Assembly: GCA_020848745.1 (NCBI GenBank)
Contig: JADLHM010000003.1
Span: 1-57,816, forward strand
DNA from: Deltaproteobacteria bacterium
GTDB taxonomy: Bacteria; Desulfobacterota; Binatia; UTPRO1
Direction: 5' to 3'
DNA length: 57,816 nt
Part shown: positions 1 through 57,816 of the stretch, piece by piece
How the letters are laid out: each line of letters begins with the position of its first letter
Numbering within the stretch: the stretch's first letter is position 1
Program-made: the position numbers and the translations under genes
The notes under the pieces: model-generated
The model's input: the letters and a program-made list of their open reading frames with translations, nothing else
The model's database searches: none
What the model was told of the DNA's origin: nothing

Positions 1-1
1 A

Positions 2-1105
2 ATCACGGCCGGCGTGGAGGTTCTCGATCCGGCGATCCTCACGGTGACCGAGCAGGTCCGCACCGCGGGCGTAGCGACGGGCGCCGTGACCGAAGACGGC
101 TGGCTCGCCGCGGGGACCGGCTTCGAGAGAGGTTTCGACGAGTACAAGGAAGACAAGAGCGCGGACATCATGGTTCCCGCAGGCCAAGTCGCCAAAACGT
201 TCGCCGCAGCGAAGGCATGGCTGAAGCGTCACGCGGACCAACGGTTCTTCTTGTTCCTGCATACCTTCCAGGTCCACGATCCCTATGCGCCGCCCACGAA
301 GTACGCGAGCCTGTTTCCCGCGGACGACCACGGCAACGTGATCGGCGCGGCCGCACCGTCGCATGTCCGAGAAGCCAGGGACTACGATCGCGAGATTCGC
401 TACGTGGACGACGAGCTCGGCTCATTGCTGGGCGCGATGGATGATCTCGGCCTCGGCGACAACACCGTATTCGTCGTCGTATCCGATCACGGAGAGGCAT
501 TTCTGGAGCACGGCTTCCTCCGTCACAGCTCATTCGTCTTCGAAGAGGTCAGCCACGTGCCCTTGCTGATGCGGGGCCCCGGCATTCCGCGCGGGGTGCG
601 CGTCACCGCGCCCGTCGGTCACGTCGATCTCGCGAACACGATCGCATCGTTCTTCGGTGTCGAGCCGCCGCGTGGCTCGCGTGGCGTCGACCTGCGACGA
701 ACGTTTCGCGAGGGGAACTCCGCCGTCGACGGCGCCTTCTACTTCACCGAGTCATGGGGCAGCGTCGTTACCGGCCCGAGCGGCACGCTGACCGCATTCT
801 TTGCACCCGCATTCTCCGTTCGCCAAGGCTCGCGCAAGACTGCGCGCTACAACGGCAACGGTGGATCACGGTGGTCCGAATGCTACGACCTCGCCAAGGA
901 CCCCGACGAACGAGTGAATCTATGCGCGGGCACGACGCCGGAGCCGGCGGATCTCGCGGCGACGCTCGACGCCTACCGGGAGGTGGCAGCACGACACCGC
1001 GCCCATCTCCTCCCCGCCGACGATGCGCAACCCGAAGGGCCGCGAAAGGCGCCCCTGGATCCCGCGCAGGAGGAAAAACTGCGCGCGCTCGGCTACATCC
1101 GGTGA
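2..1105 (+). CDS. Sulfatase/alkaline-phosphatase-superfamily hydrolase, 5' end outside window
   Basis: The frame is open from base 2, so the N-terminal part with the nucleophile loop is missing. The remaining ~367 residues show family signatures: a 'FLHTFQVHDPYAPP' block and the metal-binding 'VSDHGEAFLEHG' followed by 'HVPLLMRGPG'. The C-terminus 'LRALGYIR' resembles the end of the sulfatase domain at 32247-35516 ('LRALGYVE'). Family members hydrolyse or transfer sulfate, phosphate or phosphoethanolamine esters, often on surface glycans; the substrate here cannot be read. The last 13 bases overlap the convergent GT-C gene. Confidence 0.85.
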   Translation: MTAGVEVLDPAILTVTEQVRTAGVATGAVTEDGWLAAGTGFERGFDEYKEDKSADIMVPAGQVAKTFAAAKAWLKRHADQRFFLFLHTFQVHDPYAPPTKYASLFPADDHGNVIGAAAPSHVREARDYDREIRYVDDELGSLLGAMDDLGLGDNTVFVVVSDHGEAFLEHGFLRHSSFVFEEVSHVPLLMRGPGIPRGVRVTAPVGHVDLANTIASFFGVEPPRGSRGVDLRRTFREGNSAVDGAFYFTESWGSVVTGPSGTLTAFFAPAFSVRQGSRKTARYNGNGGSRWSECYDLAKDPDERVNLCAGTTPEPADLAATLDAYREVAARHRAHLLPADDAQPEGPRKAPLDPAQEEKLRALGYIR

Positions 1106-3321
1106 GCTACGATCGAGTGGCGACCGGTGAGGTCGGGCTCCTCCCCGATTCGGGACGCTGCGAGCGGCGGCGACTCGATCACCGGCCCATCCCATCCGAC
1201 GGCGAAGCCCCCGGGCGCGAATGGGTTCATCGTCACCTCACCTCCGAGAAGCCGTGACCGAAACACCAAGACCACCTGCTGACCGGCATAACGACGCAGA
1301 TCGACCGTGTCTTCGGTCGCAGGCCGACCCACCCAACCACTGATCGGTACCACGGGTTGGTCGGCCTCGAACACGCGCGTGGCCGGCAGCGCCGTGCCGG
1401 TTTCCGGGAGGATCCAGATCTCCGCGACGACGTGCGCATCGGACGACGCCGCATCCGGCGTCCGCATCCCGAGAGCGAAACGGAGCTCGCCGTCCTCCGG
1501 TACGGTCGTTCTACATAACGTGTCGGCGAAGGGCTCCGCCGACGAGATGCTCTGGTAGAGCGAACGCAGCAGCACGTGCTCGGCGACGAATCCCGCTTCT
1601 GCCGGGACGGTCGCCGTCCAACAATCCGCCAGCAGATGGGACCGCCGCCGGACCGGCAACGGCTCCTGCCGCCGGACGAGAAACGACTGCTGCCGGGGGG
1701 GCGCCGAGAAGACCTCGTGGAAGTTCGTTCGAACGTACTCCGTCAGCAACGGGGCGTAGGTCAGCATACCGACCGGATCGGAGAAGAAGTTGCCGTAGCC
1801 GCTCACGACGAGCTTCGTGTGGTCGACCTCGGCCTCCGCTGCGGCCCGTGCGCCGGCATCGTGGCCGATGTGCACCGCGTAGTAGTTGTAGTAGCCCGTC
1901 GCCATCGGCCGCTCCGCCAGAAACGGGAGCGTCGCCAGCCCCGGCATCGCGAGCACCGAATCCCCCGCGGCCGTGAGGGCGCGGATGGCGCCGACCTGGT
2001 AGTTCACCAGCGACGCCGTCAGGGGATCGACGAATACGCCGCCACGCTCGGAGGCGAGGGGAGCCGAGAGCATCCGGCGAACGTCGCGCAGCCACACCGC
2101 ACCGAATGCGCAGTAACAGCCGAAGAGCAGCACCACCGGCGCGATCACGGCCGATCGCATCGGCCAGTCGACCCGCGCCACGAGCCGCTGGACCAACACG
2201 ACGGACAGAATCAGGAAGGGCTGATACACGTTGGCGAGGTGATTGAAGTCGGCGCGAGGAAAGACACCCAAAAAGAGAAACGCGGCGAAGACGACGATCA
2301 CGAGCAGGGACCAATCGGGCTCCTCACCACGATGGCGCCTGAGCCCCACCATGACGCCGCCAGCCAGAAGCGCCACGGGCAACCAATACAGCAGGACGTC
2401 CAGGGCCTTGACGACCGTGAGGACCCACGCCGGCCATGCCAGCAGGCCTCCCGTCACGAAGAGCAGCGGGGGGAGGTACACGAGCCCTCCTGCCGCCATG
2501 ATCTGCCGCTGGCGCCAGAGCTCACCGAAAGGCGGGTAGGCGATCGCGTGATGCTCGGCAAAGCCGTGGAAGGGGCGGATCAGGAGCGAGTCGATCATCG
2601 CCGGCCCCGCTCCCGCTGCAGAAAGGTACGCCACCAGCGGCAGGACGACACAGAGACCGCCCAGCGCCACGACGACGAGGCGACTCACGACGCGGCGGCT
2701 CGCCTCGCGCATCGTGCCGGCGTGCGCGATCGTCACCGCGGCGACGACCACGGTCGCGGCGGCTCCACCATAGACGCCGTAGTTCTGTTTGAAGGCGACG
2801 CCGAAGCCGACGGCCACTCCCGTCGCGAAGAGCTTTCCCGCGGTCGGACGTCGCACCCACGCGAGCTGCAGCGCCAGCGCGACCACCACAGACAAGGCGG
2901 CGAAGGGCGAGTAGAACGAGAACGACCAGGCCGGGAACGCCCAGAGGAGGAACGCGACGAACAGCGCCACCACCGCAAGCGCCCACGTTCGTCCGCTCGT
3001 GGTTCGTACGATCCAGTACGCCGTCGCGATGGTGAGCAGGTAGCACACGGCGACCGGAACGCGCGACAGCAGCACCGACGGACCGAGCGCCTTGAAGAGC
3101 GCCGCGTTCAGCAACCAGATGCCCGGCGCGACGAACATGTCGAGATCCCGGTACGGGACCTTCCCGCCGGCGACCGCAAGCGACTGACCGAGAATGTAGC
3201 CCTCGTCGCCCAGCAGAAGGCCACGGCGGAATACGATCACCGAAACGGCCAGGACGACCAGCCCCGTGGCGGGCAATGTCGCGAAACGCCAGAGCCTGCT
3301 CACACGCGCCTCACGCACCAT
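1093..3321 (-). CDS. GT-C (GT39/PMT-like) integral membrane glycosyltransferase with C-terminal soluble domain
   Basis: About 742 residues. The N-terminal ~500 are polytopic, with the GT-C signature 'GDEGYILG' in the first outside loop (near residue 40) and 'FKQNYG' near residue 179. The last ~180 residues are soluble and look beta-rich. Such enzymes transfer a sugar from a polyprenyl-phosphate carrier on the outer face of the inner membrane. ATG at 3321 was chosen over 3357 because it overlaps the upstream stop by only 11 bases. It is a diverged paralog of the preceding gene, sharing 'DEG', an 'APG/FPG' block and 'FKQNYG'. Acceptor and donor are unknown. Confidence 0.75.
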   Translation of the reverse strand: MVREARVSRLWRFATLPATGLVVLAVSVIVFRRGLLLGDEGYILGQSLAVAGGKVPYRDLDMFVAPGIWLLNAALFKALGPSVLLSRVPVAVCYLLTIATAYWIVRTTSGRTWALAVVALFVAFLLWAFPAWSFSFYSPFAALSVVVALALQLAWVRRPTAGKLFATGVAVGFGVAFKQNYGVYGGAAATVVVAAVTIAHAGTMREASRRVVSRLVVVALGGLCVVLPLVAYLSAAGAGPAMIDSLLIRPFHGFAEHHAIAYPPFGELWRQRQIMAAGGLVYLPPLLFVTGGLLAWPAWVLTVVKALDVLLYWLPVALLAGGVMVGLRRHRGEEPDWSLLVIVVFAAFLFLGVFPRADFNHLANVYQPFLILSVVLVQRLVARVDWPMRSAVIAPVVLLFGCYCAFGAVWLRDVRRMLSAPLASERGGVFVDPLTASLVNYQVGAIRALTAAGDSVLAMPGLATLPFLAERPMATGYYNYYAVHIGHDAGARAAAEAEVDHTKLVVSGYGNFFSDPVGMLTYAPLLTEYVRTNFHEVFSAPPRQQSFLVRRQEPLPVRRRSHLLADCWTATVPAEAGFVAEHVLLRSLYQSISSAEPFADTLCRTTVPEDGELRFALGMRTPDAASSDAHVVAEIWILPETGTALPATRVFEADQPVVPISGWVGRPATEDTVDLRRYAGQQVVLVFRSRLLGGEVTMNPFAPGGFAVGWDGPVIESPPLAASRIGEEPDLTGRHSIVAHRM

Positions 3322-4963
3322 CGCGCGCTTCCTTGCGCTCCAGGCCCAACCACCCACCGGGTCCCGAGCCTATATGCCGCTTCACCTCGAACGCGGTCGT
3401 GAAATAGGCCGCCGTTTCGGGAAACAGCCGGTCGAAGGAATCGAACTGCGCGTACATCCGCGGGTTGTAGACCACGCACCGCGTCCCCGCCGCCCGCATC
3501 CTCGCCACGATGACGTCATCCTCGACGTTTCCCGGAATGATGAGGTCGAACGGCGTCGGGTTCCGCTTCCCCGTCACCACGTAGAGGAGCGGCATGTCCG
3601 GCGCGACGAATATCGTCGCGTCACCGTGCGCGCAGGTACCCAGGAAGTCCGCGGCATCGCGCCAGAGATCGGCCTGATACGGATCGACCCGAACGGAAGC
3701 GCCGGCGAGATTCATCGGTTCGGAGTGCCATTCGCGGAGGTTCTTCGATCCTTTGATCACGATGGCCAGCGCGCCACATGCGATGGCGACGATCGCCGCA
3801 CGGCGCACCCAAACGCTCCCTCCGCCGATACGGTCCGTGCAATCGCCGACACGCTTGGCCAAAAGAGCGAGAACGATCAGCAATGGGACCAAGACGACGG
3901 CGAGATGCGACCAGATCGCCGACGGAAAGAGGCCGACGAAGAACAGGCAAGCAAACGGAAGCACGACGCGCGCGGCATTGCGCGTGTCGGGATCGAACGA
4001 CCGGAGTCGATCTACGAGCAACACCGGGGCCGCGGCCAAAGCCAGGAGCGCGGCCCCATAGCCGACGCGGATGCTCCCGCCAATCAGCTCGAGGATGGTT
4101 TCGGGCTTGGCGTAGGACGTCCCCCGGAGGAGGTAGTTGAAGAGCAATGGCGGCGAGTACAAGAAGATGAAGCGGCCGTCCTCCATGGGAAGAAGACCGA
4201 AAATCGAAGGAATCGGCTGGTGATATGCGTCGAGCTGCGAACGCGCGATGACGAGCAGCGTATCGAAGAGGAATGCGCCGAAGGTGCCGGCCCAGGCCAG
4301 ATATCCGATGACGGGCAAACCGACGACGAGCCCGGCGGCCACCGGCACCGCCAACACGCCGCCGATGGACCGCCGTCCGAGCACGCTGTCCCGCCGGCTC
4401 CACAACAACGAGACGAGACCGGAGACCAACACGAGGCCGCCGTAGTTCTGTTTGAAGACACCACACGACACCACGAGCGCCCCGACCGCGGCGCCGTCGC
4501 GGACCCGCCCGAGCTCGAGATAGCGAAGCAGGAACAGCAAGGCGGCGAGCGCGCAGAGCAGCGAGACGGAGGAATACGCCAGCATCGTGAACGCGGGGAA
4601 GCTCATGATGGCGAGGGCGAGGTACAGCAGCGTCGTCATCCAGGCCCAGCTCCTCCCCGCGAGCCTACGCGCGAGATCCCATACGACCACCGTCGTCGCC
4701 GTATTGACGCCGACCGCGGCCCACCTCGTGACGACGACGTCCGCTCCGAACACGCGCAGGAGGCCGGCTGCCATCCAATAGATGCCGGGAAAGATCCCGG
4801 TGTAGATGTCGCTGTAGAGGCGGTCGCCGTTCAGAAGGCGGTAGCCGATCTGAACGATCTGTCCCTCGTCGAGAGCGACGTGGCTCAAGGCATACGTCGG
4901 AAGCTGTGCTGCGGTGGCGACGACGGCCACCAGCACGACTTCAGCCCGCGATCGAGAGAGCAT
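3311..4963 (-). CDS. GT-C (GT39/PMT-like) integral membrane glycosyltransferase
   Basis: About 550 residues with roughly ten hydrophobic segments. 'LDEGQIVQIG' near residue 32 supplies the acidic residue expected in the first periplasmic loop of GT-C enzymes, and 'FKQNYG' lies near 171, as in the downstream paralog. The open frame extends upstream to 5473, but that part lies antisense-frame inside a clear GT2 gene, so ATG 4963 (protein start MLSRSRAE) is preferred, 50 bases after the GT2 stop. It likely uses polyprenyl-phosphate sugars made with the neighbouring GT2. Function is inferred from family only. Confidence 0.75.
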   Translation of the reverse strand: MLSRSRAEVVLVAVVATAAQLPTYALSHVALDEGQIVQIGYRLLNGDRLYSDIYTGIFPGIYWMAAGLLRVFGADVVVTRWAAVGVNTATTVVVWDLARRLAGRSWAWMTTLLYLALAIMSFPAFTMLAYSSVSLLCALAALLFLLRYLELGRVRDGAAVGALVVSCGVFKQNYGGLVLVSGLVSLLWSRRDSVLGRRSIGGVLAVPVAAGLVVGLPVIGYLAWAGTFGAFLFDTLLVIARSQLDAYHQPIPSIFGLLPMEDGRFIFLYSPPLLFNYLLRGTSYAKPETILELIGGSIRVGYGAALLALAAAPVLLVDRLRSFDPDTRNAARVVLPFACLFFVGLFPSAIWSHLAVVLVPLLIVLALLAKRVGDCTDRIGGGSVWVRRAAIVAIACGALAIVIKGSKNLREWHSEPMNLAGASVRVDPYQADLWRDAADFLGTCAHGDATIFVAPDMPLLYVVTGKRNPTPFDLIIPGNVEDDVIVARMRAAGTRCVVYNPRMYAQFDSFDRLFPETAAYFTTAFEVKRHIGSGPGGWLGLERKEARDGA

Positions 4964-5013
4964 GCCGATCGCTAAATCTATTGGGTTCCGTGGCCGCCTC
5001 ACAACAACCGAAA

Positions 5014-5751
5014 TCAGGAACGATCCCGCCAGAGTCGCAGCAGGTCGCGCAGCGCCACGAGCATGTGGCGCGGGCCGAGCTTCGAACCGGGGACGTCTCT
5101 CCAGGCGGCCAGCGGCTGCTCGTAGAACAGTCGCTCCGCCTGAGCGTCTCCGATTCCCGACCGGAGGCGGGCAATCACCTCGACGTCGAATGCCCAGCGA
5201 CTCGCAAACGCGGAGGCGAACGCATCGCGGACACGCGCATCCGCGCGGAAGAGCTTCGCGCCGCATTGTGTGTCGTAGACCGGCAGCCGGAGCACGATCG
5301 ACGCTCCCGTCGCGAAGACGCGCCCCAGATAGTGGCGTACGTTCCGCCGGCGCACGTCGGCTCCCAGACGCCGGACCCGACATCCGAGGACGGCGAGGAC
5401 CGCCGGATTCGTCCGTAAGACCTCGCGGAGGCGCGTGATCTCGTCGAGCGGCGTGGAGAGGTCGGCGTCCCAATAACCGACGGATTCACAACCCAAGCTC
5501 AGCGCCACGAGCATACCGGTGCGTACCGCCTCGGCCTTGCCGGCGTTCTCCGCCATGTGATGGACTGCAATCGCGCCCGGCTCACTCGACCGAAGCTCGT
5601 CCAGCCGCTCGGCGGTGCGATCCCGGCTGCCGTCATCGACGAAAAGGAAACCCACGTCGGGATGCCGGCGCGCATGGTCGAGGAACGCCGCGCCATCCAA
5701 ACGCGCTTCCTCGTTGAAGCACGGCACGACGATGACGGTCGGGCGGGTCAT
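5014..5751 (-). CDS. Family 2 glycosyltransferase, polyprenyl-phosphate sugar synthase type
   Basis: 245 residues, one GT-A domain: 'VVPCFNEE' (residues ~7-14), 'VDDGSRDRT' (~38), 'GKAEAVRTGM' (~72), and the metal/nucleotide site 'DADLSTP' (~95). The later 'YDTQCGAKLF' is typical of dolichyl/undecaprenyl-phosphate mannose or glucose synthases. It lacks the two C-terminal membrane helices of ArnC/GtrB types. It probably loads a sugar on undecaprenyl phosphate at the cytoplasmic face for the two downstream GT-C proteins. Its ATG overlaps the upstream stop (ATGA), indicating translational coupling. Confidence 0.88.
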   Translation of the reverse strand: MTRPTVIVVPCFNEEARLDGAAFLDHARRHPDVGFLFVDDGSRDRTAERLDELRSSEPGAIAVHHMAENAGKAEAVRTGMLVALSLGCESVGYWDADLSTPLDEITRLREVLRTNPAVLAVLGCRVRRLGADVRRRNVRHYLGRVFATGASIVLRLPVYDTQCGAKLFRADARVRDAFASAFASRWAFDVEVIARLRSGIGDAQAERLFYEQPLAAWRDVPGSKLGPRHMLVALRDLLRLWRDRS

Positions 5752-6890
5752 GATGGCCCGCCTGGACTTCGAGGCAGCCGTGGAACATCCCGTCCGCCCG
5801 ACCGAGCGGCGACGACGCGAATGGCCTCCTCCGCCAGCCGGGCAGCCAGCAGGTCGCTTCCGTGATCGTTGAGATGCAATCCGTCACACGCGCGATACAC
5901 GCCCGGCAGAAAGCTCTCTGGACCGAGTTCGTTCGTCAGATCGACGAGTGGGACGCGTTCACCGACGACGCGCGCCAGATACGCCTTGGTATCGTCGACG
6001 ATCCCCGGCTCGAATTGCACGGGACATTCTGGGTTCAAGGGCGTCTCGTAGAAGAGGCAGCGGCCGGTCTCGCGGCAAAGCCCCACCAGCATCTCGAACG
6101 CACGCGTGTTGGCATTCGCGAGGTCGAGCTGCGTCCGATCGAAGACATATTCGCGGACGACCGGCGGAGGCTGAATGGGTGGCTGGATGACAGGCGGTCG
6201 GACGAGCTTATCGCAGAGATATGCAAGGGACATCCACGGGTGCTCCTGACAGGACTCCCACAGCAGCTCGCGTATACGCGGCGCGAATCGCGAGATCGAC
6301 AGATGCGACGTTGAAAAGCTGGCCGCGATCTCTTCGAGCCCGTACCGTCGGACCAAATACGCGAGGGGAAGGTACCGCAAGCTTCCCTCGGAGCCGACCA
6401 ATGGCGCGGCCCGGTTGGCGGTGAGTAGGGCTCCACCATCCATTCTGCCAAAAATTCTCGGATTGACCGCATAGATGACCAGGGCCGGCGAGTACGTCAT
6501 CGCCGCGGCGACGAGAACGAGCGCATCCTCGGCATGCAACCCGATGTGACTGAGGTCGACGACCTCGGCCGAAGGCAATCCCGCGCGGCGGAGCGCCCGC
6601 TGCAATTGAAACGGGAGGTTCGCCCCCGGCTTCGGCATGGCGTGGGCCACGGTCGAGTCGCCGACGATGAAGAAGTACGGTGCATCCGACCGGTGCGCCA
6701 CATCGAGAATGTCGAATACGTAATGCATGTGCTGTCCGCCCGTCCGATCTCGCAGCGGATCGCTCGGGTGTTCGTATGTCGGTCGAAGCAGCTCGGTGGT
6801 GAGTCGGGGCGCAACGATCCCGTTGCTGGCTACCAAGATGATCGCCACCAGCATCCAAGCTTCGATCGATCTCGAGCGTTCATGCCTCAT
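5748..6890 (-). CDS. Membrane-anchored SGNH/GDSL-like hydrolase
   Basis: 380 residues. One N-terminal hydrophobic segment (residues ~11-28) serves as anchor or signal. Block I is 'IVGDSTVAHAMP' (~75-86) with the serine nucleophile in GDS. The C-terminal block 'CDGLHLNDHG' gives the Asp-x-x-His pair, and 'YAVNPRIFG' falls where block III is expected. Such proteins are usually O-acetyl esterases or acetyltransferase partners acting on envelope polysaccharides. The start overlaps the YfhO-like gene by 11 bases and the end overlaps the GT2 start by 4, so it sits inside the glycan operon. Confidence 0.75.
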   Translation of the reverse strand: MRHERSRSIEAWMLVAIILVASNGIVAPRLTTELLRPTYEHPSDPLRDRTGGQHMHYVFDILDVAHRSDAPYFFIVGDSTVAHAMPKPGANLPFQLQRALRRAGLPSAEVVDLSHIGLHAEDALVLVAAAMTYSPALVIYAVNPRIFGRMDGGALLTANRAAPLVGSEGSLRYLPLAYLVRRYGLEEIAASFSTSHLSISRFAPRIRELLWESCQEHPWMSLAYLCDKLVRPPVIQPPIQPPPVVREYVFDRTQLDLANANTRAFEMLVGLCRETGRCLFYETPLNPECPVQFEPGIVDDTKAYLARVVGERVPLVDLTNELGPESFLPGVYRACDGLHLNDHGSDLLAARLAEEAIRVVAARSGGRDVPRLPRSPGGPS

Positions 6891-9192
6891 CGCGTTGCAC
6901 GCCCATCCATCGGTCGGTGACCGCCAACGCGCCGATCGCGCAGAGGGCCGCGAGGCTGATGAGAAGCCCCGTTCTCACGCTCGCCGGCTCATAGCGAAAG
7001 GTCACGACATGGTGGCCCGCCGTGACGCGCACGGCGCGGACGACGTGGTTCGCCGCATAGATCGGTGTCGCCATGCCGTCGACGGTCGCCTGCCAACCCG
7101 GATAGTAGGTGTCCGTCAACACGAGGTATCCCGGCGCGTCGACGTCCGCCTCGATCTGCACCTCTCGCGGTTCGTAGCGCACGACGCGCGCCGGCGTGAC
7201 GGCCGTCGCGATCGTCCCCCTGGGGTCAGACTCCATCGGATCGGGCTCTCGTTCGACGACCACGGTACTTCGCGGATCGAACGTGGGCATGAGAACGGCC
7301 GCGAGGCTGGCCGCTGCGTCGGCGACATGCACGAAATGCGTGGCCACGTAGGCGCGCGGGAGCGGCGCCGCGTGCTCGTACAAGAGATAGTCCAGGCCCG
7401 CCACGTCGGGCACGAGACGCCACGGCGAGGCAGGTGCGCCGAGCGCCAGATGCCCGCCGCTCGCCCGGTGTTCGACCCAGTACCTCAGGCTCAACACGTC
7501 GAGCGCCTTGCGCATCGGACTCGACGGCTCGACGTTCAGGAATCCCGTGAAAGGCACGATCCTTTGCGTCTGCGCGATGGAATCGAAGAGATCCTCGAAG
7601 CGCACGAGACTCAGTGGCTCGTAATCGGTGATCGCGTAGACTTTGCGTAGCGTGCCCTGCTTCGCCGTCACCGAGTAGTCGAACCCTATGGGGTCGTGAA
7701 GATAGGTTCGACCGAGCCCCTGGTTGGCGCGGATGTAGTCGAAGATCGGATCTTGCCGGTGGAGTATCTCGACGCCATGGAACGGGTGCCGAAACACGTT
7801 GGTGGAGCCGTGCACGAGGTCGGCAACCGCGCAGCCTACGGCGATCATCACGAAAGCGCGGCGCCGGCGAACGTCCGGCGCGAAGAAAGCCGCGCCGATC
7901 GCACATGCCGCACCGATGGCCAAGACGAGATCCACCGTCGCCAGGGACGATCGACGCCACAAGAGTGTTGCTCCGAGGCCGAGCAATCCCCATCCCAACA
8001 TGAGCCTCGGAACACGGCGCGTGGGCCGATCTCCGGAGAGCGCATCCATCCCGAAGGCCGCGAGGAGGGCGGCCGAGAACGCGACGAGAAAGGAGATCCG
8101 CCGCGGCTCGCGAAACAGGCGCGCGCCGGGCAAATGCAAATACACGTGCTCGAAGAACGGAGTGTGCGGCCCGAGGGCGATCAGCAAGCTCGCGACGAGA
8201 ACGACCCAGAAGACGGCGCGCGGCATCAGCCGCCGGCTCGCGGCCAGCGACGTGGCGACGAGAGCGAGCACGATCGGCCCCAGGAAGAAGGGGCCGATGA
8301 ACGGTTTGGTGGTGCGCCAATCGAGCATCTCGTCGACCAATCGCTGCGGCGACAACGACATGAATGGGATGAGCTGCTGCATCGTGAGCCCGCCGACCCG
8401 CCGGGGTCCGAGCATCTGAAGCTCGCGCGCCGGTAGGAGCTGCACCGCCGCCGCGGCGACGCCGAGGCCGAGGCCGAGCCCGAGTAGGACGACCATCCTC
8501 ACGAGCGCCGCTCTCGTCACGCCCGTCCACGCGAGAGCGGCGATCCGCAGGCCCGCGTAGAGCACCACGACGTACGTCGTATAAAGCCAGAAATGCGTCC
8601 ACCCGCTGAGCAGCGCCAGCGCGATCGGCACCGCAAGCAGCGCCGCATGCGACGCACGACCCGACACGACGATCCGTTCGACGGCGATCAACGCGAGCGG
8701 CAGCCAGGCCGCCGAGGCGATCGCTGGCGTGAACCAGCTTGCCAGGCCCGCCATGAAGCCGCAAAACATATAGACGGCCGCCGCGCCGAAGCACGCGACG
8801 GGCGCGAGCCCGATCTCGGCCGCGTAGCGATGGGTAAACCATCCCGCGAGCGTCAAGTGCAGCACGATGACAGCCTCGATCGCGACCGCCGTCGGCAGGA
8901 AGAGGTACAGAACGTTCGGCGGGTAGCAGACACCGTACAGGGTCGTTGCGAGGAAGGGATGACCCGCGAACTGGTACGGATTCCAGAGCGGGAAAACACC
9001 GTCGCGGATCCACGCCGCCGCCCGAAAAGACATCGGGTAGATCTGCATGAAGAAGTCGGCATTGCCGAACCCCGGGGCGAACGGATGGTCCCACGCGGGA
9101 CGGATGATGCGAAAGTACCAGAACATTGCCGCGCCGGCGGTAATCAGCGCGGCGCCGCCGGCGCGTCGCCACCGCCCTGCCACGGCTTTCAT
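6880..9192 (-). CDS. YfhO-family polytopic membrane protein, copy 1
   Basis: 770 residues with about a dozen hydrophobic segments and a soluble C-terminal domain (~560-730) ending in one more helix. The N-terminus has the YfhO-type 'WNPYQFAGHPF' block near residue 68 and an aspartate in 'FGNADFFMQIYPM'. In Firmicutes YfhO glycosylates lipoteichoic acid using a lipid-linked sugar; here a GT-C type role in envelope glycosylation is inferred. It closely matches the gene just upstream along its length, so the pair arose by tandem duplication. Its ATG overlaps the stop of a 50-codon ORF (ATGA). Confidence 0.82.
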   Translation of the reverse strand: MKAVAGRWRRAGGAALITAGAAMFWYFRIIRPAWDHPFAPGFGNADFFMQIYPMSFRAAAWIRDGVFPLWNPYQFAGHPFLATTLYGVCYPPNVLYLFLPTAVAIEAVIVLHLTLAGWFTHRYAAEIGLAPVACFGAAAVYMFCGFMAGLASWFTPAIASAAWLPLALIAVERIVVSGRASHAALLAVPIALALLSGWTHFWLYTTYVVVLYAGLRIAALAWTGVTRAALVRMVVLLGLGLGLGVAAAAVQLLPARELQMLGPRRVGGLTMQQLIPFMSLSPQRLVDEMLDWRTTKPFIGPFFLGPIVLALVATSLAASRRLMPRAVFWVVLVASLLIALGPHTPFFEHVYLHLPGARLFREPRRISFLVAFSAALLAAFGMDALSGDRPTRRVPRLMLGWGLLGLGATLLWRRSSLATVDLVLAIGAACAIGAAFFAPDVRRRRAFVMIAVGCAVADLVHGSTNVFRHPFHGVEILHRQDPIFDYIRANQGLGRTYLHDPIGFDYSVTAKQGTLRKVYAITDYEPLSLVRFEDLFDSIAQTQRIVPFTGFLNVEPSSPMRKALDVLSLRYWVEHRASGGHLALGAPASPWRLVPDVAGLDYLLYEHAAPLPRAYVATHFVHVADAAASLAAVLMPTFDPRSTVVVEREPDPMESDPRGTIATAVTPARVVRYEPREVQIEADVDAPGYLVLTDTYYPGWQATVDGMATPIYAANHVVRAVRVTAGHHVVTFRYEPASVRTGLLISLAALCAIGALAVTDRWMGVQRDEA

Positions 9193-9341
9193 TGCCGCCC
9201 CACGAACGAGGCAGCCGCAATCAGGGCGCTCACGATTCGCATCGCGGTGCTCGTATGCGTTGGATTCGCCTTCTCGACATCGATCTCGCTCCCTGGGGCG
9301 ACAAGCTCTAAGGTCGCGGGGTCGCCTTCTCCGCGGGGCAT
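9189..9341 (-). CDS. Possible 50-residue small protein coupled to YfhO copy 1
   Basis: Read from ATG 9341, this frame gives a charged N-terminus and a hydrophobic C-terminus (residues ~35-47: IVSALIAAASFVG), ending in TGA at 9189. That stop overlaps the ATG of the next gene as ATGA, the spacing used by real gene pairs throughout the window. It overlaps the end of YfhO copy 2 by 34 bases. The C-terminal pattern resembles the hydrophobic tail coded just upstream of YfhO copy 2. It could be a true single-span peptide, the worn C-terminus of a lost gene, or chance. Confidence 0.35.
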   Translation of the reverse strand: MPRGEGDPATLELVAPGSEIDVEKANPTHTSTAMRIVSALIAAASFVGRQ

Positions 9342-11641
9342 GATGGCGCGCGCGGCCGGACGCCTACCACGAGAGTCGCGAGCACCAGCAGCGCGAGGCC
9401 GCTGACGAGCGCCCCGCGCTGCACGCTCGCGGGCTCGTAGCGGAACGCGACGACGTGATGGCCGGCCCCGACCGGCACGGCCCGTACCAGGTGATTCGCG
9501 GGATGGATCGCAGCCGGCGCCTCATCCACCGTGGCGCGCCACCCGGGATACCAGGTGTCGGTCAGCACGAGCACGCCGGCCGCTGGTGCGTCCACCTCGA
9601 CTCGGACCATTCGCGGCTCGTAGCGCGTGATGCGCGCCGGAACCACGGGGGACGGAGCGGCGCTCGACCCACGCGGCGCCGCCAGATCCGGCACGTCCTC
9701 GACGATCACGCTCCGGCGCGGATCGAATCCGGGCGCGAGCAGCGCGCCGAGACTCGCGGCGGCGTCGGCGACGCCCACGACGTGCGTCGCCACGTACGCG
9801 CGCGGCAGCGGCGACGCGTGCTCGAAGAGCTGGTACCTCTGGGTCGCGACCGCTGGCACGGGCCGCCAGGGTGATCCCGGCGCGCCCAGCATCCGTCGCA
9901 TGTCGGCGTTCGCGTTGGCCACGACCCAATATTTCAGGCTCAGCACGTCCAGCACGCCGAGGTGCGGACTCGCCGGGTCGACCTTCAGCCACCCCGTGAA
10001 CGGCGCGATACCGCGCGGCATGCCGATCGCGTCGTAGACCTCCTCGAACCGCAAGAGATTCAACGGCTCGTAGTCGGTGATCGAGTAGATCTCGTTGAGC
10101 GTGCCCTGCTTGTTCATCACCGAGTAGTCGAAGCCGATCGCGTCGTGCAGATACGTGCGCCCGAGTCCCTGGCGTGCACGCACGTAGTCGAGGATGCGGT
10201 CCTGCTCGTGCAGGATCGCGACGCCGTGGAACGGGTGGCGAAAGACGTTTCGCGTCGCGTACGCGAAGTTCGCGACGACGAGGACGGTGACCACCGCCGC
10301 CACGTTCGCACGCAAGCGCGCGCCGCGCGCGCGGACCGTCGCGACGAAGAGGCAGGAAGCGATGCCGATGAGCCCGAGCTCGACGCCCGCGAGCGGTGCT
10401 CGTAGCGCGAGGCCCGCCGCTCCGCCCGCGAGGACGATGATGCCGACCGCGGCCGCGAGCGCGCGGCGAGCGGCCGAGCCGCTCCGCAGCACGTCCACGC
10501 CGAATCCGGCCAGTGCCGCCGCCGAGAACGCCACCAAGAACGCGATCCGCTGCGGCAGCCGGAACAGTCGCGCGAACGGCAGACGCAGGTAGACGTGCTC
10601 GAAGAACGGCGTATTGAGCGCGACGGCGACGAGAGCACTCGCCACGAGCATGATCCACATCGCGGCGGCGGCGACGCGGCTCCGCAGCGCGCAGAGCGAC
10701 ATGCCGACGAGCGCCAGGACGATCGGACCGAAATAGAAGACGCTGATGAACGGTCGGGTCGCCCGCCAGTCGATCGCTTCGAACGCGAGACGGGCAGGCG
10801 GCAGCGACATGAACGGCACGAGCTGCGCCATCGTGACCCCGCCGAGTCGCCGCGGACCGAGCGCCTGGAGCTCGCGCGTCGGGAGCAGCTGCACCGCGGT
10901 GAGCGCCGTGCCGACGCCGACCGCGGCCACGAGCAGCGCAATGACGCCCGCGAGCACCGTAGGCGGTGTCCCGTGCCAGGCCAGCGCCACCAGCCGCACG
11001 CCGGCATACAACCCGACGGCGTACACGGTGTAGAGCCAGAACTGCGTCCACCCACCGAGAAGCGCAAGCGCGAGCGCCGTCGCGAGGAGGGCCGCGCTCC
11101 GCGCGTCGCGGCGCGCGAGCAGGCGCTCGACGGCGATCAGCGCGAGCGGCAGCCACGTCGACGACGCGACCGCGGGCGTGAACCAGTTCGCCTGGCTCGT
11201 CATGAAGCCGCAGAACATGTACACGGCGGCGGCCGCGAGGCGCGCGATCGGCGCGAGACCGATGATTTCCGCGTAGCGGTACGTAAACCATCCCGAGAGG
11301 ATGAGGTGGAGCACGACCACGGCTTCGATGGCCGCGGCCGTCGGCAAGAGCAGGTACAGGACGTTCGGCGGGTAGCACAGGCCATAGAGCGCCGCCGCGT
11401 GGAACGGATGACCCGCCAGCTGGTAAGGATTCCAGAGCGGGAAGACGCCGTCTGCGATCCACGCCGCGGCGCGGAACGACATCGGGTAGATCTGGGCGAA
11501 GAAGTCGACGTTCCCGAGACCGGCGGCGAACGCTACGTCCGCGGCGGGGCGGATGAAGCGGAACCACCAGAACGCGACCGCGCCGACGGCGATCAGCGCG
11601 AAGGCCGCGACACGCGGGAGGCCCCGCTCGCCGCCGCTCAT
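9308..11641 (-). CDS. YfhO-family polytopic membrane protein, copy 2
   Basis: 777 residues, colinear with copy 1: 'WNPYQLAGHPFHAAALYG' near residue 68, then about 12 membrane segments, then a soluble domain with 'LVLTDTWYPGWRATVD' before the last helix. Similarity to copy 1 is very high in the N-terminal third and persists to the end. The predicted role is lipid-linked-sugar-dependent envelope glycosylation. Its ATG at 11641 overlaps a TGA in another frame that closes a short duplicate of the HAD-UbiA tail. This suggests it once followed such a gene directly. Confidence 0.82.
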   Translation of the reverse strand: MSGGERGLPRVAAFALIAVGAVAFWWFRFIRPAADVAFAAGLGNVDFFAQIYPMSFRAAAWIADGVFPLWNPYQLAGHPFHAAALYGLCYPPNVLYLLLPTAAAIEAVVVLHLILSGWFTYRYAEIIGLAPIARLAAAAVYMFCGFMTSQANWFTPAVASSTWLPLALIAVERLLARRDARSAALLATALALALLGGWTQFWLYTVYAVGLYAGVRLVALAWHGTPPTVLAGVIALLVAAVGVGTALTAVQLLPTRELQALGPRRLGGVTMAQLVPFMSLPPARLAFEAIDWRATRPFISVFYFGPIVLALVGMSLCALRSRVAAAAMWIMLVASALVAVALNTPFFEHVYLRLPFARLFRLPQRIAFLVAFSAAALAGFGVDVLRSGSAARRALAAAVGIIVLAGGAAGLALRAPLAGVELGLIGIASCLFVATVRARGARLRANVAAVVTVLVVANFAYATRNVFRHPFHGVAILHEQDRILDYVRARQGLGRTYLHDAIGFDYSVMNKQGTLNEIYSITDYEPLNLLRFEEVYDAIGMPRGIAPFTGWLKVDPASPHLGVLDVLSLKYWVVANANADMRRMLGAPGSPWRPVPAVATQRYQLFEHASPLPRAYVATHVVGVADAAASLGALLAPGFDPRRSVIVEDVPDLAAPRGSSAAPSPVVPARITRYEPRMVRVEVDAPAAGVLVLTDTWYPGWRATVDEAPAAIHPANHLVRAVPVGAGHHVVAFRYEPASVQRGALVSGLALLVLATLVVGVRPRAPSCPAEKATPRP

Positions 11642-11682
11642 GGGAGGCGCGCGAGCAGCAACACCGCGATGAGCGAGCCCAT
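11638..11682 (-). repeat. Duplicated tail of the HAD-UbiA gene (second copy at 12686-12732)
   Basis: The stretch just upstream of YfhO copy 2 matches the last ~41 bases of the HAD-UbiA coding region with a 3-base gap and very few mismatches. Both copies translate to nearly the same hydrophobic end (GSLIAVLLLARLP versus GSLIAAVLLLARLL) followed by TGA. The copy here keeps the ATGA overlap with the next start codon. The simplest reading is that a UbiA-type gene once ended here and about 1 kb carrying the Uma2 gene now separates them. Confidence 0.7.
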
Positions 11683-11774
11683 CTCACCGAAGAGCGGAAC
11701 GAAGGCGGGTGAACTCTTCGCCCACGACGCGCCGCCAGTCATGCGGCCGCCTGCGCTCGTCCGATCCCGCGTGG

Positions 11775-12413
11775 TCAACCTTGCGGACCTTCGTCGGCTG
11801 CCGGCAGGCCGAGCCGGTCGATCTCTGTCCACAGCGCGTCGAGGTCGAGCACGAGCCCATCGCAACCGGGGATCGTCGAAAGGCGTCCTTCGCCGGCGGC
11901 GAGCGCCCGTACGTATCGCCCGTCCGCGCCGAGCTCGAGCAGCTCGACGGTGCGCTCCACCGGATCGACGATCCAGTAGAACCGGATACCGAACGTTGCG
12001 TAGTCGGAGACCTTCTCGACGCGGTCGCGACGCGCGTCCCGGGGCGTCGGCGAGACGATTTCGACCGCGAGATCGGGAGGGGTGTACACGGCGCCGCGAG
12101 CTTCCGGCACCGCGCCGCCGGGCACGTACACGCTGACGTCGGGTTTCCGCCCACGTCGCGCGGCCACGGCGAACTTCGCCTCCGAGCCGATGACGAATCC
12201 GCCCCGGTCCGCCAGCCACGAGCGGAAGGTCCAGACGAGCCACGTCACCACGATCTCGTGCACGACATCGGGCACTTCTTCCTCCACGAGGCGTCCGTCG
12301 ACGAGCTCGCCCGATTCGTCCTCGGGGAGAGCTGCCCACTCGGCGATCGACAGCAGGCGTTCGTCCGGATCGTGCCCGCGCAGTTCCTGGCCCACGATCT
12401 CGGACGGTACCAC
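11775..12413 (-). CDS. Uma2 family (DUF820) PD-(D/E)XK-type endonuclease-like protein
   Basis: 212 residues from a GTG start. The family pattern is clear: 'ESGELVDGRLVEEEVPD' near the N-terminus, 'GRKPDVSVYVPGGA' (~88-101), then 'PDLAVEIVSPTPRDARRD' with the catalytic-type E-x-x, then 'KVSDYATFGIRFYWIVDP'. Uma2 proteins are abundant in large genomes with mobile or unknown roles and are usually solitary. It lies in a ~1 kb segment that seems to have been placed between the HAD-UbiA gene and its former partner. The GTG start is uncertain, since no good ribosome site was seen. Confidence 0.85.
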   Translation of the reverse strand: MVPSEIVGQELRGHDPDERLLSIAEWAALPEDESGELVDGRLVEEEVPDVVHEIVVTWLVWTFRSWLADRGGFVIGSEAKFAVAARRGRKPDVSVYVPGGAVPEARGAVYTPPDLAVEIVSPTPRDARRDRVEKVSDYATFGIRFYWIVDPVERTVELLELGADGRYVRALAAGEGRLSTIPGCDGLVLDLDALWTEIDRLGLPAADEGPQG

Positions 12414-12512
12414 GGCGTTCCAGGTACGAGCCAGGCCGTTCGCGCGCTACGCTACGAGTAGGGGTATGCCCATTCGGCTGGCGGTATCGCCAATGGCTCG
12501 TTGCTCGAGGTC

Positions 12513-12598
12513 CGTGAGAGGGGCCGCGGATCCAGCTGCAACACTCGCGAAATCATTGGTTTCGATTGTCATGATTATCGAAAGCTACCCCTCTCACG
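12513..12598. repeat. Inverted repeat in the gap between Uma2 and HAD-UbiA genes
   Basis: Perfect 11-base arms (12513-12523 and 12588-12598, CGTGAGAGGGG and its complement) enclose 64 bases. Inside are two more small inverted pairs (AATCAT/ATGATT at 12551-12556/12571-12576 and TTTCGA/TCGAAA at 12560-12565/12578-12583) in an unusually AT-rich patch. It lies in the 272-base gap 12414-12685, which holds no convincing gene. It could be an operator, a terminator for the HAD-UbiA gene, or the end of an inserted segment. Confidence 0.45.
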
Positions 12599-12685
12599 AT
12601 TTGCTTCGCCCACCCGGCCCGAGCGTCGCCGTCGGCGCGCCGATCGACCCCGAGGAACGCCAGCGCGGCGCCCCTCGCCGCCCGT

Positions 12686-14128
12686 TCACAAGAGGCGCGC
12701 GAGCAGCAACACCGCCGCGATCAGCGATCCCACGATCCAGCTCTCGCGGTCCGTGATCGCGAACAACACCGGGTCGTCGTGCAGCTGGCCGCGGAACGCG
12801 AGCATCCAGATGCGGCTGATCCAGTAGAGGAGCAGCGGGCAGATCAGCCAGAGGAGCTCCGGACGGGCGTAGACACCGACGACGCGGTCGCTGTTGATGT
12901 AGAGCGCCGCGACCAGCACCGCGATGTAGCCGCTCACCGCGCCGTTGACGGCGACGAGCTGGAGGTCGGTCGGGTAGTAGCCCCGCACGCGGAGCTCCGG
13001 CGGCTCGCCGCGCAGCACGTAGAGCTCGGCGTAGCGCTTCACGAAGGCCAGGCTCAGGAAGAAGAACAACGAGAAGCCGAGGATCCACGGCGACGGCCAG
13101 ACGTGCGTCGCCGCGGCGCCCGCGATCACCCGGCCGGTGTAGAGCAACGCGAGCACGATGACGTCGACGAGCGGCACGTGCTTCAAGCGGAACGAGTACG
13201 CGGTGGTGACCGCCAGATAGACCGTCAGCACGCCGAGGAACGCGGGCGGCAGGAAGAGCCACGCGATCCCGAATCCCGCGACGAGACACGCCGGAATGAG
13301 CGCGAGCCCCGCCGCGAGCGGCAGATCGCCCGCGGCGAACGGCCGGCGGCTCTTGGTGCGGTGGCGGCGGTCGGCGGCGAGGTCGAGGAGGTCGTTGGCG
13401 ACGTACACGGCCGACGCGCAGACGCTGAAGGCGGCGAAGGCCAGGGCGGCGTCGAGGAAGAGCGGCAGCTCGCGCGCCTCGGGCGCCATGAGCAGCGGGA
13501 CGAAGACGAGGAAGTTCTTGACCCACTGCGGCACGCGGAGCGCCCGGGCGAGCGCCGACACCCGCCGCGCCGGAGAGGTGAAGATCCGGTCCACACGCGG
13601 TCCGGCGCGGCGCGCGAGGTCCGCATCGTTGCTGACGACGATCGCCCGCCGCGCGGCCTCCCAGACGGGCACGTCGGCCGGGCTGTCGCCGGCGTAGTCG
13701 AAGCCGCCCGTTCCGAAGCGCTCGACGAGCGCGGCCCGCTTGGCGGCTCCCTTCAGGTTCGTCGCGGCGTCGGTCGCGATCACGTCGTCGAAAAGGCCGA
13801 GGTGGCGGGCGACCGCGCGCACGATCGACTCGTGGGCAGCCGAGACCAGGAGGAGCGACCGCCCCTTGGCGCGCTCCACGCGCAGGAACTCGAGTAGCTC
13901 GTCGCGGTAGGGCAGCGCCGCGGGATCGAGCGTGACCCGCTTGGCGACCTCGTCCTTCAGCACCGCCTTGCCGCGCAGCAGCCAGATCGGCAGCAGTAGA
14001 ACCGCGGACGGGGCGCCCTTGAGGAGCAGCAGCGTCGCCTCGACCAGGGAATCGGTACGCAGCAGCGTGCCGTCGAGGTCGACGCAGAGCGGTACGTCGT
14101 CGGCCGGCACGCGCGTTCCCGAGACCAT
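12686..14128 (-). CDS. HAD phosphatase fused to UbiA-family prenyltransferase (DPPR-synthase-like)
   Basis: 480 residues. The N-terminal HAD domain (~1-185) has 'DLDGTLLRTD', 'LLLVSAAHE' and 'DYAGDSPADVPVWEAA' (motifs I, II and IV). The C-terminal UbiA domain (~195-480) has 'VPQWVKNFLVF', the prenyl-diphosphate site 'NDLLDLAADRRHRTKSRRP' and 'KRYAEL', with seven or more helices. These blocks resemble mycobacterial decaprenyl-phosphate phosphoribosyltransferase (Rv3806c) as I recall it. A phosphatase fused to it could remove the 5-phosphate of the product. ATG 14128 is preferred over GTG 14134 because GAAGG lies 5-6 bases upstream. Divergent from the oxidoreductase genes. The exact substrate is inferred. 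Confidence 0.85.
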   Translation of the reverse strand: MVSGTRVPADDVPLCVDLDGTLLRTDSLVEATLLLLKGAPSAVLLLPIWLLRGKAVLKDEVAKRVTLDPAALPYRDELLEFLRVERAKGRSLLLVSAAHESIVRAVARHLGLFDDVIATDAATNLKGAAKRAALVERFGTGGFDYAGDSPADVPVWEAARRAIVVSNDADLARRAGPRVDRIFTSPARRVSALARALRVPQWVKNFLVFVPLLMAPEARELPLFLDAALAFAAFSVCASAVYVANDLLDLAADRRHRTKSRRPFAAGDLPLAAGLALIPACLVAGFGIAWLFLPPAFLGVLTVYLAVTTAYSFRLKHVPLVDVIVLALLYTGRVIAGAAATHVWPSPWILGFSLFFFLSLAFVKRYAELYVLRGEPPELRVRGYYPTDLQLVAVNGAVSGYIAVLVAALYINSDRVVGVYARPELLWLICPLLLYWISRIWMLAFRGQLHDDPVLFAITDRESWIVGSLIAAVLLLARLL

Positions 14129-14278
14129 CTGCACCTTCGGTGCGTCGTAGCATGGCCCTTCGGGGGCCTACCAGCCGCAATCAGGCCCCGGGGTTCATTG
14201 TCGTCGCCCTCACGTCGACGTGCTACGGTGGCGCCTCGGTTCGAGGCCGTCCCGGCCCGCCAGAGCCACCACGGCATC
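14129..14278. promoter_or_regulatory. Divergent intergenic region, probable promoters for HAD-UbiA and oxidoreductase genes
   Basis: About 150 bases between divergent genes. On the plus strand an extended -10-like TGCTACGGT occurs at 14221-14229, with TTGTCG at 14198-14203 as a poorly spaced (20-base) -35 candidate. No clear minus-strand promoter was recognised. Shared control of the two arms is plausible only from layout. Confidence 0.35.
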
Positions 14279-14815
14279 GTGACGCACACCGACCCCCAAA
14301 CGATCGTCCCGGATCTTCCGGCGCCCACCCTGCGGCGGAAGCTCGGCCACATCGCCGCGCTCGCCACCGATCGGACGGTCGCGGCCATCGCCGAGTGTCT
14401 CGCGCCCGACTTCCCCCGGCTCGACGCCGCGACCCGCGCCGCCGTGCTGTCCGACGTGACCGCCTTCACGGCGTCCCAGGTCGGCGCCCTGCCCGACTTC
14501 CTCCGCTATCCGTATCGCCTGGTACTCATGGCCTTCGAATGGCTCGCCGTGCCGCGCTACGGACGGCCGTTCGTCGCGCTCGATGCCGAGCGCCGCCGGG
14601 CGTGGGTCGACCTCTGGGCCGAGTCGCCGCTCGGCGCGACCCGCAACTTCGTGAAGCTCGTCCGCAGCTGCGCGCTCCTCGCGTTCTACGACCATCCCGC
14701 GCTGCAGGACGCCTTGCGCCTCCAGGCGGGCCAGGACGCCGAGCCTCCGAAGGACGCGCCGTCCGCGATCGACGCGCTCGCCGCGCCGGCCCCGCGCGTG
14801 GGAGCCGCCTCGTGA
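14279..14815 (+). CDS. Small partner protein of the GMC oxidoreductase (gluconate dehydrogenase subunit 3-like role)
   Basis: 178 residues from GTG 14279; earlier in-frame starts exist (GTG 14228, TTG 14198). Mostly helical and soluble, with 'FPRLDAATRAAVLSDVTAF' and 'FLRYPYRLVLMAFEWLAVP' patches and no cofactor motif or Cys cluster. Its stop overlaps the GTG of the GMC gene (GTGA). Small helical subunits directly upstream of GMC dehydrogenases commonly act as chaperone or secretion partners, as in gluconate 2-dehydrogenase. That role is inferred from position and size; direct family assignment was not certain. Confidence 0.6.
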   Translation: MTHTDPQTIVPDLPAPTLRRKLGHIAALATDRTVAAIAECLAPDFPRLDAATRAAVLSDVTAFTASQVGALPDFLRYPYRLVLMAFEWLAVPRYGRPFVALDAERRRAWVDLWAESPLGATRNFVKLVRSCALLAFYDHPALQDALRLQAGQDAEPPKDAPSAIDALAAPAPRVGAAS

Positions 14816-17367
14816 CGCGCGGCATCGTCCGCGACGCGGCATGCACGCTCACGACCGAGATCCTCGTCATCGGCTCCGGCGCGGGCGGCTCCGTCACCGC
14901 CGCCGCCCTCGCGGAGGCCGGCCACGACGTGCTCCTCCTCGAGGAGGGACCCGCGGCCGACACCTCGCACATCACGAGCAACTCGGTCGACGCGATCACG
15001 ACCCTCTACCGGAACGGCGGCATGACGCCGATCCTCGGGCGCCAGACCGTCGCCTACGTCGAAGGTCGCTGCGTCGGCGGCTCGACCGAGATCAACAGCG
15101 GTCTCTGGCACCGGCTCCCGGACGACGCGTACCACCGCTGGCGATCCGACGTGCTGCTCGCGGACTTCTCGCCGGAGCGGATGGCGCCCTATTTCGAGCG
15201 TATCGAGCGTGATCTCTCGGTGTCGCTCATCCCCGACGACGAGATTCCGAAGAGCTCGCGCCTCTTCCGCAAGGGCATCGAGAGCCTCGGCTGGGCCTAC
15301 CAGCAGGTGCCGCGCTGCCAGAAGAACGGCGGCAGCCAGTTCGCGCCGGGCGCGAAACAATCGATGCAGCGCACCTACATCCCGCGCGCCGTCGCGGCGG
15401 GCGCGCGCCTCGTCGCCGACTCGAAGGCGACGAAGCTCGTGACCGAAGGCGACCGGGTCGTCGGCGTCGAGGTGCTGCAGCGGCCGGCCACCGAGCGGCG
15501 CCGCTGCGAGATCCGCGCCGACACGGTCTTCCTCTGCGGCGGCGCCATCCAGACCCCGGCGCTGCTGCGCCGCAGCGGCATCAAGCGCAACATCGGCAAC
15601 AGCCTCCGCATCCACCCGATGATCAAGGCGGCCGCGCTCTTCGACGAGGAGGTCGAGGCGCACGAGGACGCCCTCCCCGTCTATCAGGTGAAGGAGTTCT
15701 GGCCGACGATCACGATGGGCGGCGCGGTCTTCACGCCGGGCTTCCTCGCGATGATCCTCGCCGACAGCTGGAAGGCCTACCGGCACGCGATGCGCGACTG
15801 GCCCCGCATGGGCCTCTACTACGCCGGCACGCGCGCCATGGTGCGCGGCTCCGTGCGCGCGATCCGCGGGCTCGATGACGGGGTCGTGATCCGTTACCGG
15901 CTCTCGGAGGCCGACCGCCGGAACCTGAGCACCGGGCTCGGCCTCCTCGGCGAGCTACTGTTCGCGGCGGGCGCGCGTGCCGTTTATCCCTCGCTCACGG
16001 GGGCGCCGATCCTGCGCTCCGCCGATCAGTGCCGCGGCATGGTGCAGGCGCCGATCCCCCTCGGCTCGATGGCGCTCTCGAACGTGCACGCGTTCAGCAC
16101 GTGCCCGATGGGCGAGAACCGCGATGTCTGCGCGACCGACTCCTTCGGCAAAGTGCACGGCTTCCGCAACCTCTACATCAACGACGCGAGCCTCGTCCCC
16201 GACGCCCCGGGCGTGAACCCGCAGGGCACGACGATGGCGATCGCGTTCCGCAACGCGGAGCACTTCATGGACGAGCGACGTTCGCTTCCGGCGCGCCGGC
16301 GCGCCGCGACGACGGAGCGCCCCGCGCTCCTCCTGACCGGCGCGCCGGGCTGGCTCGGCACGCGGCTCGCCGAAGTCTTGATCCAGGGGCTGCCGAGCGT
16401 GCCGTCGCTCGCGACGCCGCGGGCCGGCGTGCTGCGCTGCCTCGTCCGCCCCGCCGACGACGCGCGCGGCCTCGAGCGGCTCTCGGAGCGCCTCGCGCTC
16501 TCGCCCGGCGACCTCACCGACGCGCCGTCGCTTCGCGACCTCTGCCGCGACGCCGAGGGTGCGACGCTCTTCCACGTCGCGGGCCTCATCCATCCGCGGC
16601 TCTGGACGAGCGACTTCGACCGCGTCAACGTCGAGGGCACGCGCGCGCTGCTCGCCGCCGCCGAGGAGGCGGGGGTGCGGCGCGTCGTCGTCGTCTCGTC
16701 CAACTCGCCGCTCGGCTGCAATCCGCCGATCCCGGGCCACGTCTTCGACGAGTCGTCGCCTTCCAACCCGTACATGGGCTACGGCCGCTCGAAGGCGCGC
16801 ATGGAGGCGCTCGTCCGCGAGGTGCAGGCGCGCGGCCGCCTCGAGACCGTCCTCGTCCGCCCGCCGTGGTTCTACGGACCGCACCAGCCGCCGCGCCAGA
16901 CGCTCTTCTTCACCATGATCAAGGACGGCAAGTTCCCGGTGCTCGGCGATGGCACGCAGCGGCGGTCGATGGCCTACGTCGACAACATCTGCCAGGGACT
17001 GCTGCTCGCCGCCGCCGCCCCGCGGGCGAACGGCGAGACCTACTGGATCGCCGACGCCCGCCCCTACACGATCACCGAGATCGTCGAGACCGTCACCGAG
17101 GTGCTGGAATCGTTCGGCTTCGCGTGCAAGCGGAAGCAGACGCGGCTGCCGCGCGCGGTCGGGGAGGTCGCGCGCGTCGTCGACGGCGCGCTCCAGGGCC
17201 TCGGCCTCTATCAGCAGAAGATCCACGTGCTCGGCGAGATGCACCAGTCGATCGCCTGCTCGATCGCGAAGGCCGAGCGCGACCTCGGCTACGCGCCGAC
17301 GGTCGCGCTCCGCGACGGCATGCGGGCGTCGATCGAGTGGTGCCTCGCGAACGGACACCACATCTGA
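14812..17367 (+). CDS. Fusion of GMC-family FAD oxidoreductase and NAD(P)-dependent SDR (3-beta-HSD/epimerase type)
   Basis: 851 residues from GTG 14812. Residues ~1-495 are a GMC flavoprotein: FAD-binding 'VIGSGAGGSVTAAALAEAG' (~19-37), 'CVGGSTEINSGLWHRLP' (~88), active-site region 'NVHAFSTCPMGENRD' (~424), and the C-terminal 'NDASLVPDAPGVNPQGTTM'. Residues ~504-851 are an extended SDR: 'LLLTGAPGWLGTRLAE', 'VNVEGTRALLAAA', 'VVVVSSNSPLG' and the catalytic 'YGRSK' (~657-661). No stop or frameshift separates them and both halves look intact. The protein could oxidise a hydroxyl and reduce the ketone, giving net epimerisation. ATG of the next SDR overlaps its stop (TGATG). Confidence 0.88.
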   Translation: MTRGIVRDAACTLTTEILVIGSGAGGSVTAAALAEAGHDVLLLEEGPAADTSHITSNSVDAITTLYRNGGMTPILGRQTVAYVEGRCVGGSTEINSGLWHRLPDDAYHRWRSDVLLADFSPERMAPYFERIERDLSVSLIPDDEIPKSSRLFRKGIESLGWAYQQVPRCQKNGGSQFAPGAKQSMQRTYIPRAVAAGARLVADSKATKLVTEGDRVVGVEVLQRPATERRRCEIRADTVFLCGGAIQTPALLRRSGIKRNIGNSLRIHPMIKAAALFDEEVEAHEDALPVYQVKEFWPTITMGGAVFTPGFLAMILADSWKAYRHAMRDWPRMGLYYAGTRAMVRGSVRAIRGLDDGVVIRYRLSEADRRNLSTGLGLLGELLFAAGARAVYPSLTGAPILRSADQCRGMVQAPIPLGSMALSNVHAFSTCPMGENRDVCATDSFGKVHGFRNLYINDASLVPDAPGVNPQGTTMAIAFRNAEHFMDERRSLPARRRAATTERPALLLTGAPGWLGTRLAEVLIQGLPSVPSLATPRAGVLRCLVRPADDARGLERLSERLALSPGDLTDAPSLRDLCRDAEGATLFHVAGLIHPRLWTSDFDRVNVEGTRALLAAAEEAGVRRVVVVSSNSPLGCNPPIPGHVFDESSPSNPYMGYGRSKARMEALVREVQARGRLETVLVRPPWFYGPHQPPRQTLFFTMIKDGKFPVLGDGTQRRSMAYVDNICQGLLLAAAAPRANGETYWIADARPYTITEIVETVTEVLESFGFACKRKQTRLPRAVGEVARVVDGALQGLGLYQQKIHVLGEMHQSIACSIAKAERDLGYAPTVALRDGMRASIEWCLANGHHI

Positions 17368-18398
17368 TGCGCGCGCTCATCACCGGCGGATCCGGGTATT
17401 TCGGCTGTCTGCTGCGCGACCGGCTCGTCGCCCGCGGCGACGCGGTGCGCGTCTTCGATCTCGTCGACGTCGACGACCGCCCCGCGAGCGTCGCGTACGT
17501 CGCCGGCGACATCCGCGACGCCGCCGCCGTGCGACGCGCCTGCGAGGGCATCGACGTGGCTTACCACAACGTCGCGCAGGTCCCGCTCGCGAAGGACCGG
17601 GCGCTCTTCTGGGCCGTGAACCACGGCGGCACCGAGAATCTGCTGAGCGCGGCGCGCGACGCGCGCGTCCGCAAGGTCGTCCACACCTCGACGAGCGCGG
17701 TCTTCGGCGTCCCGAAGAAGAACCCGGTCGACGAGACCACCGAGCCGACCCCCATGGAGGAGTACGGCAGGGCGAAGCTCGCCGGCGAGCAGCTCGTCGC
17801 CCGCTTCGCCGCCGAGCACGGCCTCGACGTCACCATCATCCGGCCGCGCACGATCGTCGGCCACGGCCGCCTCGGCATCTTCCAGATCCTCTTCAACTGG
17901 GTCGAGGAGGGCCGGAACATCCCCGTGCTCGGCGCGGGTGACAACCGCTACCAGTTCGTCCACGCCGACGACCTCGCCGACGCCTGCGTCCGTGCGGCCG
18001 ACCGGCCGGGAAGCACCACCTACAACATCGGCGCCGAGAAGTTCGGGACGATGCGCGAGGTGCTGGAGGCGCTCTGCCGCCACGCCGGCACCGGCAGCCG
18101 CGTGTACGCGGTGCCGATGGGCCTCGCGACCGCCGCCATGCGGCTCACGAGCGCGCTCGGCCTCTCGCCGCTCGGCCCGTACCATTCGCTCATGTACGGA
18201 CGGAGCCTCTACTTCGACGTCGGCAAGGCGAAGCGCGAGCTCGCCTGGAGCTCGCGCTGGTCGAACGACGAGATGCTCTGCCAGTCCTACGACTGGTACC
18301 GCGCCCACAAGACGGAGATCCTGAGCGCGAAGGACGCCTCGCCCCACCGCTCGGCGCTGAAGCAGGGCGTGCTGGCGCTGGTGCGCCGGCTGTCCTGA
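17367..18398 (+). CDS. NAD-dependent epimerase/dehydratase family protein
   Basis: 343 residues, extended SDR fold. 'LITGGSGYFGCLLRDRL' (residues ~4-20) binds NAD(P), 'DIRDAAAVRRACEG' follows, 'VVHTSTSAVFG' gives the catalytic Ser/Thr strand and 'EYGRAKLAGE' (~132-141) the Tyr-x-x-x-Lys pair. 'RPRTIVGHGRLGIFQIL' and 'NRYQFVHADDLADA' are family blocks. ATG at 17367 overlaps the preceding stop by one base; the longer open frame upstream is a shadow of the fusion gene. It probably acts on the same sugar or lipid-linked substrate as the GMC-SDR protein. Confidence 0.88.
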   Translation: MRALITGGSGYFGCLLRDRLVARGDAVRVFDLVDVDDRPASVAYVAGDIRDAAAVRRACEGIDVAYHNVAQVPLAKDRALFWAVNHGGTENLLSAARDARVRKVVHTSTSAVFGVPKKNPVDETTEPTPMEEYGRAKLAGEQLVARFAAEHGLDVTIIRPRTIVGHGRLGIFQILFNWVEEGRNIPVLGAGDNRYQFVHADDLADACVRAADRPGSTTYNIGAEKFGTMREVLEALCRHAGTGSRVYAVPMGLATAAMRLTSALGLSPLGPYHSLMYGRSLYFDVGKAKRELAWSSRWSNDEMLCQSYDWYRAHKTEILSAKDASPHRSALKQGVLALVRRLS

Positions 18399-18410
18399 CG
18401 CCGCCCCGAC

Positions 18411-18440
18411 CCGGCCGCCGAGTGTTCTCGGCAGCCGGGC
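18411..18440 (+). terminator. Hairpin after the SDR gene
   Basis: A 13-base stem with one mismatch (18411-18423 with 18428-18440) and a TGTT loop lies 13 bases after the stop at 18398. No T-run follows, so it is either a GC-type terminator or an mRNA-stabilising stem. Confidence 0.5.
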
Positions 18441-18501
18441 GGCGCCCTGTCGGCCTCCGGCCTCGACGATCCGGGCGAGACGTGCGATTCGGTCCGGCGC
18501 A

Positions 18502-19482
18502 ATGACGCCGTCCGATCGGCTGCCCGCTATCGACGTCATCAAGGCCGCCTCGATCGTCGCGGTCCTTCTGACCCACGGCGTACCGGGGTTCTTCGACCGC
18601 CCCCTCACGCCGAGCGAGCTCGCCGCGCTGCTCCTCACGGGGTTCCACGTGCCGGCGTTCCTCTTCGTCGCCGGCCTCTCCTCGCACGCGGACTCGCCGG
18701 TCGGCTGGAGGCGCGTCGCCGATCGCTGGCGGCGCCTGCTGCCTCCCTACTTCGTCGTCACGGCAGTCACGTGGTTGGCTGGGCTCGTCGAGTTCCCGAC
18801 GCCCCGTCGCTTCGTCTTCAAGATCGTGACCGGCGCGACCTTCGGGCATTTCTACTTCGTTCCCGTCCTCGCATTCTGCTTTCTCTGTCTGCCCGTCTTG
18901 TCACGCCTGAGCACCAGGGGATTGCTCGTACTCGCGGGAGCGATCGCCATCGGCGCGGAGATGCTGTGGGCGCATCCGGCATGGCGCCTGAGCGACATGC
19001 TGTTCTGGCAGGTCCGGAACCCGATCCTGCAGTTCCATCTCGGCTATTTCGTGCTCGGCGTGGCAGCCGACCGGCACCGGAGGCGGATCGCTCGGATCGA
19101 TAGGCACGCGCGGCCGGCAGTGCTGGCCGGCAGCATCGTCGGGATCTCGCTCTTCGTGTGGCTCGCGGCGACGACCCCGGAATCCGTGTCGCACCCCACG
19201 GTGCGCGTGGCGTACAACCTCACGGCAATCGCGTTCCTCGCGTCGGTTGCACGCCCACGAATCGTTCCGGCGGCCGTCCGCTTCTTGAGCGACGCCACAT
19301 TGACGTTCTACCTGTACCATTGGTTCGCCTACCTCGCGCTCATGCCGTCGCTGGAGGAATCCCTCCCGCTCGTCGCGCGGATGCTCATCCTGACCGGCAC
19401 TGGTCTCGCATTCAGCACCGTGGTCACGCTCGTCGGCCGGTGGACGTTGGGTCGATACAGCCGGGTGCTCTTGGGTGTATGA
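18502..19482 (+). CDS. Acyltransferase family 3 integral membrane protein
   Basis: 326 residues with about ten hydrophobic segments. The start 'LPAIDVIKAASIVAVLLTHG' has the family's N-terminal helix with the conserved His, and 'LPPYFVVTAVTWL' and 'FYLYHWFAYLAL' match later helices. Members (OafA/WecH/ExoZ types) move O-acyl, mostly acetyl, groups onto exported polysaccharide or lipid-linked sugars. It is separated from the SDR genes by a hairpin and 103 bases, so it may have its own transcript. It sits in a glycan region but the acceptor cannot be read. Confidence 0.82.
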   Translation: MTPSDRLPAIDVIKAASIVAVLLTHGVPGFFDRPLTPSELAALLLTGFHVPAFLFVAGLSSHADSPVGWRRVADRWRRLLPPYFVVTAVTWLAGLVEFPTPRRFVFKIVTGATFGHFYFVPVLAFCFLCLPVLSRLSTRGLLVLAGAIAIGAEMLWAHPAWRLSDMLFWQVRNPILQFHLGYFVLGVAADRHRRRIARIDRHARPAVLAGSIVGISLFVWLAATTPESVSHPTVRVAYNLTAIAFLASVARPRIVPAAVRFLSDATLTFYLYHWFAYLALMPSLEESLPLVARMLILTGTGLAFSTVVTLVGRWTLGRYSRVLLGV

Positions 19483-19499
19483 GGTAGCGGACCCCACCC

Positions 19500-19959
19500 G
19501 GCAAAAAGGTCGTCTGGGGCGATGACTGGGACGACCTCCTCGCCCGCGACACCGACGGTCTCCTCGTGCGCCGCATGGGCGAGGTCGTCGACGGCGACTA
19601 CCAGAAGTACACGGTCGAGTCGGGGGCCTACATCCGCGAACATTTCTTCGGCATCGATCCCCGCCTCGCGGCGCTCGTCGCGAGCCTCACCGACGCGAAG
19701 CTGAAGCGCCTGCGGCGCGGCGGTCACGACCCGGAAAAGGTCTATGCCGCCTACGCGGCCGTGACCGCGCATCGCGGCGAACCGACCGTGATCCTGGCCA
19801 AGACGATCAAGGCGCTTCTTCGAGGTCGATGCCGAGAGCGTCTGCGTCGCCGCCCTCGCGGAGCTCGTCCGCCGGGGCCGGGTCGAGGCCGGACGGCTCC
19901 GGGAGGCGATCGCCGCGTTCGGAATCGCGACCGACGGGGCCGACCCGTCGGCCCTCTGA
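19500..19959 (+). pseudogene. aceE: Remnant of aceE (pyruvate dehydrogenase E1, homodimeric type) with internal deletion
   Basis: From about 19500 the first frame reads E1 sequence: 'VVWGDDWDDLLARDTDG', 'VDGDYQKYTVESGAYIREHF', 'LRRGGHDPEKVYAAYAAV', 'EPTVILAKTIK'. At about 19811 it jumps to the next frame and continues with the E1 C-terminus ('RFFEVDAESVCVAALAEL', 'LREAIAAFGIATDGADPSAL', stop at 19957-19959). In intact ~890-residue E1 these parts lie several hundred residues apart. The N-terminus with the thiamine site is absent too. So this is a doubly deleted, frameshifted remnant with no start codon. Confidence 0.85.
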
Positions 19960-19980
19960 TCCCGACGCCGATCGCTCGCG

Positions 19981-22900
19981 CTACTTGCAGGCGAGCCTCT
20001 TGCCCTTGCTCTTCAACGCGCAGGTCTCCTTGCCGACGGCGAAGTGCGTTGCGCCGCACGTGCCGATCGCCGGGAGATCGAGGATGACCGCGACCGGTGC
20101 GGTCGCGGCGAACGTTCCGGCTGTGCCCTTGACCGACACCGCGAGCGTCGCCTGCCTGACGTGCACTGCGAGCGTCGCCTTGACGATTCCCGCCGGCGCG
20201 CCGGCCTTGGGGTGGCTCCAGGTCCATCTGGTCCGCTTCTTGTCGACCTTCCAGCCGATCTTGGTCGCCTTGTCGTACGCTCCCGGCGGGAGCGTCACGT
20301 CGACGACGGAGCCCGCGCCGTCGTCGAGGCGGAACGCGATCCCCGCCACGTCGGCGTCGGGCGGGCTCGGCGGTGCCGGTAGGATCCCCACGAACGCGAG
20401 CGTGTCGTCGCCGCCGGGCGCGAGCATCTTGCCGAGCGTCAGCCGGGGTTTGGCGAACGTGGCGCAGACCGGCGGCGGCGACCCCGCGAGCGCGAGCTCG
20501 CTGAACGACAGCACGTGGAAGCTCCACTGGTTCAGGGTGCGGTCGCAGCCGGCGTCGGTCGCGCAGGCGCCGATCGGAACGCCGTCGTGGCGGAGCGTCA
20601 TGCCGCGTTCCGCGACGTTCGTCCCGTCGACGATGCCGTCGCCGTCGGCGTCGGGCCAGCGGAGCGTGATGGTGACGCCCGGCAGCGCGAACGCCGCCGA
20701 AGGCTCGAAGCGCGCGGCGAAGACGAGCGTCGTCGCGTCGCCGATGCCGAACGCGCTCGTCGCGAGGTGAGAAGCGATGGCGTAGTTGCCGCTCGGCGCG
20801 ACCCCGGGCGGCACGGTGAGCGATGCCGAGCCGTCGGGTGTCGTGATCGCGCCGCCGGCGGCGCCGTCGATCCAGCCGTTCGTCGAGGTCGCGGCGCTGC
20901 AGCCGGTCGTGTCCACCGGATCGAGGCGGCACTGGGTGCCGCCCGCGCCGTTCGCTTCGCATGCGCCGCCGCTGCACGCGTCGGAGCACGCGCCGAACGT
21001 GGTGTGCCGGCACGTCGGCGTGCAGCAGAGCGACTGCGCGTTCGGCCCGTCGCATTCTTCGAGGTCGGAATCCAGAGCGTCGTCGCCGCAGGTGTCGGAG
21101 ACGCACTCGTGCGCGGCGTTGCACGTGCCGGGTCCGGGATCGTGGTAGCAGGCGGCGCCGGGCGGGTCGTACGTGCAGTCGAGGTTGCAACACGCGTCGC
21201 GGTACGGATCGTACGGCGAGGGGCGGGTCTCGCATTCCTCGCCGGGGTCGAGGACGCCGTTCCCGCAGTTCGTGTACATGCACTGGCCGGCGTGATCGCA
21301 CCGCCCGCCGAAACCGCACGGGGTGAAGTAGGAGACGAAGCGGCATTCGGAGCAGCACAGGCCGTCGTCCGTGCTGAACGGGTCGCAGTCCTCACCCGGA
21401 TCGACGGCGCCATCGCCGCAGACCGTGACGCCGCAGAGCGGGTCGCCTTCGAAGGTGAGCTCGCTGGTCTCGCCGATCTCGTCGCCGTTCGTGAGGTTCC
21501 GCCCGCCGTGCGTGACCTCGCGCTGGCGGGCCGTGTCGTAGACCAAGGGCATGGACGAGCGCGGGGGGAAGAGCTGGGCGACGTTCATGCGGCGGAAGCT
21601 GCCGGGCGATTCGAGGATCCAGGTCTCGTGCTCGCGCGTCCCGCTCTGGAGCTGGTGGAAGCCGATCCCGACCGGATGGCCGCGGGCCGCGTCGAAGACG
21701 AGCGCGAGCGTGCCGTTGCTGAGCGAGGTCTCGCTCGTCGTGCCGCGCAGCGTCCAGGCGTCGTCGATCAGATCCCAGGTCTCACCGGTCGGGTCGGCGC
21801 CCAGGGTGTACGTGTGGACGACGAGCGCCTTCCGCACCGGGTCGTAGGCCGCCGTAGCGTTCTCGTTCGCGGTCGGCGGCCCGCCGCTCGTCACGCGCGG
21901 CGTCCAGGTCGTGCCGTCCCACTCCCAGAGGTCGTTCGCTTGGGTCGAGCTTCCGGTGCGGCCGCCGTAGAGCTCGAGCCGCTGCCGGTCGCCGTCCCAG
22001 ACCATCTGCCCCTTGACGCGCGGTCCCGGACCGTTCGCCTTCTCGGTCCAGGTCGCGCCGTTCCACTCCCAGGTGTCGGAGAGCACGCCGTCGTGCTGGT
22101 GGGTGTTGTCGGCATAGTTGCCGCCGTACATGACGGTGACCTGGCGCAGCGGGTCGTACCCCATGGACGCGAGCTGCCGCCCGGGGATGGCGCCCGGCAG
22201 CACGCTCGTCTTCTGGATCCGCGTCCACGTGCCGCCGTCGTACTCCCAGGTGTCGTTCTCGGTCGCGAACCCGAAGCCGTCCTCGCCGGGGGACTGGAAG
22301 CCGCCGAAGAGCACGACCTTGCCGCGCACGCCGTCGTAGGCCATCTGCGGGTTCTCGCGCGGCGGGCCGAGCGTCGTCTGGATCCAGGCGCCCTCTTGCA
22401 CGGTGACGCTGAATGATCCGGTCGGCGTCGCGCCGCAGTCGTTCGACGCCACGACCCGGTAGAGGCCACTGTCGCTCGCGCGAAGGGGATCGATCTCGAG
22501 CTGCGTCGTCGTCGTGCCGGCCATCCGCGCGTTGTCATGCAGGTCGACCGGGACGCCGTTCACGAGCCGCTGCCATTGGAGCGCGAACGGCCCGATGCCC
22601 TCGGGGGTGAAGCTGAAGGTGTTGTCCGTGCACGGCGGCGCCTCGCGCGACGTCGGGCTCACCGTGTAGGTCGGCGGGCGGCCGCCGAACGTCCAGGTGC
22701 CGCTGTAGATCGTGTCGCCGCCCTTCCCGCCGAACATGACGGCGACACGGTGCGCCTGGTCCCACGCGAACCCCATGCGGCCGCGGGGCGCCGGCGAGCC
22801 GGTCGTGTCGTGCCTCGTCGTCGGCCCGTCGCCGGCGCGGAAGAGCACGTCCGCGGTGGTCGTGCCGTCCACGTCGACGCCGCCGAAGAGGATGAGCTTG

Positions 22901-23691
22901 TCGAAGAACGCGTCCCATACCGCGCCGTGGTCGTAGCGGGTCGGCCCGCTCGCCAGGAGCTGCCAATCCGTGCCGTCCCAGAGCCAGACGTCGCCGAAGA
23001 CGGCGCCGAACTGACGATCGTCGAAGCTCTGGCCGCCGTACAGCAAAACGCCGCCGAGCGACGACGACCACACCATCGTGTGCCCGACGCGCGCCGCGGG
23101 GCTGTGCGCGGGGTGCACGAGACTGCCGCGGACGACCGTCGAGGCGTACGCCTGGTCGTCGTCACGTCCGCCGAAGACCACCCAGTCCTGGCGGATCGGA
23201 TCGTAGGCCATCGCGGCCTGGACGACGCCGCGATCCGCCGAGATCGTGCCGATCAGGTCGAAGTGATCGGCCGCGGGATCGTAGGCCCAGACGTTGCGCT
23301 GGAGATCGTCGGTCGGCCCGGGGAGATCGGGGCGGAGGCCGCCGTAGATCACCAGGAGCTTGTTCTTCGCGTCGTACGCGGCGGCGTAGCCGGAACGTCC
23401 GTCGGGGCCGTCCGCACTGGAGACTTCCCGCCACGTCGCGCTCGGGAGATCGAGCTCCCAGAGGTCGTCCAGGTACGTCGGCAGGGTGAGGACATCGCGC
23501 GATTCGCCGCCGAACATGAGGATCTTCTGGCGGTCGCTGTCATAGACGAGCTGATGCGCGAAGCGCTTCGGCGGGTCGTTGGTGGTCGCGACCGCGAGCC
23601 ACTGCTCGCAGTCGTACTGCGCGTGTGCCGGAGAGACGAGCGCGAGGATCGCGACAACGACGGCGAGACCGTAACGGCAGCCGGAGCCCAT
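19981..23691 (-). CDS. Large secreted Kelch-repeat / Ig-like / Cys-rich (DUF4215-type) protein
   Basis: About 1236 residues. Signal peptide 1-25 ends in 'SPAHAQ'. Residues ~40-330 hold six or so Kelch-like repeats each ending in F/YGG ('VYDSDRQKILMFGGES', 'AYDPIRQDWVVFGGRD'). Next are one Ig-like domain (~335-425, 'DSGLYRVVASNDCG'), more Kelch repeats (~430-740), and a Cys-rich block (~754-925) with 'CGDGAVDPGEDCD' and 'CGNGVLDPGEEC' units. A C-terminal domain ends in lysines and paired Cys. Such proteins are exported adhesins or surface proteins of unknown function. ATG 23691 is chosen at the signal peptide. Confidence 0.85.
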   Translation of the reverse strand: MGSGCRYGLAVVVAILALVSPAHAQYDCEQWLAVATTNDPPKRFAHQLVYDSDRQKILMFGGESRDVLTLPTYLDDLWELDLPSATWREVSSADGPDGRSGYAAAYDAKNKLLVIYGGLRPDLPGPTDDLQRNVWAYDPAADHFDLIGTISADRGVVQAAMAYDPIRQDWVVFGGRDDDQAYASTVVRGSLVHPAHSPAARVGHTMVWSSSLGGVLLYGGQSFDDRQFGAVFGDVWLWDGTDWQLLASGPTRYDHGAVWDAFFDKLILFGGVDVDGTTTADVLFRAGDGPTTRHDTTGSPAPRGRMGFAWDQAHRVAVMFGGKGGDTIYSGTWTFGGRPPTYTVSPTSREAPPCTDNTFSFTPEGIGPFALQWQRLVNGVPVDLHDNARMAGTTTTQLEIDPLRASDSGLYRVVASNDCGATPTGSFSVTVQEGAWIQTTLGPPRENPQMAYDGVRGKVVLFGGFQSPGEDGFGFATENDTWEYDGGTWTRIQKTSVLPGAIPGRQLASMGYDPLRQVTVMYGGNYADNTHQHDGVLSDTWEWNGATWTEKANGPGPRVKGQMVWDGDRQRLELYGGRTGSSTQANDLWEWDGTTWTPRVTSGGPPTANENATAAYDPVRKALVVHTYTLGADPTGETWDLIDDAWTLRGTTSETSLSNGTLALVFDAARGHPVGIGFHQLQSGTREHETWILESPGSFRRMNVAQLFPPRSSMPLVYDTARQREVTHGGRNLTNGDEIGETSELTFEGDPLCGVTVCGDGAVDPGEDCDPFSTDDGLCCSECRFVSYFTPCGFGGRCDHAGQCMYTNCGNGVLDPGEECETRPSPYDPYRDACCNLDCTYDPPGAACYHDPGPGTCNAAHECVSDTCGDDALDSDLEECDGPNAQSLCCTPTCRHTTFGACSDACSGGACEANGAGGTQCRLDPVDTTGCSAATSTNGWIDGAAGGAITTPDGSASLTVPPGVAPSGNYAIASHLATSAFGIGDATTLVFAARFEPSAAFALPGVTITLRWPDADGDGIVDGTNVAERGMTLRHDGVPIGACATDAGCDRTLNQWSFHVLSFSELALAGSPPPVCATFAKPRLTLGKMLAPGGDDTLAFVGILPAPPSPPDADVAGIAFRLDDGAGSVVDVTLPPGAYDKATKIGWKVDKKRTRWTWSHPKAGAPAGIVKATLAVHVRQATLAVSVKGTAGTFAATAPVAVILDLPAIGTCGATHFAVGKETCALKSKGKRLACK

Positions 23692-23936
23692 ACGTGAACC
23701 TTCGACAGGACGCTCGAGCAACGCGATCGTGCCACCGTCGAACGTCGGATCCAATCGGGGGTCGGCGCAATCGGCGGGCCGGAGAACCGGGCGGCGTACT
23801 ACTGCTCGTAAGCCTCCGCCGCCGCTGTGATCGGCGCGCGCGACACCTCCCCGCGCGCGGGAGTCCCGCTGACGGCCGATCGCATCGTCCGGCTGCGCGC
23901 GGCGGAGCCCCGCCACCGGACTCCGCTCCGGCTCCG

Positions 23937-25034
23937 CTACGGCGCGGGGTCGAGAGCGCCCAGGTAGACCGCCTCCACCGCCGCGGCGGCGCGGGCCCAC
24001 GAGAACTCGGTCGCGCGCTCGAGACCGAGCGCGCGGTGCGCGGCGGCCGTCGCGGGCGTCCCGACCATGGCGACGAGCGCCTGCGCGAGCGCCGCTTCCG
24101 CGGGCTCGTCGATCAGGAGCGCGGCGTCGCCCGTGACCTCGGGCACGGCGCTCCGGCGGAGCGCGATCACCGGGCAACCGCACGCCATCGCTTCCACGAG
24201 CGTCAGACCGAATCCCTCGTAGAGCGACGGATTCACCAGCACGTCGGCGTTGCCGTAGAAGAGCGGCAGCTCGGCGTCGGCGAGCGGACCGATGAGCCGC
24301 ACGCGCTCGCGCGGGAGGTCGGGCCGATACCCCGGCCGGATGCGGCCGGCGAGCACGAGCTCTGCGCCGGGAAGCGCCGGAGCAGCACGCCTGAACGCGG
24401 CCGCCAGGAGCTCGACGTTCTTCCGCGGCTGCAGCGTGCCGAGGTAGGCGATCAACGGCCCGGCGCCGAGCCCGTGACGCGCGCGGAACGCGCGCAGCGC
24501 CCCCGCGTCGTCCAGCGGCCGGAAGCGCGGGCTCACGCCGTTCGGCACCACGCGGACCTTGGCGGCGAAGCGGGGGAAGCGGGCGCGGAGGTCGGCCGCC
24601 GCATGCTCCGACACGGTGAGGACGGTGCGCGCGACACGGACCGCGTGCGGCGTCTCTGCGCGCAGGTGCCAGCGCTGGGCAAGCGCGAAGGTCTCCGGGT
24701 GGTGGTAGACGGCGAGGTCGTGGATCGTCACGACCGCCGGACACGGGCAGCGGACCGGTACGGCGTTCTTGGTGCCGTGGTAGAGATCGGCGCCGATCCT
24801 GCGGAGCGCGTGCGGCACGCGCCCGTGGTCCCAGAGCGGCTGCGCCCACGGCGTCCGGAGCGGCAGGTGCTCGACGGCGACCGGGATGCCGTCGAACGCC
24901 TCCGGTCCGTCGGTGAGCACGACGTATTCGAGGCCCGGCGTACGGCGCGCGGCGAGCGCACGGACGAGCTCGATCGCGTAGGTCGCGGGCCCGCCGAGCG
25001 TGCGCGCGACCGCGCCGATCGCGACGCGTCTCAC
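23937..25034 (-). CDS. Family 4 glycosyltransferase
   Basis: 365 residues, GT-B fold. The C-terminal half shows 'YLGTLQPRKNVELLAAAF' (~160-180) and the donor-binding E-x7-E stretch 'EGFGLTLVEAMACGCPVI' (~270). The N-terminal 'GGPATYAIELVRAL' is the acceptor-domain start. GTG 25034 overlaps the stop of the upstream GT2 (GTGA); the longer open frame is a shadow. A retaining mannosyl- or glucosyltransferase for a cell-surface polysaccharide is likely. It is the last gene of a four-gene glycosyltransferase run. Confidence 0.88.
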   Translation of the reverse strand: MRRVAIGAVARTLGGPATYAIELVRALAARRTPGLEYVVLTDGPEAFDGIPVAVEHLPLRTPWAQPLWDHGRVPHALRRIGADLYHGTKNAVPVRCPCPAVVTIHDLAVYHHPETFALAQRWHLRAETPHAVRVARTVLTVSEHAAADLRARFPRFAAKVRVVPNGVSPRFRPLDDAGALRAFRARHGLGAGPLIAYLGTLQPRKNVELLAAAFRRAAPALPGAELVLAGRIRPGYRPDLPRERVRLIGPLADAELPLFYGNADVLVNPSLYEGFGLTLVEAMACGCPVIALRRSAVPEVTGDAALLIDEPAEAALAQALVAMVGTPATAAAHRALGLERATEFSWARAAAAVEAVYLGALDPAP

Positions 25035-25972
25035 GCGGTCCCCGGCGCCGGCGCGGCGAGGACGGGCGGCGGGCCGCCGCGCGCGCGCAGGCCGTCTGCG
25101 ACGCCGCGGCCGAGCGCGGGGACGACGCGCGCCGCGTCGCCGCGCAGCGCGTAGCCGGCAGCGCTCGCCGCGAGCATCGCCGCGTAGGTCGGCGCGAAGA
25201 CGAGCCACGCGAAGGCGCCGCCGTGGCGGCGGACGAGGAGGGGGAGGTTGCGCGCCTTCAGGTAGGCGGCGAGCGGCGTGAAGCCGCCGGCGAAGCCGCG
25301 GAAGCCGGCGTGCCGCACGCTCGTCGCCGGCGCCACGACCACCCGCAAGCCGGCCGCGCGCGCGCGCAGGCAGTAGTCGACCTCCTCGTAGTAGGCGAAG
25401 AAGCTCTCCTCGAGCCCGCCGATCCGCTCGAAGCACGCGCGGGTCACGAGAAGCGCGACGCCGATGACGCTCGACACCTCGACGGGCGCCGCGCCGGCGC
25501 CGCGGACGCGGAGCCACGTCCGGGGCAGGCAGACGAGCGGCAGCCACACGCGCTCGCCGCGCGACACCTCGCGTCCGCTCCCGGCGTCGACGACCCGCGG
25601 CGCGACGATGCCGACCCGCGGGTCGCGCGCGACGACCGCGCCGAGCGTCGCGAGGAGATCGGGCGCGACCTCCGCGTCGTCGTTCAGCACGAGGACCGCC
25701 GCGGCGCCGCGCGCGAAGGCCGCCGCGAGACCGACGTTCACCGCGCCCGCGAAGCCCCGATTCTCGGGGAGCGCGATCACCTCGACGCCGCTCCGGCCGG
25801 CGAGCGCCGCGGCGAGCGCGTCGCGCTCAGGCGGCCGCGAGCCGTTGTCGACGACGAACGTGAGCACCGGCCCCGCGGCGTCGAGGCGCGCGACCGACGC
25901 GACGGCCGCGACCGCCGCCGCCGCGCGGTTCCACGTCGGCACGACGACGCCGATGGAGGCGGGCGCCGCCAT
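25031..25972 (-). CDS. Family 2 glycosyltransferase, rhamnosyltransferase-like
   Basis: 313 residues. GT-A motifs: 'VVVPTWNRAAAAVAAV' (~9-24), 'VVDNGSRPPERDAL' (~40), 'LPENRGFAGAVNVGL' (~66), 'LVLNDDAEVAPDLL' (~95), then 'EESFFAYYEEVDYCLRARAA' (~187), the ED-x-D-type block of WbbL/RfbF-like enzymes. The C-terminal ~60 residues have weak hydrophobic segments that may peripherally bind membrane. The upstream gene stop is 3 bases away and the downstream start overlaps, so it belongs to the same transcript. Confidence 0.87.
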   Translation of the reverse strand: MAAPASIGVVVPTWNRAAAAVAAVASVARLDAAGPVLTFVVDNGSRPPERDALAAALAGRSGVEVIALPENRGFAGAVNVGLAAAFARGAAAVLVLNDDAEVAPDLLATLGAVVARDPRVGIVAPRVVDAGSGREVSRGERVWLPLVCLPRTWLRVRGAGAAPVEVSSVIGVALLVTRACFERIGGLEESFFAYYEEVDYCLRARAAGLRVVVAPATSVRHAGFRGFAGGFTPLAAYLKARNLPLLVRRHGGAFAWLVFAPTYAAMLAASAAGYALRGDAARVVPALGRGVADGLRARGGPPPVLAAPAPGTA

Positions 25973-25975
25973 GCC

Positions 25976-27175
25976 TCAGGCGACCGGAGCGCCGGCGAGC
26001 GCGGGCGCGAGCGGCGCCGCTTCACTCGCGGCGAGGCGCGCGCCGAGATCGGGGAACGCGGCCGCGAGCACCGTGGCGAGACGGGCCCCCTGCGCGCCGG
26101 CATCGAGGTGCTCCGCGAGCAGCCGTCCCGCCGCGGCGCCGATGCGCGGCGCGAGGTCCGGCGTGTCGCGCAGCCGCCGCAGCATCGCGGCGAGCGCTCC
26201 GGCGTCGCCGGGCCGCACCGTCAGCACGTCCTCGCCCGGCGTGAAGACCTCGCGGAGCGCCGGCGTGTCGGCGGTCACGACGGCGCGTCCGCACGCGGCC
26301 GCCTGGTACACCTTGGTCGGGATCACCATGCGCGCCTTGCTCGTCGTCCCGAAGATGCCGAGCGCGACGTCGCACGCGGCGAGCCGCGCGGGCAGCTCCG
26401 CGTACTCGATCCAGTCGACGATCTCGAGGGCGCCGACGCCGCGCACGGCGGCGAGGCGCATGGCCGCCGCGCGCTCCGGACCGCTGCCGATCATGGTGAG
26501 CGCGACGCCGCCCTCGCGGCCGAGGCGCGCCGCCGCCTCGACGATCACCTGGGTGCCGTGCAGCGGCACGTACTGCCCGTAGAAGAGGACGCGCAGCGGC
26601 TCGCCGGGCCCACGCGCGCGCGCCGGGGTCGGCCGGAAGGCGGGCTCCGCTCCGAGATAGAGCGTCGCGGTGCGCGCGCGGGGCGCGAGGCGCTCGGCGA
26701 TCCAGGTCCGGTGCGTCTCGGTGTCCATCAGAACGAGGTCCGGCCGCTCGAGCGTCCAGCGGTCCAGGCGGCGCGCCGCCCGGCTCTTCAGGCCGCCGCG
26801 CCGGTAGACGCGGCGGTCGTCGACCAGCGTCTCCGTGAGGGTCACGAGCGGCGCGAACACCAGGCGCGCCCGTCGTCCCGCGACCACGCGCGCCAACAGC
26901 ACGTCGAGCTGCCCGTTGAACCCCGTCACCACGAGGTCGGGCGGCGGCATGGCGCGGAAGCGGCGACGTAGCCGCACGGCGGCGCCGACGTACGCGAGCC
27001 CGAGGCGAGCCAGGCTCCGCGCCCCGAAGAAGCGCGCGTGCTTGTCGCGCGTCCGTTCCCAGAGCGGCTCGTGGCACACGTCGAGAGCGATGCCGGCCGC
27101 CCGGAAGGCGGCGGCGAGGAGACGATTGGCGGGGTGGACGGCGGTGTAGGTTCCGAACAGAACGGCGCGAATCAT
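25976..27175 (-). CDS. Family 4-like glycosyltransferase
   Basis: 399 residues, GT-B fold. The N-terminus begins 'MIRAVLFGTYTAVHPAN'. The second domain carries 'VLFYGQYVPLHGTQVI' (~205), 'LTMIGSGPER' (~240) and 'VIPTKVYQAAACGRAVV' (~305), matching the donor site although the usual E-x7-E is weak. ATG 27175 overlaps the stop of the preceding GT2 (ATGA). It probably adds one sugar to a growing lipid-linked chain; donor unknown. Confidence 0.83.
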   Translation of the reverse strand: MIRAVLFGTYTAVHPANRLLAAAFRAAGIALDVCHEPLWERTRDKHARFFGARSLARLGLAYVGAAVRLRRRFRAMPPPDLVVTGFNGQLDVLLARVVAGRRARLVFAPLVTLTETLVDDRRVYRRGGLKSRAARRLDRWTLERPDLVLMDTETHRTWIAERLAPRARTATLYLGAEPAFRPTPARARGPGEPLRVLFYGQYVPLHGTQVIVEAAARLGREGGVALTMIGSGPERAAAMRLAAVRGVGALEIVDWIEYAELPARLAACDVALGIFGTTSKARMVIPTKVYQAAACGRAVVTADTPALREVFTPGEDVLTVRPGDAGALAAMLRRLRDTPDLAPRIGAAAGRLLAEHLDAGAQGARLATVLAAAFPDLGARLAASEAAPLAPALAGAPVA

Positions 27176-28194
27176 CGCGGCCGTCGCTCCGCGACGCGGC
27201 GCGGAGCCGCCTCGTCCTCGCGCAGCGGCGCACGGCGCGGCGCGGGGTCGCCGCCGACGTGCAGCTCGAGGCGGCGCATGCGCAGCAGGATCTCCTCGGA
27301 AAGCTGCCGATTGCGCCCGATGAGGTCCGCGAGCACGCCGAAGAGCCAGGTGACCACGCCGATCATCAAAAGCGCGCCCGCGAGGATCAACGACTGGATG
27401 TGCCCGGCGCCGCCCTCGGTGAAGTAGTCGTGGAGGAAGCGGACGCCGATCAGGGTCGAGGCCGTGATCAGCATGCCGCCGAGCAGGAAGAAGAACTTGA
27501 AGGGCTCGTAGAAGGCGTACATGCGAAGCAGCGTCGCGACCGAGCGCCGGATGTAGTGCGACGCGCCCGAGAAGAGCCGTGACGGCCGCTCGGTCGGCCG
27601 CGCGCGCACCGGCACGTGCGTCACCGCGATCTGTTTCTTTCCCGCCTGGATGATCGTCTCGAGGGTGTACGTGAAGTCGGAGAGGACGTTGAGCTTGAGC
27701 GCGGCGGTCCGGCTGAGCGCCCGGAACCCGCTCGTCGCGTCGGGGATCGTGGTGTTGGAGAGCTGCCGCACCGCCCAGCTGCCGAGCCCCTGAAGCACGC
27801 GCTTGGTGATGCTGAAGTGCTCGAGGCGCGCGGGATCGCGGTCGCCGATCACCATGTCGGCCTCGCCGTGGAGGATCGGCTGCACGAGCGCCTCGATGTC
27901 GCGCGCGTCGTACTGGTTGTCGGCGTCGGTGTTGACGATGACGTCGGCGCCGCGCCGGAGGGCGTGGTCGAGCCCGGCCGCGAAGGCGCGCGCGAGCCCC
28001 TGGTGATTCGGGAAGCGCACCACCTCGTGCACGCCGTGCGCGAGCGCGACGTCCGCGGTCGCGTCGCGGCTGCCGTCGTCGATCACGATCACCTCGACCT
28101 CGTCGAACCCGCGGACCTGGCGCGGCAGCGCCGCGAGCGTCTGGGGGAGGGCCTCCTCCTCGTCCAGACAGGGGATCTGGATCACCAACTTCAT
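27172..28194 (-). CDS. Family 2 glycosyltransferase with two C-terminal membrane helices (polyprenyl-phosphate sugar synthase type)
   Basis: 340 residues. 'IPCLDEEEALPQTL' (~7-20), 'VIDDGSRDAT' (~37), 'HQGLARAFAAGLDHAL' (~64), 'VNTDADNQYDARDI' (~88) and 'DATSGFRALSR' (~152) are typical of dolichol-phosphate mannose synthase-like enzymes. Two helices follow at ~235-256 and ~268-292, as in GtrB/ArnC. It begins the four-gene glycosyltransferase transcript. It should make an undecaprenyl-phosphate hexose at the inner membrane. A TTGACA stands at 28232-28237 upstream but no matching -10 was found. Confidence 0.88.
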   Translation of the reverse strand: MKLVIQIPCLDEEEALPQTLAALPRQVRGFDEVEVIVIDDGSRDATADVALAHGVHEVVRFPNHQGLARAFAAGLDHALRRGADVIVNTDADNQYDARDIEALVQPILHGEADMVIGDRDPARLEHFSITKRVLQGLGSWAVRQLSNTTIPDATSGFRALSRTAALKLNVLSDFTYTLETIIQAGKKQIAVTHVPVRARPTERPSRLFSGASHYIRRSVATLLRMYAFYEPFKFFFLLGGMLITASTLIGVRFLHDYFTEGGAGHIQSLILAGALLMIGVVTWLFGVLADLIGRNRQLSEEILLRMRRLELHVGGDPAPRRAPLREDEAAPRRVAERRPR

Positions 28195-28347
28195 GGTCGA
28201 TCCGTCGAGCGTGACACAGCGTCCGCCGGGGTGTCAAAGCCCTATTTTTCGCTGAGATACAGCGCGGTATCCATGATCGCCGGCATCCGCGTCACGCCGC
28301 TCCGTGATGCCCTGCCGGCGCTGCCGACGCTCCTCGCCTGAGCGGCT

Positions 28348-29052
28348 TCACACCGCGGACGTCCAGAGCTCCAGGATCGCGGGTAGGACGGTGAGGTCGG
28401 CAACGACCCACGAGGCGCCGGCCTCGAAGAGGCGCTCTTCGCTGCCCTCGCCGCCGAGGACGCCGATGGTCAGGATGTCCGCGGCGCGGGCGGCGCGCAT
28501 GTCGTTCGGACTGTCGCCGATGCCGAGCGCGCTCGCCGGGTCGACGCCGAGCCGGCGGAGCGCCTCGCGGTGCATGTCGGGCGCCGGCTTCGGCGGGAAG
28601 CGCGTCGAGCGTCCGAGCACGGCGCCGAAGCGGTCGGCGGCGCCGAGGCGCGCGAGCGCGGCCCGGATCGGCGCCTCGCCGTTCGCGCTCACGATGCCGA
28701 GCGCGATGCCGCGGGCGCTCGCGAGGTCGAGGAGCTCCGCGGCGCCGCGCAGCCAGTTGGCCTGTGACGCACCGGCGTGCTCGTGGCGCTCGAGGACGGC
28801 GAGCGCGTGGTCGCGGATGCCGTCGGCGTGGGCGCGCGAGGTGCGTGCGGCGAGCGCCTCGTCGAGCGCGACGAAGAGGCCGAAGGCGTAGCTCCGGCGC
28901 GTCACGTGCTCGGGGTCGAGGCCTTCGCCGCGATAGAGCTCCATCACGTCGCTCCGCGCGGCCGCCCAGTCGACCCACCGGCCGAAGTCGGTGAGGGTGT
29001 GGTCGAAATCGAAGACGAGCGCGCGGAGCGCGCGCGGAGCGGGGACGCTCAC
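28348..29052 (-). CDS. HAD-superfamily hydrolase
   Basis: 234 residues from GTG 29052, which overlaps the preceding stop (GTGA). Motif I is 'FDFDHTLTDF' (~14-23), unusual in having His rather than Gly after the second Asp. Motif II is 'GIVSANGEAPI' (~110), motif III the Lys in 'RFPPKPAPDMHREAL', and motif IV 'ALGIGDSPNDMRAARAA'. A helical cap lies between motifs I and II. It is probably a small-molecule phosphatase of the phosphoglycolate-phosphatase type, substrate unknown. Confidence 0.82.
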   Translation of the reverse strand: MSVPAPRALRALVFDFDHTLTDFGRWVDWAAARSDVMELYRGEGLDPEHVTRRSYAFGLFVALDEALAARTSRAHADGIRDHALAVLERHEHAGASQANWLRGAAELLDLASARGIALGIVSANGEAPIRAALARLGAADRFGAVLGRSTRFPPKPAPDMHREALRRLGVDPASALGIGDSPNDMRAARAADILTIGVLGGEGSEERLFEAGASWVVADLTVLPAILELWTSAV

Positions 29053-29648
29053 GCGCCCCGGCTCCGCCCGAGCGTCACGAGCAGGTCCTCGTGGAGCTCG
29101 AACCAGATCTGGTGCAGCGAGTCGACACGCGGGCTCGCGACGAAGCGCGGGTCGCCGGTCGCGATCGCGGCCGCCGCATCGGCGATGCGGCGCGCGTACG
29201 GCGCGAGGCGCGGTGCCACCGCCGCGAGCGCGGCCGCGACGCCGCCGACGGTCGCGGCGGCCGCCATCACGGCGGACTGCGCCGCGGGCTTGGCGGCGTC
29301 CGCGGCGAGCTGCCACGCGGTGATCGTCCCCTTGAGCCCGCGATCCGCAGCGGCGAAACGCGCGTCGTAGAGGGTCGCGAGCGCGGCGCGATCGATCGGC
29401 TCCCCGGCGACGAGACGCGTGAGCAGCGCCCGCCCGTCGTCGGAGAGCGCGACGAGCGGCGCGGGAGCGGCGCGCGACGCCGTGGACGGAGCGCCCGGCA
29501 CGGGAACCGTCGCGCCGCGCGCCGCGAGCGCCGCGAGCCGCTCCGCCGCCGCGGCCACGTCGCCGCCGGCCGCGCGCGCGACCCGCGCCGCGTCGCCGCG
29601 TCCGTGCACGCGGAGCGCCATCAAGACCGCGAGCTCCGAGGTCGCCAT
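29049..29648 (-). CDS. Ala-rich protein resembling a PEP-utilizing-enzyme-associated domain
   Basis: 199 residues. The N-terminus (~1-55) looks like a winged-helix fold ('ELAVLMALRVHGRGDAARVA'), then 'LSDDGRALLTRLVAGE', then a helical region with 'RGLKGTITAWQLAADAA'. It ends with 'PRVDSLHQIWFELHEDLLV' and 'TLGRSRG'. From memory this pattern matches a domain found beside or fused to pyruvate,phosphate-dikinase-like proteins, best known in actinobacteria. No kinase-swivel gene is present here. Function unknown. Translationally coupled to the HAD gene. Confidence 0.6.
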   Translation of the reverse strand: MATSELAVLMALRVHGRGDAARVARAAGGDVAAAAERLAALAARGATVPVPGAPSTASRAAPAPLVALSDDGRALLTRLVAGEPIDRAALATLYDARFAAADRGLKGTITAWQLAADAAKPAAQSAVMAAAATVGGVAAALAAVAPRLAPYARRIADAAAAIATGDPRFVASPRVDSLHQIWFELHEDLLVTLGRSRGA

Positions 29649-29666
29649 CCGCGGACCGTTGTCCCG

Positions 29667-30551
29667 TCAGCGCTCGGAGCTGTCAACCGCGCCCGCCGCC
29701 GGCAGGTACGGCCACATCCACCATTGCTCCGGATGCGCGCGCACGAACGGAGCCAGCGCGTCCAGCACGACCGGCATGTCGACGGCGCCGGCCGGAACTC
29801 GGGGACCCGCGTGCACGGCGAACCCGCGCGCGTCGCGGGTGATCGCGAGCGTCTGTACCGCGCTGTCGGCGATGCGCGCAAGCGTCGGCAGGCCCGCGGC
29901 GAGCCGCACGCGCTCGCCGAAGAGCGTGCACGCGGCCGCGCGTCCGACCGCGTCTCCCGGCACGTCCGCCAGGAGATAGAGCGGCTTCCCGGCGCGCAGG
30001 TGCCGGCGCACGCCGAGCATCGACGCCCCGTCGGTCGCGAAGAACGGCCGCCCCGCCGTCACCTCGGTCCAGGCGACCTTGCGCTCGGCGAAGCGGCGCT
30101 TCGCGGCGGCCATGGGATTCGCCGGGTCGATGCCGCGGGCGACGAGGGCAAGCTCCGGCGCGAGCCGCCGGCAGAGATCGAGGTAGCCGAGCACCGGGCT
30201 CCCGAGATGCAGGCCGACGTAGACGACGGGTCCGTCCTCGGGCGCCAACGGCAGCGGACGAGCGCCGAAGGCCGCCGCGAGCGCGTCCGGCCGCCGCATG
30301 AAGAACGCGGCGTCGGCCTCCTCGCGCGCCTCGGACGCGAGGCTCGCGCGGTGGATGCGCCCGGCGTCGGCGGATGTCGCGGCGAGCCACCGGGCGATGC
30401 GATCGGTCGCGGCGGCGCGGCGACCCGGATCGCGCCGCCACTCCACGGCCGCGACGAACGCCGCGTACGCGCCGCCCCAGTGCGGATCGCGCGCGGCGAG
30501 CGGCAGGAGGCGCCCGTAGCGGCAGCGGTCCCACGCCGCCCCGGCAGTCAC
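29667..30551 (-). CDS. Lysophospholipid/lipid A acyltransferase-like protein with altered catalytic motif
   Basis: 294 residues from GTG 30551, overlapping the upstream stop. The order of blocks follows the LpxL/HtrB family: 'VVYVGLHLGSPVLGYLDL' (~103-120), 'GKPLYLLADVPGD' (~180), 'LFGERVRLAAGLPTLA' (~205), and the C-terminal 'HPEQWWMWPYLP'. The usual catalytic H-x4-D/E is not intact: the His of 'HLGSPV' has Val where the acid is expected. It may be a divergent or inactive family member. No N-terminal membrane anchor is evident. Confidence 0.62.
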   Translation of the reverse strand: MTAGAAWDRCRYGRLLPLAARDPHWGGAYAAFVAAVEWRRDPGRRAAATDRIARWLAATSADAGRIHRASLASEAREEADAAFFMRRPDALAAAFGARPLPLAPEDGPVVYVGLHLGSPVLGYLDLCRRLAPELALVARGIDPANPMAAAKRRFAERKVAWTEVTAGRPFFATDGASMLGVRRHLRAGKPLYLLADVPGDAVGRAAACTLFGERVRLAAGLPTLARIADSAVQTLAITRDARGFAVHAGPRVPAGAVDMPVVLDALAPFVRAHPEQWWMWPYLPAAGAVDSSER

Positions 30552-30907
30552 TTCTTCTCGACCGGACGCGCGCCCGAGCGCTCGCGCATGACCTCGCTCG
30601 TACGCCGCATCTCGCCGGTCTCGCCGCGCAGCATCGCGGCGCCGAACCGCTCGGCGGCGGCGCGCATGAGGCCCGCCTCGACCGGATCGAGCGCCGCCGC
30701 GATCGCCGCGAGCTCGCGCATCGCGCCGCCGATCGCCCGCATCGCGCCGGGCACGTCGCCCCGGGTCCTGAGGCCGAGCGCACGCGTCAACCCGTCGCGG
30801 ACGACCTCGAGCCGCGGCGCCGCCGCCGGCCCGACGACGACGGCCAGCTCGCCGAGCCGCGTGATCAGGGCCTCGAGGACCGGCGGGGGATCGTGCTCGT
30901 GCGCCAT
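30548..30907 (-). CDS. Hypothetical helical protein
   Basis: 119 residues, Ala/Arg-rich and predicted all-helical ('GAMRAIGGAMRELAAIAAAL', 'AERFGAAMLRGETGEMRR'). No known motif, Cys cluster or signal peptide. It precedes and is coupled to the acyltransferase-like gene by a GTGA overlap, so a shared function is likely. The ATG start lies 16 bases from the divergent YciI gene. Confidence 0.55.
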   Translation of the reverse strand: MAHEHDPPPVLEALITRLGELAVVVGPAAAPRLEVVRDGLTRALGLRTRGDVPGAMRAIGGAMRELAAIAAALDPVEAGLMRAAAERFGAAMLRGETGEMRRTSEVMRERSGARPVEKK

Positions 30908-30923
30908 GTGCTATGGGCCGCCC

Positions 30924-31205
30924 ATGCCACTTTTCGTGATGATCGGCCACGACGCCCCGGACTCCAAGGAGAAGCGCCCGCTCCACCGTCCGGCCCACCT
31001 CGCCCATCTCGAGCCCCTCGCGGCGGCCGGGCGCGTCCCCCTCGCGGGACCGTTCACCGACGGCAGCGGCAGCCTGATCGTGCTCGAGGCCGACTCGCTC
31101 GCCGACGCGTGGGCGATCGTCACGCGCGATCCTTTCGTCGTGAACGGCATCTACAACCGCGTCGAGCTGAAGCCGTTCCTCAAGGTGTTCCCGGCGAGCC
31201 AGTAG
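30924..31205 (+). CDS. YciI family protein
   Basis: 93 residues, ferredoxin-like alpha/beta fold. Features: 'MPLFVMIGHDAPDSKEKR', then 'RPAHLAHLEPLAAAGRVPLA' with the conserved His, 'GPFTDGSGSLIVLEADSLAD', then 'DPFVVNGIYNRVELKPF'. YciI proteins are small, of unsettled function, likely enzymes with a His-Asp dyad. ATG 30924 lies just 6 bases after TATGGG (30912-30917, within TGCTATGGG), so the message may be leaderless. The 3' end overlaps the convergent gene by 55 bases. Confidence 0.88.
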   Translation: MPLFVMIGHDAPDSKEKRPLHRPAHLAHLEPLAAAGRVPLAGPFTDGSGSLIVLEADSLADAWAIVTRDPFVVNGIYNRVELKPFLKVFPASQ

Positions 31206-31864
31206 CGCCGCGCTTCGATCGTGAGGTCGGCGATCAGGCGGTCGAGATCGAGCTGCTCGAGCGCGGAGGCCTGCCACCGGCGCACGTGCGGCAGCGCGTA
31301 GTCGCAGCAGACGCCCTCGAGCTCCCAGGCGAGGAACGCGAGCAGGTCGTCGACGGCCTCGGGCGACGCCGACACGTCAGCGATCGGCACGACCCGCGCG
31401 CCGCGCGCGCGGCGCATCTCGTCCCAGTCGGCGAAGAAGTCCTCGTCGGCCTGGTCGCCGTTCTCGATCTGGAAGAACGACGCGGTGGCGTACCCGACCG
31501 CGCGCGGCAGCGAAAGTCCGAGCGTCGCACCGGAATCGCAGAGGTAGCAGAGCGTCGGGTCGTGGTGCGCCTCGTCCTCGGAGGTCCGCTCCTCGATGAG
31601 GAAGGCCTCGGTGTACTCGATCGCCGCCCAGGCGCGGCGAAAGCGCGGCCGCCCGAGGATCTCGGCGGCGGCCGCCCGCGCGTCGCCGAGACCGGCCCGG
31701 GCGCGCTTGGCCGCGAGCTCGTCGCCGAGCCGGAGCGCCCGCAGATACTGCCGCCGCCAGGCCTGGAAGGCGTCGAGCAGCGCCGCCGTCTCGCTCGCCG
31801 GCGCCGATCCCGCCCAGACCGGAGGCTGCAGGGTCGCGATCGGCGCGAGCGGCCGTCTACTCAT
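31151..31864 (-). CDS. Hypothetical protein of unknown family
   Basis: 237 residues from ATG 31864, which overlaps the upstream stop by 8 bases. Soluble and mostly helical, with 'CYLCDSGATLGLSL' (a C-x-x-C pair, near ~115), 'YATASFFQIENGDQADEDFF' and an acidic patch. The end 'LIADLTIEARRYWLAGNTLR' overlaps YciI on the other strand. The frame keeps coding-like composition throughout, supporting a real gene. No function assigned. Confidence 0.6.
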   Translation of the reverse strand: MSRRPLAPIATLQPPVWAGSAPASETAALLDAFQAWRRQYLRALRLGDELAAKRARAGLGDARAAAAEILGRPRFRRAWAAIEYTEAFLIEERTSEDEAHHDPTLCYLCDSGATLGLSLPRAVGYATASFFQIENGDQADEDFFADWDEMRRARGARVVPIADVSASPEAVDDLLAFLAWELEGVCCDYALPHVRRWQASALEQLDLDRLIADLTIEARRYWLAGNTLRNGFSSTRL

Positions 31865-32144
31865 TCTGCCCGGCGGGCGCGCGGCGGATCGGGCCGTCAC
31901 CGACCGGTCGCTGCGACGCGAGCGGCAGCTTGCCGGCGGGGTTCGCCATCGGCGGCTCGTCGACGGCGTCGGCGAGACAGGCCTGGACGTCGGGGGTGGT
32001 GAGGCCGAGGGTCCGCGCGATCTCGACCGCGCTCGCGCCCTGCTGCTTCATCTCCTTCACGCGGGCGCAATCGAGACCCGCCCCCGCCGGGGACATGGTG
32101 AGCACGAGCCCCGCCGCCGCCATCGCCATCGTCGTCGTTCGCAT
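31857..32144 (-). CDS. Small exported protein
   Basis: 95 residues. The N-terminal 'MRTTTMAMAAAGLVL' with a following Ala-rich stretch is a signal peptide, probably cut after 'PAGAG'. The mature part holds two Cys and a helix-turn-helix-looking segment 'EIARTLGLTTPDVQACLA', then a Pro-rich tail. A good ribosome site GGAGGT (32151-32156) lies 6 bases before the ATG. Function unknown. Divergent from the GT39-sulfatase fusion. Confidence 0.68.
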   Translation of the reverse strand: MRTTTMAMAAAGLVLTMSPAGAGLDCARVKEMKQQGASAVEIARTLGLTTPDVQACLADAVDEPPMANPAGKLPLASQRPVGDGPIRRAPAGQNE

Positions 32145-32208
32145 GATCGCACCTCCGATGGGCCCACCCTATCCGGTGCGATCGCCGCGATGAAGCCGTC
32201 AGCGTCTA

Positions 32209-32236
32209 TTGGTCGCGGGAACCATCGTGCTACAAC
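32209..32236 (+). promoter_or_regulatory. Possible promoter of the GT39-sulfatase gene
   Basis: TTGGTC (32209-32214), 16-base spacer, TACAAC (32231-32236) preceded by TGC. The start codon is only 10 bases after the -10 box, so the 5' leader would be about 3-5 bases. Confidence 0.35.
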
Positions 32237-32246
32237 GCCAGCCCGT

Positions 32247-35200
32247 ATGCCCGCGCTGTGCGCCCGGACCGTCGACGCGCGTCCGGCGCTTGCGATCGCG
32301 CTGCTCGCGTTCGGCATCCGCCTGGCGTGGGGGCTCGCGGCCGGCGTAACGCCCGGCGCCGCGTTCGACGACGCGTTCTGGTACCACGCAACGGCGACGA
32401 CGCTCGCGAACGGCGGCGGCTACACGAGTCCGCTCACCGGCCAGCCGACCGCGGCCTGGCCGCCCGGCTATCCGCTGGTGCTGGCGCTCGGCTATCGCCT
32501 CGCCGGGCCGGCGCCCGCGACGGCGATCGTGCTGAACGCCTTCTTCGGCGGCCTCACCTGCCTCTTCGTCGCGGGTCTCGGCGGCCGACTCGGCGGATCC
32601 CGCGTGGGGCTCGTCGCGGCGGCCCTCCTCGCCGCCTATCCCGGCCACGTCTTCTTCGCGGCGCTCGTCCTGTCGGAGACGCTCTTCACGTGCCTCGTCT
32701 GCGGCCTCCTCCTCGCGGCGGTCGCGTGGCTCGCCGGCGCGGGCGGAACGCGGCCGCTCCGCTGGGTGGCGTGGGGCCTCGGCGTCGGCGCGACCACGCT
32801 CGTGCGCGCCGAGAGCGTCGTGCTCGTGCTGGTGCCGGCGGCGAGCCTCGCCGCCGCCGGGGAGCGCCGCGCCGCCGCGCGCGTCTTCGCCGCGGCGCTC
32901 GCCGGCACGCTCCTCGCGCTCGCGCCGTGGACGGCGCGGAACGCCCGCGTGTTCGGGGCGTTCGTCCCGACCAGCACGGGCTTCGGACGCACGCTCTGGA
33001 TCGGCCACAACCCCGACGCGACCGGCGGCATGACGCAAACGATCCAGGACGCGATGGCGCGCGCGATCGAGACCGCCGGCGTCTCGCCCGCGACGCCGGC
33101 CGGGGAGCTCGCGGTCGACCGTCTGCTGCGCACGCAGGCGATCGCCTTCGCGCTCGCGCATCCGGGTCGCGAGCTCGCGCTCACGCCGCGGCGCGCGGCG
33201 CACCTCTTCCGCGGCGATCACGTCTGGCAGGCGTGGTACGGCCCCGGCACGCCCCGCATCGCCCCCTCGGCCGAGGCGCGGCGGCTCCTCGGCGTCGGCA
33301 GCAATGTCGCCTACGCGGCGCTCGGCGTGCTCGCGGTCGCGGGGTGGTTCCTGCGGGCGCGCGAGACGCGCTCCGCCTGGCGTCCGGTGACGGCGTTCGT
33401 CGTCGTCTGGATCGCGCTCTTCACCGCGATCTACGGCGACCCCCGCTTCCACCACGTCCTGATCCCGATCGCGTGCCTGCTCGCTGCCAACGGGCTGCTC
33501 GCGGCCGTGCGGCCCGTGCGCGCGCGCTCCGAGCGCCGCGACGCGCTCCCGTCCGCGACCGGGCGCGGCCCGGCGACGACGCTCTTCGCGTGCAGCGGCG
33601 CCGCCGCGGTGATCGTCGCGCTCGCGAACGTGGCCTCGCTGGCGCTCGCCCGCGACGTCGCGCGGATTCGCGATCTCCGGCCGCTCGCCGCGCTGCGGGT
33701 CGCGCTCGACGCGATCGACGTCCCGTTCCTCGCGAGACTGCCGACGCTGGTGCACGCGCCCTTCGACCTCCACGGCGCGCCCGCGCTCGCGACCTTCACC
33801 GCGCTCGCGCTCCTGACCTACCTCGCGTGCGGATGGGCCGTCGCGACGCTCGTGGCCCCGGCCGTCGTGCCGCTCGCGCGCCGCGCCGCCGGAGCACCGC
33901 GGCGAACGCCGCGCGGGCTCCCCACCGCCGTCCTGGCGGCGCCGCTCGTGCCGATCGCGGCGCACCGTCTGGGGCTCTGGACCGACGCCGACGGCCGCCT
34001 CGTCGCCGCCGCGAGCCTCGCGCTCACCGTCGCGGCATGGCTGGCCATACGCCCGTTCGCCTCCGACGCGGGCGCGCGCCGGCTCGTCGCCGCGTGCCGC
34101 GGCGTCACGCTCGCGGGTGTCGCCTGGGCGCTCGTGGGCACGCCGTTCGCCGTCCGTGCCGCCCGGCCCCACGACGCCCGCCCCGCGGCGCCGTCCGGCG
34201 CGCCGAACGTGGTGCTCGTCTCGATCGACACGTTACGGCCCGATCACCTCGGCTGCTACGGCTACGCGCGCGACACGAGCCCGACCATCGACGCGCTCGC
34301 CGCCGCCGGCGCCCGCTTCACGACCGTCGTCTCGCCGACCTCGTGGACGCTCCCCGCGCACGTGTCGCTCCTCACGGCGCTCCCGCCCGAGATCCACGGC
34401 GTCAGCGAGGACCGCTTCCGGCTCGGCCCGAGCGTCGTCACGCTCGCGCAGGTCTTGCAGCGCCAGGGCTACGCGACCGCCGGGTTCGTCTCCGGACCGT
34501 ACCTCGACGCGGGCTACGGCTTCGCGCGCGGCTTCGACCACTATGACGACTACAGCGCGGTGCGCGTGGCGGCGGCGAAGACCCACAGCGGCCATACCTC
34601 CCCCGCCCTGTACGCGGCGGTGACGGGCTGGCTCGCCGACCGGAAGGCGGCCGCTCCGGCGCGCCCCTTCTTCGTCTTCCTGCACATGTGGGACGCGCAC
34701 TACGACTTCAACCCGCCACCGCCCTACGACACGCTCTTCGACCCCGGCTATCGCGGCCGCGTGACCGGCGACGACTTCGAGACCGGCACCCAGGTGCACT
34801 CCGGCATGGATCCGCGCGACCTGGCGCACGTCGTCGCGCTCTACGACGGCGAGATCCGCTTCACCGACGAGTGGCTCGGGCGCATCCTCGCCGAGGTCGA
34901 GCGCGCCGCGCCCCGCGGCGACACGCTCGTGATCGTCACCTCGGATCACGGCGAGGAGTTCTTCGAGCACGGCCGCAAGGGCCATCACAAGGCGCTCTTC
35001 GACGAGAGCATACGGGTGCCGCTCGTCGTGCGGTATCCGCCGCGCGTCGCGGCCGGCACGACGGTGGACGCGCAGGTGCGGCTCGTCGACGTCGCGCCGA
35101 CGCTCCTGGCGCTCGCCGGTCTTCCAACGCCGCCCGGCTTCGGCGCCGGCGCGCTCGCGGCCGACTATGCCGGCCGCGACGTCTCGCCGCTGCTCGCGCG

Positions 35201-35516
35201 CGGCGCACCGGCCGTCCTGCCCGCCGTCCCGGCGTTCGCGGGCTTGCAGCCGTTCGACTTCGCCGCCGTGCGCACCGAAACGCACAAGCTCATGACCGGC
35301 TTCTTCGACGCCCCGGCCGAGCGCGTGTTCGACCTGCGCGTCGACGCAGGCGAGCGCCACGACGTCGCGTCGCGCGAGCGGGCAACCGCCGACGCGCTCA
35401 GGAGCATGCTCGCGACCTGGCGGCGCGGCGCCGCCGACGCGGCGCGCGCTGCCGAGGCGTCGGCGATGAGCGCGGAGCACGAGGCCGCGCTCCGCGCGCT
35501 CGGCTACGTCGAGTAG
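32247..35516 (+). CDS. Fusion of GT39-like membrane glycosyltransferase and sulfatase-type hydrolase/transferase
   Basis: 1089 residues. Residues ~1-420 are a GT-C glycosyltransferase: 'FDDAFWYHATATTLANGGG' (~46), 'WPPGYPLVLALGYRL' (~71) and about ten helices. Residues ~450-640 hold five or so further helices. From ~650 a sulfatase-superfamily domain follows: 'APNVVLVSIDTLRPDHLGCYG' has the first metal Asp, 'SPTSWTLPAHVSLLTALPP' replaces the Cys/Ser formylglycine site with a Ser/Thr loop, and 'VIVTSDHGEEFFEHGRKG' gives later metal ligands. The absence of C-x-P-x-R suggests a phosphoethanolamine/phosphoglycerol-type enzyme rather than a true sulfatase. The earlier open frame to 31596 is antisense to other genes. 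Confidence 0.85.
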   Translation: MPALCARTVDARPALAIALLAFGIRLAWGLAAGVTPGAAFDDAFWYHATATTLANGGGYTSPLTGQPTAAWPPGYPLVLALGYRLAGPAPATAIVLNAFFGGLTCLFVAGLGGRLGGSRVGLVAAALLAAYPGHVFFAALVLSETLFTCLVCGLLLAAVAWLAGAGGTRPLRWVAWGLGVGATTLVRAESVVLVLVPAASLAAAGERRAAARVFAAALAGTLLALAPWTARNARVFGAFVPTSTGFGRTLWIGHNPDATGGMTQTIQDAMARAIETAGVSPATPAGELAVDRLLRTQAIAFALAHPGRELALTPRRAAHLFRGDHVWQAWYGPGTPRIAPSAEARRLLGVGSNVAYAALGVLAVAGWFLRARETRSAWRPVTAFVVVWIALFTAIYGDPRFHHVLIPIACLLAANGLLAAVRPVRARSERRDALPSATGRGPATTLFACSGAAAVIVALANVASLALARDVARIRDLRPLAALRVALDAIDVPFLARLPTLVHAPFDLHGAPALATFTALALLTYLACGWAVATLVAPAVVPLARRAAGAPRRTPRGLPTAVLAAPLVPIAAHRLGLWTDADGRLVAAASLALTVAAWLAIRPFASDAGARRLVAACRGVTLAGVAWALVGTPFAVRAARPHDARPAAPSGAPNVVLVSIDTLRPDHLGCYGYARDTSPTIDALAAAGARFTTVVSPTSWTLPAHVSLLTALPPEIHGVSEDRFRLGPSVVTLAQVLQRQGYATAGFVSGPYLDAGYGFARGFDHYDDYSAVRVAAAKTHSGHTSPALYAAVTGWLADRKAAAPARPFFVFLHMWDAHYDFNPPPPYDTLFDPGYRGRVTGDDFETGTQVHSGMDPRDLAHVVALYDGEIRFTDEWLGRILAEVERAAPRGDTLVIVTSDHGEEFFEHGRKGHHKALFDESIRVPLVVRYPPRVAAGTTVDAQVRLVDVAPTLLALAGLPTPPGFGAGALAADYAGRDVSPLLARGAPAVLPAVPAFAGLQPFDFAAVRTETHKLMTGFFDAPAERVFDLRVDAGERHDVASRERATADALRSMLATWRRGAADAARAAEASAMSAEHEAALRALGYVE

Positions 35517-35526
35517 CGCGACGTCG

Positions 35527-36630
35527 TCAGCGCGCCGCCGCGTCGAGCACGGGCGCGAGCTCGCGGCGGAGCGCCTCGGCGACGAACCGATTGCCGGCCG
35601 CCGTGTAGTGACCGGCCGCCGCGTAGAACCGCACGACGCCCTCCGGAAAGAAGAGAGCGTCCTGCTCGGCGGCGGGCAACCGCCGGCAGGTGGGCGAGAG
35701 ATCGACGATCCGGAACCCCGCGGCCGCCGCGCGCGGACCGATCGTCGGCCACCACGCGAGGCCGCTCGGCGCCGCCACCGGCAACCGGCAGTCGAAGGCC
35801 GTCGGCAGGTAGACGAGGACGAGCGTACCGCCGCGCTTCTCCGCCGTCGCGCGCAGCTCCGCGAAGACCGCGAGCGCGGCGTCGACGACGCGGTCGCGCT
35901 CCGCCGGATCGACCGCCGGTGGCGCGGTCTGCGGGGAGAGGCGGCGGCCGATGCGATCCACGAGCTCGTAGGTCTTCGTCCGCTTCACGATCTCGCGGAC
36001 GCGCACGGTCGGCATCCAGAACGGACGCCGCCACGCCGGCACGTGCTCGACGACGAGCGCGCCGTCGCGCACGGCGAGCGTCGGCTTGCCGTAGTCGCCG
36101 AGGAAGCGGGTGCTTCGCATACGCTCGAAATCGGCGTCGATGAACGCGAAGAGGTGCACGGCCGGCGCGAGTGCGGCGCCGTCGCGGCGATACCAGAGGA
36201 AAGCCTGGTCGACGCCGTACCCGCCCTGCCCCATGTTCACCGTCTCGAGCCGCGGGTCGAGCGACGCGAGGAGCGCGCACCAGGTCGCGTCGTCGGCGAC
36301 GCCCGGACCGAGCGTGAAGGAATCGCCGCTGCAGACCACACGCGTCTTGCCGGGCGGCGGCGCGGGCGCCGGGTCCACGCGGCCGCGGAATCCGTGCGTG
36401 TTCGTGTGGAAGCCGACGCCCGGACCGTACAGGTCGGGCAGCGCGACGTTCGGAACGCTCGCCCAGCCGAGCGCGGGGTCGTAGCGCGCGAAGCGGTCGA
36501 GCGCGACGTGTCCGCTCGACCCGAAGAAGAGGCCGGCCGAGATCGCGAGGCTCGCGAGCCCTTCGACGAGGGCCACGGCGGCGAGCGCCGCCACGAACGC
36601 GACGACGACGACCAGGAGACGCTGGACCAT
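35527..36630 (-). CDS. Secreted or membrane-anchored SGNH hydrolase-like protein
   Basis: 367 residues. N-terminal hydrophobic segment (~3-35) then 'YDPALGWASVPNVALPD' and 'GFHTNTHGFRG', blocks common in SGNH proteins of glycan loci. Block I 'VVCSGDSFTLGPGV' (~98-111) has the Ser nucleophile; the C-terminal 'GHYTAAGNRFVAEAL' (~336) supplies the His. The sequence 'VNMGQGGYGVDQAFLWYRR' matches block II. Likely esterase or acyltransferase on a surface polymer. It is convergent with the GT39-sulfatase gene, with stops only 10 bases apart. Confidence 0.8.
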   Translation of the reverse strand: MVQRLLVVVVAFVAALAAVALVEGLASLAISAGLFFGSSGHVALDRFARYDPALGWASVPNVALPDLYGPGVGFHTNTHGFRGRVDPAPAPPPGKTRVVCSGDSFTLGPGVADDATWCALLASLDPRLETVNMGQGGYGVDQAFLWYRRDGAALAPAVHLFAFIDADFERMRSTRFLGDYGKPTLAVRDGALVVEHVPAWRRPFWMPTVRVREIVKRTKTYELVDRIGRRLSPQTAPPAVDPAERDRVVDAALAVFAELRATAEKRGGTLVLVYLPTAFDCRLPVAAPSGLAWWPTIGPRAAAAGFRIVDLSPTCRRLPAAEQDALFFPEGVVRFYAAAGHYTAAGNRFVAEALRRELAPVLDAAAR

Positions 36631-36639
36631 CGGAGCGGG

Positions 36640-38199
36640 CTAGGAGCGCGGCGGCGCGCCGCGGCCGCCCGGCGCCGCGGCGGCGAGCGCGTAGCGGGCG
36701 AGCAAGCGCACGCCGAAACCCACCCCGCCGCGCGGCGCGTTCGGGATGTCGCGGTCCGTGAATCCGACGCCGGCGATGTCGAGGTGCGCCCACGGCAGCG
36801 CGCCCACGAACTCCCGCAGGAAGAGCCCGGCGTGGATCGCGCCGCCGTGGCCGGCCTCGGCGACGTTGGCGAGATCGGCGACCGCGCTCTCGAGATCCGC
36901 TAGGTAGTCGGCGACGAGCGGCAGCTCCCAGAGCCGCTCGCCGCCCTCAGCGCCGGCGGCGATCAGCGCCGCCACGAGCGCGCGATCGTTCCCCATGATG
37001 CCGGCGATGCGGTTGCCGAGCGCGCTCCGCACGGCGCCCGTCAGCGTGGCGACGTCGACGATCGCGTCGGGCCGGTCGCCGGCGGCGATCGCCAGCGCGT
37101 CGGCGAGCACGAGCCGGCCCTCGGCGTCGGTGTTCAGCACCTCGACGGTCTTGCCGGCCGGAGTCCGCAGCACGTCGCCGGGCTTGAGCGCGGAGCCCCC
37201 CGGCATGTTCTCGCTCGCCGGCACGTAGGCGCGCACCTCGATCGCGGGCTTCAGCGCCGCGATGGCGAGCATCGCGCCGAGCACCGCCGCGCCGCCCGCC
37301 ATGTCGCGCTTCATGTGCTCCATGCCGTCCGGGCGCTTCAACGAAAGCCCGCCGCTGTCGAAGGTGATGCCCTTGCCGACGAAGGCGAGGCGGCGCGACG
37401 GCGGCGGCGCGGCGGCGGGCGACGGCGCCGCGGCCTTGTCCGCGCCCGGCGGCCGATAGACCACGCGGACGAAACGCGGCTCCTCGGCGCTCCCGCGCGC
37501 GACCCCGAGGAGCGCGCCCATGCCGAGCTTGCGGATGCCGGCCGGCCCGTCGACTCGCACCTCCAGCCCGGCGCTTCGCAGAACGCGCTCCGCGTCCGCC
37601 GCGAACGCGGCCGGCGTCATCACCGCCGCCGGCTCGTTGATCCAGTCGCGCGCCTGGTTGGTGGCGCCGGCGAGGATCTCGCCGGCGCGGACCGCGCGCC
37701 GGAGCGCCGGGTCGCGCGGTCCGACGAGCCCCGCGAGGGTGAGCGTCGCGAGCTCGACCCGATCGCGGTCGTGCCTGTAGCGCGTGAAGCCGTAGCCGGT
37801 GAGGAGCGCGCCCTCGACGAACGCCGCCAACGTCTCGGGACGCTCGAGCGGGAGCCGCGTCGGCTCCGCGAGGAACCCCACGGCGACCGTGCGCGCTCGC
37901 GCCTCGCGCCCCCGCGCGACGGTCTGGTCGCCGGCGCGCCGGTAGGCGTCGGCGAGATTCGTCTGCGTGCTCGCGCCGACACCGACGATCGCGAGCGGCT
38001 TCGCGCTCCGTCCGACCGTCCGGAGCAACGCCGACGTCCCCTCCGCGCCCGTGAAGCGCTGGCGCTCGAGCATCCGCACCACGGCCGGACCGGCCGCCTT
38101 GGCGGAGCGCAGACGGGCGAGCGTGTCGCTCGCGACGACGAGCACGACGAGGTCCGCGTCGACGCGCTCGGGTGCCGCCTCGCCGAGTCGGATCTTCAC
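36640..38199 (-). CDS. pepA: Leucyl aminopeptidase (M17 family)
   Basis: 519 residues from GTG 38199. It has both conserved M17 blocks: 'GKGITFDSGGLSLK' (~276-289) with the catalytic Lys and metal Asp, and the signature 'NTDAEGRLVLADAL' (~354-367). The N-terminal macro-like domain (~1-175) precedes 'ARDWINEPAAVMTPAAFA'. A Pro/Ala-rich insert of ~20 residues lies just before the first metal block. The enzyme releases N-terminal residues from peptides in the cytoplasm using two metal ions. Its start overlaps the stop of a small cytochrome gene (GTGA), an unusual partner. Confidence 0.95.
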   Translation of the reverse strand: MKIRLGEAAPERVDADLVVLVVASDTLARLRSAKAAGPAVVRMLERQRFTGAEGTSALLRTVGRSAKPLAIVGVGASTQTNLADAYRRAGDQTVARGREARARTVAVGFLAEPTRLPLERPETLAAFVEGALLTGYGFTRYRHDRDRVELATLTLAGLVGPRDPALRRAVRAGEILAGATNQARDWINEPAAVMTPAAFAADAERVLRSAGLEVRVDGPAGIRKLGMGALLGVARGSAEEPRFVRVVYRPPGADKAAAPSPAAAPPPSRRLAFVGKGITFDSGGLSLKRPDGMEHMKRDMAGGAAVLGAMLAIAALKPAIEVRAYVPASENMPGGSALKPGDVLRTPAGKTVEVLNTDAEGRLVLADALAIAAGDRPDAIVDVATLTGAVRSALGNRIAGIMGNDRALVAALIAAGAEGGERLWELPLVADYLADLESAVADLANVAEAGHGGAIHAGLFLREFVGALPWAHLDIAGVGFTDRDIPNAPRGGVGFGVRLLARYALAAAAPGGRGAPPRS

Positions 38200-38489
38200 G
38201 AGGGCCCCCCCGCGTCGGTGGCATGCGCCCGCAGATACGAGAGCAGCACCGCTTCCTCGTCCTCGGTGAGCGGCTCCGCCCCCCGGCGACGCATCGTCTC
38301 CCGCATCTTCCGCACCTGGATCTCCCACATCGCGGCCGTCAGCGACCTCGGCTCGTGCAACGGATGACACGTCCCGCAGCGGGCCTGGTAGAGCCGCGCG
38401 CCCGGCGAGTCGGCGTCGGGGAGCGCGCGCACGCAGCCGGCCGCCACCGCCATCGAGCCGAGCACCACCAACCGACGCGCCCTCCGCAT
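38196..38489 (-). CDS. Small c-type cytochrome-like lipoprotein
   Basis: 97 residues. N-terminal signal with a lipobox-like 'VAAGC' (Cys 19), then a single haem-binding site 'CGTCH' (Cys38, Cys41, His42). Then comes a helix 'VRKMRETMRRRG' with candidate Met ligands and 'LTEDEEAVLLSYLRAHA'. The layout is a minimal single-haem cytochrome c domain, probably periplasmic and lipid-anchored. It is shorter than most family members. A TTGTCA-17-TAGCCG promoter candidate lies directly upstream. Confidence 0.78.
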   Translation of the reverse strand: MRRARRLVVLGSMAVAAGCVRALPDADSPGARLYQARCGTCHPLHEPRSLTAAMWEIQVRKMRETMRRRGAEPLTEDEEAVLLSYLRAHATDAGGPS

Positions 38490-38496
38490 CGCGGAC

Positions 38497-38525
38497 CGGC
38501 TATCCGGATCGGTGTGCGTTGACAA
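38497..38525 (-). promoter_or_regulatory. Candidate sigma70-type promoter of the cytochrome-pepA pair
   Basis: Reading the minus strand: TTGTCA (38525-38520), exactly 17 bases, then TAGCCG (38502-38497), 7 bases before the ATG codon at 38489. The -35 matches the consensus at 5 of 6 positions, the -10 at only 2 (T1 and A2). The leader would be nearly absent. Confidence 0.4.
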
Positions 38526-38545
38526 GCTTGCGCCGCCCGCGGGAG

Positions 38546-39034
38546 TCAGATCGCGGCGCGACAGTAGGCTGCCTGCCCCGGGGCCTCGCTGACGCCGACC
38601 TCGATCTCGGTGAGCCCCCGCATCGCGTGCGGGTCGAGTCCCTCGCGCAGACGCGCGAGCACGTACGCGGCGAGCTCCTCCGCCGACGCGTGGACGATCG
38701 GGAGCAGCGCGCAGTCGGTCGCCGGGAAGAGGAATCGCGCCCCGTCCTCGTAGGTCAGCGCGACGCTCGGCCCCTCGTGCGCCACGGTCAGGCAGTCGCT
38801 GCGTACCGGCACCAGCACGCGCTCGTCGAGCTCCTCGCACACGGCCCGGGTCACGCGCTTCACGATGCCGAAGTCGAGTACGTAGCCGTCCGCGCCGACG
38901 GTGCCGGAGATCGCGACCGATACCTGGTAGTTGTGCCCGTGGAGCGGCTCGCGAAAGCCCTTGTACGCGATGAAATGCGCGGCGGAGAACTTGAGATAGT
39001 CCTTCTGCACGACGACGCGATAGCCTGCCCTCAC
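38546..39034 (-). CDS. 6-pyruvoyl-tetrahydropterin synthase family protein, PTPS-III-like
   Basis: 162 residues from GTG 39034. Zinc ligands are His20 ('FSAAHFIAYKG'), His32 and His34 ('EPLHGHNYQVSV'). The late acidic block 'LTEIEVGVSEAPGQAAYC' is the pterin-binding Glu region. The Cys found four residues before HGH in QueD/PTPS is absent; instead there is Glu at E-x-x-HGH. From established work this E-x2-HGH form marks PTPS-III, which can replace FolB in folate synthesis. It could otherwise be a queuosine QueD paralog. Coupled to the HAD gene upstream by GTGA. Confidence 0.85.
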   Translation of the reverse strand: MRAGYRVVVQKDYLKFSAAHFIAYKGFREPLHGHNYQVSVAISGTVGADGYVLDFGIVKRVTRAVCEELDERVLVPVRSDCLTVAHEGPSVALTYEDGARFLFPATDCALLPIVHASAEELAAYVLARLREGLDPHAMRGLTEIEVGVSEAPGQAAYCRAAI

Positions 39035-39747
39035 GCGGTCTCCTTTCGTTCGGCGAGCGCCGCGAGCGCGGCGTGGATCGCGGCGCCGTCGCTCCAGTCG
39101 GCGAATACGGCCGCCGGCCGGAGCGCCGCGAGCTCCGCGAGCGGCGTGCGTCCGGTCGCGACCAGCACCGCCGGCATCCCGTTCGCCGCGGCCGCGGCGT
39201 GGTCGAGCGGCGTGTCGCCGAGGATGACGCAGTCCGCGCGCCGCACCGCCCGCCCGCTGTGCGCGCGGAAGCGCTCGCGCGCCACGTCGGGCAGGGCGGC
39301 GCGCAGCGCGTGGTCGCTCCCGAAGGCGCCGACCGCGAAGAAGTCGGCGAGCCCGGCCGCGCGCAGCTTCAGCTCCGCCGCGCCGGCGAGGTTGCCGGTG
39401 AGGACCGCGCTCGCGAAGCGCGGGTCGGCGGCGACCGCTTCGAGCAGCGTGCGCGCGCCCGCCACGGGCTCGACCGTCGTCGCGCCGTCCGCGATCGCCT
39501 CGGCGAGCCGCGCGCCGAGCGCGCGCTCCATCGCCGCGAGCGCGGCCGCGTCGACCTCGGGCGCGGTCCCCGTCATCGCGAGCAGCTCGGCGACGATCGC
39601 CGGGTCCGTCTTGCCGTCGGGGCGCATCGCGCCGATCGACACGTCGACACCGAAGACGTCGCGCATCGCCAGGTCGAACGGGATCCGTCCGGGCGTGTGA
39701 CGCGCGTCCAGGATGGTTCCGTCGAGATCGAAGAGCAGGAGCTTCAC
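39031..39747 (-). CDS. HAD-superfamily phosphatase
   Basis: 238 residues from GTG 39747. Motif I 'LLFDLDGTILDARH' (~4-17), a helical C1 cap, motif II 'SAVLTGNLAGAAELKLRAAG' (~120), and motif IV 'CVILGDTPLDHAAAAANG' (~175). It matches the phosphoglycolate-phosphatase/Gph group. Coupling to the PTPS-like gene raises the idea that it dephosphorylates a pterin precursor such as dihydroneopterin phosphates; this is inference. Earlier in-frame starts to 39810 exist but run into a strong palindrome. Confidence 0.85.
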   Translation of the reverse strand: MKLLLFDLDGTILDARHTPGRIPFDLAMRDVFGVDVSIGAMRPDGKTDPAIVAELLAMTGTAPEVDAAALAAMERALGARLAEAIADGATTVEPVAGARTLLEAVAADPRFASAVLTGNLAGAAELKLRAAGLADFFAVGAFGSDHALRAALPDVARERFRAHSGRAVRRADCVILGDTPLDHAAAAANGMPAVLVATGRTPLAELAALRPAAVFADWSDGAAIHAALAALAERKETA

Positions 39748-39779
39748 GACACCGCCTTGCGGACGTGCACCGTGAAAGG

Positions 39780-39813
39780 CTAGTGCACCGCCATCGAGAT
39801 GGCGATGCACTAG
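39780..39813. promoter_or_regulatory. Strong palindrome in the divergent HAD/esterase intergenic region
   Basis: A 15-base stem with one C-A mismatch (39780-39794 with 39799-39813) closes on the tetraloop CGAG. It lies midway between divergent genes, 38 bases before the esterase start, so it could be an operator or a leader hairpin. There is no T-run. Confidence 0.5.
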
Positions 39814-39851
39814 CAGAGGCCGTCCGCGTCACCAACGTCAGGAGAGCATTC

Positions 39852-40523
39852 GTGGATCTCGCGCACACGCTGTACGAGCCGGAGGGCGACGGCCCGCACC
39901 CGACGATCGTCGCCCTCCACGGATGGGGCGCCGGCGCTTTCGACCTGATGGGGCTCGCGCCGTACCTCGGCGGCGGCCGCTTCCAGGTGATCTGTCCGCA
40001 GGGGCCCCTCGAGGTGCCGCTCGGCACGACGGGGGCCGTCGGCTTCGGATGGTTCCCGCTGAGCGCGGTGCAGCCCGCGATCGAGGGCCCGATCGAGGAC
40101 GCGACCGCGCGCCTCGAACGATTCCTCGAGACCGCGCTCGCGCGCTACGCGGTCGACCGGCGCAAGCTCGTGCTCCTCGGTTTCAGCCAGGGCGGCGTGC
40201 TCGCGTACCGTCTGGCGCTCGCGGCGCCGCGGCGCTTCGCGGGACTCGCGGCGTTGAGCTCGTGGCTCCCGCCGCAGATGGTCGCGACCCTGCCCGACGT
40301 CGACGGCCGCGACGAGCTCCCGACCCTCGTCCAACACGGCACCGCCGACGAGATCATCGCCGTCGCACGCGCCCAGCAGTCGCTCGAGGCGCTGCGCGCG
40401 CTGCGCGTACCGGCCGTCTACCGCGAGTACGACGGCATGGGGCACGAGATCAGCGCCGAGAGCCTCGCCGACCTGTCGCAGTGGCTCGAGGACAAGGTGC
40501 GCTCGCCGATCATCCTGGCGTGA
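39852..40523 (+). CDS. Alpha/beta hydrolase, phospholipase/carboxylesterase family
   Basis: 223 residues from GTG 39852, chosen because AGGAG (39840-39844) stands 7 bases upstream. Oxyanion block 'IVALHGWGAGAFDLMG' (~18-33), nucleophile elbow 'LLGFSQGGVLAYRLAL' (~107-122), Asp in 'LVQHGTADEIIAVARA' (~161), His in 'EYDGMGHEISAESL' (~200). This is the YpfH/acyl-protein thioesterase-like group: small cytoplasmic esterases with wide substrate range. The next ORF starts 7 bases after its stop. Confidence 0.9.
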   Translation: MDLAHTLYEPEGDGPHPTIVALHGWGAGAFDLMGLAPYLGGGRFQVICPQGPLEVPLGTTGAVGFGWFPLSAVQPAIEGPIEDATARLERFLETALARYAVDRRKLVLLGFSQGGVLAYRLALAAPRRFAGLAALSSWLPPQMVATLPDVDGRDELPTLVQHGTADEIIAVARAQQSLEALRALRVPAVYREYDGMGHEISAESLADLSQWLEDKVRSPIILA

Positions 40524-40530
40524 GCCCCGC

Positions 40531-40809
40531 GTGACGACGCGCCGCGAGCTCGCGGGCCCCTCGCATCTGCACGGCTCCGAGATCATCCGCCGGCGGCTCG
40601 TCGAGTGGTACGTCGCGCAAGGACGCGAGCCGCCGGCCGCGCTCGCGAAGGTCGCCGACCTGGCCTTCGCCCTCCTCCGCCAGGGCGCGGTGAGCGTATG
40701 GCGCCACGCCGACGGCAGCCTGCGCTGCCGCCTCGTGAGCGCCGGCAGCCGCGACCCGAACGAAGAGCGTCTCGCGACGTTCCGTCCGCCGCGCGCAGCA
40801 GGTTGCTGA
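40531..40809 (+). CDS. Hypothetical small protein whose end is supplied by a repeat element
   Basis: 92 residues from a GTG. Basic and helical: 'GSEIIRRRLVEWYVAQGR', 'ALAKVADLAFALLRQGAVSV', 'WRHADGSLRCRLVS'. It follows the esterase by 7 bases and probably shares its transcript. The last few codons and the stop (40807-40809) fall inside the palindromic repeat that starts at 40797, so the native C-terminus may have been replaced. No known family recognised. Confidence 0.55.
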   Translation: MTTRRELAGPSHLHGSEIIRRRLVEWYVAQGREPPAALAKVADLAFALLRQGAVSVWRHADGSLRCRLVSAGSRDPNEERLATFRPPRAAGC

Positions 40810-40922
40810 AAAAGGGCCATCTGCGTCGTTGCTCGGTCGCTCGCTTGTGCGGCGTAGCTTCCGCTACGCCTCCGCGCTCACTTCCTCGCGCCTAGCAGCT
40901 GACCCTTTTTGAGCAACCTGCT
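40797..40922. repeat. Palindromic repeat element, full-length copy (126 bp)
   Basis: Terminal 20-base inverted repeats (40797-40816 and 40903-40922) match at 19 of 20 positions, each with an A5/T5 run next to GGG/CCC. The inside contains a second palindrome (GCGTAGC...GCTACGC). A shortened inverted copy is at 41125-41189. No coding potential. With the 41125 copy it flanks a central 200 bp and lies between two convergent genes, so it may also end transcription from both sides. Confidence 0.8.
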
Positions 40923-41124
40923 GGGGCTACCACGTGCGCTCGGTGGGGCTTCGCTTCGCTCGCCCTTCATCTCACAAAGGATCTCGCCTTCGTCGAAACG
41001 TGATCGGTGGGGCTTCGCTTCGCTCGCCCTTCATCTCACAAAGGATCTCGCCTTCGTCGAAACGTGAGATGGATGAGCGGCGCGGAGCGAAGCGGCGCTC
41101 ACACCACCGCACGTGGTACCCCCC
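40923..41124. repeat. Centre of the repeat island: 64-bp tandem repeat and inner inverted repeat
   Basis: A 64-base unit occurs twice in tandem (40941-41004 and 41005-41068) with only the last base differing. Inner inverted arms (40923-40938 and 41108-41122, around TACCACGTGCG) frame it. The right side (41075-41106) also partly complements the tandem unit's start. No convincing reading frame or promoter. The near-identity of the units indicates recent amplification. Confidence 0.8.
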
Positions 41125-41189
41125 GCAGGTTGCTCAAAAAGGGGCAGCTGCTCGGCGACGACGCAGATGGCCCTTTTTCAGCAACCTGC
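41125..41189. repeat. Palindromic repeat element, shortened inverted copy (65 bp)
   Basis: Its reverse complement matches the first ~30 and last ~25 bases of the 40797-40922 element, with the middle ~60 bases missing. Arms are 41125-41143 and 41171-41189 (18 of 19 positions). It ends one base before the stop codon of the convergent gene at 41191, so its stem would form just after that gene. Confidence 0.8.
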
Positions 41190-41190
41190 G

Positions 41191-41451
41191 TCAGCGGCTC
41201 GCGAGAGCGAAGATGGGATACGGGTCGGTGCTGCGGACCGTCACCGGCCGGCCGGGATGGCGGAGGATCACGCGCGCTTCCGCGAGGGTGATCGGACGCC
41301 CGAAGAGGCAGTGGCGCTGGCGGCCCTCGCCCTGGGTGTTCGCCCACGCCATGAGCTCCTCGGGCGACGGACGGTGGCCGAGGGCGACCGCGCATTGGCG
41401 GACGACGAAGCCAAGCATGATCTTCGGCGGCGCGGTCTTCGCGGTCGGCAT
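41191..41451 (-). CDS. Hypothetical small protein after the ArnT-like gene
   Basis: 86 residues: 'IMLGFVVRQCAVALGHRP', 'SPEELMAWANTQGEGRQRHC', 'LFGRPITLAEARVILRHPG'. Compact, soluble, with two Cys and several His but no known motif. It starts 9 bases after the ArnT-like stop, so co-transcription is likely. Its stop abuts the repeat island. Coding-like composition and clean spacing support it; function unknown. Confidence 0.6.
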   Translation of the reverse strand: MPTAKTAPPKIMLGFVVRQCAVALGHRPSPEELMAWANTQGEGRQRHCLFGRPITLAEARVILRHPGRPVTVRSTDPYPIFALASR

Positions 41452-41460
41452 GGTCGATGG

Positions 41461-42933
41461 TTATCCATCGTCCCCACGCACCGGAGCAAGCGGGCACGTC
41501 GCCTCCGTGTCCAGGACGAGCGCGACCGGGACGCCGCGCCGCCGCGACACGACGAGCGGCTCGACGACGGGCGCGGCCGGGCGCGGCGTCACGAGCCGGT
41601 GCGCTCCCGCTACGCAGGCGGCGCGCGGGAGCGTCCGGCGGAGACGGTACGCGAGGACGAGCAGATCGCTCTCGTCGAGATCGTCGTCGGCGACGAGCGG
41701 TGACGCCTCCGGCACGCGCGCCGCGACCTCGCGCGCGAAAGGCACGAGCGAGCCGCGCGCGCCGCGGCGCACCCGGACGCCCTGCCCGATCACGAGGACG
41801 CCGAGGTCGATCGCGACGACCAGGGCGGCGAGCGCGCGCGCCGGCGGCGCCGTCGTCACCCGTCGGAGCGCCGCGAGGGCCGGCGCCGGGACGCGCGCCG
41901 GCTCGCGCCACGCCGCGAGCACCGAGGCGAGCGCGCGTGCCGCGAGGAGGGCCACCGCGGGATAGAGCGGTAGCAGATAGACGCCGCGCTTTCCGTACGC
42001 CGCCGTGAAGACGGCGACGATCGTGATCCACCAGACGTGCAGGAACCGCCCGAGCTCGTCCTCGCGCGCGCCGCGCCACCACCGTGCCGCCGCCGCGACC
42101 AGGACGAGGTTCCACGGCAGCAGGTCGGTCGCGAGGTTCGCGACCATCGTGAGCCGCGAGCGACCTCCGTGCATGCCGAAGACGCCGCGCCCGACGAAGC
42201 GATCGACGTTCTCGTGCAGGATCTGCCGCGCCAGGAAGTCGCGGCCACCGACCCACGTCGCGGCCGCGTACCACCCGACGTCGACGACGAGCACGAGCGC
42301 GGCGAGCCGCCACGACCAGAGCGCGCGCAGGCGATCGAGCCGACGCTCGACGGCGAGGAACGCGGTGACGACGAGACCGACGAGTACCGCGCCGGCCGGC
42401 CCTTTGGTCAGCACCGCCGCGGCGACGGCGCCGTAGCAGAGGGCGCGCGCCCACGGGTCCCCGGACCGGTACCAGCGCAGGAACGCGACGAGCGCGGACG
42501 TCACGGCGGCCGTGAACACCATGTCGACACGGGCCTCGCTCGCGGCCTCGACGAACCCGTGCATGCCGGCGAGCGCCCCGACCGCGAGCCAGCCGCACGC
42601 GCGCCCGCCGGCGCGCACGCCGACGAGGTACACCGCGACCAGCACCGTCCAGGCCGCGAGCGCCGACGGGAAGCGCACCACGGCGTCGGAGAGCCCGACG
42701 AGCGCGGCCGTCGCGGCCGCGACCCAATGGAAGAGCGGCGGCTTCGACGGCATCTCGCCGTTCCGGCTCGGCAGCACCCAGTGGCCGCGCGCGACGACGT
42801 CCTGCACGACGAGCCCCTCGCGCGCCTCGCCGTGCGTGCCGATCGGCGGCGCGGCGAGCGGCCACGCGAGCGCGAGCGCGGCCATCAACGTCAGCGCCGC
42901 GAGGTCGGCGACGCGCGGACGGTCCTCGTGCAT
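41461..42933 (-). CDS. ArnT/GT39-like integral membrane glycosyltransferase
   Basis: 490 residues with about twelve helices. The first outer loop has 'IGTHGEAREGLVVQDVVARG' and 'LPSRNGEMPSKPPLFHWVAA' (~34-70), the E-x-R and K-P-P-L-x-x-W pattern of ArnT and PMT_2 enzymes. 'FVEAASEARVDMVFTAAV' and 'LTKGPAGAVLVGLVV' follow. ArnT-type proteins move aminoarabinose or another sugar from undecaprenyl phosphate to lipid A or other periplasmic acceptors. Donor and acceptor here are unknown. Confidence 0.85.
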   Translation of the reverse strand: MHEDRPRVADLAALTLMAALALAWPLAAPPIGTHGEAREGLVVQDVVARGHWVLPSRNGEMPSKPPLFHWVAAATAALVGLSDAVVRFPSALAAWTVLVAVYLVGVRAGGRACGWLAVGALAGMHGFVEAASEARVDMVFTAAVTSALVAFLRWYRSGDPWARALCYGAVAAAVLTKGPAGAVLVGLVVTAFLAVERRLDRLRALWSWRLAALVLVVDVGWYAAATWVGGRDFLARQILHENVDRFVGRGVFGMHGGRSRLTMVANLATDLLPWNLVLVAAAARWWRGAREDELGRFLHVWWITIVAVFTAAYGKRGVYLLPLYPAVALLAARALASVLAAWREPARVPAPALAALRRVTTAPPARALAALVVAIDLGVLVIGQGVRVRRGARGSLVPFAREVAARVPEASPLVADDDLDESDLLVLAYRLRRTLPRAACVAGAHRLVTPRPAAPVVEPLVVSRRRGVPVALVLDTEATCPLAPVRGDDG

Positions 42934-43021
42934 GGCCGGCGCTCATAGCGCGGCGCCCCCATGCCGGGAAGCCGCCGCGCCCTCGACGCCCCGGAGGGCT
43001 TGAGGCATAGTCGCGGCTTCG

Positions 43022-43879
43022 ATGACGCGCAGGCGGAGGGGACGCCGTCCCGAGGACTCACGTGAGGGAGCCGAGCACGACGTTCAACCGCGCGTCGGAC
43101 CGGACGGACGCCCCGACGACCGTCGCTCCCAGCAACCGGACTTCTACACGCCTCCACCGTCGCCGCTGACGCGCTGGCAGCACCACCGCCCGCACGGCGG
43201 AGCGCCACAGGGGCGGCGCGGGCCGGACGCGGGTCGGATCCGGCCGTACGGCCCCGCGCCGCGCTTCGGGCAAGATTCGCGAGGCGGCGCGCCGCGCGGA
43301 GACGCCCAGGGCGGAGGCGAGCGCGGACGCCGGTCGCCCGACCCGACGGGCGGCGCGCGCTACGACCGTCGCGGCGCGCCGCCGCCGCAGCGCCCGCGCC
43401 GCTTCGGCGCGAACGAGCATCCGCGCCCGCGAGCGGACCCGGCGCGCACGCCCCCACCGCGGGCCGCGGCGTCCGTCGCCGGTACGATCGAACCGTTCGA
43501 CCTCTTCTGCGCCTATCACCTCGGCATCACGCCCGACGGAGCCTACCGCATCCAGAACATCCACGAGGTCGCGCGTCGTTTCGGCACCAATGCCGCCGAG
43601 TTGCGCCAGATCCTCGTCGCTCTCGGGATGGCGGCCGACGACATCGTGCACAGCGGCTTCGACCTTCCGAGCGCGCAGGTCGACATCATGGTCGCGCCGG
43701 AAGGCATCAGCCGTCGCGAGCTGGCGCGCCCGCTCTACGAGGAGTTCCGCAACGCCCCGAAGAAGACCCGCGACTGGGCGCGCGAAATGGAAGACGCGCA
43801 ACGCCAGATCGACCAGACGATCGGACGCGACGGCCGCTGGTCGCCGGCGCCGCGCGATCCGGCAGGAAAGCAATCATGA
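43022..43879 (+). CDS. Protein with disordered Arg/Pro/Gly-rich N-terminus and conserved C-terminal domain
   Basis: 285 residues. Residues ~1-150 are low complexity and very rich in Arg, Pro and Gly, suggesting a nucleic-acid-binding disordered tail. Residues ~155-260 form a compact domain: 'IEPFDLFCAYHLGITPDGAY', 'NIHEVARRFGTNAAELRQIL', 'GFDLPSAQVDIMVAPEGISR'. The middle part resembles a helix-turn-helix. I recall similar conserved hypothetical proteins in deltaproteobacterial-type genomes but no function. A CATAGT -10 candidate is at 43006-43011. Its stop overlaps the SDR start (ATGA). Confidence 0.72.
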   Translation: MTRRRRGRRPEDSREGAEHDVQPRVGPDGRPDDRRSQQPDFYTPPPSPLTRWQHHRPHGGAPQGRRGPDAGRIRPYGPAPRFGQDSRGGAPRGDAQGGGERGRRSPDPTGGARYDRRGAPPPQRPRRFGANEHPRPRADPARTPPPRAAASVAGTIEPFDLFCAYHLGITPDGAYRIQNIHEVARRFGTNAAELRQILVALGMAADDIVHSGFDLPSAQVDIMVAPEGISRRELARPLYEEFRNAPKKTRDWAREMEDAQRQIDQTIGRDGRWSPAPRDPAGKQS

Positions 43880-44670
43880 CGACGACCCCCGTCCACGACC
43901 CTTTCAGCGTCGCCGGCAAGTCCGTGATCGTGACCGGCGGCGGCACCGGCATCGGCGCCGCCATCGCGCGCGTCTTCAGCGAGCGCGGCGCGAAAGTCCT
44001 GATCGCGAGCCGCAACGGCGAGCACCTCGGTCCGGTCGCGAAGGCGCTCCGCGACGGCGGCGGCGTCGTCGAGAGCATCACCTGCGACGTCCGCGATCCG
44101 GATCAGGTCGAGGCCATGGTCGACCGGGCGGAGCAGGAGTTCGGGGGCGTCGACGTCATGATCAACAACCACGGCGCGAGCTTCTACGCGCGCGCCGAGG
44201 AGCTCAGCCCGAACGGATTCGCCACCATCGTCGCGATCAACCTGAACGGCACCTTTCTCTGCGCGCGGGCCGTCGCGCGGCGCTGGATCGAGAAGAAGCA
44301 GGGCGGCCGCATCATCAGCATGTCGTCGGAGGCCGGCATCTACGGCGCGCCCGGCATGTCGCACTACGCCGCCGCCAAGGCCGGCGTGCAGCAGTTGACC
44401 CGCACGCTCGCCATGGAGTGGGCGCAGTACGGCATCCTGGTGAACTGCATCGCGCCCGGCCCGATCGACACGCCGGAGGCGGCGACGCGCAGCTGGGGCA
44501 CGCCGGAGATGAAGAAGCAGGTCGAAGCCTCCACCGCGCTCAATCGCCTCGGCCGCGTCGAGGAGATCGCCTGGCCGTGCGTCTTCCTCGCCTCCGAGGC
44601 GGCGGGCTTCGTGACCGGTCAGACCTTCTCGGTCGACGGCGGCCCGACCTCGCCGCTCACGATTCCTTAG
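43876..44670 (+). CDS. Classical SDR family oxidoreductase
   Basis: 264 residues. NAD(P) site 'VIVTGGGTGIGAAIARVFSE' (~17-36), 'MINNHGASFYARAEELS' with the N-x-H-G variant of NNAG, catalytic Ser in 'IISMSSEAGIYGAPGMS', then 'HYAAAKAGVQQLTRTLAMEW' with Tyr-x-x-x-Lys, and 'NCIAPGPIDTPEAA'. Close to FabG/2,4-dienoyl-CoA reductase-like SDRs that use acyl-CoA or simple ketone substrates. Coupled to the preceding gene by ATGA. Exact substrate unknown. Confidence 0.92.
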   Translation: MTTTPVHDPFSVAGKSVIVTGGGTGIGAAIARVFSERGAKVLIASRNGEHLGPVAKALRDGGGVVESITCDVRDPDQVEAMVDRAEQEFGGVDVMINNHGASFYARAEELSPNGFATIVAINLNGTFLCARAVARRWIEKKQGGRIISMSSEAGIYGAPGMSHYAAAKAGVQQLTRTLAMEWAQYGILVNCIAPGPIDTPEAATRSWGTPEMKKQVEASTALNRLGRVEEIAWPCVFLASEAAGFVTGQTFSVDGGPTSPLTIP

Positions 44671-45196
44671 CGGCGGCGTGACGCTGCGCCCGCCGCGCGA
44701 GCGCCGGCGCGATACCCTTCCACACGCAGTAGCGCTTGAGGCCGTCGCGGCCGAGGTCGCACGCGACCGCCATCACGAGCGCGTCGTCGATCATCCCGAT
44801 GCGCGGCAGGAAGTCGGGCACGAAATCGAGCTGATCGGCGAGGTAGGCGACGCCCGCCGCGAGCAGGCTGATCGCGAAGTACGGAATCTGCGGACACCGG
44901 CCCGCCGCGTGATCCTTAAGGCAGAGGATCGCGAGATCGAGCTGCGCGCGGAGCCTCCGCCCCGGCATGCCCGGGAGCTTCGTGGCGCGCTCGCGGATCG
45001 ACGATTCGGCGACGAGCAGATCGCCGACGTCGGCCGGCGCGAGCTTGTTGGCGAGCTCGACGACGGCTCGCACGACCTCGGCGCGGGTGAGGAGCGCGGA
45101 CGCCGCGGGCTTGCTGCGCCGGGCGGCCGATCGGCTCGCCGCCCGACGCGAAACGCGCCCGGGACGCGCCCTGCCCGGCTTCGCCGCTCGACCCAT
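44657..45196 (-). CDS. YkvA-like (DUF1232) protein
   Basis: 179 residues from ATG 45196. A basic Arg/Ala-rich N-terminus (~1-35) precedes a helical region and the DUF1232 core 'VAYLADQLDFVPDFLPRIGM' with 'IDDALVMAVACDLGRDG' (~115-150). The core includes one or two membrane-interacting hydrophobic segments. YkvA proteins are of unknown function and common beside stress genes. Overlaps the convergent SDR by 14 bases. Confidence 0.82.
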   Translation of the reverse strand: MGRAAKPGRARPGRVSRRAASRSAARRSKPAASALLTRAEVVRAVVELANKLAPADVGDLLVAESSIRERATKLPGMPGRRLRAQLDLAILCLKDHAAGRCPQIPYFAISLLAAGVAYLADQLDFVPDFLPRIGMIDDALVMAVACDLGRDGLKRYCVWKGIAPALARRAQRHAAAKES

Positions 45197-45281
45197 GCCC
45201 GGTCCATAGCGCCGCAGGCGTCCGAGTTTCAACGCCCCCGGGGTCGGCGCGCGGACGCGCCCGCGCCGAAAGCCGCCGCCC

Positions 45282-47027
45282 CTATTGCTCGAGGCAGTAG
45301 ACCGCGAGCGTCGTCGCGCAGTTGCCGGTCGTCGCGTGCGCCCACCAGGTCGAGTCGGCGAACGCCGACGCGCCGAGCGCCGCCGACGTCGACGTCTGCG
45401 CGCTCCAATCGTCGCACGTCGAGGCGAGCGTTCCCGTCGCCGACGGCAACGGCGCGCCGGTATACGCCAGGTCGCCGGCCGACGGCACGTAGGTTCCATC
45501 GGCCCGCTGCCAGATCCCGCTGTCGAGCGGACTCCCCGCGGCGACGGTCGCCCCGGTCGCGATCGGCGTCCCGTCGGGCCGCACGTAGAGCGGCGCCAGC
45601 GTCACCCGCGACGCCGCGGTGGCCGTCGAGGTCGCAAGCAGCGCCTTGTAGGTTCCCGCGAGGCCCGCGGCGGTCGCGTTGCTGGCGCAGAGCGTGTCCG
45701 CGGCCGCCACGTCGACGCCCGGACCCGGCAGGAACGCTTTGGTGCTGACGAACGCGATCTTGCCGCTCGTGGCCGGCGGCACGAGGTTCGAGGCGTGGTC
45801 GATCTGGAAGCAGTAGAGGCGGCGCGCCGTGTCGCAGCCGGCGTTGCTGCGCGCCGTCCACGCGACCGGGCCTCCCGTCGAGCGGCCGACGTTGCCATCG
45901 GCCGCGCCGTCCATCGACGTCCAATCGGCGCACGTCGTCGCGGCGACGACGCCGTCCTTGGTGGTTCCGGTCCACACGGTGAGCCCGCTCGACGTCGGCG
46001 CCGCGTTGGTCGACACGTCGGCGCCGCTCTCGTCGAGGCGCAGCGGATGGAAGATCTTGTTGGCGAGAATGTCCGCGACGGTGTTCGCGAACGGCTTGCC
46101 GTCGACGCGCACGAAGCCCTGCGCCGCGCCGAGGCGGGTCATGGCGTTCACGCCGGCCGTGGAGAGCCACGCGACCCAGGTCCCCGGCAACGCGGCGGCG
46201 GCGGCGCGCTCGGCGCAGATGGTGTCGGCGGCGGCGATCCCGCCGAAGTCGCCCTTCTGCAGCGTCGACGTGACGAATGCGCGGTTGAACAGCGGGGTCG
46301 CCGTCGCGGTCGGCGTCGGCGTCGCCGTGGCCGTCGGGGTCGCGGCGGTGGCGCTCGGCGTGAGCGTCGGCGCGGGCGTGAACGTCGGCGGCGGGCCACC
46401 GGGCGTCGCCGTACGGGTGGGCGTCGCCGTGCGGGTGCGCGTCGCGGTCGGCGTACGCGTCGGGGTCGCGCTCGTCGAGCCGGGCGTCGGCGTCGGGCAC
46501 GCGACCAGGCTCCGCTGCACGAGGTCGAGCATCTCGCCCGCGCGCGGCGCGCCGAACCGCAGCAGCTCGCCGACGCGACATTGGTAGGCGAGCCGGAGGC
46601 AATCCTTGTAGTCGTCGAGCGAGCCGAGGGTCGCGACGTACGGCCGGCAATCGGTGAAGAGCGCGTCGATGTTGGCGGCGAGCTCGGTCCGGAGCGTCGC
46701 GAACGGGATCAGCTCTTCCGCGCACTTCTTGTCGACGGCGAGCTCGAGCTTGAGCGCCTGCCCGTCGAGGCTCGCGAACTGCTTGTCGCAGGTGGCCTGC
46801 GCCTTCAAGAGGCAGTTCGGGTCGCCGGGCTTCAGCTGCACGCAGGCGAACACGGCATCGACGCACTTCTTGAGCGCCTTGTAGCCGTTCGCGAGGTAGG
46901 TGCGGCCGGCCGCGGAGACGTTCTTCTCGCAGGCAACGACCGCTTTCGCCTGGGCCGGATCCACGAGCTGGGCGCGCGCGGGCGCCGGCCGGCTCACGCA
47001 CGCTCCCGCGAGCAGAAGGGCGAGCAC
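45282..47027 (-). CDS. Secreted protein with Cys-rich head, Thr/Pro linker and two DUF1554-like domains
   Basis: 581 residues from GTG 47027, the only usable start after an in-frame stop. Signal peptide 1-19. Residues ~20-175 are helical and Cys-rich ('CEKNVSAAGRTYLANGYKAL', 'CLLKAQATCDKQ'). Residues ~176-247 are a Thr/Pro/Ala linker of short TPT-like units. Two DUF1554-like domains follow (~248-410 and ~417-581), each starting 'FVTS/FVST' and ending 'LYCFQ/VYCLEQ' with conserved W-x-G/A and Cys pairs. DUF1554 is known from Leptospira surface proteins and has a C-type-lectin-like look. Likely outer-surface binding protein. Confidence 0.8.
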   Translation of the reverse strand: MLALLLAGACVSRPAPARAQLVDPAQAKAVVACEKNVSAAGRTYLANGYKALKKCVDAVFACVQLKPGDPNCLLKAQATCDKQFASLDGQALKLELAVDKKCAEELIPFATLRTELAANIDALFTDCRPYVATLGSLDDYKDCLRLAYQCRVGELLRFGAPRAGEMLDLVQRSLVACPTPTPGSTSATPTRTPTATRTRTATPTRTATPGGPPPTFTPAPTLTPSATAATPTATATPTPTATATPLFNRAFVTSTLQKGDFGGIAAADTICAERAAAAALPGTWVAWLSTAGVNAMTRLGAAQGFVRVDGKPFANTVADILANKIFHPLRLDESGADVSTNAAPTSSGLTVWTGTTKDGVVAATTCADWTSMDGAADGNVGRSTGGPVAWTARSNAGCDTARRLYCFQIDHASNLVPPATSGKIAFVSTKAFLPGPGVDVAAADTLCASNATAAGLAGTYKALLATSTATAASRVTLAPLYVRPDGTPIATGATVAAGSPLDSGIWQRADGTYVPSAGDLAYTGAPLPSATGTLASTCDDWSAQTSTSAALGASAFADSTWWAHATTGNCATTLAVYCLEQ

Positions 47028-47090
47028 GGCGGCGGTGATGGGACGGGTGTGCGGAGCGGCGAGCGTGGCGGGGATCCTCGTGTCCCGTCG

Positions 47091-47119
47091 ACCCTAGGCG
47101 CGGGTCATGTATGGGTCAA
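47091..47119 (-). promoter_or_regulatory. Candidate promoter of the DUF1554 protein gene
   Basis: Minus strand: TTGACC (47119-47114), 17 bases, TAGGGT (47096-47091), 63 bases before the GTG. The -35 overlaps the end of the upstream aguA gene. Confidence 0.35.
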
Positions 47120-48165
47120 GCTGGTTTCTCGGGCTGTTGCTGCGTTGCGCAGTGGAACGCCCCGAGACCCCACACGAGGTCGCGGCTGTCGACGCCGACC
47201 ACGCGCCGCGACGGAAAGCAGCGCCGCAGAAGCGCGAGCGCGGCCTCGTCGTTCGGGTCGGCGAACGTCGGCGCGAGGACGACCGCGTTCCCGACGTAGA
47301 AGTTGGCATAGCTCGCGGGCAGGCGCTGGCCGTCGCGCACCACCGGCCGCGGCATGGGCAGCTCGAGGATCGTGAACGGCCGCCCGTCCTGATCGCGGGC
47401 GGCCCGCAGCCGTTCGAGGTTCTCCCGCAGCGGACGGTGGTTCTCGTCGGCGGGATCGGGCTCCACGACGGTCACGATCGTGTCGGGCGCGACGAAGCGC
47501 GTGATGTCGTCGACGTGCCCGTCCGTATCGTCGCCCGCGATGCCGTCGCCGAGCCAGATCACGTGCCGCGCGCCGAGGAACTCGCGGAGGTGGGTCTCGA
47601 TCGCGGCGCGGTCGAGGGCCGGGTTGCGGTTCGGATTCAAGAGGCAGGACTCGGTCGTGAGGAGCGTCCCCCGTCCGTTCACGTCGAGCGAGCCGCCCTC
47701 CATCACGATGCCGGGACGGAACGCGCGGAGACCGAGGATCTCGGCCACCCGCGAGGGAACCGCGTCGTCGCGGTCGAAGGGCGGGTACTTTCCGCCCCAC
47801 GCGTTGTAACCCCAGTCGACGACGGCGACCTCGCCCGGCCGGGTCACGAAGATCGGACCGTGATCGCGGCACCACGGCTCGTTCGTGGGGATGCGGTGCA
47901 GGTGGACGCGCGCGCGCGCGACGCGCCGCGACGCGTCGAGCAGCGCCGCGACGCGCGCCTCGTCGTCGGCGTCGAGCACGTTCACCTGCACGTCCTCACC
48001 CGCCGAGAGCTCTTCGATCATGCGGAGCCAGAGCGGCGGCACCCGTTCGTAGAGCCCGGGGAAGCTGATGCCCTCCGGGCGCGGGAACGAGAGCCAGGTG
48101 CCCGCGTGCGGCTCCCACTCGGCAGGCATGCGGAACCCGAGCGCGCGCGGCGTGGGCTCGGTCAC
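47116..48165 (-). CDS. aguA: Agmatine deiminase
   Basis: 349 residues. Conserved blocks: 'MPAEWEPHAGTWLSFP' (~13-28), 'NEPWCRDHGPIFVTRPG' (~94-110), 'VMEGGSLDVNGRGTLLTTE', the catalytic His stretch 'DDTDGHVDDITRFVAPDT' (~212), and the nucleophile Cys in 'GLGAFHCATQQQPE' (~338). It hydrolyses agmatine to N-carbamoylputrescine and ammonia in the cytoplasm. aguB lies two genes upstream on the same strand, which supports AguA over a general peptidyl-arginine deiminase. Confidence 0.93.
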   Translation of the reverse strand: MTEPTPRALGFRMPAEWEPHAGTWLSFPRPEGISFPGLYERVPPLWLRMIEELSAGEDVQVNVLDADDEARVAALLDASRRVARARVHLHRIPTNEPWCRDHGPIFVTRPGEVAVVDWGYNAWGGKYPPFDRDDAVPSRVAEILGLRAFRPGIVMEGGSLDVNGRGTLLTTESCLLNPNRNPALDRAAIETHLREFLGARHVIWLGDGIAGDDTDGHVDDITRFVAPDTIVTVVEPDPADENHRPLRENLERLRAARDQDGRPFTILELPMPRPVVRDGQRLPASYANFYVGNAVVLAPTFADPNDEAALALLRRCFPSRRVVGVDSRDLVWGLGAFHCATQQQPEKPA

Positions 48166-48252
48166 GAGACCTCCGGCGCCGCCGCGATCACGCCCATACG
48201 ATCGCCGGCCGGCATGCGCCGAGCGCCCGATCGTTGGTGACGATGGTCCCCG

Positions 48253-48993
48253 TCACGTCCCAGCCAGGTGCTTGCGCAGGAACCCGATCGCGCGCGGCCA
48301 CGCGACCGCCGCCACCGCCGGTCGATAGGCGTCGGGCCGGGTGTCGTTGAAGAACGCGTGGCCGGCGCCGGCGTAGCTCTCGATCTCGAACGTCTTCCCC
48401 TCGCGTTCGAGGATCGCGCGCAGCTCGTCGACGTCGGGGTTCGGGATGAGCGCGTCCTCCGCGCCGAAGAGGCCGAGGTACGGGCACGCGAGGCGCGGCG
48501 CGAGCTCGAGGGGGCTCGCCGGCTTGCGCGCGTTGCGCTCGGCGTAGCGCAGCATGCCGTACCACGAAACGCAGGCCGCGAGCCCGGGAACGCTGCACGC
48601 CGCCATGAGCGCGTATTGCCCGCCCATGCAGTAGCCGGTGATGCCGACGCGCTCGCGCCGTACCTCGGAACGGCTCGCGAGGCAGCGGACCGCCGCGCCG
48701 AGGTCGGCGAGGATGCGCGGATCGGGCAAGGATTCGATCCACGCGAAGACCGACGGCATGTCGGGCAGGTCGGGCGCGCCCTCGCGGCTGTAGAGATCGA
48801 CGGCGAGCGCGAAGAAGCCCTCGCGCGCCAAGCGGCGCGCGATGTCGCGGTAGTGGTCGGTGAGGCCGCGCACGTCGGGAATCACGACGAGGCCGGAGAG
48901 CGCCGTGCCGCCGGTCGGCCAGGCGCCGTAGCCGTTGATCGTGGCGCCGTCGCCGGGAAACCGGAGGTCCGCGTCGGAGATCGCGTCGGTCAT
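48253..48993 (-). CDS. Dienelactone hydrolase family protein
   Basis: 246 residues from ATG 48993, just 5 bases after the aguB stop. Catalytic triad of the family: Cys in 'VGITGYCMGGQYALMAA' (~113-129), Asp in 'GAEDALIPNPDVDE' (~178), His in 'SYAGAGHAFFNDTRPDAY' (~212). The N-terminal 'GLVVIPDVRGLTDHYRD' provides the oxyanion region. Usual substrates are lactones or small esters. Its place between aguB and aguA is unusual; a link to polyamine metabolism is only suggested by position. Confidence 0.9.
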   Translation of the reverse strand: MTDAISDADLRFPGDGATINGYGAWPTGGTALSGLVVIPDVRGLTDHYRDIARRLAREGFFALAVDLYSREGAPDLPDMPSVFAWIESLPDPRILADLGAAVRCLASRSEVRRERVGITGYCMGGQYALMAACSVPGLAACVSWYGMLRYAERNARKPASPLELAPRLACPYLGLFGAEDALIPNPDVDELRAILEREGKTFEIESYAGAGHAFFNDTRPDAYRPAVAAVAWPRAIGFLRKHLAGT

Positions 48994-48998
48994 GGCGG

Positions 48999-49892
48999 TC
49001 AATCCGCGTAGCGCCGGGTGATGTCGCCGTAGGCGTCGATCCGCCGGTCGCGCAGGAACGGCCAGTGCGTGCGCGCGGTCTCGATCGCGCCGAGGTCGCA
49101 GGGCACGACCAAGATCTCCTCGCGATCGGCGCGGGCGCGCGCGAGGATCCGGCCGGCGGGATCGACGAGGAAGCTCTGCCCCCAGAACTCGAGGCCGTCG
49201 CCACCGGGATGCGGCTCGTGGCCGACCCGGTTCGGCACCGCGACGAAGACGCCGTTGGCGATCGCGTGGCCGCGCTGCACCGTCTCCCACGCCGTATGTT
49301 GCGCCTCGCCGTGCTCTTTCTTCTCCGAGGGGTGCCAGCCGATCGCGGTCGGGTAGAAGAGCACCTCGGCGCCGGCGAGGGCCGTGAGTCGCGCCGCTTC
49401 CGGGTACCACTGGTCCCAGCAGATCAGCGTGCCGACGCGCGCCGCGCCGACGTCGAAAGCGCGGAAGCCGAGGTCGCCAGGCGCGAAGTAGAACTTCTCG
49501 TGGAAGAGCGGGTCGTCAGGGACGTGCATCTTGCGATACGTCCCGATCACCGCGCCCGTGGCGCCGAGCACGACGACGGTGTTGTGATAGACGCCCGCCG
49601 CCCGCCGCTCGAAGAGCGAGGCCACGATCACGATCCCGAGCTCGCGGGCGAGCTTCCCGAGCTTGGTCGTCGACGGACCCGGGATCGTCTCGGCGAGCGC
49701 GAAGTTCGCGTGGTCCTCGGATTGGCAGAAGTAGCGCGAGCGAAAGAGCTCCGGCAGGCAGACGATCTCGGCGCCGCGCTTCGCGGCCGCGCGCACGTGC
49801 TTCACGGCGGCCGCGAGGTTCACGCCGGGGTCGACCGCGCACCGCATCTGCACGAGGCCGACGGTGACAACACGCTTGTCGTTGCGTTTCAC
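48999..49892 (-). CDS. aguB: N-carbamoylputrescine amidase (nitrilase superfamily)
   Basis: 297 residues from GTG 49892. The Glu-Lys-Cys triad is present: Glu in 'IVCLPELFRSRYFCQ' (~43-57), Lys in 'GTYRKMHVPDDPLFHEKFYF' (~116-135), Cys in 'VGTLICWDQWYPEAARL' (~152-168). The pattern ELF...YF.Q and FHEK.YF is typical of N-carbamoylputrescine amidase. It converts N-carbamoylputrescine to putrescine, CO2 and ammonia, completing the agmatine route with aguA. The longer open frame to 50249 runs into an inverted repeat and is not used. Confidence 0.93.
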   Translation of the reverse strand: MKRNDKRVVTVGLVQMRCAVDPGVNLAAAVKHVRAAAKRGAEIVCLPELFRSRYFCQSEDHANFALAETIPGPSTTKLGKLARELGIVIVASLFERRAAGVYHNTVVVLGATGAVIGTYRKMHVPDDPLFHEKFYFAPGDLGFRAFDVGAARVGTLICWDQWYPEAARLTALAGAEVLFYPTAIGWHPSEKKEHGEAQHTAWETVQRGHAIANGVFVAVPNRVGHEPHPGGDGLEFWGQSFLVDPAGRILARARADREEILVVPCDLGAIETARTHWPFLRDRRIDAYGDITRRYAD

Positions 49893-50036
49893 GCCGCGAC
49901 TATTCCTGCCGAGATCGCCCCTTGCAACCACGCGCCCGATCCGGAGCCGCACACCACCAGCGAGTCGGCAGGAGCCCGCGCGACATTTCATCGCCGACGC
50001 CGGTGGTGGTGCGGGTCGCGATGCGAGCGACGCCAG

Positions 50037-50184
50037 GCGGTGCGGCGGCGGCGGCGGTGGGTGACTTTGCGAGCGACAGACAGCTCGCTTGACCCCGACA
50101 CATGGAGCCACCGGCGGGTAGTAGGCGCTCGGCTCCAGGAACCGGGAGCCGCAAAGCCACCCACCACCGCCGCCACCGCACCCG
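50037..50184. repeat. Large imperfect inverted repeat in the aguB/glycosyltransferase gap
   Basis: Arms of ~34 bases (50037-50070 and 50151-50184) pair with a handful of mismatches; both contain a GGCGG-rich run followed by GGGTG-x-CTTTGC in the folded orientation. The ~80-base centre holds smaller stems (GGAGCC/GGCTCC near 50103-50136). It fills most of the 343-base gap 49893-50235, which has no gene. The gap lies between divergent genes, so this may be regulatory, or a dispersed genome repeat. Confidence 0.65.
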
Positions 50185-50235
50185 CAGCGCCGGCGCCTTG
50201 ATTGTCGCCCACGCCCATGTGCAAACACCCCGGCG

Positions 50236-51831
50236 ATGCGCGTGCTCATCGGGAGCGGGATCGACGGCTTCTGCCACCGCTATGGCCCGCTGCACTGGGC
50301 CGAGCAGCTGGCGACGCAGGGGATCGCGTCGACCGTATGGGCGCACACCGATCCGCGTCTCGCCGCCGACCTCGAGTCGCACGACGTCCTCCTCCTGTAT
50401 CGCGTGCCGGACGGCGACTGGATCCGGCACCTTCTCGGTCGCGCGGCAGCGCTCGGCCGACCGACGGTCTTCGCGGTCGACGACCTGATCGTCGTTCCGG
50501 ACCTCGGCGACCCGCCGCTCCTCGACCACCGGAGCGACGTCGAGCGCCGCCTCTGGCACGACGGCATCCGGCGCTACCGCCGGACGCTCGACGCCTGCGA
50601 CGCGCTGCTCGCGACGACCGCGCCGATCGCCGCCGTCGGGAGCGGGCTCGCTCTGCCGACCGCGCTCCATCGCCAGGGCGTCTCCGCCGTCGAGCTCGCG
50701 CTCGGTGCCGCCGCGCGGACGGCGCGACCCGCCGCTGCCGCGGATCGTCCGCGCCTCGGGTATTTCAGCGGCACCGCGACGCACGACGACGACTTCGCGA
50801 CCGTCGCGGCGCCGCTCGCCGCCGTGCTCGCGCGCCGCGCCGACCTCGAGCTGCTCGTCGTCGGGCCGGTGACGCTGCCCGCCGCGCTCGCACCCTACGC
50901 GGACCGCGTCGTGCGCCACGGCCTCGTCGGATGGGCGGAGCTGCCGGCCCTGGTCGCGACGTGCGCCGCCAGTCTCGCGCCGCTCGCCTGGCGCAGCCCC
51001 TTCGTCGCCGCCAAGGGCGCGGTGAAGTATCTCGAGGCGGCGACCGTCTCGGTGCCGGTGATCGCGAGCCCGACCGACGCCTTCCGCGACGCCGTCCGCG
51101 ACGGCGTGACGGGCTGGATCGCCGCCGACGACGCGGCCTGGGAGCACGCCCTCGACGCCGTGGTGACGCATCCGGAGCGCGCGGCGCACGTCGGGGCGAC
51201 GGCGCGCGCCGACGTCGCGCTGCGCTTCGCGCCCGCGGCCCAGGGCCGGCCCTTGGCGGCGTTCCTCAGCACGGTCGTCGCCGGACTCCGCGGCGCGCGG
51301 GGCGCGAATCTCGGACGGGTCGCGCGCTCCGAGCGCGAGCTCGTCGCGATGCATCCCGGCGAGGTCGCATACGCGGCGCGCGAGCCCGCGGCGCGATCCG
51401 ACGCGACCGTCGCGCCCGGCACGGGTGTGTCGGCGCCGCTCGGCGACGGCCGGGTCTTCGCGCAGCGTTTCGCGTGCCGCCACGCCGGACTCCTGCGTGT
51501 CGACGTCCGCACCGTCACCTACGGGCTTGCGCTCGATCACGTGCTCGAGGCGACGGTCCGCCGCGCCGACGGCGGCGTGGTGGCGACGCGCGAGCTTTGG
51601 GCCGGGGTCGCGCCCGACCACGACTGGCTCGCGATCGACCTGCCGACGGACGCCGACTCGGCGGGTCGTACGTACGTGCTCGAGCTCCGCGCGCGCGGCA
51701 CGGGCGAGCGGAACGCGCTCTCCTTCGCGCTCGCCGACACCCCGAACGCGCGCGCTCCGCTCGCGATCGACGGCGTCGCCGGGGCTGAGGCGCTGGCGCT
51801 CCGAACGTTCACGGCGTGGCCGGTCACGTGA
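50236..51831 (+). CDS. Glycosyltransferase (GT-B fold) with C-terminal beta domain
   Basis: 531 residues. The N-terminal half is a GT-B glycosyltransferase: 'MRVLIGSGIDGFCHRYGPLH', 'RPRLGYFSGTATHDDDFATV' (~173), 'LELLVVGPVTLP', and the donor-site stretch 'GAVKYLEAATVSVPVIAS' (~265). Residues ~385-531 form a separate, likely beta-sandwich domain ('GRVFAQRFACRHAGLLRVDV'), reminiscent of carbohydrate-binding modules. Its stop overlaps the start of the next gene (GTGA). Donor and acceptor unknown. Confidence 0.75.
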   Translation: MRVLIGSGIDGFCHRYGPLHWAEQLATQGIASTVWAHTDPRLAADLESHDVLLLYRVPDGDWIRHLLGRAAALGRPTVFAVDDLIVVPDLGDPPLLDHRSDVERRLWHDGIRRYRRTLDACDALLATTAPIAAVGSGLALPTALHRQGVSAVELALGAAARTARPAAAADRPRLGYFSGTATHDDDFATVAAPLAAVLARRADLELLVVGPVTLPAALAPYADRVVRHGLVGWAELPALVATCAASLAPLAWRSPFVAAKGAVKYLEAATVSVPVIASPTDAFRDAVRDGVTGWIAADDAAWEHALDAVVTHPERAAHVGATARADVALRFAPAAQGRPLAAFLSTVVAGLRGARGANLGRVARSERELVAMHPGEVAYAAREPAARSDATVAPGTGVSAPLGDGRVFAQRFACRHAGLLRVDVRTVTYGLALDHVLEATVRRADGGVVATRELWAGVAPDHDWLAIDLPTDADSAGRTYVLELRARGTGERNALSFALADTPNARAPLAIDGVAGAEALALRTFTAWPVT

Positions 51832-53339
51832 GCCGCCGACGAGCGGTGAGCGGGGTGGCGAACGCGCCCGCACCCGCGCCGCTCGCGGCCGGCGAGACCG
51901 CCCTCGCCACGATCGGCGGCGCGGCGCTTGTCCTCCTCCTCTGCCGGCCGGCCTTCCACGCGTGGTTCTTCGGCGAGGCCTTCCTCTACCTCGGGCAGTA
52001 CTGGGGGGCGCGCGAGCGGTTCTGGGCGGCCCTCTTCAGTCCGAGCGACGTCTCGTTCTTCAAACCCGTCTGCTTCGCCGCGAGCCTCCCCTGGTACTTC
52101 CTGCTGCCGCCCGATCCGTTCGGCTACCACGTGCGGAATTTCGTCCTCACGGTCGTCGCGCTGGCGCTTCTCCATCGCGTGCTGCTGCGAGTCGCGCCGG
52201 TGCGCGCGGCACGCCTGCTCGCGCTCGGCTTCTTCGCGGCCTCCAAGGTGCACCTCACGACGCTCGGCTACCTGATGATCTTCGACTCGATCCTCATGCT
52301 GTCGCTCCTGCTCGCGGCGGTGCTCTGCGCGCTCCGCTGGAACGCGACGGGCGCGGCGCGCGATCGCGCCCTCGCGCTCGCGTTCACGCTCCTGTGCGCC
52401 TTCACGAAGGACTACGGCGTCGTCGCGGTCGCCGTGGTGGCCGCGATCGTCGGGGTCCACGCCCCGGCGCGCCGCCGCGCGCTCGCCACCTGGTTGCCGC
52501 CGCTCGCGCTCGTGGCCGTCCTGCGGGTCGCCCTCCGCTGGGCGGTCGTCGGCGCGATGCCGTGGTCGCATCCCACGTACGCGCCCCACTTCTCCATCGA
52601 CGAGGTCGGCCGTAAGGCGCTCGTCCTCCTCTCGGCGCTCACCAACGCGTCCTTCGGCTGGCACGACAAGACGGGTGCGAGCGGCGTCGGCGCGCTCGTC
52701 GTGCGCCTCGCGCCCGGCGTCTTCGGCAGCGGCGCCGCGGACGCGATCGACGCGGCGGTCGGCGCCGCGGTCGTGGCGGCGCTCGCGGCGAGCGTCGTCG
52801 CGGCGCGCGGCCGCGTACGGGTCTCGGCGCTCGCCGCGCCCGCCGTATGGATCGCGGCGTTCTTCGTGCCGCCGCTCTTCGTCCGCAATCTCCAGATCTA
52901 CTACGCGTACGAGCCGCTCGCGGGGGTGGCGGTCGCGCTCGCGGTCGCGTGGAGCGCGGTCGGCGCGCGCTGGCGGCGCGTCGCGGCGGTCGTGCTCGCC
53001 ACCGTCGTCGTCGGCGGCGCCGCGAGCAACCGCTACGCGACCTACGACTGGCAGTACGCCGCCGTCCGGGCGCGCGAGCTCGCGCCGGTCGTCGACGCCT
53101 ACCGCGGCAGCGCGCTCCGCTCCCTCTCGCTCGTCACGAGCGACGTGCCGTTCTGGCGCTGGACCCTCAGCGCCGACGACAAGGCGCCGATGCTCGAGTT
53201 CCTGTTGCGGCGCCCGGGCCTCCCCGTCCGGATCTACGACCGCGCCGTGCTCGCCGAGGCGATCCCGCCGCTCGATCCGGCGCACGTCGTTCTCGATGCC
53301 GACGCGCGCTTCGCGCCCGTCGCGGTGCCGCGGCCGTGA
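51828..53339 (+). CDS. GT-C-like integral membrane protein
   Basis: 503 residues from GTG 51828, about eleven helices. The first outer loop has 'WFFGEAFLYLGQYWGARERF' (~43-62) with acidic residues placed as in GT-C enzymes, and 'FKPVCFAASLPWYFLLPPDP'. The C-terminal ~110 residues after the last helix are soluble. It pairs with the upstream glycosyltransferase by GTGA overlap. Probably a membrane glycosyltransferase; no family signature is decisive. Confidence 0.62.
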   Translation: MSRRRAVSGVANAPAPAPLAAGETALATIGGAALVLLLCRPAFHAWFFGEAFLYLGQYWGARERFWAALFSPSDVSFFKPVCFAASLPWYFLLPPDPFGYHVRNFVLTVVALALLHRVLLRVAPVRAARLLALGFFAASKVHLTTLGYLMIFDSILMLSLLLAAVLCALRWNATGAARDRALALAFTLLCAFTKDYGVVAVAVVAAIVGVHAPARRRALATWLPPLALVAVLRVALRWAVVGAMPWSHPTYAPHFSIDEVGRKALVLLSALTNASFGWHDKTGASGVGALVVRLAPGVFGSGAADAIDAAVGAAVVAALAASVVAARGRVRVSALAAPAVWIAAFFVPPLFVRNLQIYYAYEPLAGVAVALAVAWSAVGARWRRVAAVVLATVVVGGAASNRYATYDWQYAAVRARELAPVVDAYRGSALRSLSLVTSDVPFWRWTLSADDKAPMLEFLLRRPGLPVRIYDRAVLAEAIPPLDPAHVVLDADARFAPVAVPRP

Positions 53340-53351
53340 CGGCGGCGGCCT

Positions 53352-53374
53352 CGCGCCGATCCTCCCGCGGCGCG
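53352..53374. terminator. Hairpin between convergent genes
   Basis: A 7-base GC stem (53352-53358 with 53368-53374) with a 9-base loop lies in the 36-base gap between convergent stops at 53339 and 53376. Its position suggests a bidirectional terminator; there is no T-run. Confidence 0.4.
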
Positions 53375-53375
53375 G

Positions 53376-55670
53376 CTATTCGATCTCGACGAGGTAGAGG
53401 TCGCCGGGCGCGACGGTGAGCGCAAGCCGGTCGCGCGCCTCGCGCTCGCGGAGCGCGAAGGGCGGCAGGCCACCGAAGGCCGCGACCCGGAGCGCCCGCG
53501 TCGCGACGTCGTCATCGCGCGCGAACGGCCGCGCGTCGTCGTAGGCGAGGATGCGGACCTTCCACGCTCCGCCCGGCCGCGGCGGCAGCAGGATCTCGAC
53601 GCGCGCGCGCGCGGCGACGCGCTCGAGCCGGGCGTCGAGCGCGGCGAAGCGCGGATAGCTCCAGAGCGCGAGCCGGCGCGGTCCGCCGCTCGCGTCGGGC
53701 GTCGGCGCCGCGAGCACGCCGATGCGGTCGGCGTGGCGGCTCGCGAGCCGCACGGCGAGCTCGGCCGGACGCGCCGCGTCCGGCGGGCGGGGCGCCGCCG
53801 CGAGCGTGCCGCCGCTCGCCGACCAGTCGACCGCGCCCGCGACGATGCTCGCGAAGAGGTACGCGGCGTAGGCGCGCAGCGACTGGTTCGGCGGGTAGAT
53901 CATCAGGACGGGGTACCAGGACGCCGCCTCGACGACCCCCTGCTCGAGGAGCAGCGCCGCCGTCTCGGCGTGCCACGCCATCTCCCAGCGCGTCGTGCCG
54001 AGCGGCGTTCCGGTCGCTTCCTCGAAGGCGCGCATGACCAGCGGATGGATCCCGAGCTCCTCGATGCGGAGCGGCAGCTCCTTCCCCAGGACCTCGCGGA
54101 GCACGCGCCGCGCGGCCGCGATCTTGTCGCTCGCGAAGTTGTCGAGGGTGAGCTGCGGAGTCTCATAGAGGTTGAACGAGAAGTCCCGCCACGGCGGCAG
54201 CGGGGCGCCCGCCTCGCCGAACGCGCGCAGGATCGCGCCGAGGTACTCGCCGAGGTTGTCGGCGGCGGCCCCGACGCGCTCGGTCTCGACGACCCAGGGG
54301 CCGAGCGAGACCGGCGCGGCGCCGATCACGGGCGCCATCGCCTGCCAGGTCCAGAGGTACTGGCGCGCGTAGGTCGCGGCATCGCCCTGGAAGCCCACCT
54401 TCCGGACGGCGCCGTCGGGCTCGACCCACACGCAGTTCGCCTCGCTGAAGAAGGAGAAGGACGCGCGCGGGTACCAGGGCTCGGCCGCCAGGTGGCCGAA
54501 GAGCGCGCCCACGTAGCGCCGCCAGCCGTCGCGGTCGACCACCGGGAGCTCGTTGAAACGATACGTCGGATAGCTGCCCTTCCCGCCGGTGAATCGCTCC
54601 GGCGCGGCCGCGAGGTTCAGATGGAGGTCGAGGCCGGCGGAGGCCGCGCTCGCGTTCAACGCGTCGAACGCCGTCCAGTCGAGCGCGAGCGGCGCGTCCG
54701 CCGCGCCCGCGTCGTCGCGCGCGATCTCGTAGCGGTCGGCGACGCCGACCTCGAAGCTCGCGGGCGCCTCGCCGGCGCGCGCGCGCTCGGCGTCCTCGCG
54801 GGCGAGCGTCGGTCCGTAGTTGCCACCGAGCGCCGAGAGGATCCGCAGCGACGCGAGCCAGGGGAACGACGCGCGCAGCCACTCCGGCCGCCCGTAGTGC
54901 GGACCGTCGGCCCCGAACAGCGAGTACGTCTTGAAGACCGTGCCCGCGCGCCAGGGCTCCGCACGCGGGCGGAGCGGCAGCGCGTCCGCCGCCCGGAGGT
55001 CGATGACGACGGGCGCGTCGGCGTGCTTGGCGTGGACGCGCGGGTCGCCGAAGAGCACCCAGTCGTGGCGGCGGCTCTCGCCCGCGCGCGAGGCGAGCAC
55101 GACCCACACCGTCTTGCCGCGCCACGGCGCGAGGTCGACGCGCACCTCGCGCCAGTCGTCCGCCGGTCGCCCGCCCGGGAGGTGCTCGAACGCGAGCGGC
55201 AGCGTCGCCGGGTCGGCGGCGTCCCCGACCGCCCAGGCGACGTCGACTCCGTCGCTCTCGGGCGCGAACTTGGCGAGAAGCGCGACCGACAGGGAGAGCT
55301 CCAGGTCGCTCCCGGCCGGGACGTCGATCCGGAAGCTCGCCCGGCTCGTCTTCCCGTACAGCGACGGCAGGAGCAAGAGCGCGCGGTGCGCGACGCCGTT
55401 CACCACCGCGAGCTCGGAGAAGGGACGGTAGGGCCAGTCGTGATGGCGCGGGTCGACGCGTTGGCGCACCTCGGCGGCGCGCCACTCGTGGTGCAGGTCG
55501 AGGTCGGGAGCGTCGGGGCCTGCCGGAGCGCGCAGTGTGACCGCGGGCCCCTGCACGACGGGCGGCTCGCCCTCGGCGAGCCCGCGCAGGCGGTCGCAGC
55601 CGCCGGCGAATCCGAGGAGCGCCGCAGCCGCCGCCGCGACCAGGAGCGAACGCGCGAGCCGCGCCGTCAC
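53376..55670 (-). CDS. Glycoside-hydrolase-like (clan GH-A / GH39-type) lipoprotein
   Basis: 764 residues from GTG 55670. Signal peptide with lipobox 'LLGFAGGC' (Cys 25). Residues ~55-235 are a jelly-roll-like beta domain, ~250-600 a TIM-barrel-like region, and ~610-764 a C-terminal beta domain. 'ASFSFFSEANCVWVEPDG' (~402) may hold the acid/base Glu and 'LPLRIEELGIHPLVM' (~533) the nucleophile Glu, as in GH39/GH5-like enzymes. Likely membrane-anchored exoglycosidase or glycan-binding protein. Its start overlaps the methyltransferase stop. Confidence 0.65.
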   Translation of the reverse strand: MTARLARSLLVAAAAAALLGFAGGCDRLRGLAEGEPPVVQGPAVTLRAPAGPDAPDLDLHHEWRAAEVRQRVDPRHHDWPYRPFSELAVVNGVAHRALLLLPSLYGKTSRASFRIDVPAGSDLELSLSVALLAKFAPESDGVDVAWAVGDAADPATLPLAFEHLPGGRPADDWREVRVDLAPWRGKTVWVVLASRAGESRRHDWVLFGDPRVHAKHADAPVVIDLRAADALPLRPRAEPWRAGTVFKTYSLFGADGPHYGRPEWLRASFPWLASLRILSALGGNYGPTLAREDAERARAGEAPASFEVGVADRYEIARDDAGAADAPLALDWTAFDALNASAASAGLDLHLNLAAAPERFTGGKGSYPTYRFNELPVVDRDGWRRYVGALFGHLAAEPWYPRASFSFFSEANCVWVEPDGAVRKVGFQGDAATYARQYLWTWQAMAPVIGAAPVSLGPWVVETERVGAAADNLGEYLGAILRAFGEAGAPLPPWRDFSFNLYETPQLTLDNFASDKIAAARRVLREVLGKELPLRIEELGIHPLVMRAFEEATGTPLGTTRWEMAWHAETAALLLEQGVVEAASWYPVLMIYPPNQSLRAYAAYLFASIVAGAVDWSASGGTLAAAPRPPDAARPAELAVRLASRHADRIGVLAAPTPDASGGPRRLALWSYPRFAALDARLERVAARARVEILLPPRPGGAWKVRILAYDDARPFARDDDVATRALRVAAFGGLPPFALREREARDRLALTVAPGDLYLVEIE

Positions 55671-56566
55671 GCCTTACCCGCGAGCACGCAGAACTGCAGC
55701 CCGAGATAGCCGCGGTCGTAGCCCCAGTAGAGCTCGAGCACCGGATCGACGAGACCCGCGTCGCGGAGGTCGCCGAGGACGTCCCACCCGAAATCGGTGT
55801 AGACGAGCGCGCCCTCGGACGACAGGGGATTCCCGTGGTGGATCGGCGGCAGGAGGTGGCGCACCTCGCCGTCGATGCGCTCCGCGCGCCGCCGATGGTG
55901 CTCGACGTCGAGATCCACCGGGAACGTGAGCACGGCCCGGCCGCTCGTACGCAACACCCGCGCGACCTCCGCGAACGCCCGCCGCGGGTCGTTCACGTGC
56001 TCGAAGACGTCGCAGCTGACGAGCACGTCGAGGCTCGCGTCGGCGAAGCTCAGCCGCTCGGCGTCCTCGTGGCGGACGCTCCGCGGACGCGTCCCGCCCG
56101 GCGCGTCGTCCGCCAGGTACTCGCTGCCGACGACGGTCGCGCCGAGCAGGCGCCGCGACAGCGAACGATAGAGCGGCGAGAGCGCCTCCATGAGATACAC
56201 CGCCACCGGATCGCGGCCGCGCCGATCGTCGACCGCCGCGACGACGAGCTCGCTCACGCGGCGCTGGCGCGCCGCCAGCCCGCAGCGCGGGCAGCGCATC
56301 GACTCGCGCCAGTTCGGAATGCGCAGCCCGTCGTCTGCCTCCCACGCGCCGTCGAAGTCGACCGCGAAGTCGACCGCGCGGCGGCACACCGCGCAGACTC
56401 CCGCCACCACGAAACACGTCTCGTATTGATGGAGCTCCGCCAGGTGCCGCTCCAACGACCAGCGCGGCGCGAACACGGGATCGTTCACCAGCGCGAGAAA
56501 CTCGTGGCGGCTCCTGAGACGATGCGCTTCCACGGTATCGGCGACGCTCCCGGCCGGGGGCGCCAC
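55667..56566 (-). CDS. Class I SAM-dependent methyltransferase with N-terminal zinc-ribbon-like Cys pairs
   Basis: About 299 residues from GTG 56566; a start as far up as 56707 is possible. The N-terminal ~110 residues contain two C-x-x-C pairs ('CAVCRRAV', 'MRCPRCGLAARQRR'), like a metal-binding ribbon. The methyltransferase part (~135-299) has 'LSFADASLDVLVSCDVFEHV' and 'AFAEVARVLRTSGRAVLTFP', motifs of the type-11 family, though the G-x-G loop is degenerate. Similar proteins accompany glycosyltransferases and modify surface glycans. Coupled to the lipoprotein gene by GTGA. Confidence 0.75.
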   Translation of the reverse strand: MAPPAGSVADTVEAHRLRSRHEFLALVNDPVFAPRWSLERHLAELHQYETCFVVAGVCAVCRRAVDFAVDFDGAWEADDGLRIPNWRESMRCPRCGLAARQRRVSELVVAAVDDRRGRDPVAVYLMEALSPLYRSLSRRLLGATVVGSEYLADDAPGGTRPRSVRHEDAERLSFADASLDVLVSCDVFEHVNDPRRAFAEVARVLRTSGRAVLTFPVDLDVEHHRRRAERIDGEVRHLLPPIHHGNPLSSEGALVYTDFGWDVLGDLRDAGLVDPVLELYWGYDRGYLGLQFCVLAGKA

Positions 56567-56707
56567 GACTAGCGCGCGTCGCCGGGTGGCGCAACCGCGC
56601 GGGCGCGACGGCGCGCCCGGAGCGCGAAAGGCAACGCGACGGGGGCTCGGCGCCGACGACGCGGCGATCACGCCGCGCGCGCCGCGCCGGGTCTCACCCG
56701 GCCACAC

Positions 56708-56740
56708 GGGCGGTGACGCGCCCCACGCGCGTCACCGCCC
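56708..56740 (-). terminator. Strong hairpin after the Cys-rich gene
   Basis: A perfect 14-base stem (56708-56721 with 56727-56740) with a 5-base loop lies 8 bases past the stop codon of the Cys-rich gene. There is no U-tract, but stem strength and position favour a terminator. Confidence 0.6.
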
Positions 56741-56748
56741 TCCCCCCC

Positions 56749-57816
56749 TCAGTCGGCCTTGGCGCGGAACTGTTCCGCGAGGTTCTTCTGCGTGGCCGAG
56801 TAGCGCGCCTCCCAGCAGACGCCGCTCTCGCTCTTCAACTGCACCGTGACCATCGTCGTGAGCGGCAGAGTCGGCATCGGAAGGTCGATGCCCTTCCCCT
56901 TCACCAGGATCTTGGTCTTGGTCGCCGCGCCCGACTTGAGCAGGATCTGCTGCAGGCCGTCGGGCGTGTAGAGCTTGTCGTTGTACTTGAAGCCGCCCTT
57001 GATCGCCTTCCAGCACGGCTTCGTGCCGCACGTTCCGCCCGCCGGCGCGTGCGCCAGGAGGATCGGCTGCGGGCGGGCCGACGAGTCGTACACGCAGAAC
57101 GTATAGTCGGTCGTCGTCAGCGGATCGCCGAAGTCGGCGACCGTCGTCGCCGCGCCCTTCACGTACTTCCAGTTGAGCTGATCTTTCTTGTCGGGCGTCT
57201 TGTCGGCGAGCTTGACCGTCCCCTTGCCGGCGAGCGCGGGGCCGCGGCAGCCCGCCTGCGGCGTCGGGCCGCAGAGGAAGCGGCAGCCCGGCGTGCAGTT
57301 CGGCCCGCCGCCCGGAACGTCGCAATCTTCGCCGCAGGCCCCCTGCACGATGCCGTCGCCGCAGGTGATCGAGTTCCCGTCGCAGGTGCCGCCCGTGCAG
57401 GCGTCGCCGATCGTGCAGACGTTGCCGTCGTCGCAGGTCGTCCCGTTCATGGTCGGCGGGTCGGAGCAGACCCCGGTGCCGCTGTCGCACGTTCCGGCGT
57501 CGTGACACTGATCGAGCGGCGTACACACGACGGGGTTCTCCCCGGCGCACGTGCCGGCGCCGTCGCACTCGTCGGTCTGCGTGCACAGGTCGCCGTCGTC
57601 GCACGAGGCGCCGTCGGCGCGCGGCGGATCCGAGCAGACGCCGGTGCCGGGGTTGCAGGTGCCGGCGTCGTGGCACTGCGAGAGCGGCGTGCACACGACG
57701 GGATTGGCGCCGACGCAGGCGCCGGCGCCGTCGCACGCGTCCGGAGCCGTGCAGAGCGTCCCGTCGTTGCAGGCGGCGCCGTTCGGCTTCACGGGATTCG
57801 AGCAGACGCCGGTGCC
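56749..57816 (-). CDS. Secreted Cys-rich repeat protein, N-terminal part outside window
   Basis: The frame is open to the window end, so the signal peptide and first repeats are missing; GTG 57792 is not the start. Visible are three or so ~45-residue units of the form 'CDDGDLCTQTDECDGAGTC' plus 'PVVCTPLDQCHDAGTC', then one DUF4215-like unit 'CGDGIVQGACGEDCDVPGGG'. A C-terminal ~190-residue domain follows with 'LAGKGTVKLADKTPDKKDQL' and two Cys pairs. This architecture is found in large exported proteins of predatory or soil deltaproteobacterial-type bacteria, function unknown. The C-terminal domain may be shared with the Kelch protein at 19981-23691. Confidence 0.78.
   Translation of the reverse strand, partial: GTGVCSNPVKPNGAACNDGTLCTAPDACDGAGACVGANPVVCTPLSQCHDAGTCNPGTGVCSDPPRADGASCDDGDLCTQTDECDGAGTCAGENPVVCTPLDQCHDAGTCDSGTGVCSDPPTMNGTTCDDGNVCTIGDACTGGTCDGNSITCGDGIVQGACGEDCDVPGGGPNCTPGCRFLCGPTPQAGCRGPALAGKGTVKLADKTPDKKDQLNWKYVKGAATTVADFGDPLTTTDYTFCVYDSSARPQPILLAHAPAGGTCGTKPCWKAIKGGFKYNDKLYTPDGLQQILLKSGAATKTKILVKGKGIDLPMPTLPLTTMVTVQLKSESGVCWEARYSATQKNLAEQFRAKAD

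Follow-up and report, generated by a model that had tools for sequence, protein, structure and literature searches.

We predict that a divergent gene cluster in the window (the whole 57,816-nucleotide stretch analyzed here) encodes a pathway to a lipid-linked pentofuranose donor. A HAD-UbiA fusion protein would be joined in this pathway by a GMC family flavoenzyme and two SDR proteins (SDR1 and SDR2) that redox-tailor polyprenyl-P-ribose, and we regard this reading as quite probable. The HAD-UbiA first half of the pathway is already known (2024, Citrobacter youngae ORF15). What is new is the predicted second half, the GMC/SDR/SDR module, for which genomic support is strong.

Domain profiles confirmed the four genes of the original prediction at their positions. 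HAD-UbiA (482 amino acids; 12686 to 14134, minus strand) has its HAD domain (PF12710) at residues 19-157 and its UbiA domain (PF01040) at residues 217-444, and contains the predicted blocks VPQWVKN, NDLLDLAADRRHRTKSRRP, and KRYAEL. In the sequence, the intergenic region 14135 to 14278 separates it from a divergent plus-strand operon. This operon consists of a small Gluconate_2-dh3-like GMC partner (14279 to 14815; PF13618, 28.0 bits, gathering threshold 23.4), a GMC-SDR fusion of 851 amino acids (14812 to 17367), and SDR2, a separate extended SDR (17367 to 18398; PF01370, 151 bits). In the fusion, the GMC part (PF00732 and PF05199) spans residues ~14-490 and the extended SDR1 (PF01370) residues ~505-851. 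The fusion, the small partner, and the second SDR are thus all present on the strand opposite HAD-UbiA, as had been proposed.

The reading frame of the small partner is open from 14198, and its more likely start, judging from where relatives align, is GTG at 14279. The GMC-SDR start, GTG at 14812, overlaps the stop of the small gene in GTGA (14812-14815), and the ATG at 17367, probably the SDR2 start, overlaps the GMC-SDR stop in TGATG (17365-17369). These overlaps suggest that translation of the three plus-strand genes is coupled. Chance open reading frames are excluded, since the genes are conserved in several phyla and, within the class, in 15 of 148 genomes.

Two YfhO-like polytopic membrane proteins are encoded nearby on the minus strand, and both are candidate GT-C enzymes. 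The one at 9308 to 11641 matches PF09586 with 54.7 bits. The other (6880 to 9192) has a 79% identical copy by tblastn in G001 (G-numbers denote the genomes compared, G000 being the window's own) and matches YfhO-like proteins of other cassette loci. Two further neighbors were rejected as cassette parts after searches of nine relatives: the acyltransferase at 18502-19482 had no match beside the cassette (0/9), and Uma2 (11775-12413) was beside it only in G001.

Sequence comparisons strongly indicate that HAD-UbiA is a PRP-PPPRS, a fused polyprenyl-phosphate phosphoribosyltransferase/phosphatase of the ORF15 type. Over residues 10-480, it matches NF006088 with 637.2 bits (curated cut-off 351). 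Its UbiA part scores 121-138 bits with decaprenyl-phosphate phosphoribosyltransferase (DPPRS) models but ~25 bits or less with quinone and haem models, and the only PDB sequence matches of the protein are to DPPRS (8j8j and 8j8k). In a 28-row alignment, every row shares N247, D248, D251, D255, and R367, and nearly every row shares E370 (motifs NDxxDxxxD and KRxxE). The HAD nucleophile D19 lies in CVDLDGT, and a GDSPAD motif is also there.

Phylogenetic analysis placed the window's UbiA with Mtb DPPRS (split support 98/99) in a tree that included E. coli UbiA, MenA, CyoE, and two UbiA proteins from the same genome, with long branches left out. Its placement with the quinone/haem and own-genome UbiA proteins was rejected (p-AU 0.031). 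The AF2 model of HAD-UbiA (pLDDT 91.2) has 8j8j as its nearest fold (Z 28.4; the next UbiA, 20.4), with a HAD domain similar to SerB-like phosphatases. The expected DPPRS-type nature of the UbiA domain is therefore upheld by profiles, PDB matches, tree, and fold, none of which grouped it with quinone or haem prenyltransferases.

In the study of Kelly et al. 2024 (PMC11127046), an ORF15-type protein made farnesyl-P-ribose from PRPP, and most of the D18A product kept its phosphate. Like the window's protein, C. youngae O1 ORF15 has an N-terminal HAD phosphatase fused to a UbiA-type phosphoribosyltransferase (PMC11127046), which agrees with the predicted phosphatase fusion. The nucleophile is D18 in ORF15 and D19 here, and ORF15 residues N247, D248, D251, D255, R366, and E369, discussed together with mutants in that study (PMC11127046), have conserved equivalents in the window's protein. 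The non-actinobacterial pathway proposed earlier is not new as such (Kelly et al. 2024, PMC11127046).

In the C. youngae three-component system, a MATE flippase and a GT136 GT-C are accompanied by a single SDR (ORF13, O2 only). It resembles the window's cluster in involving an SDR (in the O2 version) and in having GT-C-like proteins close by. The window differs in its GMC, Gluconate_2-dh3-like protein, SDR1, SDR2, and YfhO-like GT-C candidates, with SMR or LPG_synthase_TM proteins in relatives. Set against the three components, the window has a donor synthase and adjacent YfhO-like GT-C candidates, and no flippase was found adjacent to its cassette.

The GMC part of the fusion retains the FAD motif, the family signature, and the catalytic His/Asn pair (signature and pair conserved in 13 fusions). 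Both SDRs retain TGxxGxxG and YxxxK, and YxxxK and TGGSGxxG are conserved in 15 SDR2 orthologues. The flavoenzyme is of the GMC family (PF00732/PF05199), not the DprE1 family; the DprE1 model NF053785 was absent among the 25 NCBIfam matches listed for GMC-SDR, and the DprE2 model NF053786 among those listed for both SDRs, which are of the extended Epimerase type (PF01370). A Gluconate_2-dh3 small subunit accompanies several GMC sugar dehydrogenases: gluconate 2-dehydrogenase, FAD-glucose dehydrogenase, and glucoside 3-dehydrogenase. The window shares with them the pairing of a GMC catalytic subunit with a small PF13618-type protein but differs in that its GMC is joined to SDRs, by fusion or coupling, and is tied to the synthesis of polyprenyl-phosphate sugars. 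No Tat-like start was noticed by eye in the window's GMC/Gluconate_2-dh3 set.

The module could instead oxidize a steroid, hopanoid, or other terpenoid, with the UbiA link reflecting shared lipid metabolism only. The SDRs have weak profile matches to HpnA, OleD, and sterol dehydrogenases, and the GMC has a local match to cholesterol oxidase. However, scores are far under the curated cut-offs (cholesterol oxidase NF058674, 43.4 against 850 bits; SdmB NF052578, 84.7 against 600; HpnA, 130 against 368). In fold comparisons with the AF2 model of GMC-SDR (pLDDT 90.8), the GMC gave Z scores of 41.1 with choline oxidase, 39.2 with fructose dehydrogenase, and 36.5 with cholesterol oxidase, which is thus not its best structural match. 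This comparison of a model is uninformative as to a sugar or sterol substrate, because every GMC fold scores high; the GMC profile also bunches choline, cholesterol, and pyranose oxidases together among PDB sequences. A terpenoid substrate would give no reason for the repeated link to DPPRS-type UbiA, GT-C-like, and ArnE-like SMR proteins, and we consider it very improbable.

Within the window's class, 13 of 148 genomes have the fused GMC-SDR1: the window's own genome and 12 more, with identities of 59-90%. In two further genomes (G117 and G119), GMC and SDR1 are split into adjacent genes. All 15 genomes with the trio keep the order GMC-SDR1-SDR2, and 14 have a Gluconate_2-dh3-like match upstream of GMC. 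A DPPRS-type UbiA was found in 15/15 of them versus 49/133 others (Fisher p 1.2e-6, genomes counted without kinship correction), and in 8/15 it adjoins the trio. The divergent HAD-UbiA arrangement is kept in the window's genus (G000, G001, and G002) and in G054, so the divergent layout is conserved in related genomes. Elsewhere, an unfused UbiA lies beside the trio (G024 and G047) or forms a colinear operon, GMC-SDR1-SDR2-UbiA (G117 and G119). The UbiA proteins of these four genomes, G023, and G030 score best with DPPRS models. UTPRO1, in Binatia according to GTDB, is placed under Myxococcota by NCBI.

A scan of named genomes with an SDR1 profile gave 227 relatives, of which 80 were kept at 50-88% identity (a few are class members again). 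The cassette matches, mostly MAGs, came from Cyanobacteria, Verrucomicrobia, Myxococcota, Obscuribacterales/Melainabacteria, Planctomycetes, rhizobia, and others. Of the 80 stretches, 61 contain GMC, SDR1, and SDR2, and 30 contain all four genes. A DPPRS-type UbiA was present in 33/80, usually less than 1 kb away and about half the time HAD-fused; 36 of 39 searched genomes without an adjacent copy have one elsewhere. The genomic tie of the GMC/SDR/SDR genes to DPPRS-type UbiA thus withstood the co-occurrence check in and outside the class. The UbiA beside the cassette is DPPRS-type of two subtypes, which points to linkage to function rather than to a single orthologue. An even draw of 141 genomes from the class to which the Verrucomicrobiota MAG G190 belongs had SDR1 in four, the same four with the top-scoring HAD-UbiA; three were already in the first scan, leaving one independent confirmation.

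GMC distances track those of SDR1 (r 0.83; GMC-SDR2, 0.50). A homologue of the PF13618 partner is upstream of GMC in 67/80 loci. It is fused to GMC in 12 loci, mostly from Verrucomicrobia, and in ~20/80, mostly from Myxococcota and Obscuribacterales, the Gluconate_2-dh3-like domain is within a longer LPG_synthase_TM-type reading frame upstream of GMC. These fusions, along with HAD-UbiA and the GMC-SDR1 of the window's class, strengthen the case for the favored pathway. Membrane proteins found repeatedly next to the cassette are of the SMR, LPG_synthase_TM, and GT-C-like types. The best NCBIfam match of the SMR neighbor, below cut-off, is ArnE, an Ara4N-lipid flippase subunit. YfhO-like proteins are beside the cassette in seven loci of the window's class, the window included.

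The mycobacterial DPA pathway (Rv3806c, Rv3807c, DprE1, and DprE2) has a homologous UbiA transferase and, as proposed here, a flavin enzyme and an SDR that would oxidize and then reduce. The window differs in having a GMC in place of the DprE1 family, extended SDRs in place of the DprE2 family, and a HAD domain in place of Rv3807c. The original prediction of a step-for-step replacement of DprE1/DprE2 in this organism did not hold. The genome has a DprE1 homologue on another contig (G000:C76:3272-4603), with 410 bits to a model built from two class members and 357 bits to the NCBI equivalog (cut-off 500); its best PDB matches are all DprE1 (E~1e-72). A DprE2-like SDR begins at its stop codon; its family was assigned from the orthologous pair of G030. 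PF04030 (ALO) was misleading as a DprE1 proxy and missed most DprE1 homologues; the full-length PF04030 match at G000:C57 is probably a lactone oxidase, not DprE1.

A pure functional replacement, in which GMC-SDR and SDR2 carry out C2 epimerization to polyprenyl-P-arabinose, would accordingly be redundant in the window's organism. The module does adjoin DPPRS-type UbiA, the place that DprE1 occupies in class members G055, G021, G087, and G071, and G117 and G119 have the cassette with no DprE1 found. DprE1 and DprE2 profiles had no matches in the 80 cassette stretches. Outside the class, DprE1 was found in 11/49 cassette genomes and not in 38/49, so replacement is possible in other phyla. However, DprE1 is present in 13/13 fusion genomes, several of them (the window's included) with a DprE2-like neighbor; in G054, DprE1 and the cassette are side by side, and a single epimerization leaves one extra SDR unexplained. 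We therefore regard pure replacement as unlikely. The GMC/SDR/SDR module is best read as an addition in this genome, and it may be an alternative elsewhere.

Because the search of G000 yielded a single DPPRS-type gene, its product probably feeds both DprE1/DprE2 and the GMC module. In most class members, DPPRS is single and DprE1 is also present; on genomic grounds, either set of oxidoreductases may use this product.

In the pathway that we favor, the HAD domain would strip the 5-phosphate to give polyprenyl-P-ribofuranose, a step shown elsewhere. The FAD-dependent GMC, docked via its Gluconate_2-dh3-like partner, would oxidize one ring hydroxyl, and the fused SDR1 would reduce the ketone to the opposite face, in the manner of DprE1/DprE2, to which these proteins are distantly related at most. 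SDR2 would perform a second reduction or epimerization, possibly alone, like C. youngae ORF13. The product would then be flipped, a role that in relatives may fall to an SMR/ArnE-like or LPG_synthase_TM protein, and a GT-C, for which the YfhO-like proteins are candidates here, would use it. Because DprE1/DprE2 already cover C2 epimerization in this genome, a different sugar is the probable product of the module. GMC/Gluconate_2-dh3 sugar oxidizers acting at C3 exist, and since C2 is covered here, C3 inversion to a xylofuranose-type product is our leading guess, a tentative one that falls well short of even chances.

The sugar could also be changed beyond epimerization (C5 oxidation, dehydration, or a deoxy or keto pentose), giving an unusual lipid-linked sugar. 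Three redox proteins are present, not two, and the best solved relative of SDR1 is TDP-glucose 4,6-dehydratase, whose family oxidizes, eliminates, and reduces. But SDR fold families are common to epimerases and dehydratases, and nothing favors such chemistry over epimerization; we think it doubtful.

The routes from polyprenyl-P-ribose to other pentofuranoses described in PMC11127046 are DprE1/DprE2 and ORF13. A GMC with two extended SDRs may be a third diversifying chemistry, spread over at least six phyla and rhizobial symbiotic plasmids and supplying a non-arabinose lipid-linked pentofuranose for a surface glycan, a broader proposal on which we are evenly divided. If true, this third route would be non-homologous, and genes whose annotation stops at 'GMC family oxidoreductase' and 'NAD(P)-dependent oxidoreductase' would gain a function. 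It would also predict unrecognized pentofuranose-bearing surface glycans, open symbiosis genes to testing, and offer biocatalysts.

Our search of open-licence literature for the GMC/SDR/SDR module, the GMC/UbiA cassette, and the y4n genes found no relevant description. Rhizobial lipid-linked pentose genes are known from Azorhizobium noeCHOP (Nod-factor arabinosylation), where noeC was compared with mycobacterial arabinosylation proteins and noeC, noeH, and noeO are the proposed D-arabinose precursor makers (PMC2443382). The cassette consists of different genes and is found on other symbiotic plasmids, pNGR234a among them. Seven consecutive pNGR234a genes encode HAD-UbiA (NGR_RS31055), SDR1 (RS31060), a large hypothetical protein, GMC (RS31070), a small hypothetical protein (RS31075), SMR, and SDR2 (RS31085); these correspond to y4nM-y4nG. 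Other rhizobial plasmids carry comparable sets, and the bacteria with the cassette include plant symbionts (among the rhizobia, S. fredii NGR234, Mesorhizobium, and R. gallicum).

Another contig of the window's genome, C76, carries a candidate second lipid-pentose locus (L154, positions 3272-8402). There, the genes for DprE1 and a DprE2-like SDR precede those for a membrane protein and an LPG_synthase_TM-methyltransferase fusion.

In the window itself, the HAD-UbiA gene is adjoined by a gene for a putative endonuclease of the Uma2 family (PF05685; 11775-12413), which is also kept in G001, a relative from the same genus. YfhO-like membrane proteins are encoded as a tandem pair (6880-11641), and the single copy at the corresponding place in G001 shares 79% and 61% identity with the two. 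The protein from a large ORF (19981-24849) has a signal-like stretch, then cysteine-rich 'CGDG..DPGE.CD' repeats; kelch-like repeats were recognized by eye.

At the cassette locus L214 (6097-7536) and in relatives, the Gluconate_2-dh3-like part is C-terminal in an LPG_synthase_TM protein, with GMC directly downstream. Cyanobacterial cassettes, and those of some proteobacteria, repeatedly include a small DUF218-like protein (L221, 3534-4085, and seven relatives). The cassette is complete on pNGR234a, the symbiotic plasmid of S. fredii NGR234 (299625-307690, L269), where gene annotation is generic only, and other rhizobial plasmids carry related sets.
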